A DNA stretch of 64,000 nucleotides from Physcia stellaris. Taxonomy: Eukaryota > Ascomycota > Lecanoromycetes > Caliciales > Physciaceae. Below the pieces are notes generated by a model. The model was not told where the DNA came from. It searched no databases and saw only the letters and a list, made by a program, of their open reading frames with translations. The stretch is from positions 372,001-436,000 of the forward strand of contig JABSSW010000031.1 of NCBI GenBank assembly GCA_018902385.1, in the 5' to 3' direction. How positions within the stretch are numbered: position 1 is the stretch's first letter; each line of letters starts with the position of its first letter. Shown here in pieces: positions 1-64,000 of this stretch. Position numbers and translations under genes: made by a program.

Positions 1-1143
1 CCTCATCCAACAAGCATCTTCGAAAGGGGCCAATGTATTGGGATTTCCTCAGCTCTTTGTGCCAGGCTATCCATGGTATGTAGCTCCTTATTTCTCGAAA
101 TAGGACCACAACCTTGACCTTTGTTGCTGACAGTGTTTTTAGGAGCATCTGGACCGAGGCAACCCTAGGGAATGCGTCCAACAAGATGAAATTTCTGAAC
201 AATTCACTGGCCCGAGAGTCTCCAGAGATGGACAAGATCCGGAAAGCCGTGAAAGATGCTGGGATAATGGTGGTTTTGGGATACAGCGAGCGTGATGGGC
301 ACAGTCTGTATCAAGCACAGGTAGGACCATCGTCGTTATGCATGTCCTTCGTGGGTCATACATTAACCATCACAGTCATTTATTGACGTCAATGGCGAGA
401 TTGTCAACCATCGCCGCAAAATCAAGCCAACTCATGTTGAGCGATCAATCTTTGGAGAAGGACACTCTGAGTCTTTGCAGAACGTCGTCAGCACTGACTT
501 CGGAAAGATTGGCGGTCTTATTTGGTACGATCTGTCCTTTTAGCTGGAGGCTTACTGTTGACGTGACCATTCTCACAGCTGGGAGCATATGAAGCCTCTA
601 CTTCGCTATTATGAGTATACTCAAGGCGTACAAGTGCATGTTGCAAGCTATCCATCCGCGTGGGAGACGGCAAAAGAGTCGCCTGTATACAGTATGACAG
701 CAGCAGCTTCTCAAGCAGCCTGTCAAATGATGGCCATGGAAGGTGGTACCTTCGTACTGTTGGCGACTCCGATCATCAGCGACGCAAACCGAGAGAAAGC
801 TGGCATGGCCAATGCCCCAGATGGGAAGGTCGTAAGTCAATAACCATGCCCCTGAATGCTCCCAATGTTTTACTTCGCGGTCCTTGTGCAAAAAGACGTG
901 AAACGAGTTCGCTAACAGCAAGACTAGCCTTTTGCAGGCTATTCCCAAATTTTCGGTCCCGACGGTAGCCCACTGGCCAAGCCTTTGGGGCCCAAGGAGG
1001 AGGGAATCTTGTATGCAGACATTGATCTGGCTGATATCGCGCCAGCGAAGCACTTCCTAGATATCTCGGGACATCACACTCGGCCGGATCTACTGAGTCT
1101 GAAGGTGAAATCCTCAGCAGTACAGCACGTACACCACGAGTAG
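1..1143 (+). CDS. Nitrilase (carbon-nitrogen hydrolase), 5' end outside window
   Basis: Hydrolyses nitriles to acids (nitrilase branch of the CN-hydrolase superfamily), probably cytosolic. I read five exons: 2-75, 143-320, 376-524, 579-828 and 928-1143, all with GT..AG introns and a consistent frame. They give 288 visible residues ending in TAG at 1141-1143. Family signatures are [11 protein letters not shown] near the start, the [12 protein letters not shown] segment carrying the catalytic Lys, and [14 protein letters not shown] carrying the nucleophile Cys. [14 protein letters not shown]-type sequence follows near the C-terminus. The Cys codon is split by the third intron (TG|C). The N-terminal part with the catalytic Glu lies before base 1. 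The last acceptor (CTAG at 924-927) was chosen over TTTTGCAG because only it keeps the frame. The family call is secure; the substrate is unknown. Confidence 0.9.
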
Positions 1144-1299
1144 GTGCTCTCAACCTGGAGGGCCCAGGGATTGGAAAACATGCCCTTGCTTTTTCCTCTC
1201 TCTAGTCACGAACAAAAAAGTGAAGCACTGTAGACCGCAAATAAGTCGTTGATGTTAACGTGCGCGTTAGCGACAAATATCAATTTCTTTCATATAAAT

Positions 1300-2270
1300 T
1301 GTTTCTCAGAGGAGACGATAAAGTCCCATGTTGTTGCTCCAACTGAAGATGAGAAGATGCAGAAGACAAAGATACAAGTAGTGATAGTGGTAGTGGGGTT
1401 GATTGACCATGACCCAGCTTTGCCTAGTGAACCAGGTATCCACGAGATCCATATCAGACAATTCGTTCTCCAAACAATTCGGTGCCTTGTAAATCATTCA
1501 GTGCGTCCGGTGTTCTGTCTCATCCATTGTCTCCTTAAAAATTTCAGTTTCCGCCAGATGGGTCATTGTCTGAAACTCTTGGACCTTAAAATTGTTTTCA
1601 GTTTCATCGATTATATCAACATCGACCATCATTTGCTCCAAAAGTCGTCTGTTGAACATTCAGAGTTGCAGATCTGTACCCAAGTCTCGCTCCAACTGCA
1701 ATGTACGTTGGACCTCATAAGTATGCCAGATCCCCGTTTTCCTGGTCTTGCTCTATTCCCCTCCTATGATTTTTGATAGCGTCGATTTGTTGGCTTGGAA
1801 CTCCGCATTGTCTATGAATCTTTGCCCTTGCCATTCGCCTCTTCGTATTCTGCTTGGCAATGCTCAAGAATTTCGGCTGTCAGCGATCCAGTGACTCGAA
1901 CGCTCTATTCTTTCTCTAACAAAGAGGTACGCGATCTGGCAACTCACTCAGTTTTTGCTAGGATGAAGCATGGTTTTTGGTGTTTCATGATCTTGCACAG
2001 CTTGTGTCCTTTCGGAATTGGGCAGTTCAAGATCGACGTCGTTGGGCAACAAATTTGCATCTTGACTTGCTTCAGTAATCTGTCATAATCAGGTAATCGC
2101 AAGGTTGTGCTGTTGTCCATCAGAGTACCAGATGATGAGCTATGCATTCCTGAACCAGCAGTTTTCGTTCGCGCATCAGCTCGAGTGGGATTCTTCAGTG
2201 CTTCCTCTTCAAGTACAAGCAATTGGACATCCGAGTCAGAACCTATCTGGACCGAAGCTTTCTCCAATTA
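1300..2270 (-). pseudogene. Decayed coding relic, Gln/Glu-rich, unknown family
   Basis: No intact gene. Reading the minus strand from about 2267 downward gives protein-like stretches that keep changing frame. A segment with LPDYDRLLKQVKMQ is followed in another frame by LPNDVDLELPNSERTQAVQD. Further down come YEVQRTLQLERDLGTDLQL and VDVDIIDETENNFKVQEFQ, then stops. The composition (Gln, Glu, Asp, Leu) suggests a former helical or coiled-coil protein. No ATG-initiated frame of useful length survives and no family is recognised. It could also be chance; the call rests only on several adjacent natural-looking stretches in one strand direction. Confidence 0.3.
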
Positions 2271-2567
2271 GACGCCACAGCAACTTTAAGGATCTTGAAC
2301 CATTCGATGTCCCTTCAATTGCCTCAGTATTGAAGCATTTCTCTACGCAGAAGGGGCCGCTAGGGTTTGTTCAGATATCATCCTCGCACGTACGAATACT
2401 GCTCGGCTGTATAACCCTCGACTTTGATTTAAAGTTTCTGGATAGTTGAGTGAAATTTGGTCGGCGATACTTCTGAACTGCTTTGTAGGTCTACAACTCT
2501 TGTTTTTGTTACCATTTGAACACGTGGGGGTGACAAATTTAGTATGATGCTAATTCCCAGCTCTTCT

Positions 2568-4408
2568 TTATCCAATATCTCTTACTCCGACATACCATAC
2601 CGAGGACGCGACTAATGTAGCTACCATGAAGCAGATGGTAGTATCTCTATTGTGCGGAAGGCCTCCTGTTCGCTCCAGGATCCCAAACCAACACGCACTT
2701 GTAGCCAGCAGTATTTCAGCCACAATCTTGACCGAAGATGGCAAGTCGTAATAAGCATATACGACTGACACGCAGCCGCACAGGATCGTTAGTACAATGC
2801 AGCAGCTCGTTTGGATCCAGGGATAAATGCTGCGGACATTGACCTTGGTTGCTGGTTCGCCTTGAAGCACTACCGAATCGCCCGAATACTGGTACTTCAG
2901 CACATCAGTGGCAAGATGATAGTCCATAATGATGCCAGTAGCCGGACGTCGAAATGCGCATTCAGCAACAAGAATGGCGGAGGACTCATCGATGTCATTG
3001 CTGTGATCCCCTAATATGGTGGCAATTAGACCCAGAACACTATTGGCGTACGTGGGAGAGTTCAGGATGCCCTCGACGGAAACTTCCAGGTTTCGACAAC
3101 CGACCACCAGATAGTCGTACAAAGATTGTTTCCAGACCCCAACCATGCGACCGCCGAGCCTTTGGCGAATGCTCATCAACGCCCTAATAGAAAGTAATAA
3201 CCATACGAGCGTGGAGAGCCCAAGCATACCGTGTCCGACTACCCCGAAGGAGGGATTCGGTCGACTCGAAGCGCTCCGTAAAGCCAACCTGCGCCGATGA
3301 TCGTCAACTCCACGCAGGCAACAGTTGTAGTTCCGACAACATGCCACCATGTAATTCCAGAACACTCTATTTCCCCAGCAAGCGCAGGACTTCCCGGCCC
3401 AGTTTCATAGTGGAATCGACTCTTGTCGATGGAAACAAGCGATAGGACAAGATCGTCTCCACTGATCGTTGCGGTTCCAAGAGCTTGCAGCGCGGTCCTA
3501 ATAGTAAGTAGCCAAACCGCGAGACCTCGTCCAGACGCAGCGCCCATGAGACCAATGGCGCTAGCAACAGTGATATGGACTAAAACATACATCCTCGTCA
3601 TAGACTTCATGACAGAGCTTCGATTTGCCCCATACTGCCCAGTGATCATGGACAATGATTGAAATGGCGAGTCTTCTGAATGGACTTTGGTGAAGACGTT
3701 TGCAAATGAGGCTTGAGTGCCGCTGTTCTCCACTTCCTTGTATATCTCCGTCATGAAAGCGCAACGCGTAGCTTGGAAGTCGCATCGGCTGACTAGGCTT
3801 TGAACGACTTCAGAGATCGGTCTTTTGGGGCACTGCTCCAGCAATGCCAAGCCATACTCAATGTCCGTATCGGCGAGCGGAAAGACGCTGTCTCCTGTCT
3901 GCTTTGTTCTCGATGGACAGAGGCTCTCGTGGTTTGGGCTTTTGATCCAATGCGCAACACTCTCAACGGTTGAGTCACTCCTCAGCTGTCTTCCCACAAC
4001 AAGGACCTCCCAAGAATTGAAGGCGAAGGTCTCGATCTGCATAGAGACCTGGGTTGCGAGTTTTTGCAGCTCTTTCGGTGAGCGCCAGGAGATGACAACT
4101 ACATCCGTCCGTAGTTTACCATTTGACCAACCAGACTGCAGGAACCAGTTTCCTCGTGACAAAGCGCCCGATATCAGCGCCGACCGTTGGACGACGCGCA
4201 AATTGCTGAAGATGGAGGATGGAGCCGTCGTTACAACGCCTCGAGCACTTGAGCGAATGGCGATTATGATAGCACCCCAGAATGCGACGATTTGTGAAGA
4301 CCATGCCGCGGTGGCTGCAACCGCAATCCCTTGCGCTGCCGCTGATCGGATTAGTATCTGTATGACAACTCCAATCTTTAGAATCTTGTGGCGAAAAGCA
4401 ACAGACAT
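2568..4408 (-). CDS. Multi-pass membrane protein, unknown function
   Basis: Two exons: 4408-3243 and 3183-2568. The intron 3242-3184 has a GTAGTC donor and TATTAG acceptor and removes an in-frame TAG. Together they encode 593 residues. Hydrophobic stretches lie near residues 10-55, about 272-310, about 350-380, and three more in the last 130 residues, so it is a polytopic membrane protein. The middle (about 90-260) is soluble and holds several Cys and Trp. I recognise no family; it resembles the many lineage-specific fungal membrane proteins with N- and C-terminal TM groups around a cytosolic middle. ATG at 4408 is the first in frame. A further 5' exon cannot be excluded, because an open frame continues in another register up to about 4680. 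Confidence 0.65.
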
Positions 4409-7010
4409 TCTTTACGAGGTATACTGATTTCTGTAGGCTTCGGTGAGCCTTCGAACAGTACTCGATACGTTGTCTTTACGGATCCATCGCTTGAGCGAAG
4501 ACGTGCAAGGCTTAATAAGTACGAAACCAGCGGGCAAGGAGAGGCTGACCTGCAGGGCATCCGAGCCAGACGCATCGAAAACAGCCTGCCAAGGTTCGCT
4601 AAAGCAGCCACCTGCACCTCAGCCACTGAACATGGGCGCATCACACCTTCAGCCAGATTGCCATCGTACCAGTTGCGGAGCAAGAATGCCTCCTCGAATC
4701 ACCTTACTCGTGCTTACCAAGATGCAACAGGACACCATAACACCCAGCACTGATCCATACGGCCTCTGTGAGAAAGCCTTTCAAATGCTAATGTCTTACT
4801 TTCTTTTAGCCTCCTAATCATTGATTCCAAGGTCGGCTAGACATGTCTCAGTGTGATTTATATCCATGATCAATTAGCAGGTGATATCCGAACCTAGCAT
4901 ATTCCTGATAATCCGGATATGCTGCTGATGGTCGGAGCATGATACCAGGTTCAATCTCGAAAACACAGTCTGTGAGCGATATTAATGATGCAGTACCATC
5001 GCCTAACCAGTCTTGATCCTGATCTGCCCATAGATGTCCGTCCGCTTGTCCTCCTGCTCTCCTGACACATTATGCTCAGTGAGTGATTTGGAAACACTGA
5101 ACCTGGGACGTCCAAGAACTGATTGAGATCACAAGAAGCCAATCTCGGTCTATCTTGCGATAAAGTCCTGTCGTGGCCCCGAGTGCATGGCAGTTGCTAT
5201 ATAGAAGCGTTCATTGCTTCCTGTAGACTATCCTGGCATCCAACTCAACGGTTCTCTCGCAGTGGCGATCAGGCTAGGATAGCAGTAAGCGGTAAGTGGT
5301 GCCAAAGTTCGACAAAGCGCAAGATCCACGGCCCTCAGGATCTCTCCCGATATCCCATGCCCTGGCAAGCAAATGGCAGTCTCTTTTTACGGACGCTTTC
5401 CGGGCTAGCTTGGGGTAGACATCTAGCGCGCGCGCTGGGTTAACTGCACAACCTCCCTATTATTTGAGACATATGCTGCAGGCCGGATTTACCGGATACA
5501 AAGGTCTTGGCAAGTGCAAATAGCGATCTCAAGTCCGGATAGGCGCTCCCTTCAATTATAATCTCTCACGCTACTACATACTACTGCCATCAATACGCTT
5601 ATAGACAGGAAACGTGTGGACAGAGAGATTGTCACGAAGCGGACTGCTGTCTGTGCGTACTACACTCGAGTCCCAGGGAGCCAAGGCCAGAAGTGGCGCC
5701 CGAAGCCCGCCCCCATGAGACCCTTGCAGTTGCCCTTACAGCATCAACCGGGGGCTTCAGACACTACTTCTAAGACTTGATCGGAACGACCTCAGACGAG
5801 GGCCACGAATGATCTGAGTCTTTCTCTCCCTCGTCTGCGTCACATCGAGAGTGAAGACACCAACAAAACCCGGAAACTTTATGAGACATTCACGGGTCTG
5901 CCATAGGCCCATAGCCCCTAAGCCCATTGTGCTGCCCGGGCACTAAGGAGACTATTTTAGGCAGTGACATCGCCTTCGGAGATTTTGTGTGGGGGTCGAA
6001 GCGGGACGGCACCGCCCATCGTTGGTATCTGAATCTAGTAGTCAGCTTGCGACATTGACCACACTGCTCACCATGCTACGTCTGACTTCTGAGACAGCTG
6101 AGACCCGTGCGCAATGTCTTTGTGGGGTGATTACAGATCGTAATGCTGTCGACCACGATGCAATACCCAAAACTTGGGGTGATAGAACTCACCTTTAGGC
6201 GAGTTCGCGATGGCTTCCGGTCTAAGTACGTCCTTCGCATTTGGCCCGTCTGATAGTATCGTATCAGCCGTGAATTAATAAGGCCGACCAAGAGGTCAAA
6301 TATCTCCTGTGATCCTTGAGGATCTGCTACTCTTTCTCCCGCATGAGATACACCTGAAAGGTTTTTCGCTCTGTTGGATGCCTGACTATGCACAATATAG
6401 TCTCTAGGAGATGGAATCTGTCTCAGACGGCTCGCTGTCGTTGTCAGTCTACAATTACCAACAAAAGCAAAAGTGCCTGCTAGTAGCAACCCGTCTTCCC
6501 AGCCTCAGAGGGTCTCGGAAGAGTCCATACGGTGAGAGAATGTTTGTTCTGGAATGTGCCATCTGAGGCACACTCCATTCATGGCTGATTCCTGACTTCA
6601 ACGACCTATCATGATGAGCTGCAAAGCGGTTCAGAACCTTTCAGATCGAACGTTTACGTTGTACTCCCGTTTCTCGAGCGAGACATAGTCTTCCATTTTC
6701 CTCAGTGAGGCTTTTCCTCTGTTGTTTCAGTGACCACACCTGTTTCTTCAGCGCCCACGACGAAACGCCGTCAAGATCTACGAACTTCACCACCTCTTCG
6801 ATTGGCGTCAATCCTCAGCCATAGTGTCGTAACGCAGATCACCAAGAATAGTTTTCGCGAAGCCAACCTATCCGGTCAAGAGTCTCATTCTGAATGGAGT
6901 CTCGAGCGGCTCGGAGTGGTTATCAAAGGAATGAGTTTGAGGTTGATTCTCTTTCATCTGGTGACATATCAATGAAGATGGCAGTAAAAATAGAATCCTG
7001 TTGGCTCTCT
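4409..7010. other. Gene-poor interval
   Basis: 2.6 kb with no frame I can support on either strand. Open frames here are under 140 codons, mostly lack ATG and show no family motif. The DNA is of normal composition, not AT-rich, and I see no terminal repeats. Confidence 0.6.
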
Positions 7011-7014
7011 CGAA

Positions 7015-7022
7015 TATATAAG
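7015..7022 (+). promoter_or_regulatory. TATA box of the GH45 gene
   Basis: TATATAAG about 145 bp before the GH45 start codon, followed by a pyrimidine-rich stretch (7040-7120) of the kind that precedes strongly expressed fungal genes. This is inference from position and sequence. Confidence 0.5.
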
Positions 7023-7165
7023 GATGGCATCGCAATACTCTCTTATCAGTCATCATCGCCACCATCTTTCTCGAGTCTTCCACCTGTTTATCCTGACGAT
7101 TTTACCACTATCTTGTTCTCAATTATACTTCCTAAGGAATCAGTACTCAACCAGCCTTCAACAAC

Positions 7166-8236
7166 ATGCCTTTCTCCACCGCAAAACTTGCAATCATCGT
7201 TTCGGCATTTGCCACCCTTGGTGCATCGCAGTCCGGTTCCGGCAAAACTACACGCTACTGGGTAAGCAAACTCCCCTTTCTATCCTTCTACCCTATCCAC
7301 AAGCACAATCCCAATCACCTATTACTCCCTCCGTCTCCCCTCCCCTCTGACCATCCACCTTACTAACGCCCCCCATCCACAGGACTGCTGCAAACCCTCC
7401 TGCGCCTGGGAAGGAAAAGGCCAAGCAGCAGGCGTCGTCGGCGTCTGTGACATCAACGACAACCCACTCGCAGATCCCAACGCGCAATCCGGGTGCCAAG
7501 GCGGCAACGCCTTCGCCTGCTCCTCGCAGTCCCCCTGGGCCGTCAACGAGAACCTCGCCTATGGATTCGCCTCAGTGTCGAGCTCCTCGCCGGCATGCTG
7601 CTCGTGCTTTGAGTTGACGTTCAAGGATACGGCGCTCGCGGGGAAGAAGATGGTGGTGCAGGCGACGAATACGGGGGATGATGTTGCTGAGGCGCAGTTT
7701 GATATCGCGGTATGTGTCTCCTCCCCAATGTCCCGCACTCGCATCCCCGAGCACTTTCTCTCTCTCCTTCTCTCGCCCTCTCTCTCTCTCTGTCTCTCCT
7801 CATCAGTTTGGATGGGCAGCAGAAAATTTTGAGAGGGGACCGGGATTAGTACCCAACAACACAGATACTAATATCACGGTACACCCCAGATGCCAGGCGG
7901 CGGCTTCGGCCTCTTCGACGCTTGCACGCGGGAATGGAACGCTACCCCTGACCTCTGGGGCCAAACCTACGGCGGCATCGCGACGAACACTTGCGCTTCC
8001 TTCCCGCAGAAACTGCAGGCTGGATGCGGCTTTCGCTGGGATTGGTTCATGGGCGCTGATAACCCTACGTAAGTCCCTCCTCCCCCCTTGGCCTTCAGTT
8101 TGCGTGGGGTTGGAGGTGGAGATATTGGGGCTGACATGAGGCTTTCAGGGTGGATTACAAGGTCGTTGCTTGCCCGGCGGAGATTGTGCAGAAGTCTGGA
8201 TGCGGCGTTACGGGGGGAGCGAAGTTCCGGTATTGA
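7166..8236 (+). CDS. GH45 endo-beta-1,4-glucanase, secreted, no CBM
   Basis: Cleaves internal beta-1,4 bonds of cellulose outside the cell. Four exons: 7166-7261, 7383-7709, 7890-8068 and 8149-8236, encoding 229 residues. A signal peptide (about residues 1-20) is followed directly by TRYWDCCKPSCAW. This is the GH45 N-terminal signature with the catalytic Asp; its codon opens exon 2. The second acidic residue is in GGGFGLFDAC. Other family markers are SPWAVNENLAYGFA, CCSCFELTF and GCGFRWDWFMGADNPT. There is no linker or carbohydrate-binding module, so it is a catalytic-domain-only form of usual length. The third intron (7710-7889) is long and carries a TC-rich tract. An enzyme of this kind fits plant or litter degradation. 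Call is secure. Confidence 0.95.
7758..7800 (+). repeat. TC-rich microsatellite in GH45 intron
   Basis: Imperfect (TC)n tract made of CTCTC and TCTCTG units, wholly inside intron 2 (the second of three introns) of the GH45 gene. It may vary in length between strains. Confidence 0.7.
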
Positions 8237-9096
8237 GCCTTGTTCAGGTCGATGAAGAACGGGAGATGGGAGAGGATGACGGGTTGTTAGGTACTCGATA
8301 GATGGGCAGGAAGATAAGAATGGCACTTTGGGAGGCGTTTTTGACTTACTGACCGCAGCCTGAAGATTGTAAGATTACAAGCATCTCGTATGTTTAGCTA
8401 GTCGGGGAGTTTGAATTGGTGTTTTGGTCTCGATGCAGGTGCTTGAGATGTTGGAAGAATGCCTTGACGTATATATTAAGGTACATGTAATCATGCACGA
8501 ATTGAAGTCTATCACGTGATTTTCGGAATAAGGATCAGGCCATTTATTCCTCTAATAAGGGCATGGCCAACTATACTTGTCGACCTGCCCGTGGTGTTGC
8601 AAACCTCATCTCTCGTCTTCCATGGGTCTCGCAGACAGCCAATTGCGTGGTGAAGCTCGCCGCTTCCTTGACGCTGATCTCTTGGCAAAAAGCTGGATCT
8701 TGATACGTCACCGTCTTCTCCGCTCACCTCAACTTCCTTGCTTAGCTACTTGCCAAGCTATGCAACAGCTGAAAATGGCAGGTAAACAACCTTCAAGTGC
8801 TGCCCATTGTGCTCTGCCTGCAGTACCCCACGGTCACGTTGAAGCCCATTATCTGGTTATGCTATCATCTCCGCTTTTCACCCTATCAGACCTATGTCGG
8901 CGAAGGATTGACAAGGTACAAAGGGCGACCCCACATACTCAAGGAATAATCACCCTTCATCCCCTTCACCCTGGCGTGATAGGAACCATAATGGTACAAT
9001 TGGAGGTAGACAAGACCAATCTGGGTCTTCATCTTCGGTATAATCCTTCTTCTGTTGCACTGCTCTCTTTTATTGGTCCCCAGTACGCAGCCCAGG
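8237..9096. other. Intergenic, GH45 to M28 peptidase
   Basis: 860 bp holding the GH45 3' region and the upstream region of the M28 gene. An open plus-strand frame (8577-9158) starts at ATG only by chance; it has no domain and runs into the M28 start in another frame. No clear TATA box. Confidence 0.5.
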
Positions 9097-11779
9097 ATGC
9101 ACCGATACATCCTCTCCTCTCTGTTCTTGGCCGCTTGGGTAAGTGGTTGTATTCGTGACCATGTCTTGCACCGCCCAAGATCGGTTGCAAAACGCCAAAC
9201 TACACCACGAGTACCACTGACCCCAGATGAATCTGTCCTCGTCAATTCAATCGACAACAGTACCCTCCGTGACTGGAATTACTACTACACCCACGGCGCC
9301 CACTTGGCCGGCACGAACCAAAGTATGGCCCAGTGGACAGCCGATCGGTGGTCGGAGAACGGTTTCCAGGCGAGGTTAGATGAATATGTACCGTATCTGA
9401 ACTATCCAGTCAGCCACTCGCTGTCTTTGACCTACCCGAACGGCAGCATCTTTACAGCCGGCTTGGAAGAGGCGGTCTTGATCGAAGACGAGACAACCAG
9501 CTACCCTAATAGGATTCCCACTTTCAACGGTTACTCTTTCACGGGAAATGCGACTGCCGAGTATGTCTATGTCGGACGCGGCCAGGTCGTCGACTTCGAA
9601 GCTCTACTTGCTTTAGGAGTACCCTTAAAGGGTAAAATCGCGCTCGCCAAGTACGGCGGTCCATTTCGTGGACTCAAAGTCAAGAATGCAGCTCTGTACG
9701 GCATGATAGGATGCGTTCTCTTCACAGACCCGGGCGACGACGGGAACGTCACCGTAGAGAATGGCTACGCCCCCTATCCGGAAGGACCGGCACGCAATCC
9801 AACAAGCGTCCAGCGAGGCTCAGTGCAATTTCTTTCGACGTACCCAGGTGACCCGACGACTCCAGGTTATCCCTCCAAAAGAGATAGTCCGAGAGCGGAC
9901 AAATCATCCGTGGTTCCTAGTATTCCTTCCCTTCCAATTTCCTATGCTGAGGCCATTCCCTTGCTCCGCGCTTTAGATGGCTTCGGAACCCCAGGAAGTC
10001 AAGTCAATCGCACCGAATGGGTTGGCAAATTAAATGTAACCTACTCAACAGGTCCCGCTCCAGGGGCAGTGCTTTCAATGTCAAATATCATGAGAGACGA
10101 ATTCACTCCAATATGGGATGCGGTAGGTATCATCAATGGAACGAACCAGGATGAGGTTCTCGTTATTGGCAATCATCGAGATGCTTGGATTGTAGGTGGA
10201 GCAGCGGATCCGAACTCTGGTACTGCGATTATAGTGGAGTTGAGCAAAGCCTTCGGAAAGCTGCTTGCTACAGGTTGGAAGCCTAGGAGGACCATCATTG
10301 TAAGAACCGCCATGGAGCATCTTCCGAGCCTGTCGGATACAGAGCGATTGCTAATTAGATTGATAGCTGTGCTCCTGGGATGGTGAAGAGTACGGTCTCG
10401 TTGGAAGTACGGAGTGGGTAGAAGAATATGTAAATTGGCTCACCGAGTCCGCTGTAGCATACCTCAATATCGATATCGGCATCTCTGGAACATCGCCTGA
10501 CCTCTCTGCTACCCCTGAACTCTCAACCATAGCAACAGCAACCATGAAGAAAATCATGTGGCCCACAATGCCGAACGAGACGCTGTACGACGCTTGGAAC
10601 GCAGAGAGCGAGGGCGAGATCGGCGTCTTGGGAGCCGGAAGCGATTACACCAGCTTTCTGCACAAGGGTATAAGTAGCTTGGATGTGGGCACCGACCCGG
10701 GCGTTGACGATCCAGTCTATCATTATCACAGGTATGTTTCCCCGTCTCTAGTAAAGGTACTGTGCAACCTACTCGACTTGACATTTGCCCGACTTTGGCT
10801 GTGTTTCAACCATGAATGATCACTCACGTCGAAACCGTGTTTCGTTCTGAGGGACTTTAACGTACACATTCCAACTGTATAAGCAATTGTAGTATATCCA
10901 CCCGACTACACCGACCTTCCTTACTTCAACCCTGACAAAATACTGTCAGATACTCCCTGAGCCACGACTGACATGGCAGCAGCAACTACGACTCCTACCA
11001 TTGGATGAGCAACTACGGCGACCCAGGCTACCACTACCACACAGCAATGGGCCAATACCTTACTCTGCTTGCCTACCATCTCGCCACGGACGAAATCCTA
11101 CCCTACGACTTCCCAGTCTACACAGCCGCCCTGCGCTCATACTACGGTGACCTTCTCAAAACAATCAACAGCACCGGACAAGCTCTCGATACATCGGAAC
11201 TAGCTACCGCAATCACGCAGTTCGAGAGCAGCGCCAATGAAGCGATGGCCCTTAGGGAACTAGCAGTCTCTACTGGTGATGCGGCGCTGATGAGAGTGGT
11301 GAATCATAGTAGGTCCTCTCTCAATCTTTTGCCCATTTCTTCCTTACTTCATCCACCCATCGGACTTAATGAACACAGTCAAGGGAGAAAAAGCAATAAG
11401 TAGCAAGATTCACTGCCCCAGCTCAAACCAACTGACCCCTTCCTCTCCTCTCCTTTCCCATCCATACAACACAACCCCTCAACAGCACCCACCAAACAAC
11501 CAAACAGGAAAGCTAACCCCCAGCCCAGAATCTCGCGATTTCCAACGAGGCTTCACATCCGTCGGCGGGCTCCCGGAGCGAGAGTTCTACAAACACGTCG
11601 TCAACGCGCCGGGGATCGATACCGGGTACGCACCCACCACCTTCCCCGGCATCACTGAGGCAGTTGTGGCGGGGAATCTTGAGAGAGCGAGGGAATGGGT
11701 TGGGAGGACGAGTGAGGGGATTAGGAGGGCGGCTGGGATATTAGGGACCGGGGAAGGTGAAGGGACGAGAGGGGGGTGA
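9097..11779 (+). CDS. Secreted M28 metallopeptidase, glutamate carboxypeptidase II / transferrin-receptor type
   Basis: Zinc exopeptidase acting outside the cell on peptides. Exons 9097-10299, 10367-10731, 10983-11308 and 11508-11779 join in frame to 721 residues, the normal length for this subfamily. Order: signal peptide (1-18), a Lys-Arg processing site near residue 30 (SVAKRQ), a protease-associated domain insert (about 150-290), then the M28 core. All expected metal and catalytic positions are visible: VIGNHRDAW (His), AADPNSGTA (bridging Asp), WDGEEYGL (catalytic Glu pair), LNIDIGISG (Asp) and PVYHYHSNYDSYHW (His, after intron 2). The C-terminus has the helical dimerisation-like domain (EREFYKHVVNAPG). 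Many N-glycosylation sequons. ATG 9097 is the first ATG of the frame. The second intron (251 bp) is long; an additional tiny exon there is possible but not needed. Confidence 0.93.
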
Positions 11780-12402
11780 GGTAAGGGACGGTTGGATATT
11801 TTGGAATGGAAAGTGGGGGGGTTTGGGTCTAGTTAGGGAGGATGCGGTTAACGCGAAGGGATATTCTGGGAGGCATTCGATGTATATCCCTCATCTGTTG
11901 TTTATGGGAGCAGGGAAGGCGTCGATACATGAGACAGCAGCAAGAGCCAGAACATCTGTGATATAAAGTATCAATTTTCCAATATGAATAGCGGTAAAGG
12001 AACCTAGAGTAGATCCTGACTGGAAGAAACACATGGGTTGGGCGCGAGAGATCCGATATACACTTACAATCTTAGTTATCTACCCAAAGACCGCCACGGG
12101 GAGAAATCACATGTGGTTCTTTCTCTTTACTTACCATCCCTACTGAATCCCCAAGTCCGAGGCAAACTCCAAAATCCATCCTGCAACTAGCCAAGGACGC
12201 CATCGAAGAACGCGCCCTGACAAAAGATGGATGATTCGACGATTCAAGTTCATCGGGATCAAGATAAGGACTTGAAGATAAGCGAGCACAGACACATCAA
12301 GAGCAAGAAGGCATGGAAAGGGGATGCGGCTTCACAAAGCGCTACGTGAGATCCCTAGTTTGAAGGGTGAAGCCAACAATAAGGACCACAGCTTTTTTAT
12401 TG
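11780..12402. other. Intergenic before the LTR element
   Basis: About 620 bp of normal composition with no supported frame. It ends at the 5-bp target duplication of the retroelement. Confidence 0.5.
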
Positions 12403-12407
12403 TTTAT
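12403..12407. repeat. Target-site duplication, left copy
   Basis: TTTAT directly before the 5' LTR, matching 14718-14722 directly after the 3' LTR. Five bases is the usual duplication for Copia and Gypsy integrases. Confidence 0.85.
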
Positions 12408-12552
12408 TGTAGAACTAGGTGGCCAATTAGAGGCCGCCAAGAGCTTAGTCATTAGTGCACGTTGCAATGACATTAAAGACTAGAAATCATGTAAATTAGC
12501 ACTTCATAAAACATCATGCAATCAATGATTTACGATTTCATGCAATTTTACA
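12408..12552 (+). repeat. 5' LTR (145 bp)
   Basis: TG...CA ends. Aligned without gaps to 14573-14717; 18 of 145 positions differ and all 18 are transitions. It keeps several GG/CC pairs (for example 12419-12424) that the other LTR has lost. It is preceded by TTTAT. Confidence 0.9.
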
Positions 12553-14572
12553 ATTATGAGTTCGAATCACGTTTATTGTTGCATTCAATACGTGATTTAT
12601 TAAATTATCAATATTTTCAACATTCGATTGTTTCGACAAATTAACATGAAAAATCAAAACATCGCGAAAACATTTCTGTGTTTACATTTTTTTACAACGA
12701 AAAAAATGCTTTTTATTTATTCGCTCGTTCAGCACGATGACGAATACGAAACGAAAACTCAAATTGAATTTTTTCAAAAATTGAAACGCGTGATTTTCAA
12801 TCGTAAAAATTAAAATCATCGAATATTCGATTTGAAATTTCATCGATTCATTCAAAAATATTAAATCAACGAACAAATTTGAATTTTTAGAATTCGATTT
12901 TGACGCACAACAAAGTGCGAATTTCATCGAAAAACATGCTCGATACAAAATAACGTCATCGAAATACAAAACGAAATTTCAAAATTGAAAAAAACAAAAA
13001 CAATTCATGACGAAAATAATCGATCACATTTATGATACAACAACGATTACAAATTTCAATTTTATTCAATTCGTTGAAATTCATTCATGAAACGTTTTAC
13101 GCGTTTTAAAAGCACGTTTTGCATCAATCGATTCAACTAAAAATTTGAAATTGAAACAACAATACAATCGCATGATCAAAAATTCATTCAATCGTCAAAA
13201 CATCGATGTTTGACTAAACGAATATTTGAAAATGTTGATTTTCGTTAAACAAACGAAAATTGTTGAAATCATCGATAACAAACGAACGTATCGTGATTTT
13301 TTACACGCAATCGACAAAATCGCATTTATTTTCGTTGAAATACAATTATTTCAATTAAACATCGTAACGAATTACGAAACACGATTTCTCGTTTTTATCG
13401 AAATTTTTCGTCAACACATACGCATGAAAAAAATTCGAAAAAAAAAAACGATATTCAATTCGACATTTGTTGTTGACGAAAAACGTCAAAAAAAAACGAA
13501 AACAAAAACGATAACAAGAATACAAAAATCGTAAAATTTTTCGTCGTCATTCACGTCAACGTCGATGTCATAAAGTCAAATTATTTTTTTCGATTTTCAT
13601 GAATTTTGAATCATGATTTCGACATTCACGTGATCAACAAAACGATAAAACAACGTTTTCAAAAAAAACGAAATTGTACAAACGAATCGTCGATGATTTC
13701 AAACATGAAATCATTTTTTATTTTGACATATAATCGAATACGTTTCAACGTTAACATTTTCACAAACAAAAACACGATAAAATTATTGAACGTGTGTTAC
13801 GTATTTGATTTCATGATCAATATCGTTGCAAACAACATTTTTGAAAATAAAAACGTGCATTTCAATGCAGAACATCGTCATTTATATCGAAAAGAAATTC
13901 AACAAATCTTTTTTGTTCTCGTGTCGAAAATAGATGCACATTACGTTTTTGAAAATAATAAATTTAAATTTGAAAAGATGAACATTTTCGCAATCATCGT
14001 GCGAAAAAAAACTATTGTCGTTGAAAAAATGAAATTTATTAACAAAAATAAAATGTTTACATCAACAACAACATCAAAAAAATCGATATTTTGAACAAAA
14101 ATAATTTCACGATCAATAATCTCATCAAAATTTTTACGTTTTTCGATATTTTCATCAAAATTTATATCAAAAACGTTGAAAAACGTTTCGTTTATTTTTT
14201 TATTTATTTCATTTCAAAAATTTGCTCAAATGCAATCAAAATTCATCAAACAATTCTGTTTGATTGTGAATGATTTACATCGCATGTTTATTGAAAAATC
14301 GAAATCATTAAATTTGCAACAACATCAAAATCATCGTTTTTTTTCGCACATTTTTGACATTCGTCAACGAGATTTCATACAAATTCGCATCATTTTTATT
14401 TCTCATCGAAGAAATTCGATCAATCAAAACGCATGAATTACAAAAATTGCGAAAACGTCGAAAACGAAATTTTTGCATTGATGCATGATTCGAACAAATG
14501 CTCGATTCGCATATTCATAAATGCAACATCAAAAATAGAACGAAATATCAAATATTTTCTTTTAAAGAGGTG
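12553..14572 (+). pseudogene. Remnant gag-pol interior of the Copia-like element
   Basis: Short open stretches remain on the plus strand at about 13226-13534 (Lys/Arg-rich end, gag-like) and 13609-14094 (protease/GAG-pre-integrase-like, with HFNAEHRHLYR and AHYVFENN). Reverse transcriptase and RNase H are absent. Open frames survive here mainly because CpC and CpT loss turns few codons into stops on this strand; they are not evidence of function. Confidence 0.6.
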
Positions 14573-14717
14573 TGTAAAACTAAATGATCAATTAGAGATC
14601 GTCAAGAACTTAATCATTAGTGCACGTTGCAATGACATTAGAGATTAGAAATCATGTAAATTAGCACTCCATAGAACATCATGCAATCAATGATTTACGA
14701 CTCCATGCAGTCTTACA
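14573..14717 (+). repeat. 3' LTR (145 bp)
   Basis: Same length as the 5' LTR and gap-free against it. Preceded by the purine tract AAAGAGGTG and followed by TTTAT. It keeps CTCC and CAGTC positions near its end that are TTTC and CAATT in the 5' LTR, so both copies have mutated independently. Confidence 0.9.
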
Positions 14718-14722
14718 TTTAT

Positions 14723-15243
14723 TTAAAGACTGGCGCAGACTATCTCCCCCGATTAGACTCTACTTAACCGCCAAATCACCCTCTCCCCGCGCCTGAAGCC
14801 TCGAGTCAGACAGCAACCAATCACAGAAATGAAGACAAAACCTCCCTAACCGACCAATCCGGGAAATTCACGACCATGCGAGAGGCCTACAAACATCGCC
14901 CCAAGCGACGAGCACATCTTTCGTTAGCTGGCATCTACCACATTCTCGGCGTCCGCTCCTGCTGAGCCATTTCATTGATCGTTGGAGCTGGACATCCGGG
15001 CCCGCTCCAGACGCGGACGGTACTGGGATCCCAGCGTTGGTGGCCGTTTGGCATGCTAGTGAAGAGGAGATGTCAGCTTGTGGTTGATTTGGTACGTGCT
15101 CTAGGTGTGGATTGCATAGGCGCTCGATTTGCGGTGTAAGGGGGCAGATTTTGTGTTTGGTTTACGCGCGTCAAGATCTGCAAGTGTGTCGTGTCCGCTG
15201 CTAGCCTCCTGGTAGCTGCCCAGCAGGGACACACTCTATCCTG
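14723..15243. other. Intergenic after the LTR element
   Basis: 520 bp with normal base composition from the first base after the target duplication, which shows how sharply the mutational process is confined to the element. No supported gene. Confidence 0.5.
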
Positions 15244-15969
15244 CTAGTAGCGGAGAGGACACCTGCTGATGAAGACGATGGGAAGGGGTGGGACCCGTAG
15301 TCTCACGACAATACAATTCCAATGTAGCGTAGGCCAAGGAACCAGGAAAAACCGAAAAAGAACATACCTAACCTCCGCCTCCACCCTCGCCTTGGTCTTC
15401 TTCGCCCCCTCCCAAACCCTCAACTTCTCACACAGCACATACCCCCAGTAATAACTCGGACTATCACCACCGCCCATATTCCCCGACTTCTTCAAAAACG
15501 CAGCCAAGGTCCGCACCGTCGGCCCGTTCGAGTTGCGGTTATACTCCACGGCGCCATCCTGGCGCTCGAGCTGCTCCATCTCCGCGTTCATGGCGGCTTG
15601 CGTCCAGCGCTTCTTGCCGTCGCTGCAGGGGATGAGGTCTTTGTCCGCGAGGAGCTTCTTCAGCTTGCGGCGCACCGCAGCAGCGTTGTCGTAGCAGGGG
15701 ATTTCGCCCAGCGTTTCGTCGAGGGAGATGGCGCGCCAGTCGGGGTACTGGGATTGAGCTTCGGGGAGCTTTTTGGGTTTCGTGCCGCGGGATTTGGGCT
15801 TTGGGGCCGCGTCGGCGTTTTCTTTGTCCGCGGTCGATGATTTGCTGGTGCTGGACTTCTTGGGCTTGGATTTGGGGTAGGGCTCGGAGCGGGGCTCGAC
15901 GCGGAGGTTGTTGGGGAGGTCTTTGAGGTATTGGGGCGAGCCGGGGGGCATCTTGATTTGTTTAGGCAT
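15244..15969 (-). CDS. DUF7726-like protein, putative nuclear
   Basis: One open frame of 241 codons from ATG 15969. The N-terminal 60 residues are Lys/Pro/Ser-rich and basic (KPKKSSTSKSS, KSRGTKPKKL), typical of a disordered, nuclear-targeted tail. Residues about 90-200 fit the two-part fungal DUF7726 pattern as I recall it: CYDNAAAVRRKLKKLL, then a helical DNA-binding-like region (KKRWTQAAMNAEMEQLE) and SYYWGYVLCEKLRVWEG. A good donor (GTATGT at 15367-15362) and acceptor (CATCAG, ending 15266) would remove a 102-nt in-frame intron and give a 207-residue form ending in RCPLRY. It is divergent from the GT32 gene with 309 bp between start codons. Function unknown; a DNA-binding role is inference. 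Confidence 0.6.
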   Translation of the reverse strand: MPKQIKMPPGSPQYLKDLPNNLRVEPRSEPYPKSKPKKSSTSKSSTADKENADAAPKPKSRGTKPKKLPEAQSQYPDWRAISLDETLGEIPCYDNAAAVRRKLKKLLADKDLIPCSDGKKRWTQAAMNAEMEQLERQDGAVEYNRNSNGPTVRTLAAFLKKSGNMGGGDSPSYYWGYVLCEKLRVWEGAKKTKARVEAEVRYVLFRFFLVPWPTLHWNCIVVRLRVPPLPIVFISRCPLRY

Positions 15970-16278
15970 GTTTGATGAGCTGTTAAGGGTACGGTAGAGG
16001 ACGGAGTTGGAGGGTAAGGAGAGGATTAGAAAATAAGGAGGAAGTTTGGGCGCGACTGTTTGTTTATATTCATTACGTCGGTCGCGTATTGAAGTTTAGT
16101 CGTGTCCAAGCTCAAGGACCGAGCACCCCGCGCTTCCACGTGACATGTCTTTAGCCTGCCCCCCTGGATCTCATTCTGACTTCCTGATCGACTCCTCGCT
16201 AATGGTATTCCGAACGCCTTTGCCACAATTGCAGGGATGGATGGACCATCCATATTATGAGTATCCGATACTGTGCAG

Positions 16279-17285
16279 ATGCGCCTTAGCAACCATGCGT
16301 CCATCGCCGCGAAAGTGCTTCTCGCGGTCGTTATTGCCTGGATACTCGTAATCCAGCTGAAAGATACATCACCAGGCCTCCTCCTCAAAAGCAATCATCC
16401 AGCCAAACCAGCATCACATGATCCGATACCCAAGAAAATCTGGCAGACATGGCAAACGCCAGCAGCTCAATTGGCAGGCGAAGAGAAAGCCCGCGTCAGC
16501 TCCTGGCTCGACAAGAACCCGGAATACCAGTATGAGCTTCTCACAGACCGGGCAGCGGAAACCTTTGTCCGTCGTCATTTCTCCCAAGAACCCTTTCTCC
16601 ACGACACATTCCTCACTCTGAATGACACCATCCTTCGAGCCGACTTCCTACGCTACCTAGTGCTCTACGCCTCAGGCGGCCTCTACGCAGACATCGACGT
16701 GGAATGCTACACCAGCATCTCAACCTGGCTCTCCCCGAACTTTACACCAGCGCCAGCGCAATAGTAGGCATCGAAGCAGACCGCCACCCCGTGGAAAACG
16801 ACATCAAGCTCTACTCCGACTACCGGCCGCACATCTGGAGCATCAACAACTGGACCTTTGCGTCCCGCCCACGCCACCCCTTCCTGCGCCTCGTGGTCGA
16901 ATCCGTGGCCCGCAACCTGCGGAATATCGCCACGGCCCAGAACCGCAGCTTGGCGCAGATCGAAGCGTCGTACAAGCAAGTCATTGATTCCACCGGCCCG
17001 GCCGCGTTCAGCGCCGCGTTCTTGGAGTACGCGTCGCAGGTCTCGGGGAGGAGGATCACGGGTGAGGATGCGAGCATGCTGGAGGAGCCGAAGGCCTTTG
17101 GCGATGTGGTCGTGTTGCCGATACGGGCTATGAGTACTGCTGAGGCTGATCGGGCGGATGGCGATGGCGCGAGGTCGAGGGCGTGGCCGGCGGTTTTGTT
17201 TCATTGGTCTGTGGGGAGCTGGAAAGGGTCGCATGCTGTGCAGCTGGAGCCTAGGCCGACGACTGCCTTGGACAAATTGACATAG
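16279..17285 (+). CDS. GT32 glycosyltransferase (Och1 / MIPC synthase type), frame broken by 1 nt
   Basis: Golgi type II membrane mannosyl- or hexosyl-transferase. ATG 16279 is used because the open frame upstream starts with GTG. A TM anchor (about residues 10-30) is followed by IPKKIWQTWQTP and LRADFLRYLVLYASGG, then the DxD motif in YADIDVEC. After STWLSP the frame breaks in a CCCC run (16733-16736). The family continues in the next frame (AIVGIEADRHP, WSINNWTFAS, HPFLRLVVE, GPAAFSAAFLEYA, LFHWSVGSWKG). One missing base would make 336 codons with a normal stop at 17285. The lesion is either a sequencing deletion in the C run or a fresh pseudogenising mutation. Without it the product stops soon after the DxD motif. 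Confidence 0.85.
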
Positions 17286-17926
17286 TCTGCAACTGGGCGG
17301 CAATGAGCCGACAGCAGGGCTGCGTCCTGGCTTGTACGTTCCTGTGGGTAGACGCTCCAGAATCACGTCGATGCGTTCTTTGCCTAGGTGGGATTGGAAA
17401 CTATGCGTCTGAAAGTCTTTGCCTCAGACTCGACTCTTTGACGGCAAAGGTAAAGCACATCGTTTACAGCTCTATTCCAAGAACAGTCAGAGCGTTCCTA
17501 GGACTCTCGCTGAAGACTTTACTTCTACATCGAACCATCACATGTAAACTACGACTTCTCGGACCTCTATCAGCAACGCAACAACAACGTTTCCTGTAGA
17601 GGAATATGTTATCAGTACGTGATCTATATGTGATTTATCTTCTAATCTAATGACCTTGGAGTAACAGGGTACGAGGATCATCTGTATCTTTGATCCATCT
17701 TTTTCCCATTGCTGGATCTCCCAGATTTCGGATCAATTATTCCTTTTGGTCTCTCAAATGCCTTGATGAATTTTATTGGACGTTCAAAAGCGTCAAGTTT
17801 TGACATCATCCACAATGCGACTATCTACCCCGAGTGAAGAGGTGGAAGTGCTGCCACCATTCTCGCAAGTAATTTGCTCACTCCAGATACGCTACCATCG
17901 TCCGGACTGGCCATCGGCAAGTCCCT
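17286..17926. other. Intergenic, tail-to-tail
   Basis: 640 bp between the convergent GT32 and GDPD genes. No supported frame. Confidence 0.5.
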
Positions 17927-19114
17927 TCACAACCCGAAGCAGCTTGCATAGTACGTAAGGGTCGCAGGCCAATCGGTAAACATGTGCTTGATACCAACCT
18001 GCTGGACCAGGACATCCAGCACGGTATACATATCCCCATCATTATTGATCACCGGCTTCACATACTGATAATAGTAATCCCCGCCTTTATTCAACCACCC
18101 GGAACGATCAAAGCTCCACGTAATGATCTCCAACCCCGCTTTCTTGACCGCGAGCGCATACTCCGACGGCACAATCGCCCCAGTCCTATTATCGACTTTC
18201 GTAAGCGCGAAAAAGGCCGGCGCCACGATCTTGACGCCTCGCGCCGCGAGATCGGGGATGGAGGCTACCGCGGTGGTGTAGCCAGCCGGGGTATCGACGC
18301 GCTCGTCGAGATACACGGCCTGCGCGCCAAACTCCGGCTCGTGGTCGATCCAGTAGAAGATGTCGGCGGGGAGGAACGACTGAGCCCAGACACGCTTGGG
18401 GGAGATGCCGCGGGTCTTGTAGGCGTCGATCATGTCCTGCGCGAACTGCTGCTGGGTGTAGCCGTCGAAGGGCATGGGGACCTGGGGCGTCTTCAGCTCA
18501 GGGGTGAATTTGAGATCCCAGCCGTCGACGAGGTCGATGTCATCACCCTGCCGCAGGTCGCGTACAGGTCGGTGCGGAAGTAGGGTGTTCCGTCCAGGTA
18601 CTCTGCGACGGTGGTCGCGTTGGGGTTGAAGCCGTCCATCTTGCCGCACAGGGACTTGAACTCGGCTTCCGTGATGTCGGACGTGCAGCAGAGGGCTATT
18701 GCTCGCGGGAGTGAATGGCGTCGTGCACTTCGAGGCTAGCTCGGTCCGGTTCAGGATATCCGTCGTGGTGTGCAGGTCGCACTGGGAATGCCGACACACC
18801 AGCTGCTTGTCCTTGGTGAAGGTGACATCGCACTCGATGATCCCGGCGCCCATCCTCCGCGCGGCCGAATAGCCCTCGTGGGTCTCCTCTGGGAACTGGA
18901 GCGGGGCGCCTCGATGGCCTCTGAAGGTTTGAACGGGCCTTCGGAGCAGGATTGCAACTTCTGCTTGAGGGGGCCTGCGTCCATGTTGTCGACGAGGTAG
19001 TAGGGGCGCGGGCCCAGCTCGGTGGTGCCCGTGGTGTCCACGGCCTGCGTCTTGGGGGATTGCAGCAGCGGAAGCCAGGCTCACGAACAGCGCTGACGCC
19101 AGGAGAGACGGCAT
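17927..19114 (-). pseudogene. Secreted glycerophosphodiester phosphodiesterase with two frame-shifted islands
   Basis: GDPD-type TIM-barrel enzyme that would hydrolyse glycerophosphodiesters. The reading frame from ATG 19114 is open for 395 codons, with signal peptide MPSLLASALFVSLASAAA. It carries [63 protein letters not shown] and the DWPATLTYYASCFGL end. Two internal islands encode family-like sequence only in another frame. The first, about 19060-18915, reads TTELGPRPYYLVDNMDAGP there. The second, about 18700-18560, reads [19 protein letters not shown] and [14 protein letters not shown]. So two pairs of compensating indels exist; the first is one extra C in a CCCCC run. In the open frame the islands give unrelated Arg/His-rich sequence. 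The protein is probably not functional unless these are assembly errors. Confidence 0.75.
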
Positions 19115-20337
19115 GGTGAAGCAGCTTCAAGTGACGGGGATGGCAAGCAGGAAAGTAATGCCGGGGGCCATGGCCTTCCTTTATCAGAAAGACCTTGAAC
19201 ATCCAACGCAAGCCTTCATCTTTCTCTTCTTGTTTTCTCCCATCCAGCAAAAGCTCGACATCGTCTACACGTGGAGAGCTAGCCATCCCTCGTGCATCCG
19301 CCTTCACCCGCCAAGAAGATGCCAAGCGCACGTGCACAGAATCGCAGGCCGTTGAATGGTGGGCCAGATCTACGAAAGGCAAAGGGATCATCTCTAGATT
19401 CTAGAGCAGGCTCTCGAAGATCAATTTGATTTTGAATTGAGGGTGGTGGTCCGTTGGAATTTGATGCGTTGTTCAATACCTTAGGTGGTGGTGGGCTGGT
19501 GGCGATAAGATAAGCTGGTGTGATGGGAATGTCACGTGATTATAGAGTCATCTCCGTCCTCGACTCTAGATCATCTGCAACGATTGATATCTCGGCACAG
19601 TGGATTACTTCATCCCTTCTCGGCTTCTCCGATTCGGGAATTAAGAACCGATTGGTCGCCTTACACCGAAAGTAACAGTCAGCGGTAGAGATATGGAGCA
19701 GGATTGAGGAAGGGGGCATGGAGCTGGGGAGTCCGTTCTGGGCTCATTGAAGGTAGAATAAGGGGGATCGGCTGGGCTCTAGATGCGGGTGGTTCAAGTG
19801 CTGATCACCGTTGAGGACTCTGTAACCGCCCAAAGTGAAGGGTCTGGAGTAGGTGGGACTGGAGCATTTTCCTCTGAGCCCGGGATCCTCGGTCGGCTCA
19901 CGATTTGTTATGGGGTTATGGGAAGAGAGGTTATCACAGAGCCCATCACTGCCACAGAAGTGAAAATCACTGTCAAACATGAGAGGTGACGTCAATGATG
20001 AGAAGGAGATAGGAGTAGTAGAAGAAAATGCAGAGTTTTCACGAAGATATGGAAGATGGACGATATTATGATTGAACGAAGACCACCCAGCATGAGGCGC
20101 CATATCAACGCTTGCTAAATACTGTATCATAAGGTCGTTAAGTCATGACGCAACTGCCGTCGAATATGCAAAGAGGGCCCAGTCCCCTGCAACACACCGG
20201 CGATTGACAGTGTACCTGATCGAGCCTCCTGGCCATGAGGATGAGACCAGAATTCGAAGTAGTCCTTGGAGGTCCCAGCAGTATCGAAACCTCCATGCAT
20301 ATGCAATGCAAAGTAACCCCCCCTCACCGCCTCCGAA
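19115..20337. other. Intergenic with one weak minus-strand frame
   Basis: Upstream region of the GDPD gene. A 128-codon minus-strand frame starts with ATG at 20130 (MIQYLASVDM...) and ends at 19744. It is Ser/Pro/His-rich, shows no motif and may be chance; I do not call it a gene. Confidence 0.4.
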
Positions 20338-21273
20338 TCACGTCTTATCACACCCCAGCTTCCGCACCAAGCCACTCCCCAACCTCCTCCACTTCGACTC
20401 GCCCTCATTGCCGAATTCCTTAGTCGCCTGGTGCCCATACGGGCTCTCCTCCCGCATAGTCGTGCTCGAGCAATCCGACGCCGCCGTTCGACTCTCCATG
20501 ACGCGGTACTCGTCCCTTAATGCGGGATGGATCCTGGATTGCGATTTTTTCGCAAAGGGGGGTTTGCCGAATGAGGCTAGGCCTAGCGAGAGGGTGGATT
20601 TGAATGCGAAGGAGTACGTGTCGTCGTCCTCGGTCGCGGTTCTGGTGGTACAGGGTTCTCCTTGCAGTTCGGCCATTGGAGGGAGCTCGTACGTGGGGTA
20701 AGGGGCTTTGATTGAATCCGGAGAGTAGGGTGCTGCGCGAGTGTGGTACGTGTGGCTGTAAGGCTTGATCGGATCGGGGGAGTAAGGTGTTGTCCGGGTT
20801 TTGTAATAGGGCTCGATTGGATGAGGAGAGTGAGGTGCTGCCCGAGTTTTGTAGGTGTGGCTGTAAGGCTTGATTGGACTAGGGGAGTATGGTGCTGTCC
20901 GAGTGCTGTAGGTGTGCCTATAGGGTTCAATTGGACTAGGCGAGTATGGTGTTGCCTGCGCGTTGTAATCGTAGCTATAGGGTTTGAGCCGGTATGCTGC
21001 TGCCCGGGTGTTGTGGATGTGCGAATGGGTCTTGAGCGGTTCAAGAGAAAACGACGCTGCCCGAGTGTTGTAGGAGTGTGTATGGGGCTTGAGCGAATCG
21101 AGAGAGACTGGTGCTGCCCGAGAGTTGTAGGTGTGTGTATAGAGTTTGATCGGATCTGGAGAGAATAGCTCTGCCCGAGTGTTGTAAGCGTGAGTATGGG
21201 GCTTGATAGGATTGGGAGACGATGGCACTGCCCGAGTCTTTTGGAGCCGGGCTCGTCCTTTGGGTTGCGCCAT
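20338..21273 (-). CDS. Orphan protein of ten tandem 19-residue repeats
   Basis: Intronless, 311 residues from ATG 21273; the frame upstream of it has no ATG. After a 12-residue start (MAQPKGRARLQK) come ten tandem units of about 19 residues (two are 16), consensus TRAAPYSPDPIKPYSHTYN, covering about residues 13-196. The tail (197-311) is different: an acidic patch (ATEDDDTYSF), Ser-rich sequence and a basic end (KWRRLGSGLVRKLG). No signal peptide or TM segment. The repeats are rich in Pro, Tyr, Ser and Thr, with Tyr-Ser-Pro units that could be phosphorylated or form a fibrous stretch. The 57-bp unit also stands out at DNA level. I know no family of this kind; function unknown. The clean reading frame over all units argues it is real. 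Confidence 0.6.
   Translation of the reverse strand: MAQPKGRARLQKTRAVPSSPNPIKPHTHAYNTRAELFSPDPIKLYTHTYNSRAAPVSLDSLKPHTHSYNTRAASFSLEPLKTHSHIHNTRAAAYRLKPYSYDYNAQATPYSPSPIEPYRHTYSTRTAPYSPSPIKPYSHTYKTRAAPHSPHPIEPYYKTRTTPYSPDPIKPYSHTYHTRAAPYSPDSIKAPYPTYELPPMAELQGEPCTTRTATEDDDTYSFAFKSTLSLGLASFGKPPFAKKSQSRIHPALRDEYRVMESRTAASDCSSTTMREESPYGHQATKEFGNEGESKWRRLGSGLVRKLGCDKT
20686..21237 (-). repeat. Coding minisatellite, 57-bp unit x10
   Basis: Tandem array inside the repeat protein; eight units of 57 bp and two of 48 bp (one lacks part of the centre, one lacks SHT). Units 6-9 are most alike, suggesting recent expansion in the middle of the array. Confidence 0.8.
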
Positions 21274-24200
21274 GGTTATCGTATAGTGTAATGTGATGAA
21301 TTTGGATTCGACGATGTGGGTAAATAGTGAAGGGGACACTGACCGGAGGATAAATGGGAGACCGTCTGGCTTTTTATCTGCGCCAAAAGAGTCACCCACC
21401 ACTTCAGTTTCTATGGAGGTTGATCACCTGTCAGAATCGACGATCAACAACGGCCACCCGTAGGGAAGGAAGTTAACTGTGGAGGGTCAACTATGCTTTT
21501 GCTTTATTGGTGGTCCGTGGAACCTGTCAGTTTCTCGGTACCAAATTCACGGGGAAACAAGCCTTCGAGGCTCATCTTGCATTAGACTCCATGGGATACG
21601 AGTACCTGCATGTGCAAGCCGTAGGCGCACCTATCATTTGCTCGCTTTTGACAGTCCGTGCTTGAATACCCAACGCTCGTGCCTCGCCAAGCATTGAATA
21701 TGGATAGAGTTCCATAACGTTCCAGCTTGTCGGGACGCCGAGAGATACGAGTGTTGCCAACGATAGTCTGCCTCAGAGACCGACAACGACAATAGGATCG
21801 TAACAAAGATCTCCGCCGTTCTTTGAAGTTTGGACCCCTTCGCGTCGAACAGCGTTCTCTCATACTCAACCCATGCTGTTCGACAGAAAAGAACTGGTTG
21901 ACCTGCTGCATGCTACCGTCGGCCCGAAGCAGCTGTGTCTGTGTAACGCACGCGTCTAAAAAAGGACGCTTAGCACGCTGTGTGTCTTGCTGTCCTTGCA
22001 GGCTGCAGCTACTACCGACATCATCTGGGGTTGAATGTCCTCCCCGCACCCAGATAGAGGGCATGGATCGCAAACTCAAGGCGCCATGGGCCTGCCGTAT
22101 ACCCATTTACATCGTCTTCAGCATGCGAGAGAATCCTGTGCTAATGTGGCAACATTCCTAATTCGGACGACTGCAAAATTTTGGGCATGATGATAGACAT
22201 TTCCATGCAAGAGTTCGGTAACCTTCTCGCGGCTAGCATACCACCGGAATTCAGCATGAAGATAGAGATATCTTGATCGTTCGGCCCGAGCAAACCCCCC
22301 AACAACTGTCTGCTTGTTCTGTGACAATCGAAGGGAATTGGAAACTGAAGGACCGAGATAGAGGCTCTGGACTACCCCCTTCAAAGATACCCTACCGCGG
22401 GGTGTTCAGAATAATCGCCGTTCACGAGGCTGAGCCTATCTTATCTTTCGTTAGAACTCGTGGCGCAGATGGTAAAAAGCTTTCTGCCGGCATCACTTCG
22501 ATGCATGACAGGAACGCTGGATGTTTGACTCGCGATTGGCCGGAGTAATGCACCCCACAGACAACCTTGCTAACACCTCTGGCTAGCGCCATTCAGTTTT
22601 CTGGCATCGTCGCTCAACTAGCTCCATGCTGCCCTTCAAGGTCGACGATACCAGATGCGAGCCTTCCATGCGGCCAGCAAAGTCATACATACGCCAGCTG
22701 GCACCGAATTCATCTTTTGTGGTTAGCCCCGTGTCAGTGTGGACAGTATCAGTTAACAAAGAGTAATTGAAGCTGTTTGATCCATTGATGAGCGCTTCAG
22801 CTCAGTGCCCATCAAAGGCTTTGCGTTTGCACGCGTGGTGCACTGGAGAAAGGGATGCTAGTATCCAGAAAGTACCCGACCTTGGCTCTCAAGAAGATCG
22901 GCATTGGTGTGAATTTTGTGGTCGAACACGAGATTTAGAATCACATGTCGTTGCCAGGTCTTGAGGCTTTACAATGACTAAGAAGGCTTCCACCACTCTC
23001 TAGAGAACCATAGCCACTACCCGTACACATCTCCTAATAGAGTTGCATGTCCTCTGCTGAACAGGGAATCAACGAGGTGTGGTAAACAGGAGACTTGCGG
23101 TGTGATGCTTCTTATCGATACACGAACGTGGCTGTCCTCCTAAGTGAGACACTCGCCTGGTCCTTGCACGGAATGTGTACATCGGGCCGACCTCTGACAG
23201 ATTCCATGGAGATCCAAGCTCTTAAATTCCAGTCGAATTTTAGGACGGTTATATATGTTCTGTCACATACTCCACAGGAAGACCTGAGGTATCCCAGTAC
23301 TAGGCTAGATGGCATTACTACTCATGAATTGCTCGTTGAGTTTCGGAAACCCTTTTCGGATACCTATGAACTCTAGAGAGATAGGGTGTGTCCCTCAAGC
23401 GTGAAGTAGTTTAGCGACTCTGCAAGGTTCGTAGAGCGCTGGCGTAGACAGCGAACGAAACCCATCTCAGTTCATCCACCTTAGCCATGACTCCAGACAT
23501 GCGATGTTGCAAAAGTTCGATGATATGCAGCACGATGTGTGAATATCCGCCTGGACCATTGCATATCTAGCTGCCTCTTTCCCCTTCGCTTGCCGTTGGC
23601 CGTGATGATTACATATAGGAAAGAAAAGCTACTAGTCAGGCTGAACAAATGAGGAGACCATTGGGAGGTGCTGGTAGTCAGAATTGGTGGTCTTTTATCA
23701 CAATCGCCAATGTGCTGGCCGGTGTAGCTGAATGGTTGACTCTGATGTCCTTATCCGACCTAGCCGGCCATGACGATGATCATCCCCAAGCAGCCGAGGG
23801 TGTTCTCGGGCCATTCGAGAAATATTTCGAATCCAGTACATGATATTTCGTCGATAGATCGAAGTGAGAAGGATTTGCATATCGGGTGTTTTGCTGCGTG
23901 GATCAAAAGTGGCTCAGTGGCCACTTCATAGAGTTCAAATCCGGGCCGCGCGGCCCGGGCACCGTGTAATCTTATCAGATGTCAAGTACGGATAATAGAT
24001 TGTCCGACCTCCCCGCTTTAGCCCGAATTCGAGCTCGCGCGTTCACGAGAGATCCTACCTCGCCTCGCTCGCCTGCTCCGTACCTACACGTGTGTCTTAC
24101 AAGTCGCAATGGAGGGTGAGGTGTGTTATTATACCACCTTATATGGCCGTGAGGTTCCTTTGAACATTTGCTCTCACGGAGTCACGAACCATCTCGACGG

Positions 24201-24947
24201 ATCATCTCATGGGATGTTCTCATGCGACAATCTTAACGTTGTTCCCTGATTAGACTGCACAATCTGCGAGGTCGCTGGTGAAGAAACCGTGGTCGAATTA
24301 AACCATGGTACCTCGTACAGATTAGGTCCGCGGACGCCGTTCCACTCTTTGCCCGGCGTAAAAGATCATGGTTCCAGCCAAAATCGACTCGATGATGCAA
24401 CAATACCACGAATAGACGAGCTCGGAGCGTAGGGTCCGGCTACTTCGCTCCTCTTGCTAAGATGCGCTAAGTTCATCCGTGCTTGCGGTTATTGAGCCGC
24501 AAGACAGTCAAGATGTAGTGTACCGAGGTCTGTTCAGGTCAATAGTTCTAGTCGTCCTTTGTTCTCTCCTAACCGGTTGTCTCAGCAAGGATCGCCCGTA
24601 TAAATTGGATAGCGATTGCGATAGGTCCAGGTGCTGTCGTGAAACTTTCGATCTCTCCAGGCTATGTCTTGATCTCCAATTCCCTACTCGGAAAATTATG
24701 AGAACGCAGATTTTCCTCTAGTCGGCCCGAGTCCTATAAAACAGTCGGTGCCTCTCGGATAAGTAGTAGTGGCGCCGCTTTGTATCTGAGCGCATCGATA
24801 TGAGCTGGCTCGAGTATCCGATAACCGACCGCGGTTGCGTAATGTGTAAGATCATGCGACTACGCCTAAAGAAAAAGACTCTTGCTGCATGCCACGTGCA
24901 ACAGCAAAGCTGAAAGCCCTGCGAGGCCGCCGATCCATATACCAAGC
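21274..24947. other. Gene-poor interval, 3.7 kb
   Basis: Only short frames, mostly without ATG or motif. It contains an 18-bp GC palindrome (23941-23958) and two tRNA-promoter-like spots described separately. No transposon ends or LTRs were found by eye. The base composition is normal, so it is not of the same kind as the AT-rich element at 12.4 kb. Confidence 0.5.
23941..23958. repeat. Perfect 18-bp GC palindrome
   Basis: CCGGGCCGCGCGGCCCGG reads the same on both strands. It directly follows a B-box-like GAGTTCAAATCC. Could form a hairpin in RNA or bind a dimeric factor; no function shown. Confidence 0.7.
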
Positions 24948-25709
24948 ATGCAATTGATGCAGCCATGCATACCGTTTTTTATTGCTCTTTTTCCAACATT
25001 CACGTCACAAACCTACAACAACAACCTGTTCGACTTTCCGGGGTCCTTAATAGAGCTCGTCACCACTCAACACCTCACAAACCAATACCAATATCCCAAT
25101 GGAACCCCGATAAACTTGGGCGCTTCCTCCTCTTTCGATCCCTCGGACAATCTCACTCTTGCTTCAGGCTATAGAGTGCGCCCTTTCCGGGTCGCTCCGG
25201 TCACTATCTACGTACCAGTTCTTTGGACAGCCACTATCTTCGAGGCTTTCTACCTCACAGTCTTCGAGCACGCCGCTGCCGAGTTCTGGCGCGACGGGCG
25301 TCCCACCAAGCAGCTCGTTGTTTCGATCGGCCAGTTACAGCTGTCTTTCAACGCAAATGGAGTTCCCCTCTCCTGGAACATAATCGCAGCATTCGCGTGG
25401 AACATGTGGCAGGCTGCAAAGAGGGGGTTCACTGCGGGGTACACTGTCGAAATAGAAAGTCCGGATGGGGGAAAGACGATGGTGACTTTGAGGGCTAGAA
25501 GCCAGCCGGTGGTGCGTGATACGGTGTACCAAGAGTATGTGGAACCGGAGCCGGACCCAGACTCGTGTGATTGCTCGATGACGGAGTTCGAGGACTTGGC
25601 AACGGATGAGACTTTGGATGATTACATTGATGACTTCTGTAAACGACACTGCAGAAGACGGGAAAGGCGCAGGAAGTTGAAGCGGCGGGGCGGAAGGCTC
25701 ATCAAGTAG
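24948..25709 (+). CDS. Secreted protein of unknown function
   Basis: Single exon of 253 residues. The open frame begins earlier with TTG, but ATG 24948 gives a clear signal peptide (MQLMQPCIPFFIALFPTFTSQ). The mature protein has two N-glycosylation-type sequons (YPNGTP, DNLTL) and hydrophobic stretches (VTIYVPVLWTATIFEAFYLTVFE; VPLSWNIIAAFAWNMW). These look like buried strands and helices, not multiple TM segments. The last 55 residues change character: acidic, then Cys-containing (CDCSMTE, DDFCKRHCRRRERRRKLKRR) and strongly basic at the end. I recall similar uncharacterised secreted proteins in ascomycetes but no named domain. The basic tail is odd for a secreted protein and could be a nuclear-targeting or polyanion-binding tail (inference). 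Confidence 0.6.
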   Translation: MQLMQPCIPFFIALFPTFTSQTYNNNLFDFPGSLIELVTTQHLTNQYQYPNGTPINLGASSSFDPSDNLTLASGYRVRPFRVAPVTIYVPVLWTATIFEAFYLTVFEHAAAEFWRDGRPTKQLVVSIGQLQLSFNANGVPLSWNIIAAFAWNMWQAAKRGFTAGYTVEIESPDGGKTMVTLRARSQPVVRDTVYQEYVEPEPDPDSCDCSMTEFEDLATDETLDDYIDDFCKRHCRRRERRRKLKRRGGRLIK

Positions 25710-27323
25710 GGCAGTGGTCAGTATGGCAATAAATTTATCTGGGAGGTTTGTAGGGACACAAGAATATTCCTGGATCGGATCTCGTTAGTGGATCTCTGGT
25801 GCTTCGCCCACAGCGTGTGAACTGCTTCGCGACTAGCGAATACCTTGATATAACGGCGAAGTCACTCCGACTGTCCGCTTTTGGTCATACATCTCTCGAT
25901 CCGAAACCTCTGCTTCCTAGGTTCCCGCAAGTCTCATCCACCAGCAAAGCCTGTGAGTACGCAAAATTTTGTGAGTCCTTGGCTGTTAATATATCCCAGC
26001 ACTTTGTATCTCGGATCACTTCTTCGAGCCTCCTTTGATGAAAGTACTTCGCGGTTCACCTTTTAGAATAACTGCCCTCCGTTCTCCATCTCACCAAGGT
26101 TCCAACATGGCCTTCACGCACTATTTATCAATATTAGTTCAGCCCAAAGAGGAGCATGATTGCTAGACGCCCTTATCAGATACGAGGAAACAGCTAAACA
26201 CCCCGCACAACTTTGTGCATCACGGAGATAGGACACTCTGCAAGATGACCCTCAGATCCGTTCTGGGCAAGGATCCGGCTTTATTATGTGGACTGCTCGG
26301 ACTAATCCTGTGAAGTATGAAACAGTCCACTAAGTGATTGCCCCAGAAGAGACTTCCCGAAGCTCAGGCCTGCAAGCTCAAGCTCGAAGAGCCGTCGTCA
26401 AACCGCTGATCCCTTGTCATGACCAGTATTGGTGTCCCATGAGGAAATTCGTAGTCCAGAGATTGAGAGGAACGAACAAGATCGGGATCCAGGACGTCGA
26501 AGCTCGTCTGAACGCCGATGTCTCAGCCGTCCGCCATCTCATTGATCGGTAGTGCGTCGTGGACTTCTGTCGGTTACTTTCATGAGCCCTTGGATTGTTC
26601 AATAGACCGTGCTCAGGCCATGATAGGAGGTATTCTGTATGGAGCGGGTGTAGGGCGACAAGTCCACTAACATATTTTTCTCGTGAAGGCGAGGCCAAGC
26701 TCAACTCCATCTACTGAAGTAGGCTCCTACTGACTGTTGGTCTGCCTTCGCCTGGCCTGCATTGAACTACGCTACTCTGGATCTCGGAACACGACGCGCC
26801 ATCTTAAGATACACATACCCACAGAAAAGACTCAACTACCTCATAAATGGTCTTGGCGAAGTTGGTGTTTAATGGAGCTGTCTGTTTTGAGTCACTACCC
26901 TATCGTGATCAAGAAACATACACGAGATACCGTGAGACTGTCATCACGAGCCTATCCTACCAAGCGTCCTTTTCTGCATCTCATACAGAAGTATGACCCT
27001 CATACACGATCATCGTGTGTTGATTTCCGGTAAAGTATTTGGCAGGGTCTTACTCTTGCCAAAGGCCCAGTGCCAAGGATCTAGGGCTGAGCAAGTGACA
27101 CATCGCTTACTGGCCAATCACCGAGAAGCGTGACTGGGGGCGCTGTGTCACATTATTGCTTCACGTTATTACATGATAACGCGACATCATTTGCAACAAT
27201 TTGAATTCATGCAAACCTCTACCTTCTACCCTCTACCACCACACTGAGGTTTCTTTGCTTGGCGAGAACCAAGACCAGTCTATCCATCATTCGAAGTTAC
27301 AATAGCTGCGGCGCATCATCGCA
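25710..27323. other. Intergenic, 1.6 kb
   Basis: Nothing supported. Short frames lack ATG or domain signatures. The last 200 bp before the F-box gene are CT-rich and may be its promoter and leader. Confidence 0.5.
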
Positions 27324-28675
27324 ATGGCGAAGTTCTCCGATCTTCCCGCTGAGCTCCTGCTCATGATACTTGAACGCCTGGCACCTACGGACGCAGACAC
27401 ATTCTGCGTGCTCTCAAGAAATGTCCGTGCGGTTTCAGCTTCATTTCTTGAAAAGCATATGTACTTGAAGCGGAAGTACACGCATCGGATATACTCCCGT
27501 TTCCCAATGGGTCACTCGCAGATCTACTCAGAGACGTTCTCCAAACCCCCGAATTTGGGTACTACGTGAGGACGCTGCAGATTGACCGCCATAGAGATTC
27601 TAATGCAGGTTACATATGGGACCGGGAAACTATGGAACTTTTCAGACATACCATTCAACACTGCGCCATGATCGAGGGTCAGCTTGAGAAGCAAAAGTGG
27701 ATCTGGTACCTGGGTCTCGGAGATGAGGATCCAGTCATAGCTATGTTGCTTCTGATGTTGCCTAACCTTACCAACCTACGGCTGGTGGATTGCGAAAGCT
27801 CCAAGTGCATTGAATACATGGCAACGCGGATCAGTGGTACAAAGGACAAACCCGCTCTCACTCAACTTAGCGCGATCGAGTTGGGGGATTCTGTATGGGG
27901 TATTTCTCCACACAACTGCGATCTGATGCTATCATTGTCCTCACTCCCGTCTGTCAAGCATCTATCAGCATCGAATCTGCCCTCTCGTAATGTGCTTGGC
28001 ACCAGCCTTGTCCGTAGACAGACCAGTGACCGCGATTTCAAATCTCCGATCACGCATGTTAGCTTTACCAACTGCGCTTTACACCACACAATGCTCTCCT
28101 CGATCATAGCGTGGTTGAAGAATCTCACATCTTTCAGCTTCTGCAGCACCCGTGGGTCTGTTAGCGGTTTCAACTCGGATCACAAGTGGATCCGTGACGC
28201 TTTACTACTTGAGGCAAAAGACACCTTGAAAGACTTGAATCTATACTCATGGGATGAGGACTTCATGGGTGACTTCAAGGATTTTACGGTCCTACAAAAT
28301 GTATCAACAAGTTCCAAGCTCCTCTTTGGCCGGGATCGGAACAATAAGCACACACTGGCGCAGATGCTACCTGCGAGCATCGCAACACTCAGACTACGTG
28401 ATACTGGCGAACTGGGCTTTGAATATCATCTAGAGATGCTAGGAGATTTGGCGAAGACAAAAGCTGACACCTTGCCAGAGCTGGTTTTCCTGCAGTACTT
28501 CATTACTACTAGGGACCGACTTAGGAGTACGAAGAAAGCTTTCGAGGAACAGCTCGAGATTGAATGCAAGAAAGCTAATATTCGTTGCGACGTGGGACCG
28601 GTGGTAGATTCTTTTCGAGATAGAGAGATTCGCGAAGTGACGGAGGCATCGGGCTGGTCTCATAATTCACGCTGA
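27324..28675 (+). CDS. F-box protein, frame broken by 1 nt
   Basis: Probable SCF ubiquitin-ligase substrate adaptor. ATG 27324 opens with the F-box (FSDLPAELLLMILERLAPTD, residues 4-24, and the following helix LSRNVRAVSASFLEKH). After KYTHRI (about 27495) the frame must change. The next frame gives LPFPNGSLADLLRDVLQTPEF and then a long leucine-rich region, open to the TGA at 28673-28675. A single missing base in the ATATACTCCC stretch would make 451 codons in one frame. I found no intron that bridges the two frames with correct phase. The C-terminal 370 residues have irregular Leu spacing like LRR-type F-box partners (LLLMLPNLTNLRLVDC; LATLRLRDTG-like). Either an assembly deletion or a recent null allele. 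Confidence 0.75.
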
Positions 28676-28782
28676 TAGGTCTGGGAGGTATCGCTAAGTG
28701 AGCTTGGTAGTTCGTCGTCCTCAAGATGTAGAGGTTCGCGAGATGAGTCCGACATCGGGTCGGTCTCATGTTTTGCCCTGAT
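28620..28782 (+). repeat. Diverged tandem duplication of the F-box gene tail
   Basis: The end of the coding region (28620-28676, from ATAGAGAGATTCGCGAAGTG to the stop) is repeated with about 25% divergence at 28728-28782 (GTAGAGGTTCGCGAGATGAG...). Both contain a GGTCTCAT-type core. Confidence 0.6.
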
Positions 28783-31431
28783 TGACATGGGCCAAAACAC
28801 TTGCTTGGTATGTTGTCGTCAATACGCTCCAATTAATACCCTAACAAACTAACGAAAAGTAAAGAGCTGAATATGTTGGACGATCTGATGGCTCATTAGC
28901 TAGTTGCTTGATACATACACAGAAATGACGATTTCAAAGGGTTTTCTCTGCATGGCTCTTTGGGATACGGATTAGAAATTTCAATCCAGATCGACCCATT
29001 CCCGCTCGGCAGATATCTGCTAGGGCTCTCTCCATTCCTTGCTGTTCATTCCTTTTCCAGATCCATCCGCCTCCAGTAAGGAACAGCTATGTCAGATCTT
29101 CTTCGTTGCACTGACCGTACTCATGGCTGATATGAAAAGCTACACGTCTGAAGCGCAGAAATCTCCGATGTTGTTCAAGTCTCGCTTTCCAAAACTACGT
29201 ACGCGCAGTGACGTACACCCCAATTTCCAGTGAGTCTTAGTTTCCGTAGATCTTGCTTATGCTCGTGATTCTTTCGCCTTGCTTAGCACTTTTTGCTTTC
29301 AAGACAAACATTTAGATAGGAAGAGCTTAGAGAAGTTGATGGACGAAATGACAACGTCTTGCTGTTGCTCTCAATGCTTTTTTCAAACCGAAGTCAAGTG
29401 CTCTCTGTCTCTTTAAAAGTCTCTCTTCTCGTCGACCTATTCAGGTATCTCCACTTTCGCAACTTTATAAACAGCAAGCGAACACAAAAAAGGAAATGGC
29501 ACAAAGAAATTAGTCTTAGTGACGTCCTCCCTTGAAGAAACCGAAACCGCTCAGGACATTATATTCCGCCAGACCTAACAGCCAACCCCCAAACCCTAAT
29601 ATATTGATACCCCCTGCACTCCCCTCGCACCACACGGTCTGTGTCACTGAACACCCCCCAAAGTCCCCAACGAATAACAATAACTCCACAAGCTTCGCTC
29701 CCCAACCCACAACCTCCCCAAAGCGTGTCCCACACCCTTTGCCACTATCTCACCGGTGCTAAGTCCTACACCAACCAAACTAAGCTAGATGAAGCGCTCG
29801 AAGTGCTCGGGATATATTAGAGGGTAAGGGCTGCTCGCGTGGGAGTGGGTTTTCTGGGAATGGAGGAGCTGGCTATGGAGATTGGTCGCCGGGGTGCAGG
29901 AAGGAGCTGTGGATGGTGATTTGAAAGGCGTGGGTTGGGAGGAGGGGGGATTCTGGTTCCGTTGCAGAGTTGGGGGGGGTAGATTGGCTAACGTAAATTT
30001 CTTCAGAGATGTCGCTGGGGGTGGTTTTTGCTTTGGATGAGCTGTAGATATAAGCGGAGATTTAGTGATGTCTACATTCAGGGGGTGGAATGAGTACTCG
30101 GGGGTGAAGCTCACACATACTTGTTACCGCCTCTTCCATCGACCACAGAGGCGCTCGATCTTTGGCCGCTGTTGGGGCTCACTTGGAGCGCGAATTCATA
30201 TAGAGACACATTTCCTCCCTTCACGGTCTGGAAATCTCCGTCTTGAATGAGATTACTGCTGCGTTGGCATAGGCTCGATGGAACAGTTGGCGTGACGCAG
30301 ACGGTGCTCTTGACGCTGCGTATTGCGATACATAAATTGATAGAGCTTGATTTGGGTGGCAGCTGGGTATAAGTGCTGCAGAATGGACTGGCTTTAGGTA
30401 CGTTGTTTTGGAGGGCTCAGAGGACGTTGTCGAAATTGCAGATTAACCCACAAACTAGGTTTGATGCTACGATCATTGAAAGCAGAGCAGTGATAGCACT
30501 TGCTGTTTTCATGGCTCATCCCACGGTCAGCCTCAGTGGGCATGAATTGAAGCCGTACTCCTCATATATACACCGCCCTACCACCGCTCTCGAAGGCTAA
30601 CAAGTGTTCCATCACAGACCGCTGTTTATCCCATGTGGAGAAAATGCAGAGACGCTACATGAATTCAAGGCTCGGTAGCCACCAAATCAAATGGTACTTG
30701 GCAAGACTCACCTGGATTGAAAAGGCGAGGTGCGAGTTGTGGAAGCCGTAAATGGTACTCTTATGCGAGACTACGATTACGATTCTGGACTTGGAGGAAG
30801 GGAGGGAGGGATAGCAGCGGGGATTGTATGCACTAGCTCGACGAATACATTCTCTTTTGTAAATCCTACATTAATAAAGCGCTAATTCTAAGTTCAAGAG
30901 GGACAGAGAATCCACATATCAAGCCTTCTAGAGAAGTTACTGAGTGAAAAAGAGGCAGCGATTATGGGCCAGGAATTGTATATGCGTAAGGACTTGAGAA
31001 TTCTGTGAGTAATTTCGGGACGGGCGTTGCACGCTGAGTTTTCGATGAAAGTTACCACTGATTTAGAGAGCCGGGGAGACAACCATAGTTCAACTTCGTC
31101 GATTTCATTTCGGTTTTGCTAGAGTCATTTAGTACTGTAATTTCATGGTGATCGAAGCATTGAAGACAAATCTCAAGCTTAAGCTGGTAGATGATCAAAC
31201 AAAATAGGGATTAAGAATCAGATCGCAGCCATTATTTTGCTAGATGTCGAAGGTTTGAGTAAGATTGAACAAACGATTAACAGGATTATTCTCTAAGTAG
31301 CAGTTATACTAGACTTGCTTCTTCGCTGTCTATAATCCGACCCATCGTTTCGTGCTGTTCCTGACCAGAGGCTCACGAAGATATCCTAGACGAAATGAAT
31401 CCACAGTACCAGCAGCGAACCCGCCACCCAA
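28783..31431. other. Gene-poor interval, 2.6 kb
   Basis: Minus-strand open stretch 29516-29710 encodes a hydrophobic Gly-rich tail (GGWLLGLAEYNVLSGFGFF) but has no ATG, and I could not join it to an upstream exon. It may be the last exon of a membrane-protein relic. 29940-30000 has poly-G runs. Nothing else supported. Confidence 0.4.
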
Positions 31432-34185
31432 TTACAAATTGGGATCAACCCCATAGATCCAAGCAGCAACAACCCTCCCCCCAAAATTATCCCCCGTCCC
31501 AAACGGCTCGGTGCTCAGATCCGGCACGCTGGTAGTGATCTTCTGACCGCCCGGGTCCCCATACGCCTGCGCATAGATCCACGCCGTCGCGCCCCCATAC
31601 ACACTCACACTGCGCGCCACATTGACTTCCGTGCCGCTGAAATTCGCGCCTCCGGGGCCCATGCACCATAACTCGCCCTGGAACTGGGGCTCGGTGTAGA
31701 AGCATGCCGCCGGCGGCATCGCGACTGCGTCTGGGATCGAGATGGAGAAGATGCCGGCCCCGCCCGCGCTCTTAGCGTCGCCCAAGTGGCTGACTGCGTA
31801 GCTGAAGCCAGCGTCGGATGAGGTTTGAGATGTTGTGAATGTGGTGGCTTTGGGTATGGGGTCCATGCCGGGCTTGTAGTCGTAGTGAGTTAGTGTGAGA
31901 GAGGCGCCTGGCGGCAGGGAAGCGGCGTTGGCGCCACCGAGACTGTAGCCGAATTGGCCGCTGGGCTGGGTGTAGGTGCCGTTTGGAAGGCAGAATTTGG
32001 CACCGGTGCCGGAGATGCAGACGCTGTTTGACTCACCGAATGCGACGGCGAAAGGCTTGGCTGGTGGAGGCGTGATGCTTGCACCCGCCTCGCCGTTTGT
32101 CGATTCGTTTGCTGGGGAGATATATGGTTTGTTTTGGGTCGCGAAATCTGTGGGTGAAAGCGTTGGGACGTTCGACACTGGGGCGGTCAGATTGCAAGCG
32201 ATGGATACTGGTAAGCCCGTGATCGTAATTTTGTAGAGTGGAAATGTTTGCGCGTTGCTGGCTGCGTCAAGTAGTTTGCAGTCACCGGCTGGGAAGATTC
32301 GATCGAATATAGCTGCTGCTGTTTCGTTGATGACTGGTAGCATAAAGTCCCTGCTCAGGCCAAATTTCGGATGATTGCAGTAAAGAGGGTCATCGCCAAC
32401 CTGGCCGCGATTGGTTTGATGTTTTTTGCCATTGTGGCAATCATATGTAGCTATTGCCCCTGCTGTGCCATTGACTTGAAAAGCCGCTGCCATGTCTGGA
32501 ATAGACATGGGATAGCCGTGATTGAAATTGATAAGAAATGCTATGGCGTCGAAATAATTAAAGCCGAGGACAGCTGAAAGGGTCCCGGGTCCATACACGG
32601 CTTGACAGTTCGGATTCTGTTTTTGGCACTCTTCGTTTCCTCTGTGTCTGATCAGCTCAATCAAACCAGAAACACCATTCAAGGTACTCACGTATGGTCT
32701 GCGTCACCAAACATCATCCACTGCAGAATTTCGGTAGTATTGTCAACGCGGGGCCGATTTTTGGGTTCCTCGAACAAGCCGGGCAGGATCGCAAAGAGTG
32801 CCTCCACAAGTCCACCAACAAGCCATCCTATGGGACCTGCAACGCCAGCAGTGGCTAAGATGCCTAGGGCAAGGCCCTACCAGTTAATCAGCTACAGTGC
32901 CAAACAGGGGACGACTTCTCCGTACCGCAGCACCGAATCCAGCTCCAACCCAATTCCCATTTACAAAGTCAAGGATAACAAAGGCAGCCCCTAATGCTAC
33001 ACCGGCTGCGCCTGCGGCAGATGCCGCCTCCTTTTTGATGACGTTGATTATACTCGTAACTTTGTTGACCCGCGTCATGGCAAGCTCGCTACTGCCAGCT
33101 TCTTCTGCTGGCGTACTAGACGAAGAGCATCGCAGATGGAGACTACCTCGACGTAGGCGGCGGCATGCATCGCCCTGTAATCTAGTAGGATCCCTCATCG
33201 GCGCTCCATCCCATGTACTGAGTGCAGGAGCCTTCTGCTCCTCCCAGGGCTCAAGCAAACGTCGTCTCTTTGTGCCAGCTTTCGTGCCAGTGTCAGCGTC
33301 AGCGTCAGCCTCAGTATCAAAGAAAGCTTCTAACATGTCCCAGAAAGTTTCATCGGAGCCTTGCGGTTGGTTCGAGAATTCGAGTTTTAGCTTGTTGTGC
33401 TCCTGGATTGAGTATCGGGTGACTTGGTTTTTATCTTTGTTTCCCCACTCCCCGACTTTCATGGAAGCAACCTTGAGGGTTTGTGGAGAGGTATCACGGC
33501 CTATATAATCAGCTTTCGCCTGATACCAAGCCTCAAACTCGGCATTGAGAGGTTGATCGGGTAAGATCTTCTTCTGAAGCTCTCGTACGAATGACATGCA
33601 ACCCGCCTTGGGCATGGAGTACTGCCCTCCTTTGAAAGGCCCCGCGGGGTCGGAAACGATGTCAGTGATGATGCCGGCTCCACCTTTCGCTTCATCAATG
33701 AAATCGGTATTAGCAAGCTCAGTTTGGCCTATCAATATACGCCTTCGTGTTTCGTCCGGTTGCCATGAAAAGGCGGGGGCGCCAGAATCGGTTGCGCCGG
33801 GGTTTTTGTAATCAAAGGCGGCTGCTTGCATTATCCAACGTGATTCAGCTGCAACTTCATCCGTGCCATATTCTTGAATCTGCAGCCGTACGGCGCCGTT
33901 GTTTACGTCTGGTTCAATGTGGATCTGAGCATGTTGGGGTAGTAGAGGCTCTGGGCCGTATTCGTAAATCTGCTTAGACTCGACCCAAAATTCCTCGCCC
34001 TCGCCAAACTTTGGGACAAAGGTCAGTATTAGCTGATGGGACGTCAAGTACGAAGAGCGTATTAGTGGTATGCTTACTGCCCAGTCGCATATAATCCACA
34101 CATTCCGTGTTGCCGTTACTCTGGCGATCAGTAAACAATAGAGGTAGAGTACCACTGCCGATCGATAGCATTGATACTTTGCCAT
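31432..34185 (-). CDS. Secreted protein with the C-terminal module of fungal heat-labile-enterotoxin-A-like proteins
   Basis: Three exons: 34185-32926, 32876-32692 and 32647-31432; introns GTACGG..GGTAG and GTGAGT..ATCAG; 886 residues, frame consistent. Order: signal peptide (1-25), an unrecognised domain (about 30-330) and a Lys/Arg-Glu hinge. Next is an amphipathic/hydrophobic segment around residues 370-470 (AAGVALGAAFVILDFVNGNW, then LATAGVAGPIGWLVGG). The C-terminal region has GNEECQKQNPNC, FNHGYPMSIPDMA, AGDCKLLDAASNAQ and a Cys-poor beta-rich end. From memory this C-terminal part matches proteins annotated as enterotoxin A-chain-like in ascomycetes. I see no ADP-ribosyltransferase motif in the N-terminal part, so enzymatic toxicity is not supported here. 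A 45-nt in-frame intron (34077-34033) is possible. Neighbours on the same strand are two HExxH proteins. Confidence 0.7.
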
Positions 34186-35352
34186 TGATTACTAGGAATA
34201 ACTTCCAAGAAAGATGCACCTTCTTGGAGGGGAGAGAAGGAAGGGCGTTGTTTTCGCTTTGATTTTCGATGTCATCCTTATAATAAATTTGCAATGACCT
34301 GATACATCCTATTGCACGGGCTGCACACCTCCTGGCCTGACCAATTTCGGCAGGCTTGTGACGGATTCATGCTGCTAGCAGTCCAAAAATGATCATCAGC
34401 CCTGAGCCTCAGCAAATGGACATCAACGGGAGGGGACACGGCAGGCATGTTTTGAGAGTCAATAGTGAAACAACGTCATTAGACAATATTAACAGACAGC
34501 AATTCATTTTTCTTTCATGTTTACTTCTGCACGCGGGAAGAAATCAGCAAGAATATAGGTCATACTGACTGACGTTGATTGACGGAGGGGTGATCCGACG
34601 TTGAGGCACGAGCTCATCGTCTCCGGTGACGCGGACAGCAAGTACGACTGGAATGTTGAATTTGAGTAGGCATAGACACCATCATATAAATAGCAACGAA
34701 TCTCGCATGTCGCGTAAAGCTGTCTCACTTAGATTAGCCCGAGCCCCGATCGGTTTCACTTTCGGCGGATTCTGCAACGAGAGAACTAAAAAAGTACACC
34801 TCAGATTAGATAAGATAAGATTGATCAGATAGCTGAGGTTAGTGGCTCGAAGCAAACTCTGACACTAATTGCAATAATAAATCCCCGTTCAGTTCACCTT
34901 CCCTCCCATTTGTACTTCGGCCGTATATGAATGCCTTAAGATGGGAGTCCACGCCTTCGTCGTGCCTTCCTCCTTGGTGTGTCTGACACCGCTCAACGTT
35001 TCAAACGCCACACCGATCACGCCCACGAGGAATTGATGATAGATCGCTTCGTTGAATGTAAAAAGATGTGATGGGAACGCAGAGAAGGTGGATGAGGACT
35101 AGGCTAAGGAATGTGTGGAGTTGGTCGAAAGGAGTAATTCATGAGTGACTCGGTGGTATTGGGAGTCACCAGTCAAGAGCTGCACATGTTGACCGGATTC
35201 GTTCTCGATTCATCATAGACCAGAGTGGAACTCACCCAGCTCAAGCACATTTTGATGCATGGCTTAACGAGTGAGGAGCATGCTCTCGGCGAGTTGAGCC
35301 TGGCGGGGGCGAGGAGATACGTCCAGGGAACTCGGTGTGGCTACGCATGTAG
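34186..35352. other. Intergenic upstream of the enterotoxin-like gene
   Basis: 1.2 kb, no supported frame. It contains the 5' region of the minus-strand gene at 34185 and the 3' region of the next one. Confidence 0.5.
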
Positions 35353-37066
35353 TCATCTAAGGTTGACGTCCTTCAAACAGTCCCTCTTCCTCGCGCGCGC
35401 CTTCTCATATATTGTCGTATCCGGCTCACACCTGCCACTCAGAGTCCGACAACTGATGGCCTTTTCGCGCGCTGCGGCTTCCGCCGTGGTGAGATAGCTC
35501 CAGCACGCGCCGTCGGTGTAGAACGTGGTGAGCAGTATGCCGTACTGGAAAGGAAGCTCATAGAGACCGTACTCATCCGTTCCAGGCTGGTGTCGGAAAG
35601 TGGTTGCGACCGGGTAGCCCAGCTTGGGACCAAGTTTCCTGAAGCGCCAATAGCGGAAGAACATGTAGCCATAGCGATCGAACAGCAGGTCGTTCATCAC
35701 GTTCTCTTGCGCGTAAGCCTCGGCTTCGAATTTCAGCGTCTTGTATTTGAATCCAGCTTGGCAGTACTGATACAGGTACTTGGCTCCGAAGGCGGGGATG
35801 AACCAGCCTAGGCTGCGGTATTGCTGACAATGTCGGATCTCGTGGATGATGGTTGAAGTGGTTATTTGGAAGTGTGCATCCGCAGGGCCTGGCTTGGGGT
35901 TAAGGCTGTAGTCGCCGACAATAAATATGTCTCGTCCGAAGGTTATGGCAGCATAATCGCCGATAAAACCGAGGATCTTACGGCTATTGAAGTGGAGCTT
36001 GAGGCCAGCTGTAAGGGGGAAGTAACCGTATAACTGGAAGAGAAAGTACATATGGGATTCGGTGACCGAGAGCCCTGGTCCCGGATTCTGTGCTTTCAAA
36101 TCGGCGTGCACTGCGATATACCCTGGGAGAAGTACTGCTGTGCTTGTTGTACACGATAGGTCTCCGCCAGCTTTTACAACAGCTTTCGGGATCGCTGTGA
36201 CGATATCACCCACAGTGTTGACGATCTTCTTAATGGATATTCCCTTGCAGCAAGACCATCTACGTTGGATCGGAGCCCCTTCGCTCACTTCGCTCGTGGC
36301 GTTTTGGCTTGTGGCATTCTCTATTGGCAGATCTGACTGGCCGAGGAGATGCATGAGAGCCTCCGTGAGGACGGGAGATGATTCCTCAACGAGAGGAACG
36401 ACTTCTTCGGAGGACACCTCGAGTTGTTCCAATATCCGAGGCATGGCGTAGTCTATGCCTTGGGCAGTTGCATTACCAGCACTGGTCCGCTCCGATCCAT
36501 TAACTCTCGGACCAGGAGAGAAGAACACCGGAATGCTCGTCAGCGGTAGGCCTCCTGCAGTAGATCTTGGCATCAGCATTATTCTTTGTATGGGTAGGTT
36601 GAGGGTGGTAAGACATGTTCCTAGTGCAAGAGACCCAAAACAGAAAGATGCTGCTCAGGAAATACCTACCGAATATTTCTTCATCCTGGATTTGATAGGT
36701 AGTCAAATTGGAAGAATTCTTGAAACTAGTCACGATCGGTGCATCCGGGTCGGTGTAGTTCTTCTTATCCTGGAACCTAGTCGAGTTGTCAAACATCGGA
36801 CGGATTGGAAAGGCGGAGAGCTGCAAAGTATCGGAATTTTCTGGCACACCGGCTTCAATCGCGGTTGGTTGCGCCATGCTTCCAGCAGAAGCTCCAATGG
36901 CTGTGTTACTGGCAAGGGGCACGGCAGACACTTCAAGGGAATCAACTGCAACAGTACCTGTCGCGACATCTTCTTGGGGTACGGCAAGTCCGAGTGTGGA
37001 CGGAGCAAGGGCTACAAGGAAGGAAAACACTTGGAAAATACGACTGGAATAGCTTAGATAGGGCAT
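35353..37066 (-). CDS. Secreted HExxH protein (HEIRH), putative zinc metallopeptidase-like
   Basis: Two exons: 37066-36670 and 36620-35353 (49-nt intron GTAGGT..CACTAG); 554 residues. ATG 37066 begins a signal peptide (about 1-24, SFLVALAPSTLGLA); the frame upstream has no ATG. Residues about 30-290 are low-complexity and Ser/Glu/Pro-rich with many NxT/S sites, as in a propeptide or glycosylated stalk. The C-terminal domain holds TIIHEIRHCQQYRSLGWF, a HExxH zinc motif. About 30 residues on comes FEAEAYAQENV, which supplies a plausible third ligand Glu, as in DUF4157-like predicted peptidases. Last residues ARARKRDCLKD are basic. I infer a zinc-binding secreted protein; peptidase activity is unproven. 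It lies between the enterotoxin-like gene and another HExxH gene, all on one strand. Confidence 0.65.
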
Positions 37067-39745
37067 GATGAACGGGAGGTGATTACTGGGTGAGTAACAG
37101 ATCTTTGGGTCGTTACCCTCTTCTTGAGACTTGGATTGGAAACGAGAAAAGGAACTGTCAACTTTGATGGACCTTAAATAATCCTTGATCAACTGTGCGC
37201 TTACAAACTACCATCGCCAGAAACTATCGCCAGTAGGTTTCCAGCTGAAAGAACGAAGAGGCTTGATGTGCCAAGATGAGCTGGAGTGAGCTGGAGTTTT
37301 GTTCAATTTGCGTCCTCGGTCTAGATTTGTATAACGCATTGGCAAGAGCTGTCCCATTGGAGCCTTCGTGCGAAGGCTTGAGGTGCCAAGGTAAGATTCT
37401 TTGAATCGCGATATCGCAAGCCATTCTGGAAGCGATCTTGAGTTGCGCATAACTGGCACCAGCAGCCTCAGCAGGTCAGAAGAGATTCTCTAAAATCGTC
37501 TTTGAATCAGTTCAAGGCGATTAGTTACTAATAGGAATAGGCGAATACCAAGATAATCCCCGATCCCCGATCCAGTACTATAGACAAACATGATTTGTAC
37601 AATCTTCGGATAATGAAAAGAGGTGAAACGCCAAGTTACCAAGATCCCAAAATACCAAGAAGGCAGCCAAGAAAGGAGCCAAGAGCAGAGAAATTGACGC
37701 CCGTATAGTCATTTGAGCTTACTTGCGCCGCCGACAGTTATTTGGTCGACCAGTGGCAGATATCAGGCCACCGAAGGCTCTCAGCGAAAAGATCCAAGCG
37801 CTCTATGCTTAATCGTATACGTTCGATCTCACTAAGCTAGAAGTGAATATCATAAACAGATATACCTTAGGTGTCCGTGGACTTCGAACGGCCTAGACTT
37901 CAGGGACTTTCTCAATTAGCACACCACCTGACTCAGTGAGTGCTGGCGAAAGGCTCGGATAGTCATGAAACTTCCAAGAAAAAGAAGAGAAGCTGTTGCT
38001 GGACAAAATAAGCGAAGAGAAAAAAGCCACAAAAGATGAACAAGGAACAATGGAGACAGGCACGGTTCTCAACCTACTGGATGACCGAAAGTTGGGCTGC
38101 TAAATTAGACACATGTGGTAGGTCCTCCCATTGTTAATGACTTGTCTCTCAGCATAAAGCGTGATATCAGGAATCCTTTCGCGCTTACTGGCGAAAACAC
38201 AGAAGTCTTTTGGCGACACACACGCGTAGAAGGTTTGTGGTTCGTGACAAGGGGTCGGCCGCAGCGATCAAAGGTTACTCTGTGAACGCTGCGGAGGCGA
38301 CTAGAAAGACTATGTTGGACACATCAGCGAGTCTTACATGATCTAGTGCAATTTAAAAGGGCTGAACCGTATGGATAGGTAGTGGATGGTCGCTTTTGAT
38401 ATTCGCAAAGCCTCGTAATTCGTTTGGCGTTGCACATGCCTATGGGCAGGGAAAGACCAGGCATCAGTGTAGCCCGTTTCAAGTATCCTCCATATCCTCT
38501 TCGTTCTTCTGCTCGATCTGACTCGACCGCCAGACTGTACGGCGTCGGCTGCTTTTCTGCGAGAGGGCATAGCGCCGCTTTGGAAACTGTCAGAAACATT
38601 GCGATCGGAAGTATTGCGACATCGATGCTTGTGGGAACATTTCCCCCCTTTTTCGGTTCGTGGGAAAATCAAGAAGCCTGTGTCGTCAGCTGTAGGCGGT
38701 ATGGTATTATAGAATGTCTACACACTTTATGAGGTATGAAGTGGATGAATCATTCGTACAGGATCCGCCTTCAAGACACGCGCATCTCGGTATTCGTGCA
38801 AGAGAGCGAAAATGCACAACAAGTCAAGAAACCATTCTCCGCTTCATCCATAGTTTTGCTTCAATTGTGGACGTAATACTCCCTACCAGCCACATATTTC
38901 TGGAATGCTCAGGGGTAGACTTAATATCATAGTGAAGCGCAAGATGGGCGAACCCAAGCTTCATGCGAAGAAGCGACCCAGGCTAAAATCACAAGGGGAG
39001 GCACCGTCAGCAATTGATCTTTTTACTTGGTACTGTCAAGATAACCAAAGGAAGTTCCTGGAACTGGACAGGAGAGATGTCTGGAAAGCGCACGCGAACT
39101 GTCGGCGCTATGCAGTTTCTGCAACGCCATAGGAGCATCTGGACTGCCTTCTGCTCGAATTTGACGCCCCCTCATCGTTTCACTAAATGATTCTCAAGAC
39201 TTTTTGCAGTAGCCTTCGAATTCTTATTGGATCTGTCCTCTCGCCGAGTGCCTAGATTTAATCATCCAGTCATTCCGGCTTTTGAAGACTGGCCATGCTT
39301 TGCGTTGCATGTTACTCGTCCCACTATCACGGTGGTGTTGAAGCTGAATCAGAGACTGTGTGTTGACCTCTAGACGTATCACAGATGTTGTTCTTCTGTT
39401 TTGCCCGATCTGAGAGGTGATTGTGAGAAGGTTCGCTCACCATGAACTCTGCAGTGTTTTGGCACTATATGATTGGTAACCTACACCTTCAGAGCATTGT
39501 CCACTCAACAGTGATCACTCTCACTTTGCTTTTCTCGCCCACCCTGATGAAGGAAGAAGTAGACGCAGCGCTGCATGGAATTTCAAATATGCCACTGGCA
39601 CCCTGAAAGTCTAATCAGCTCAAGATTTACTAGGCATTTAGCGAAGACTAGTACCTAAGTGCACGGCGATTCGTCAAGAGACTACTATGCAGAAACGTAG
39701 AGCTTCGCGCCATGATATCCACGGTATTTGAAAAAGTGAGCAAGC
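37067..39745. other. Gene-poor interval, 2.7 kb
   Basis: Mixed AT content, short frames only, no motif. No repeats visible apart from short A-rich runs (37970-38040). Confidence 0.45.
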
Positions 39746-40178
39746 CTATGCCACTTGCCAGTGTCGATCCGAACGGACTTTCCTTGGCTTGACTTCGTCC
39801 GATTTATGCGTAATTTCAGTCAAATCTGGGTAAGTTCCAGCTATGCAACGCTGAATGACTTCAAACTCGATTGGGTTTCCAGGTCCTAGAAGTGAAGAGT
39901 TAGGCAGAGGTTTCCCATTTCGGATGGGGTAAAGTTGAGTAGATGGATATAAAGTCTGATGGTACATTACCTGATAATCTGCAAGGCGAATCGTGAACGA
40001 CGCGCTGATGCCCATGTTTGCGTCTGGATCAAGGACTTGGTATGCTTTCCGAGCATTCTAGTCGGCCTGGTGATAAGATAGTCGCTCAGATGTTTGATCT
40101 TCTCGGGACTGTTAGCTGCAAAGCGGAAGAGAATGGAGCCAAAGATATCTGCAGTAAAGAAAACATCAGCGTTGGCAT
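39746..40178 (-). CDS. Possible small secreted protein, model uncertain
   Basis: An ATG-started frame (40015-39746, 89 codons) reads MGISASFTIRLADYQ and later GPGNPIEFEVIQRCIAG. Read upstream it continues as ARKAYQVLDPDAN back to an in-frame TAG that can be an acceptor (CGACTAG). A further ATG at 40178 opens a signal-peptide-like sequence (MPTLMFSLLQISLAPFSSA) that could splice to it, though the donor (GTCCCG) is poor. The result would be about 125 residues, secreted. A GTAATG..TTCTAG intron candidate inside the frame has the wrong phase. No family is recognised. It sits directly downstream of the HEFMH gene on the same strand and may be a fragment of a relative. Confidence 0.3.
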
Positions 40179-40305
40179 ATGTTATTCAATCATCGCAAGA
40201 GTTTCCTTTTCAAGATCACCTGTTTTTATGAACGCTAGATTGACCACCTTCTAACAGACTACTATTCCTCATTATGATTCACCAGTCCTTGGGGAACTTC
40301 CTTCG

Positions 40306-42204
40306 TTACAATTTCGCAAGCACACGTCTGCGAAGCACCTCTTCCGACCAGGCGATCTTAGCACGTATGCGCGTCCCCACACTCCTCAATCGTCTCGCAG
40401 ACCTGGTAGGCCGGCAGTAATCCGCCGGGGCTAGCTCGAGCTGCGGAAAAGGAAGCTTTCCAAAGAGCCAGATCGTCTCCCTCAGCTCTGAGAGCTCAGA
40501 CCACGGCATCTTGCAGAGCAACCCTGCAGGTTTGAAGTAGACACGTACAGTCTTCCGTCCAATCACTTCCTTCCTGCAAAAGGATAGCTCCGGGCTATCT
40601 TCAGTTAGTCGGGAACTTACCCTTCCTGTGGGAATGTATTTGTAAATGATTTTGGGGGCGTCCTCATACCCTACAGTGTTCGTAATTAGCCTTTGGTCCA
40701 CTGCACATAATCGGATTATGCTTACCTAATGTAATTGGGATTTCTAAGGAAGGCCCTAACCCACTGGGTGACTTCAGAGGGAGCATCGGATCCGCAGACT
40801 TCATGAGTTTAGGAAACCATCGTGCCCAGAATGGTCCCTGTTTAGGAAACCATTGTGCCCAGAACGATTCCTGTTGCATCTGGTGAATGTAGCGGGCGCT
40901 GACAATCCCCGTGTAGTCAGGGGTGCAGTCTTTTGGTTGAAGGACCGTTCGGCGTGGACATTTATTGTAGCAGTCTGGTAAGATTTTCGGTAATGTTTTA
41001 TTGACGGTCATGACTCCAATAGGCCAGTCTGGGTGTGTCGATCCAGGGTCAGGGAAAAGGTCTGCACATATATAGCCTCCGAATATGGCAGAGTCCCTGA
41101 AGACGATGAATCAGTATAGCCGAACATTGTGAAAACTCGACTTTGACTTACCATGCGAATCCGACCTCTGCTAGCTCCTGATCCTCATAGTATGGCTCAT
41201 GTTTCTGGTAATCGAGATCGGCTTCTTTCTCTTTGAGCCCCATCCTTGCTCTAAGTCTGTCATGCCAGATACTGGCGAGTCTGATAGCATGCATAAACTC
41301 GTGGCAGAGTGTGGCTGCTAGAGAAAATTGTGCTGTGAGCATCTGCAGACTGTCGTCTTTGCCCTGCTCCTGAAGCGTCCTGATCGTGTTGATGTATTGC
41401 CAGCTGAAACAGATCGCCGTTTTGTAACCTAGAATGACGAAAATTAGCTCTTGTGGTCAACACTTCACACAGAAATTACTAACCGTGCATACCATCACCC
41501 CTCAGGTCGGGGCCTCGGGCCTTATTTCCACCATGGCCACATATGCCGGCCGTGCCATTTTCGAACCTGTGATCCATGGATGGTGGCGACGGGCCCCACT
41601 CGTTGTAAGATGAGAGTTTTCTCCAAATGCGTGTTACCTCAGTGACATACAAGTCCGAATCTCTCTCTGCGCTCATGCGAAATTGAGAACAAGGATGTCC
41701 GTTGAAGTTGAATTGACTCGGCAGAGGCTTGCACTCGTACACGAGCGCGTAAACGAAAAGGCTAGTCCTTGGCAGCATCAAAAGCCTGGAGGCGATTTTG
41801 ATGGCGGGTTTGATCAAAGCGTATTCCTCGTCAGTGCCCCAGAAACCAGAGCTCTGTTTCAACACCGGATGCTGAAAGGCCATGGTTAGGTTTGGGGGCT
41901 CTCGGTTTGGCCAGTCAAAGTAACCCAGACTCTCCCAATCTTCGTCTGTCCATAGATAATTACAGGGATGTCGTCTGTCCGTACTGTCAGACGCTCCAAA
42001 CTTTTCATCCCACGCTTCGGGACCTTGGTGTGACAGAATGTTGGTGATCAGTCGTAATTTTGCGTCCTCAGAATCTTGACAAATTTTGAGGCCTTCGTCT
42101 GAAGGTAACGTACTCGAGGTTTGTGTGGTATTATTGTCAGAGGCTGGCGAACTATCGAAAGCATCCTCCATCGACACCCGGATGAATTTTAGTTCTTCCG
42201 TCAT
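40306..42204 (-). CDS. HExxH protein (HEFMH), zincin-like, unknown substrate
   Basis: Four exons: 42204-41484, 41428-41152, 41096-40726 and 40670-40306; 577 residues if exon 4 is read through. No signal peptide. Residues 1-240 are soluble and Asp/Glu/Pro-rich. Exon 2 carries AATLCHEFMHAIRLA (HExxH). About 45 residues on comes EPYYEDQELAEVGFAW; the Glu in AEVGFAW is a likely third zinc ligand. I recall this 'EEGYAWENFIFGG'-like end from fungal zincin-type proteins, and here FAWDSAIFGGYIC follows. Exon 3 has a 33-bp tandem duplication. Inside exon 4 lies a textbook 47-nt intron (40620-40574: GTAAGT, CTAAC branch, TTTTGCAG). Its removal shifts the frame and ends the protein after about 25 more residues. 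Read-through gives VRVYFKPAGLLCKMPWSEL and 100 more residues. Which is used is unknown. Confidence 0.6.
40807..40872 (-). repeat. 33-bp tandem duplication in coding sequence
   Basis: Two adjacent 33-bp copies (40807-40839, 40840-40872) with three to four differences. They encode SFWAQWFPKQG and PFWARWFPKLM, doubling a Trp-rich unit in the HEFMH protein. Confidence 0.85.
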
Positions 42205-43373
42205 CTCAGAAAACGGTACGAGTTTTTGAGAGGAGTATGATGAACGTTGCTATGAGAGCGAGTTTTTGTAGTTGTTGAATGATAGCGCCATTTAGAAGAA
42301 AAATGTCATGGCCATCACTTCCGTGATGCTCTCTTTGTCGGGAAACCTTTTTCTGGAACAGAGTTATTGTTACTCTGTTCTTTGTTCTAGTGTTTCGCCT
42401 CAACCGCATTTCTTAGATCGTGATTGAGACCGAGAAAGTATAAAATCGTTTAGTTGACGGTTTGAAATTGAGATAGGAGTTGTTACATTAGTGTGTTTTC
42501 GACGATTGTGCATAAGCAGTGAGGTTTCTACCAAATATATATATTGCTGTGTCACAAGTACCTTTCGTATGTAACGTGAAGCTCAAATGGAAATTGAAAA
42601 TCTCTAAATTATGTGACATAGCACTCTCATACTATTATATCCGATTCGGAAGACCAACCAGACTTGTTCCAAAGTAAGGCCTGAGCAGGACAAGAGAAAT
42701 GTACTTGCTTCTTCGTTAGAACGTGAGGCCTCTTATCTGAGTACTCACAATTTCCCGCATCACAGCGACCACCTAGCATTTCAGTTCCCCTTGCGTGGCC
42801 TACATCTGCTTTGCGTTATTTCCTGTAGTAAGCCTCATTCTGAAGGTAAAAGAGGGTTCCTTGCGTTCCAATTCTTCCTTCCATTGTTTCTTGGAGCCTG
42901 GATTTCCATATGGAATAATCAAAATTAACTCGACCTTTTCGACCCATCGTTTTGATGTACATGGGGACTTGCCTCGTGACACAAAGCTAGCCCGGTCTGA
43001 ACGATGAAGTGGAATGCTTCCGGGCTTATTTTTCACCACGGCGATATATCTGAGTCCATTGATTAAATAAAAGATATAGGTGATTGTGCTGTGTAACGAT
43101 GCCCTGTAGTAAACAACTTGTACGAGGATTCAACATACAGCGTAGTCGAGTCTTCAAATACCCTACACAGGGCTCAAACGCTCCTATGCATGTAAGGAAT
43201 GAAGATCCAGTGCTGCCGTTGCCTCGCAGCCAAACATCAAGACTGACTCGCGCTTGTTATACTCTGGTAAGAAGGAAAAAGTATCTATTACACTGGAACG
43301 CGGTTTTCACCATGGAGCGGTCAACGCTTGAATGAACATAGTTAAGTTGCAATGTGCTTTAAGGACAAGCGAT
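42205..43373. other. Intergenic, 1.2 kb
   Basis: Upstream region of the HEFMH gene and 3' region of the GH71 gene; AT-rich patches (42530-42640). No supported frame. Confidence 0.5.
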
Positions 43374-45711
43374 TCAAGCCCCATCGCATTTGGCAGGGGG
43401 ATCTAACACAGCAGACCCAGCCCAGACCTGGCCTAGTTGTAAACAATTGGTTGGATAGAGCTGACTGAGGACGGTGATAGTACTACCCTCTGGCCGCGAA
43501 GTGGTCGAGGAATTCCCTATGGTCGTCGCTTCTGCTGGTGTAGAAGTCAAAGTTGGGCCCTGGGATTTTGACTTGGAAGTTTCCGGTGTTGTCACACTTC
43601 GAGACGCAATTGGGCTCGTTACTTGCTGTAATGCCGTCGAACTTGGAGCTGACTGCGGTGGAGCTGAGACATCCACACTCGTCGGAACCAGAAAAGATGG
43701 TCGAGATGACGCTGCAGGAAAGCTTGTAGCTACAGGCGTCGTGCCTAGCGATGGTGATGGCTCGCAGATGCCGGGCGCAATTCCAGAAGTGAAGCCCAAG
43801 AAACCATCCGGAGATTGAAGTGAGTCAACGGCGCCGGCAGGCAGAGTACCGACGTAGGCGTTGAAGTTGTAGATCCCGCAGATGCAGTCGCCCGAGATAT
43901 CCTTTAAACTGGTACCACGAAGCACGGCTTCTCCTCCGCGTGTAAGCGAGAATGACTGTGATCCAATACCCATGTCCACGACGAATGCATTAGCACCAGC
44001 TCGGGCATCGAAAGTCTTGCTATTGCTACCAGAGGCGACCTCTACAGTACCTGCTTTAGTCAAAAGCGCAACGACAAAAAGCGAATCCGCAACATCATCA
44101 GCACCATTCGGAATACCCTCAAAGTAATTGCCAGTGTCAACATTAGCAGGCTTTGCCGTCGTATCTGTCGCGTCGCAGCTAGCGGACTTCAAACTTGGTC
44201 GATACCAGTAGATGATTCGATCATCTGTAATATAGTCGTCGACGGACGTTGACCCAGCTTTGTAGGCGGCAATGAAGGGTTTCGCCATCTCGAGCCAGCC
44301 CTCGTGCGGCCTGTAACGTGTTAATCAGCCCAGAATCCTACAAAGCTGTGAATGACCTAAAACTAGCCCCGGACAGAATTGAGGGCGGATGGAAGATAGT
44401 AATCACTTCTCAAATCACGATTACCCGTTCTCGGAATTCAGAATGTTATCTGATAGGAATGGTGTTTTAGGTTGGCCAGATTTCGGAATCCGGGCTATCG
44501 TTGGTTCATTCGGTTTGGGTGAATGGTTGTGATCATCTAAGATGAGACCCGCGCCCAATTTTTCCAGGGCCGAGTGTATGAAAATGCACACTTACATGTC
44601 GTTCACCCATTTGGAGTTGCCATCATCCGTGTGTGGTGATGATAGTGGCCCGATATAATGGGACTCTCCGTAGTCGTTCCATGTAATGATCTCCACGTAT
44701 TGTGGTGAAAGAGTTAGGATTTCGACCCACCGATCGTACCAAAGAAAGTCAGCTGGGAATACCCAATTTTTACCTAGGTAAATCTTGGAGTCAGCATTGA
44801 CTTGCAAAATATTCTCAGGAGTTGAAACAGCGTGCACCGTATTCAGGAGGAAAAGAAGGCCCCGCGAATCACTTACTGTAGGAAACTTCTGGTCCGTAAT
44901 GAGTGAAGAACCATGGTGACACGGCTGCGAATGTCATCTTAGAATTTTTTGTCACTTTGCGATGGAAGAAACATACGAGCAATGTAAGGCTTGCCACCGA
45001 GGGCACTGACATAAGCTTTATCACCATCTTCAACGGTAATGTTCCGATCCGCAGATGGCGCTTTGTTGTTACCGTTGTTAGGCCATGCGATCCAGTTTAA
45101 CGCGCCATCTGCTGAGCCAGCGTTTGAAATTTGAAAGTTAGGAGCAAAGAAGATTGGCATCCCAGCGCTCGACCGGACGGCATCCACATCAAGTCCATCG
45201 CCGGAGAACGATGAGACGAATACTTGGTTCCCGTTGTCTCCAACTCGTAGTTGAGCATCTTTGCCTCCATACTGGGCGATCTTAGCACCAACGTTGGAAG
45301 CTTGAGATGTGGAGAACCAATTGAAGTCGAATGATATAAAGACCTTCATCCCATTCTTGGCGGCCGAATCATAAGCATAAGTCAGCTGGTCATCGGTAAA
45401 TTCGTCCGTGCCGATGTTGAGAGCAAAAGCATCGACACCCAATGCCTTGGCACGTGACATGTCGTCGTCGTAGTCACTTGCACTTGTTCGCTCGCCCACA
45501 ATCCCAATCTGCGCTCGAGACCATCAGAGCTTTGACTCAACCTACGTAGGGACTAATCTTCTCCTACCATGAAATGGCAAAAAACGAGTCTGCCGGTTCC
45601 CTGTCTTGGCTCGATATGGCGATTCGCAGAAGGAGCCGCATTCCCATAAGGCATAATTAGGGCTAGCAGAACAGTACCGAGTGCCCACGATACAATTGAG
45701 ACAGGCGCCAT
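43374..45711 (-). CDS. GH71 alpha-1,3-glucanase (mutanase), secreted
   Basis: Cleaves alpha-1,3-glucan, a fungal cell-wall polymer, during wall remodelling or attack on other fungi. Five exons: 45711-45568, 45508-44977, 44924-44877, 44773-44596 and 44310-43374, all GT..AG, joining to 612 residues. Signal peptide (1-26), then VFCHFMIGIVGERT with ASDYDDDMSRAKALGVDAFALN, KVFISFDFNWF, FAPNFQ, NWIAWPNNG, SPWFFTHYGPE, KNWVFPADFLWYDRW, VEIITWNDYGESHYIGP and GWLEMAKPFI. These are the GH71 landmarks in order. After the catalytic domain come a beta-rich region (YWYRPSLKS...), then a Ser/Thr/Pro-rich linker (about residues 490-580). The end is a short Cys-containing tail (LYPTNCLQLGQVWAG). Exon 3 is only 48 nt. 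Confident. Confidence 0.95.
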
Positions 45712-46788
45712 AGTTTGTACAGATCCCTTATCATGCAGGAATTAAAGTCATCGATCGCTTCGACGGCTTGAAATGTGATATAGTAGAGGGAATATTGGAA
45801 TGACCATAGGTCAAGAGTTGATAGTTCCCCGGCGGGATACGAACCAGCTGGCCATTTTGTGAATCTGGCAACAGTCCACATATACAGAATCCCCCGAGTT
45901 CCCTTTTTAAAATTAGCTGGTCGCCTTGTGAGGCAAGTTGACCATAAGAAGTCATTCTTGGAGGATCGCAATCTTGAATAATGCGGCGTTGGTGAGGCTG
46001 AAACACCCTGGGGGCGGGAGTGAGCTGAGAACATGTTGGCTCGAGAGTCTAGCAGCCTAATAATGAATGGCTAACAACGGGTGAACAGTGGAGAATAATT
46101 TCCGCTGCAGGCTTCGAACAGAGGCGTTCCAGCGGTTTTCTATCAAAAATCCCCTGAAGAGTGCCAGAATGAGGCGTAGCCAAACGGGTAGGTAGCAATG
46201 ACCCGTTGAGGTCAACACAATTTTACGCAATAAGAGTTCAGAGCTCCTTGACGGCTGCGCGTCTCGTATCACTATACTATCAGACTCGAGATCGCATGAT
46301 ATTGTGGTGACTGTGGGATCCAGATTTAGCCTCAAGATCCATATACATTCTAACCAGAAACTTACAAAAACAGACACACCCAGTAGGTCATGATGGAATT
46401 GATTCCCAGGCAGAAATTTAGACAATCGACATGCTGACCTGAGTGAAATAGTAGGGATGTCGAAACAACCAGATGGCGATGATGGAATTTTCCGGCCTCT
46501 CGGCGTTTCGCGGCCGCCGAAGGCTTTGTCAGCATGCCAAGCTGCCGAATGCTCCCTCGCAGTGCCCACTGCCATCTTCTCAGTCTTCTCGTACGAAACA
46601 ATCCACATTTACAGACTGGTCTCCTCCGCTATTCCATTTCCGAGAAGTCGAGTCTCTCTGTGTATCGTCAAGCTCTAGCTGGATGGATCGTCTCATGAGC
46701 TATAAAGGAGCACCTTCCGAGCCACCTTGAGAGCGTATCATCACAGCTATCTATCGTCCCTTCTGTACCATTGCATTTAAATCTCACA
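45712..46788. other. Divergent promoter region, GH71 and DUF1857 genes
   Basis: 1.08 kb shared upstream of two divergent genes. Open frames on the minus strand (46057-46608) start with TTG or lack motifs. It holds the TATA box of the plus-strand gene (46701). Confidence 0.5.
46701..46706 (+). promoter_or_regulatory. TATA box of the DUF1857 gene
   Basis: TATAAA 88 bp before ATG 46789, in GAGCTATAAAGGAGC. Position fits a fungal core promoter. Confidence 0.5.
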
Positions 46789-47391
46789 ATGGTCGTCCTT
46801 ATCCAGTCTCAGACCCTGCCCTTCAACCCTCCGGGTGCCGAGCCAGTCCTCAATACCGCTCAGATTTGGGAAGCTCTCCTGCTCAAATGCCGCAAGCCTC
46901 AAGATTTCCTCTCCCCAATGTCGGGTTCGGAGGTGCTGGAGGAAACCGAAACAATGATCAAGAGGAGCGTCACGTTCAAACAGGTCTTTGCCCTTCACCT
47001 CCTTTCATACCCATATAACCCATCGGCTTCCAGGGAATGGGCCCTCCAGGCGATAAAGCTCGAGAAGACATCGATCTTCGGAAACCCTGGAAAGTGAGCT
47101 GAGCGTTCGGCATGAGATCCAAGACTATCGAGTACTGATACCGCTGTGTAGGCGGACTTCCGAAACCTTGACAGTGGGGCATTCATCAGCAATATTGTGT
47201 CTCAAGGCCAAGACGAGAAAGATCTCTACCTCACTTTCTACTTCGAATGGCCTTTTCCGAATATCGAGGCAGGATCACAAGAGGAGAAAGATACATCTAG
47301 AAGACTTTGGAGCCTAGCCAAGGAAAGCGTTCAGTCAACCATTGAACATACCAGAAACCTTGTCAAGGAGGGGAAGATAGACACAAGCTGA
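46789..47391 (+). CDS. DUF1857 (SRPBCC-fold) protein
   Basis: Small START/Bet v1-like fold protein; members bind hydrophobic ligands or act as small enzymes in fungal metabolism, but the role here is unknown. Exons 46789-46983, 47034-47093 and 47152-47391, each joined in phase 0, give 164 residues, the usual length. Landmarks: PFNPPGAEPVLNTAQIWEAL at the N-terminus, then MSGSEVLEETETMIKRSVTFK. Exon 2 is GMGPPGDKAREDIDLRKPWK, and exon 3 has GAFISNIVSQGQDEKDLYLTF and FEWPFPNIEAGS. ATG 46789 is the first Met of the frame; an upstream TTG is ignored. No signal peptide, so intracellular. Not part of a visible biosynthetic cluster. Confidence 0.85.
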
Positions 47392-47784
47392 GGACACAGT
47401 GCTCGTGCGTTTGAACGTATTCAGATAGCATTCGTGCTTTTCAAGAACCATGTTCTCTAGACTGCCTTTCCGCACCGATCTTCATTAGCACCTCATCGTC
47501 TTTCTGTGCGATACAGCTTCCAAGCTGCATATTTTTGATGCTATTTCCTTTGCCTTCGATTTTCTGTTGACGCCAAGTTGGGTACAATCCGAACCCCTTC
47601 CTCGCTAATTCGACTATTGTACAGCAAATCTATACCACAAACCCAGAGTTTGAGCGCTGAAGGCTCTCAGCTGTATGCAAAGAGAAGTGGAATGATCATG
47701 CGATACCAGATCGTGTAGAAAGGTCACCGAGTCCATCAATCTCGAGCGGGACGATTCACGGGCTACGATTACTCTTCCACATTG
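47392..47784. other. Short convergent intergenic
   Basis: 390 bp of 3' flanks between convergent genes; nothing else seen. Confidence 0.5.
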
Positions 47785-48868
47785 CTATCCGTGGCCTATG
47801 GCACGAACCAAGCCGATTGCAGCTGCTGCGGCGACTCCTCCAATAGCCACCATTTGCAGAGCCGACTTCAACGCTTGGATAATGTTCTGTCGTCCTCGCC
47901 AACCCACGACTACCCCCGTTTTCACCCAGCCAAAAATGAAAAGGGCGACTGCCATCACTCCGATGCTCCACCACAGTCCAGTCAAGACTTGGTGTCGATC
48001 GACACATAGGTAGGGTAACAAGGGGATGAGCCCTCCAAGGAAATAACCCATCGCAATCGTCGCTGCACAGACGAAAGGTCTAGAGTTCTCCGGTTCTGGC
48101 ATCTGGTGATGGAAGCGCATCAGGAACTCCAAGAGATCCTTCGGATGTTGTTTCAAAGAGCTGAAAGCTTCTTCGATAGTTGGTTTTGGGATGCTATATC
48201 GTCCGAAGACTTCATGAACGATCACGGAGGCCTGGTCGGTCTCCATCATCTTCTTTGTTTCAGAGACGGTAGCGTCATATGATTCACTATCGTCGGTCAG
48301 CAATGCCTCGTTCTTGCGTGGCACAAAATCGGGACGCACGCTTCGCTCTTAGCCCCTAGCAAACCACCTAGGCCCATCGAGATGGCACCTGCGATAAGTT
48401 CGGCGAGGCCTCCCAGGACCACCAAGCGTGTATCACCCAATGATGCTAAGCCCGCCGTAAGGGCGAAGGGGACTGTCATGCCGTCCGAGAGACCGATGAT
48501 AGCATCGGAGATCATCCGGGGGCTCGGCTTGAAGTGGAAGCGTCGCTTTTTTCGGCTGACATTTTTGCAACGACGACACACTGGACGGGCAGGACGGCTT
48601 TTGGTAGGTCTGTTTCTGAGCTTCAAGGTCGACACTGCTCTCGCAGCTCAGCCAGCTACCTTCACTCCTTTGCTGCGTTAGAGCTGGCGAAGGGGGTCGG
48701 CAAGCTAGGGTGGAGTCAGCACATGGCCTGGATCAGGAGATAAGGTTGTGTACCAGCAGCTCGCTTGTCTTCGAAATCAAAGGGAGGATGCCTTGGCTGG
48801 AATGCAACCCTTTGCACCTCCTGCTTGGTTGACGGGAAGGCCAAATTCTTGACCAAGGCGAAGGACAT
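47785..48868 (-). CDS. Ccc1/VIT-family vacuolar iron/manganese transporter
   Basis: Moves Fe2+ or Mn2+ from cytosol into the vacuole. Exons 48868-48754, 48634-48340 and 48286-47785 give 303 residues in one frame. The intron 48339-48287 (GTGCGT..GATAG) is needed to restore GAKSEAESYDATVSETKK. Core: MISDAIIGLSDGMTVPFALTAGLASLG (TM1 with the conserved Asp), LVVLGGLAELIAGAISMGLGG (TM2), cytosolic metal-binding helices with Glu/Met (SETKKMMETDQ, IEEAFSSLKQHP), TM3 YFLGGLIPLLPYLCV, TM4 WWSIGVMAVALFIFGWVKTG, TM5 ALQMVAIGGVAAAAAIGLVRA. The N-terminal 85 residues are poorly conserved and basic. The predicted exon 2 start reads STLKLRNRP, while the next frame reads VDLEAQKQTYQK, which looks more natural, so the first intron or frame there deserves care. 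Confidence 0.88.
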
Positions 48869-51800
48869 GTCGGAGGATAACTCTTACACCTTGACTCAAC
48901 AACTTGCAGGAGATTTGAAAGAGGTCAAACCAGGTTGGGGGTAGGAAAAGGAAAAGAGGGCTGCATTGTTTCCATTGTGTCGCTCTCGACCTCCGATTCG
49001 ACCAATCACAGCTTAGCGAATGTAAGCAGCCGATTCACTCTCCTCTCGCAGGTCACACCCTCTCCAGTATACTACACAAGAATACCAAGACTATTTACCC
49101 GTCAATGCTTCCCCAGGTTTCACCTTAGGCGGGACTAACCGCCAAAGAGGCTGCATTTGTGGCTACTTCAGTGTATTACTGGATTAAGCTGTGCACTGTT
49201 CGCTCTTTGGTGCTCTTCACCCGACGACTAACGGCTGCAGGTACCACGCTGCCTTCATGCGCAACAGATGAAATCCTGGCCCCGTAGAAGGCGCTTGGTG
49301 CGACAGTGTCAAAAGTACTCAGTGCGCCTAGCGATTTGCGGATCTCACCATGCGAAAACATGAATGAGAGCAATGCACGCTAGAGGGAGGTGAAAATCGG
49401 AACAAGCCCGTCCGACCTCTGCGCTAGCAGGACATCATCGGCAACAACAGCTTGGCTGCTGTCACAACATCTCCATTCTGGGCATCTCTCATGCAGCTTC
49501 AAGCACGATGCTCCGAGATACTACTACATTGGTGATCTCTGGGCGCTGTGTGCAGCACTTGAGCGCTTGTTCCAAACCCTTCTGTAGAGGCTCCAATGCT
49601 GGCAAACCGTAAGCCAATCTAGTAGTCATTTGGCGCAGATCTTCTCCGGATTTCGAGGACCTTGCCAGGCAGACGGGCTACACCGAGAGACTGCCCATGT
49701 CGGCTTTTATTCAGCCTTCCGACCTATTGATACAAAGCTCTAGAACTACCGCTGATCTTTCTAGCTTTGGTCTTCGTCGCCAGCCTGAGAAACTACAATT
49801 TCAACGAACCATAGCCACGCCAAAGAGAAACCGACTAGGTCCCAACAGCTGGTAGCAACCAACCGTAACGCGCCTGTCATCCGCGAATAATATCCCTCAT
49901 CCCCGTATCTTCGTATGAGTGCCTCCATGCACTCTTCACATGCCACCTCACCCAGAAAATCTTCAGCAACTGATCAGGTTGGATACATATACAGCCGGTT
50001 CTGAGCTCTAAGCCCTTGGAAATTCATAGGCATAGTCCCCCTAGCGGCCCTATTTCGAGAGCGATTATGAATAGTATCCTGCTTTGCATTGAAGCGCGTA
50101 TACCGTGCCATTGTTACCCCAATCTCTTACAGGAAATTCGTTGTGGCGTACCTAGTGGGAGTCGCTCAAGCTCATCTTCCGCACAACAGTAAGCGCAGCA
50201 CGAGAGGTAATTAGGGACTTGAGCTCCTATTCTCAATGGATTTGAACAATTTCGTGAAAACACGGTGTTGCAACCATCTCTAGAACTACAGATAACAGCT
50301 ATGCACGACGCCTTCAAAATAAAGGCAACGTCCATAGATACTTGGATAAGGGAGTACATTCACTTTCAGGAAACGTCGGCAATTACACCGGCGAACTTGA
50401 CTCCAGCGCCTTCGCTGAAGTCTGTTATTGAGATCGTCTAGTACACGGATCGTGTTGCGATTAGAAGACCTTTGATATCCTGGGCCTGGGAAAATAGTGA
50501 AGGGCCCACTCCTTGTGGTTGACACTTACAGATCGGTACCACCCCTCATCTCCATAGCTACTATTTTTCCAGATTTACTAATCTTTCTACTACTGGCACC
50601 ATTGTAGTTCCTAACATAGACAAGTACCATACCTAGGACGAAACATTCAGTACCGATCAAACTCCTTAGACGACGATTGGTCGGGTGGTAGTCTGCAGGC
50701 AGTCTTTAGGCAGGCTATGTGTTGATTACAAACAGGCGTCCTCCTCGACCATTAGAGCGGCCGTAAGGCTCGAATAAGCCACTATCACTACTTCTATTGT
50801 CTGTTGAACTCTTCCATCACTCGTTCGACTATTCTCTTCCAGGCCCTCTCGAATTTAGCAAAATCGGTCTTTCGGCTCAGCAGAGCATTTTGCATCTCTC
50901 TCTTCATTCCCCGCTCCGCTTTTGTCAAACATCTCTCCCAAAGACCAGGGAGCAGCTCATCCGCTTCTCAAACTTCAACTCATTGCTCGTCTTCGAATTG
51001 CATATCTAAGGGATTCGTGTCTCGTGCAAGGGCGAGACATGAATAAGCGTCAGCATTATAAGTAGAGATCTTGCTCGTTCATCATCTTTATCTCTCTTTG
51101 GCTTCCATTCTCCCAAGCTCACAACATCTCTTCACATCATCGGTAATGTCTGTTTAATACCGTGGATGTCTGGGAACCGATTCTCCTATCTCAAGATCAA
51201 AGTGCCATTCTTCACTTACAACGTCTCAAAGCTGTCTGTTCCAGGTTTCCCGAGACAGTGGTCCTCTCGCTTCATCCTTTCCTTCTTTCCGCCTTACCCA
51301 TACAGCCCACAGAGATCCCAAACAAAATGCTTGCTCTCCACTCATCACAAGCCCCGCCCCCTGACCCCGGAGCAATACTCAAGCTCGGATCCAAATCCGA
51401 GACAGAGAAATGACGTGGTTCGTGTACGGGGTTCATATGCGGTGTGAGAGACGCCCACTCTATTGGTTCGCATTCTCAATTATTGTTGTATGGACTTCCC
51501 TTCTTTGTTTGCTTCGCGCGGTGCGCCCTGTATCCCCAACCCCCATCCCCCAATGAACTGAACTCACGCACTCATAGCTCCCTGTTTCTTGGCCTGCCGC
51601 TCTACGTGCTCGAACCCCATAATTCAAATGTCGGGAATTGCACCACCACTACAGCCCCTCTCTCAGAGTTTTAAGGTCCACACCTCAAACCGGGAGTAGT
51701 CTGCATGATTTGCTTGCAGATAGGTGTATGATGGGGAGGTTACGCTTGATTTTTCCCATTGCCCGTCCCCAATCCACTCTAAAAACTTCGCTCCAACTTT

Positions 51801-52916
51801 TTAACCTTTTTCCCCCATCGCATCCAATCGCAATCCTCGCGTCGTGGATAAGCATACCGCCAGGAAAGTATCGAGGGAGTGGTTCGATACTAGGGCGTTT
51901 CATCCTCTCATTTACGATTTTCTTATCGCTTTCGACTCTCACACCCCCTTTCCAAGCATGCACCCTAGATTTAGAAAAAGAGAAAGATAGATGCTCCCCC
52001 TTCCACCCCTCTACCCACCGTAGAATTAAATAGAGATAGAAGAAATCGTGCTAGCTTGAAGATTAGAGGTATGCGATGTCCTTTCTCTATTATTTTTTTC
52101 TTGGCTTTTGGCTTTTGGCGCTAGATTTTGGTGTACTGTCCCCTTTGATATTTGATGGTTTGTGGTTTATGGGTTAGAGTATCCCGAGAAATTCGAGATG
52201 TGGATTGCTGGGATATGAGGGGGGGGAGGGGCATCACTTGTCGAGGGGAATTATGGAACTGTTTGAGAGGGTGTGGAGGAGAGGGACTTCTGCTTGGATA
52301 GGTCGAGGTACGGAGGATTTATTGAGAGAGGGAGTTGTGAAGGATGAGGAGTTTGCTCGGGATAGATCGAGTCATGGAGGATTTACTGAGGATGGGGGGG
52401 GATGGAGTCAGGATGTGAAGGGGAGAGATAGTGGGGGCGAGGGTGAAGATCTGGGGGAGAGTGAGGAAGTGGCAGAAGTGGGGAGGAATTCAGGGAGGAC
52501 TTAGCCCAAGAGAGGGAGGTCGAGGGGGCGAGTGAGCTGAGCTGGGAAGTGCACAAAGGAGGGAGACGGTTGGGAGGGGGGCAAGAAACAAGGGGGAGAT
52601 GGGACCGAGTCACGAAGTTCCTCTCGTCATTTTCTATTCGCTCGTTGACTGTATGCAAAAACGCTTGACACGGCTATCTTTCGTCAGACGCGTTAAATGA
52701 TATAATTTCGAGGGATCGAAGAGATGTTCACCCCTACCATCTTTCCAAGAAAATCAAACATACATGCCACAGAACAGGGGTATAAGTCCACCGATAAGTC
52801 GCACTCCCAGTAACAAGTCCCTTCGCCATGCCATTCCGTAAATACCATGATCCATGCCAAACCCCAATGCCAATGTCATGACCTTCACTCCGTCGCTATG
52901 CCCAAACCCCACTTCC
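48869..52916. other. Gene-poor interval, 4.0 kb, with a transcript-like segment
   Basis: No supported gene. 50780-52040 on the plus strand is pyrimidine-rich, with a TATAAG at 51058 and a CT-rich, GTAATG-containing stretch like a leader and intron. One ATG frame (51166-51447, 93 codons, MSGNRFSYLKIKVPFFTYN) lies there without known domain. 52205-52600 is strongly purine-biased on the plus strand. Could be a noncoding transcript or the long regulatory region of the PPN1 gene's 3' side. Confidence 0.4.
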
Positions 52917-55065
52917 TCAATGACGCCCAAACTCCGCCCTCAACTCCCCCTCATCCTTGGAGCCAATATAAGCTCTCGTCAAAAACGTGAACCAAAGCTC
53001 TCGAACCGCCTTCTTCTTCTCCTTCTTCTTCTTCCTCACCCCCTTCTCAACCTCTCTGGACTCCAACTCCACTCCCTTCCCACTCAACCACCAGCCATGC
53101 TTCTTCCGGGGTTTATACCGCCCCATCGTAGCCGCGAGCTGAATATAGTTCCGCACCGTCAAAGACGTCATATTCCACGCTTCGTCGGTGCGGGTGTCGT
53201 ATTCGACCTCGTACTTGAAGCGGCGGTGGAGGTCCTTCGGGTGCGGGCGTTTGCCGCGGTGTTTCCCCGAATGCCATTTCTCGGCTTCTAGTTCCTGCTT
53301 TTCATCATTGGAGGAACTGTCATTAACGGAGCCTGGGTGGTCGGATTGGGATTTGGAGTTGAAGTCGTTGTTGATGGTGGTCAGGTTGGCGAAGTATTGC
53401 GTGTACCCCAGCCAGGAGAGCGTTTGTGGGGAATAGGCTGGGCCGGGGGAAGAGGATTTCGAGGGGGGGAGGGGGGTTGTGAATCGCGGCTTTCGCGGCT
53501 TTTTGGATTTCCTTTGCGATTTCTTCGAGTGTTTGGATTTCCTATAGGCTGTGGTTTCTTCGGATATCTCTTCCTCCTCAAGGTGGAGTGGCGCCTGGCT
53601 GTGCGGCGTTGCTGTTCCATCTGTTGTGATCTGAGCTGGTGACCCGAGTTCCTCGATGCCGGAGATGTTGTACTCGTAGACTCTTAGTGAGGGGAAGTAA
53701 TTCGGCACCACGCTGCCTCCAACAAAGGTAAGGCTGTAGCGCTCCCCCCATTCGCCGCCGATTCTGCTGAAGAACTTCTCTTCCTTTGTTTTCTTAGGCT
53801 TCTTCCTTCTCCTCGATGCTTGCAGGTCCCCATCACCATTCTCGTTATCTGCTGTATTAAGCTCAACATCACCCGAGTCGGGCAGTTTCCGCCAGGTATT
53901 CCGCAGATCAACAAGATACTCGGCGGAGGACTGGATCGAGAAGTCGTCATCCAGAGTCGTCATCCCTCGCGCCTCCACCTCCCCGTTCATAATGCCGTCG
54001 TCGATCTGATGCGCATCCTGCAGCATGAAATGGTCGATGTTCATATGTCCGTATAGCGACCCCACAATGACATCCCGATACTGCCGTAGCCAAAGTGTAT
54101 ATTTATGCCAACAAGTCTCATCCCAGCTCATCTTACTATAGGTCCTTGCAGGCGGCACATGACCCGTTAGTATCGCCTTCATGCCTCTCGCACGTATCAG
54201 TTGTAACTGTATTCGCAGCCAGTCTAGTTGCTCGTAGCCAGGTTCGGACCTTTTCGCGCATCCATCTACGGCGGTGTTGGAGTCGAAGAAATAGAGGGTG
54301 TTGAGGCTGAAGATGGCGAGTTTATCGGGAATGGCTTCGACGAAAAAGTAGCCTCCTCTTTCGAAAACGTGGCGCTGTTCTTCAGGTATCAGCCTTCTCC
54401 AAATATTGAGGTATTTCCTCGTCCAACGGTTGGGGCCGGGGTTGAAGATATTGTGAGGGAGGACATCGTTGTTCCCGAAGTTTGGGATAATGGGAATAGA
54501 GAAGTCGTTGGTGGGGTCGTCGTCATAGTTCTCCTTGCCGAATATCTCGAAGTATTTGTCCACCATCATCTTATTGAGCTCCACGACCTGCTTTTCGGTT
54601 CGTGGGACTTCCTCGTCATTGTCGTGACGCGCTGAGTCGCCGGTCCATACTATAAAGTCTATGGAGTCCTTCAGGTGTTTTTCGATCCAGTGGAAGGTAG
54701 CGTTGACAAGGGAGAGTGGAGAGTCGCAGTCTGTTGTCTCAGCACCAAATTTACCGGCTGGGCCACGACCTCTATGGCAGGCTAGTTCGGCTTCGGTGGA
54801 AGTGTATGCTCTGTAGAATGGGTCAGGGTGGAAGTCTGTAGATTGTTTAGCTGGTGGGGGGTTCGGGTGATGCCGGCCAAAGCTGTTTCGTACCTGTAAT
54901 GTGTAGAAATCTCCCATGTAGCTTATTTGGAGGGTCCTTTTTGTTATCATGTGGATGGCCACTTTCCGCTGGTGGTAGAATGAGGGGACGCTGATCGGTC
55001 GGAGCTGTCGCCGCGCGGCCAGCAAGGTGCAGGCCCCAAACCAGGCCTAGCAGAGGAATACGCAT
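52917..55065 (-). CDS. PPN1: Vacuolar endopolyphosphatase
   Basis: Cuts inorganic polyphosphate chains in the vacuole. Exon 1 55065-54894, exon 2 54835-52917; intron GTACGA..CTACAG joins HITDFHPDPFY, the metallophosphatase start. 696 residues. The N-terminal MRIPLLGLVWGLHLAGRAATA is a signal anchor as in Ppn1, which is a type II vacuolar membrane protein. Metal-binding motifs are visible: HITDFHPDP, IVWTGDSARHD, IPNFGNND, LTGHVPP and SLYGHMNIDHF. After the phosphatase domain come long Lys/Glu-rich and Ser-rich low-complexity stretches (about residues 410-560), typical of fungal Ppn1. The C-terminal region ends FTFLTRAYIGSKDEGELRAEFG. ATG 55065 gives the anchor; the frame upstream of exon 2 alone would miss it. 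Confidence 0.92.
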
Positions 55066-56357
55066 CTTTCCAACTACGGAGCAAGCTCCCTTTGCGCAAA
55101 GAGTCGACCGCTCACGTAGCTGATATCATGCGGTGGTTGTTGGGCCAGAAACACAAGTAGCTGGCGTTGGTTGAGAGTAGGAGATTTTAAAAGCTGAAAG
55201 TCGGTTCCTGCATTGGTCGCTGCCGGTCGCGGCAGTAAGGAAGTCTGTTTCCCTTGACGGGATGACACCACGGAGATGGCTCCTTGACCAAACACCGATT
55301 CCCCAACCTGGGCAGATGGCGGCAGCTTCGCATGCCCGTGAGCTTTGAGTAATAGGGTCAATATGTTTGGACTTTAAAAGGGATTAATATTAATACCTTA
55401 AAAATCGAAGAAGGTTACGTGACAGTCAACCTCAGCATCAGCCATCAGCAGGAATGACCAGCAGCCAATGACAGCCCGCCATCCACGACACGTGTGTCGA
55501 GGCCTATTCAGACAAGAGATCGCGTGCTCCCGACCGGGGATTTCAGTACTAGACAGAGTGTCTGCTGATGGTCTGGCGTGCTGAGGACCTTGAGCGATGA
55601 TTCAAAGCGACCATAACGGCCTCAATGTGTCGGGCCTCTTGGATAACTTATCATTACCGTAGAAGGGTCCATGACTACCGGAAGATCAACAAGTTGTCCG
55701 TCCGAATTGCATACAGATGACGATGTCCTGCTGATTATATATTCGGATATATTCGTAGTACTCTATGCTTGCAGTGTTGGTCTACTGACTGGACGCCATC
55801 ATGCACGCCAGAGGGGATTCTCCTCTTTTTAATAAGGACGGAATGATTATGATGCATAAGCTTCTTTCGTCAAAGAGCACAGCGATAAGGTGGATTTGAA
55901 CTCGTCAGACACCAGTCGTTGTTGAACAGTTCACTTGAATTTAAAGGTACAGTAGATTGATTGATTGATTGATTCATAACCTTAAGCACTCGAACCTCAA
56001 GAGTCCGTTATGAGTTCAACAGCAACCGAGCCAATCACCTCCAGAAGCTTCTTGGCTTCATAAGTACAAGAAAAAAGGGGAGAAACCCTAAGTTAAGTGA
56101 ATGGATAAGTCCTTTATGAACTAGGGCTGAATCCATGTACGGGTTTATGAAATTGCACAAACCAAGTGGCGGCCGGAAAAGAGTGTTTCCGGGCAGCTGG
56201 ATCCCTTCAGAGTCAAAGTTCCTAAAGGATGAAGCACTTCGCTACTGGAGTACTTGTGCGAGCAAAACAATCTGCCTGTGTCTTGAACTTCTGACACGCT
56301 GATTCAGCGCCTCGTCTGCTTTATTTGCCATCAGCTGCATGATCCGAGCCATCTGTC
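55066..56357. other. Divergent intergenic, PPN1 and MFS
   Basis: 1.3 kb between divergent genes; includes a (TTGA)n microsatellite and AT-rich patches. No supported frame. Confidence 0.5.
55954..55973 (+). repeat. (GATT)n microsatellite
   Basis: Five GATT units in a row, 385 bp upstream of the MFS start codon. Confidence 0.9.
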
Positions 56358-58394
56358 ATGGAACATGCCGCCGGAAATGTGCCTGCCACTCCCGACGCAG
56401 CCACTAGTAACACGTCGACGGGACATGCCGTGTCACACCCAGAAGACGAGTACCTTCCCTCACCACCTCCCCGTGTCACCGACTTCACTGGCGACGATAA
56501 AGTGATCGGCCCCAATGCACCTGTCGCCCTTCTACAACCCGGAAACTCCACCCACTCCGCTGCCAGCGATGAGCCAAGCACAGCCACCCAGTCCACAGAC
56601 ATCAAGGAGAAGGCCGAAGCTCGTGAGCACAGCGAAAGGGAAGAGGAGGTAGACGCATCGGGGAAGACCATCGAGAACGCCGGGCCGGCTGCGGAGAAGG
56701 ATGGCGAGGACGTTAGGGACACTGTCGACGAGCAAAACGATGACAGCAAATACCCTGGAGGAGGAGCCCTCGCTATCCTGACCTTCGGTCTCTGCATGGC
56801 CACCTTCGTTGTCGCCTTGGACAACACCATCATCGCAACCGCCATACCTCGCATCACCACCGTCTTTGACTCCTTGAACGACGTCGGCTGGTATGGCTCC
56901 TCCTACCTCCTCACCACCACCTCCCTTCAACCATCCTTCGGCAAGATCTATACCTATTTCAACATAAAGTGGACCTACATCACCGCCCTGCTTATCTTCG
57001 AGCTAGGCTCGATAGTTTGCGCTGCCGCTAAAAACTCCGTTATGCTCATTGTTGGAAGGGCCATTGCCGGGGCGGGTGCGGCTGCCCTGTTTTCTGGGGG
57101 AATGACCATCGTAGGATACTCGGTCGCATTGAGGAAGAGGGCGTTATACATATCCTTACTGTCGAGTATGTTCGGTATATCATCCGTTGTTGGACCAATC
57201 CTTGGAGGAGTCCTGACAGATCAAGCGAGCTGGCGGTGGTGCTTTTGGATAAACCTACCCTTTGGAGGAGTCGCCCTGCTGACCGTTTTCTTCTTCTTCA
57301 AGAACCCCGAAAGGGCGCACACAGGAATGACCCTCAAGCAAAAACTAAACCAGATCGACATCGGGGGTGCCTTTCTTTTGATCTGCGGCATTGTGTGCTT
57401 ACTGCTGGCTCTACAGTGGGGTGGCACTACGTATCCCTGGCATGACTCCAAAGTTTGGGGCTGCATCCTTGGGTGCGGTCTCATCATTACATGCTTCATC
57501 GCTTTGCAATTCAAACTTGGCCCTCGGGCTACCATACCGCCTCACATCTTAACTCAACGAACAATTGCAGCCTCTGCGACCTTCACCACCTTCTTGTCCA
57601 TGGGGCTGTACGCACACATCTACTATCTCCTTTTTACTTTCAAGCCGTCAAGGGGACCACAGCAGAAGGGTCAGGTATTCGAACAATCCCTTATCTGGTA
57701 TCGACTACTATTGCTTCCATCGTTGTTGGTGGCTCCGTCACTGTCTTTGGCTGGTATACTCCGTTCATGTGGTTCGGCGCTGCCCTGTTCACTGTTGGTG
57801 CTGGTCTACTTTACACTCTACAAGTCTCCAGCTACGCTGGAAAATGGATTGGGTATCAGCTACTTACTGGCATAGGCGCTGGAGCTTCTGTTCAGATTCC
57901 GTTCATTGCAGTACAGGTTGTCCTGAGTGCGAAAGACATGCCTAGTGGAAGTACGTACTCATCTCATCAACAATGGTTACATCAGAGGGCTAACTATTAT
58001 TTACAGATGCCCTGGCAATTTTCTTTAACAGTCTCGGAGGAGCTCTCTCAATCTCAATCGCTCAAAACATCTTCTCCAACACGCTCACGCAACAAATCCC
58101 GAAGCACACCTCAGGGGTGGATCCTGCCACCATCATAGGTGCGGGCGCTACAGGTGTTCGGATAATTACACCTCCTGATCAATTGGCTGGCGTCTTACTT
58201 GCTTATAATGAGGCTGTCACGAGAGCGCTGATTGTACCCATCGCCGTAGGCGGGCTGTCATTTATTTGTTCCTTGTTCGTGAGTAGTCTTCAATCTCTAC
58301 GTCTCGCTTTCCTCCAATCTCGCTAATTGTTTTACTATAGATGGAGATGAAGAGTGTCAAAGGGAAGAAGCTCATGGCCGCCGCCGGGGCGTAG
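56358..58394 (+). CDS. MFS drug-efflux-type transporter (DHA2, 14 TM), frame broken by 1 nt
   Basis: Plasma-membrane H+ antiporter of the DHA2 type. Exons 56358-57950, 58007-58278 and 58341-58394; introns GTACGT..TTACAG and GTGAGT..CTATAG. An acidic N-terminal tail (about 130 residues) precedes TM1 (FVVALDNTIIATAIPRITTVF, the DHA2 signature). Then come GSSYLLTTTSLQPSFGKIYTYF, RAIAGAGAAALFSGG, VVGPILGGVLTDQASWRWCFWI and the TM7-14 half. Near 57626-57633 the frame breaks: HIYYLLFTFKP in frame 1 should read YYLPFYFQAVKGTTAEGSG, which is present one frame over. The exon lengths sum to 1919 nt, exactly one short of 640 codons, so a single base is missing in CTCCTTTTT. Otherwise intact to the C-terminal KKLMAAAGA. 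Substrate unknown. Confidence 0.88.
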
Positions 58395-59546
58395 GCCATC
58401 AAATTCACCATAATTCTTCAGTACATATTTTTAGATGGGTTTCAGAAGGTCGCCAAATCTAATTAAGTCATTTGGCGAGGCCCGCAAATGTTCAAAGTCA
58501 AAATTGACTAGACAGGATCCCTACCCGCTATCAAATCTTTTACCAGCAACTATTTAGCAAGGTCTACTGCGACGTACAAACCTAGCTATACTTCAGGCCT
58601 TGCACGCTACTCTATTTTGATATTGGTCTCAAGGCAGCAAGGTTATGCTCACCGGTTGTAAGCAGGGCTCCATCATGTCTCAGATGAGCCTGTCTCTCTT
58701 CTCAGGCTTCGCTGATACAGATTTATCGATGCAATCAGCATTCTCAATTTGTATCAATTGATTCTATGATGCTTCTCGCAACACCCGATAGTAGCTCCGT
58801 AGTCTTGGATTATTTCTTCAGCTGCAGAAATTCCAGTGACAGTGATTTTCTGACGATGAATCTTTCATTCATCGACAGCTCTTCCGATTAAGATTACCAT
58901 CGATTGCAAAGTAAAGCACCCAATCTACACCCCCGTCTTTTCATCCATCTCATGGTCTGGTCTGGTGCAATTTTACCTCATGCATCGCCACTACTATATT
59001 CATCTGTGACAAGACACATAGCCATCCTCGATACAACATATATGGAGAGTCCATGATGAAGACATCATCTTCTGAATCCGTCCCAAGTCGGGTAATCGCA
59101 GGTCTGTCGGTGTATTCCAAACAGGGGATCACTTTTCGGAGGATACCTTTTACTATTTGGCAGATCAGGAGAGATAGGTATCAGTCATCCTTCTCCATTA
59201 ATCGACAGTGTACTTTGTTTTAGCATGAGACTATTTCGTGAGATGGATCTCCGGAGCCTGCATGATCGTATATTGTCGACCTTGGAGTCTATCCTTTTAA
59301 CGTGACGGATTTCCAGTGCGGTTGTCCGGTTATTACACTTTCGGTTCAGGAGATGATAGTATCGAGACAGAGATTGGATTATGAGAAGTTGGATGTGTCA
59401 GACTCTCATAGAAATTCTATCTATGACCTCATGCATCTAATCAACTCCAACGAAGATTCCTATAGACAGATGACATACTATCATTACAAAAGCTCGTTCT
59501 ATAAGTTCGAGATTTCGAAGATCTTACTTTTCTTTCGCTAGCAGAT
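58395..59546. other. AT-rich relic DNA upstream of the integrase fragment
   Basis: 1.15 kb without a gene. Frames are short and full of stops; if this once was the RT/RNase H part of the Gypsy element, it is no longer recognisable by eye. Confidence 0.4.
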
Positions 59547-59860
59547 TCACATCCTGATATTCGGAGGTATATTGAACACTGTCCAGTATGCCAGCTGGCG
59601 CAGACGAAGCGCCACAAGCCATACGGAGAGTTGATGCCAATTACCTCAGCGCCCCGTCCATTCCATACCATAGCTATCGACTTTATCCTAGCCTTGCCAG
59701 GTGTAATGGATACCACAACGTCCGTGACATGCAAGCACTCCCGCCGGACATCACTGATCCCCGGAAAAGAAACCTATGGGGCATAAGAGTGGGCTAATGC
59801 GCTACTCGACTGCCTGCTTATAGCAGATTGGGGAATTCTCGACGCTATTATTCATGCGAG
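59547..59860 (+). mobile_element. Ty3/gypsy integrase fragment
   Basis: One frame reads HPDIRRYIEHCPVCQLAQTKRH (second half of the HHCC zinc domain, CxxC present). It continues KPYGELMPI, PRPFHTIAIDFILALPG (first catalytic Asp of the DDE core) and LIPGKETYGA. There is an in-frame TAA (59784-59786), then EWANALLDCLLIADWGI before it decays. No LTR could be found on either side. Old, inactive. The fragment keeps CC, GG and CT dinucleotides, unlike the Copia-like element. Confidence 0.85.
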
Positions 59861-61345
59861 AGTATTCATTTTAGGATTCAAACACACTTGAGTGAGAAAT
59901 TTAATCTTTCATGATACTTCGCGAACTTCCGACATCAAATTTACAAATCGATCTATTAAACCTGTTCAATAAATTAGGCGAAATTGACACAAGAGCACAT
60001 GCCATAGTCGGATCTACCGATTCTTATTCAAGTTTTGAGAAGAATCATATTTTGTCGCATTAGCATTAATGTCATCGACAGGAAAAGTATTCGAACATCC
60101 TGATTGCGTTTTGTTCAGATGATGATAGAAATCTAGACTGATGACAACCGGAGTAATAAGTTCTACTATAAATGTAATCTTTACTATTACAGCTACTTCT
60201 GCTGAAGTTTCCTGCTGCTACGATATAAATCGAAATCGTAGGATTGTCAAAGGATATGCCTTTTTCTACAAGATTAAATCCTCTTGTTTTCACTTCGCCA
60301 GCAGTTTTACCCGATCGTTACACTCTATATAGCGAGTACAGAGATATAATGACTTATCGACGGAATTGTGAGTCTAGATGACATCAAAACCTATGACAGC
60401 AACGAATTCAACTCAAAAACCTAAACATACATCAACGATAATCTTTCAGAGAGCTATCTCCGAAATACCTACCTATAGAATATCTAGTATCAGATAGCCA
60501 CATCATCAGCATATATCAAACAAATCCCCTTACGCTAGCAACCAGTATGCGCACGATCATTACAAAATAAGGCATTGGAAACCATAGAAATGCTAGACAT
60601 CGATGGCTTTTGCGCCAAGTTAAAAGTTTCTGGAAGGTCTTTGTGAAGAGTGGCCGTTCTCCTAGCTATATTGGCGCGATATGTCATGTTTTGATATAAC
60701 CTTCGGAAGCACTCTACCATTTTCAGAGATGAGTTCGTTGGATTTGCCAGTGCGAATGGAATGTGGTCCCGAGATACATGAGACTTCTCACCGAGTCTGT
60801 TTCGATCAAGAACACCCAATAATTATCGTTTCCAGATCTTTTGGAATTGTCAACTTCGCTAAAAGCGATTTTCCCCGGTCTCAGATACGTATCAAGGCGT
60901 AAGGATTGCTGCTGGTCTAGAGGTTGCTCAAAATCACTCACATTTAGAGGGAACTGGCCAGACATACGTCGAAACTGGATGTGGTTGAATCTTAGGACTC
61001 CGTAATCGAATTGGACTACGCTCAAGAACTGTGGCATGGATTATTCAATGATTTATTGATAGATTTTGAGCAAGTGGCATTGGAAAGCTACTCTGATACA
61101 CCAGGGATCCACTTTAAAGATTCATTTAAGCATTGATCCTATCTCTAAGTTCAAGACTCGAGCAAATTCGTTCTCGATTGGGTAACATTCTGAGTTCTAG
61201 GGGCCACTGAAGGATCTACTCTGCACAAGAGAGCTTGGCTTTGAGGGCTTCTCAACATGAAGAGGCCATGAGTCACCAATTAACCGATGGTTGAGCGCTA
61301 TCTACACTGAACTACTTCTTTTCTTCGGCCCAACCAGCTACATCG
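59861..61345. other. Degraded AT-rich interval
   Basis: 1.5 kb, no supported frame. A minus-strand stretch (61037-60723) is open for 104 codons but has no ATG-supported start or known motif. Confidence 0.4.
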
Positions 61346-62999
61346 ATGTCGAAAGTACTCCGAGTTGCCCGTCCATCTCTCAACAAGGATCTCAGCCATT
61401 CCTCAACTTGTGATACCGAATCCGCCACTTTCCGACAGCTCCACTTTGCTTCACAACTTAGACAGGTAAATCTCGACTAGAAAATCCATTACAACCAACA
61501 GTGTGATCGATAGCTACACTGCCTCCGCCTCATCTCAACCCGCAGACACACGTCACATATCAAGCTACACTTCAACTTCTGCTAATCCACTGTGGAATCA
61601 ATATTGGTTTGAGAGGTATATTGCTTCACACGCTATTCTGACGGTTTGACAGATTCATGGTATGTCTGATGAACGAAGAAAGTCTTATCAAATTCTAACA
61701 ATCTTGATTAGGATCAACCCACACATTGGGGCTCAATTTCCAGCGTCCCGTCCAAAGAAGCAAGACCTCAGTGTTCTCAAGCCGAGTTTCAAGCCCTGAC
61801 TCACCTGATACTAATTTTTGTTCAAATGATCATCGCGGATCTCAAAGATTTACAAAAGATATGCATCTCGATAGATGCCGATTGTACGCCATATTGATTT
61901 CGCAATGACCTGACTATTCGACAATTTGCCAGGATAAAGTCTCTACTGTCTTTAGCCCAGCTGCTTCTTCGAAGACAACGGTCATCATTGCTGATAAACC
62001 GGACCATTTTACATGAAGCCTCAAACCAATAGGGTGTCAAAGCTTTGACCATCATCGGAAGCATAGTCATTTTACCATCTATGAAACATACCTAGGTCAA
62101 GGAGCTCAACAGCAAAGTCCAGATCGCCAACGATCAAGTTGCGAAAAACAAAGCAACTTTTGGTTGAGATGCTTGATTCTAGTGGGTTTTTCTTAGTGGG
62201 TAACACGAGAGTCTATTATTATGGAACCATCAATCGAGCCACAATGTGGGCAGTCAAACATGGCGCATTCAACGTATGAACTGATGTCTTGGTATTGTTA
62301 AGAAGTTCCCATTGTGGGACCTGCAAAACACGGCTCCATGTAGTCAGGCAGAATCCACGATCGCATAATTGGGGATCTCATTTCAAGATCAAAGTTTTCA
62401 ACTTTTACTAATATTTCAATTTGCACGGCCGTCTTCATTCCAGAATTGCGAGAGCACATAAGGAGGGAAATCTTGACATTAGCAATCAAAGTATCCGAGT
62501 GGTAAATGTCATTTGAGCAGTTAGAGCCTCCTTCACCAACGGCCCGTACTACCCTCGGCCGCACTCCACTAGAGCTGAGGATCAAAACCTTTGGACTCAA
62601 TTTCAAAACACATATGGAGCTATCTCTTACACTTTGACTGAGCCAGCATTGCTTTATCTCCAGCACGATTCGTTCAAGCTGTCAAGCACGAATCGAGCAT
62701 TCAAAAAGTCAAAAAACAAACTCCTGGGAGGGCACGAGTGCCGATGCGCCACCTGCGAGCCTGAAGCCGCCAAGAATCAGCTAGAAGAGGCCATGGCCAA
62801 GATGCGGGAAGAAAACATAGCTAGAATCGAAGCTGACGAGGCACGAAAGATTCGGATGGAGTACAAAGACAAAAATGATGAGGCGATATATGAGGAGCAA
62901 TGTAAGCTACTGGAGGAAGAAGCGAAAAGAGTTCAGGGGCGAATCGCCGAGGCATCCAGAAGATCAGCCACGGTTGCAGTGAATATCACACCACTTTAG
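61346..62999 (+). pseudogene. Decayed multi-exon gene with coiled-coil 3' end
   Basis: Several natural-looking plus-strand stretches are separated by intron-like sequences. ATG 61346 starts MSKVLRVARPSLNKDLSHS. Then VIDSYTASASSQPADTRHISS..NQYWFER precedes GTATAT..GACAG. DQPTHWGSISSVPSKEARP and AEFQALTHLILIFVQMIIADLKDLQKI follow, with stops at about 61892 and 62032. The last open stretch (about 62520-62999) reads QFQNTYGAISYTLTEPALLY, then HECRCATCEPEAAKNQ and an 80-residue Glu/Lys/Arg coiled coil ending at TAG 62997-62999. Phases do not all fit, so it is probably a relic or a gene with lesions. No family is recognised with confidence. Confidence 0.35.
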
Positions 63000-64000
63000 G
63001 ATAGAAACCTGGTGGGCGGTCATTCTCTTCTACCGCCCCAAAGGCCCAAAGTTAGACAAATTCATCGAAGATACCGTCCAGAGATGGTGTGAAATATCTC
63101 ACATTTGTCATACTCCACCATGTCTGACGCTTGCGGATCTGAAGCTGGGTCTATCAACATTGATCATGAGCTCATCAAAAATATAGGTTTCCTTTTGACA
63201 CACATAAATGCTGATGGAACTTCATGCAAGAATGGGTTTAGAAAGCACCAAGGTGGTTATGGAGCAGTAAATAGCCTCCACAGTCACATGAAGCCATGCA
63301 GATTCGAGCGGATGGCCACATATCCTGCATTTGGTATGTACTCACCGTTTCCGCGGGGCTTGACTGCCTCCACCCCGTCCAGGAGGAAGTCCCTTTCTGA
63401 GTGTTCATCGCTAACTCGGAGCAGGCGTCTCTCGACTTTTTTCGACTTGCTGCTTGCGAGTGGCAGCTTGCCTTTGGTATCTACTCGCACCCCTGCAACG
63501 ACCTCATCATGTTCAGTCCGTCCACGAGCGAATCTTTTTCGAGATGTCAGTTGCTGACTCTGGATAGCCGTCTTCTCACCATGTCTCTTCCGCCTGCTCG
63601 CCCCTTCCTCTCTCCCAGTGCCGGCCCTGGCGCCCCTACGATCCTTGCTCGTCTCCAGTCGTTGGCTCCAGACCTCGCGGTCGGCCGTTTTCCATCGTGC
63701 TGCTGGCTACTAAACATACAAGATCTCAGATTTAAGAACGGCTAGCGTTCATCAAGCAGGATACCTTATGAGATCTCATTGATTGGCACAATCCACTATA
63801 CATTATCATGTCAATACAGGCATCAATATCTCCGACTCAATGTTTCCTGGCCTCGAGCTTCTTGGTCAGATGAAAAAAAATCCATCTATGTACGTCTATG
63901 TGAAGGAATCTAAGACACTTCTAAAGACATCAACGAGTACAAAAAAAAGGAATGGAAATACTTTTCTGGTTCTATTGAGAATGGGAGATAATCATGACAA
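63000..64000. other. Terminal interval
   Basis: 1 kb to the window end. A 150-codon plus-strand frame (63105-63557) and an overlapping one carry Ser/Pro-rich sequence and no domain. 63880-63960 has A-rich runs. Nothing supported. Confidence 0.4.

Follow-up and report, generated by a model that had tools for sequence, protein, structure and literature searches.

Transposon DNA of the lichen-forming fungus Physcia stellaris has been mutated from C to T at cytosines followed by a pyrimidine (CpY), on both strands, after integration and at a speed far above background, and this was found in two transposon families and in AT-rich DNA of many regions. With a probability of roughly three in four, we interpret the pattern as active RIP-like mutagenesis with CpY specificity, faster at CpC than at CpT, for which a class I methyltransferase is the likely agent. 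The window, the whole stretch of 64,000 nucleotides that was analysed, corresponds to positions 372001-436000 of contig C31 of the P. stellaris genome (43.97 Mb, 147 contigs). It carries a 2,310-bp LTR element with TG...CA ends to its LTRs, located at 12403-14722 of the window when the flanking duplication is included (Table 1).

Table 1. Features of the mutated LTR element (positions in the window)
Feature	Position	Strand	Remarks
Target-site duplication TTTAT, left copy	12403-12407		Read from sequence; recurs at 14718-14722
5' LTR, 145 bp, part-mutated	12408-12552	+	CC/GG retained in outer part; 7 private CpY mutations
Internal region, saturated	12553-14572	+	CC/GG absent from 12553-14568; remaining C mostly before A/G
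3' LTR, 145 bp, part-mutated	14573-14717	+	11 private CpY mutations
Target-site duplication TTTAT, right copy	14718-14722		Read from sequence

An earlier note on this DNA had stated that the 2,016 bases at 12553-14568 contain no CC or GG and only a few dozen CT/AG, while CpG and CpA/TpG stay common, and a dinucleotide count bore this out: CC 0, GG 0, CT 17 and AG 15 (32 CT/AG), with 124 CG (observed/expected 3.48), 173 CA (1.36) and 90 TG (1.21). TA occurred 98 times (0.37), and the GC content was 26.9%. In the window's 30 other 2-kb bins not touching the element, CC and GG were present at 0.78-1.26 of expectation. The LTRs are less mutated than the inside of the element, with CC/GG persisting at its outer edge.

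The two LTRs align without gaps and differ at 18 sites, 10 of them CpT and 8 CpC, with no difference at CpA or CpG and no transversion; the claim that all 18 are CpC/CpT transitions thus survived realignment, and the single transversion seen in the comparison (12553/14718) lies just beyond the LTR ends. Each LTR holds the mutated state alone at some of these sites (Table 1). Across seven LTR pairs, 83 of 85 transitions were at CpY, accompanied by 5 transversions and 3 gap columns; the remaining 2 were at CpA, both in the L032 pair, which has 6 transitions in all. One pair, on C13, was hit unequally (CpC 6/41 in one LTR and 29/41 in the other), its LTRs being treated as one element from their strand and 5.5-kb spacing. 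Reverse transcription makes both LTRs of an element alike at birth. Both the private mutations in each LTR of the window element and the inequality within the C13 pair therefore show that mutation follows integration in these elements.

The direction of change was read by comparison with relatives of the element, of which the genome holds at least 85 matching stretches (40 of 220 candidates scored). Among the matches listed there were five near-full-length copies, the window element included, and three further relatives, on C8, C7 and C42, that match its first part. These three are GC-rich (0.47-0.49, judged from their 5'-proximal sequence), and 2-3 kb downstream each is followed by a stop-free copia-type reverse-transcriptase match, in open frames of 1257-1624 aa (G000:C8:902437, C7:889944 and C42:398640). 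The open frames indicate that unmutated copies of the family exist, and since GC-rich relatives carry this downstream reverse transcriptase, the window element is probably a non-autonomous deletion derivative. In the GC-rich relatives L059-L061 (GC 0.47-0.49), CC and GG were somewhat low yet present, at 0.63-0.79 and 0.83-0.87 of expectation. The possibility raised in the earlier note, that the element had lacked CC/GG from the start, is contradicted by these values.

Relative to L059, the window element showed C-to-T change at 66/83 CpC, 122/146 CpT, 5/139 CpA and 6/134 CpG sites, with 20 transversions and reverse transitions at 7/567 sites. Ten of the 12 queries of this family (L024 and the window's 3' LTR left out) gave pooled values of 746/858 CpC, 1199/1488 CpT, 84/1442 CpA and 70/1353 CpG. 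The GC-rich relatives differ among themselves without CpY bias (L059 vs L060: CpC 5/91, CpT 4/153, CpA 1/149, CpG 5/137), and the genome contains at least three unmutated GC-rich copies that share 89-93% identity with one another. L024 (G000:C7:700001-710000), which belongs to the same family, had clearly raised CpA and CpG loss (0.22-0.24 and 0.11-0.15) beside its CpY loss (CpC 0.85-0.90, CpT 0.88); it is perhaps an older copy, or perhaps a second, weaker activity has acted on it.

A second family gave the same direction. Its reference, the L019 element (3491-9721), has a GC content of 0.495 and normal CC and GG (0.89 and 0.87 of expectation), and its LTRs differ by two CpC changes and one transversion. 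Compared with L019, 19 LTRs of its family or kin formed a graded series from untouched to saturated, with totals of CpC 420/732, CpT 161/457, CpA 15/547 and CpG 15/336. Four LTRs were untouched (CpC 0/36 each, CpT 0/22 or 1/22); L043 (CpC 6/41, CpT 2/25), L041 (19/41, 2/26) and L045 (33/41, 6/26) were part-mutated, and L042 lay at the saturated end (41/41, 21/26). In each of the 19, only 0-4 CpA and 0-1 CpG sites were changed. The untouched four and some others show 9-15 transversions, with as many as 29 gap columns, and so are kin of L019 and not recent copies. An internal copy at L015 was changed at CpC 166/234, CpT 123/347, CpA 41/324 and CpG 31/270, with A-to-G at 56/674 and T-to-C at 27/552 as a gauge of plain divergence. 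The contrast was weak in old or only lightly hit copies, as in internal blocks of L041 (CpC 0.28-0.32, CpT 0.11-0.17, CpA 0.10-0.11, CpG 0.06-0.16) and an L015 block of 64.5% (CpC 16/27, CpT 18/56, CpA 14/45). CpA-to-TpA, which the earlier note had named as the change that would speak against its claim, was not the main change in the tested copies of either family.

For an element that was native in this composition, or for a fault of the assembly, nothing speaks beyond the AT-richness itself. Both families, in which a graded series connects GC-rich relatives with saturated copies, speak against either, as do the presence of copies on many contigs and the hybrid Nanopore/Illumina assembly described in excerpts of the genome paper (PMC7513301), and we consider the chance of such an origin to be practically nil.

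The sequence context was examined in a part-mutated set made up of 14 of the 19 family 2 LTRs and three L015 blocks; it leaves out the 64.5% block, the untouched L047, L048, L050 and L051, and the LTR of L015. Across the four 5' bases CpC was mutated at 0.66-0.79, and across the +2 bases at 0.64-0.76. In CCA the second C was mutated at only 11/181 sites. Together these values indicate that the process reads the 3' base as pyrimidine or purine. The CpC rate was 1.4 to 7.8 times the CpT rate in twelve of the 19 LTRs. C-to-T and G-to-A changes were intermixed in the eight part-mutated LTRs inspected, with no one-strand runs evident by eye. Both strands of transposon copies show C-to-T, as in RIP; the proposed CpY specificity on both strands is thus upheld, with CpC and CpT lost, CpA and CpG spared and the strands interleaved.

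These observations bear on APOBEC/AID-like deamination of cDNA or single-stranded DNA, with which a clustered C-to-T bias would agree. The context, however, is set by the 3' base and not by the 5' base (NCC is flat across its four 5' bases and the second C of CCA is spared), both strands are mutated in interleaved fashion, and mutations private to single LTRs of one element did not arise during reverse transcription. Such an origin is very improbable. A search with the APOBEC_N profile gave 0 matches in the genome, but likewise 0 in its 14 controls. Because both CpC and CpT are dipyrimidines, ultraviolet damage in a sun-exposed lichen could be suspected. Ultraviolet light acts mainly at TpC, however, and TCA (16/164) and TCG (23/217) were not raised in blocks of at least 70% identity; GC-normal DNA, moreover, is untouched, leaving this explanation a negligible probability. 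On this evidence native composition, assembly artefact, ultraviolet damage and APOBEC-like editing were rejected or disfavoured.

The sharpest contrast was seen between the L042 LTR and the young 3' LTR of family 2, where 38/38 CpC and 22/27 CpT sites were changed (60/65 CpY), as against 0/31 CpA, 0/18 CpG and 0/104 A/T sites (0/153 others). The comparison with the 5' LTR adds one change, a T>A that belongs to the 5' LTR itself. The CpT rate exceeded the upper bound for other sites by a factor of more than 80 (computed with 0/148), or of about 50 if the T>A is counted. If CpC/CpT in transposons were methylated and then slowly deaminated by passive decay, through MIP-like marking with no active mutator, the same direction and 3'-base dependence would result, and this genome does encode class I and DIM-2-like methyltransferases. 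Passive decay of 5mC, however, gives about a tenfold rate increase, and change at 60/65 CpY vs 0/153 other sites is too selective for it and argues for active mutation. Where MIP leaves methylation with little mutation, the mutation here is saturated. We regard passive decay as unlikely.

CpA and CpG also change slowly in old copies, as indicated by their variation at low identity in unpolarised pairs. At 85-90% identity (121 of 287 pairs), 4303/5569 CpT, 429/629 CpC, 2429/16339 CpA and 1410/15130 CpG sites were variable, and at 60-75% identity (62 pairs) 921/3016 CpA and 842/3186 CpG. The 287 pairs were taken from 454 (at least 200 bp), leaving out pairs of more than 99.9% identity; as L005 lies inside L021, their pairs with other loci enter this count twice.

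In-frame stop codons provided an independent test. CpA RIP yields TAA and TAG and converts TGA to TAA, while GpG-to-GpA gives TGA from TGG. In the 287 reverse-transcriptase matches listed (from 150 of 527 RVT_1 and 150 of 165 RVT_2 candidates scored), there were 651 TGA, 134 TAA and 6 TAG stops; since ApG-to-ApA also lowers TAG, the telling ratio is that of TGA to TAA. Among the matches listed, 14 of 287 were stop-free, and these, together with the three or more unmutated GC-rich copies, suggest that the process is leaky or the copies recent.

Dinucleotide counts outside the window, a check proposed at the outset, likewise showed CpY depleted and CpA kept. In 20 sampled regions, 127 of 400 windows of 500 bp were AT-rich (GC below 0.35), a proportion that is no unbiased genome share since many of the regions were chosen for holding relatives of the element. 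Pooled, the 127 had CC at 0.05, GG 0.03, CT 0.18 and AG 0.17 of expectation, a depletion that excludes chance, and CA at 1.30, CG 3.48 and TA 0.44. No CC or GG at all was present in 110 of them, and the six with most CC/GG had 3, 3, 5, 10, 20 and 24. In 259 windows of GC 0.42 or more, CC was 0.96 and CT 1.07 of expectation. From the class means of 49.7 and 25.9% and the GC content of 43.32% given in excerpts of the genome paper (PMC7513301), such DNA would make up about a quarter of the genome. Eight 5S rRNA matches yielded no polarised case; GC-normal DNA surrounds seven of them and one, L036, borders AT-rich DNA. One of the eight, L040 (G000:C14:433396-433503, in GC-normal DNA), is diverged, scoring 57 bits vs 77-89 in the other seven.

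Published RIP indices miss this DNA. Of 61 AT-rich 1-kb windows (GC below 0.33), none was flagged by the criteria given in excerpts of PMC7882544, and none passed the RIPCAL thresholds as applied here. Mean values were 0.45 for the product index (TpA/ApT), 1.37 for the substrate index ((CpA+TpG)/(ApC+GpT)) and -0.92 for the composite, the opposite of a RIP signature of CpA preference with TpA gain. A CpY index, (CC+GG+CT+AG)/(TC+GA+TT+AA), separated the AT-rich windows (mean 0.039, maximum 0.215) from 133 GC-normal windows (mean 0.889, minimum 0.538) on average.

As had also been proposed, the genome was searched for RID/DIM-2-type methyltransferases. A PF00145 search gave four matches, read as three DNA methyltransferase genes, two of them class I (L009 and L011). 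The third, L010, for which Pfam gave PF00145 and DUF7893, we take to be DIM-2-like by its domain order, so that class I (RID/Masc1) genes and a putative DIM-2-type gene are both present as in RIP. L011 (C5:499307) closely resembles class I proteins from many lichens, and the methyltransferase on contig C5 is a 99% match to the P. stellaris protein G7Y79_00005g016670. Both L009 (C6:791557) and P0001, the full-length product of L011, keep the PPCQ and GNAVPP motifs. In a class I tree of 69 rows (68 of 237 proteins found, plus L009; a quick tree that carried a long-branch warning), L009 fell in a clade of 14 rows with support 100 and a stem of 1.04, set apart from P0001 and Heterodermia P0008. 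The clade includes Heterodermia P0128, Heterodermia being its only named member besides Physcia, and the placement suggests two class I paralogues in both genera. After PPCQ, L009 has 'PAQ...DFEDKQ' in place of 'AHT..G.DD', and the target-recognition region of its clade is six to eight residues shorter than in P0001 or the Aspergillus row. It is a guess from these sequences that the two alterations set the CpY specificity.

The earlier note had left the choice between a RIP-like and a deaminase process. Given that the context is set by the 3' base, that both strands are mutated and that the mutations arise after integration, a RIP-type methyltransferase pathway fits better than an APOBEC-like one, and the RIP-like half of that proposal is retained. 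Under active RIP-like mutagenesis, transposon DNA would be hit after integration, perhaps triggered by homology between repeats and, as in RIP, presumably in the sexual phase. C would be converted to T on both strands when its 3' neighbour is a pyrimidine, at CpC faster than at CpT, with CpA and CpG spared or nearly so, until saturated DNA keeps nearly every remaining C before a purine. The likely agent is a class I (RID/Masc1-type) cytosine methyltransferase whose target preference has changed, with L009 and L011 as the candidate genes. More tentatively, and in our view somewhat doubtfully, one lichen-fungus lineage may have evolved a dedicated CpY-specific mutator in an L009-type class I methyltransferase, with CpC/CpT RIP replacing CpA RIP; the two class I paralogues would then perhaps share out CpC and CpT. 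If so, the specificity of RIP would be an evolvable, swappable trait.

We regard the process in P. stellaris as a new RIP-like variant, which works like RIP and lacks its defining preference for CpA. It shares with the RIP of Pezizomycotina (RID/DIM-2) active C-to-T change on both strands, a 3'-base context, class I and DIM-2-type genes, and confinement to AT-rich transposon DNA, but spares CpA and hits CpC and CpT. A shared CpA preference was concluded by Badet and Croll from 1,239 fungi in 2025, and the 130 RIP-proficient species in four classes given in excerpts of that paper do not include Lecanoromycetes (PMC12543289). CpT mutations also occur in Botrytis, Sclerotinia, Magnaporthe and Anisogramma, where the authors tied them to class I RID; in the excerpts of these reports, however, CpT accompanies CpA and CpC is no named signature (PMC4352252, PMC10998396), those named being CpA, CpT and CpG (PMC4352252), whereas in P. 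stellaris CpC leads and CpA is spared. The CpG/TpCpG RIP-like mutation of Basidiomycota, and MIP, are likewise repeat-linked C-to-T changes outside CpA (excerpts of PMC4014442), and class IIA genes have been tied to CpG (excerpts of PMC4352252), but P. stellaris spares CpG; in a SNP table for Rhizoctonia solani CpC outnumbers every other CpN class, although the authors put the emphasis on CpG (excerpts of PMC4014442). In Zymoseptoria, C-to-T mutation in transposons depends on the methyltransferase DIM-2 and is CpA-specific, with hardly any CpT methylation (excerpts of PMC8016269), whereas here the agent is a putative one and the targets differ.

Cladonia rangiformis, a Lecanoromycete, similarly combines homologues of RID and DIM-2 with sharply bounded AT-rich transposon compartments, but its 'ripped' DNA is defined by GC below 35%, with a GC peak of about 16%, and 'CpA', 'CpC' and 'dinucleotide' do not occur in the main text (PMC12542154). 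Mutated P. stellaris DNA pools at GC 26%, as expected if CpA and CpG survive. CpC has been considered before, in that the RIPCAL paper defines a CpC index and records CpC depletion in Stagonospora beside dominant CpA (excerpts of PMC2621366), and CpC-to-TpT double changes accompany CpA in Monilinia (excerpts of PMC8959702); ascomycete rDNA pseudogenes show mainly CpA, with CpT raised in N. crassa (excerpts of PMC5555474). The term 'repeat-induced' does not occur in the excerpts of the P. stellaris genome paper (PMC7513301), and a CpC-led, CpA-sparing RIP was not found in the open-licence literature searched.

The pattern violates the rule that equates RIP with CpA. The RIP indices in common use can rate a genome's most mutated DNA as untouched, and since they are blind to CpY mutation, RIP may be under-counted, perhaps most in lichens. 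Two natural class I paralogues in one genome also provide material for studying what determines the target base in RIP, the chemistry of which is to our knowledge still unsettled.

Also noted in the window were several open reading frames on the minus strand. The one at 20338-21402 is a diverged tandem-repeat array with units about 57 bases apart and peptide repeats like PYSPDPIKPYSHTYNTRA. Long frames of 419, 408 and 702 aa at 31432-32691, 35353-36579 and 52917-55025 gave no Pfam match at E 0.001. The frame at 43374-44288 matches glycosyl hydrolase family 71 only in that family's last third, followed by a Ser/Thr-rich tail, and the rest of that gene may lie in another exon.
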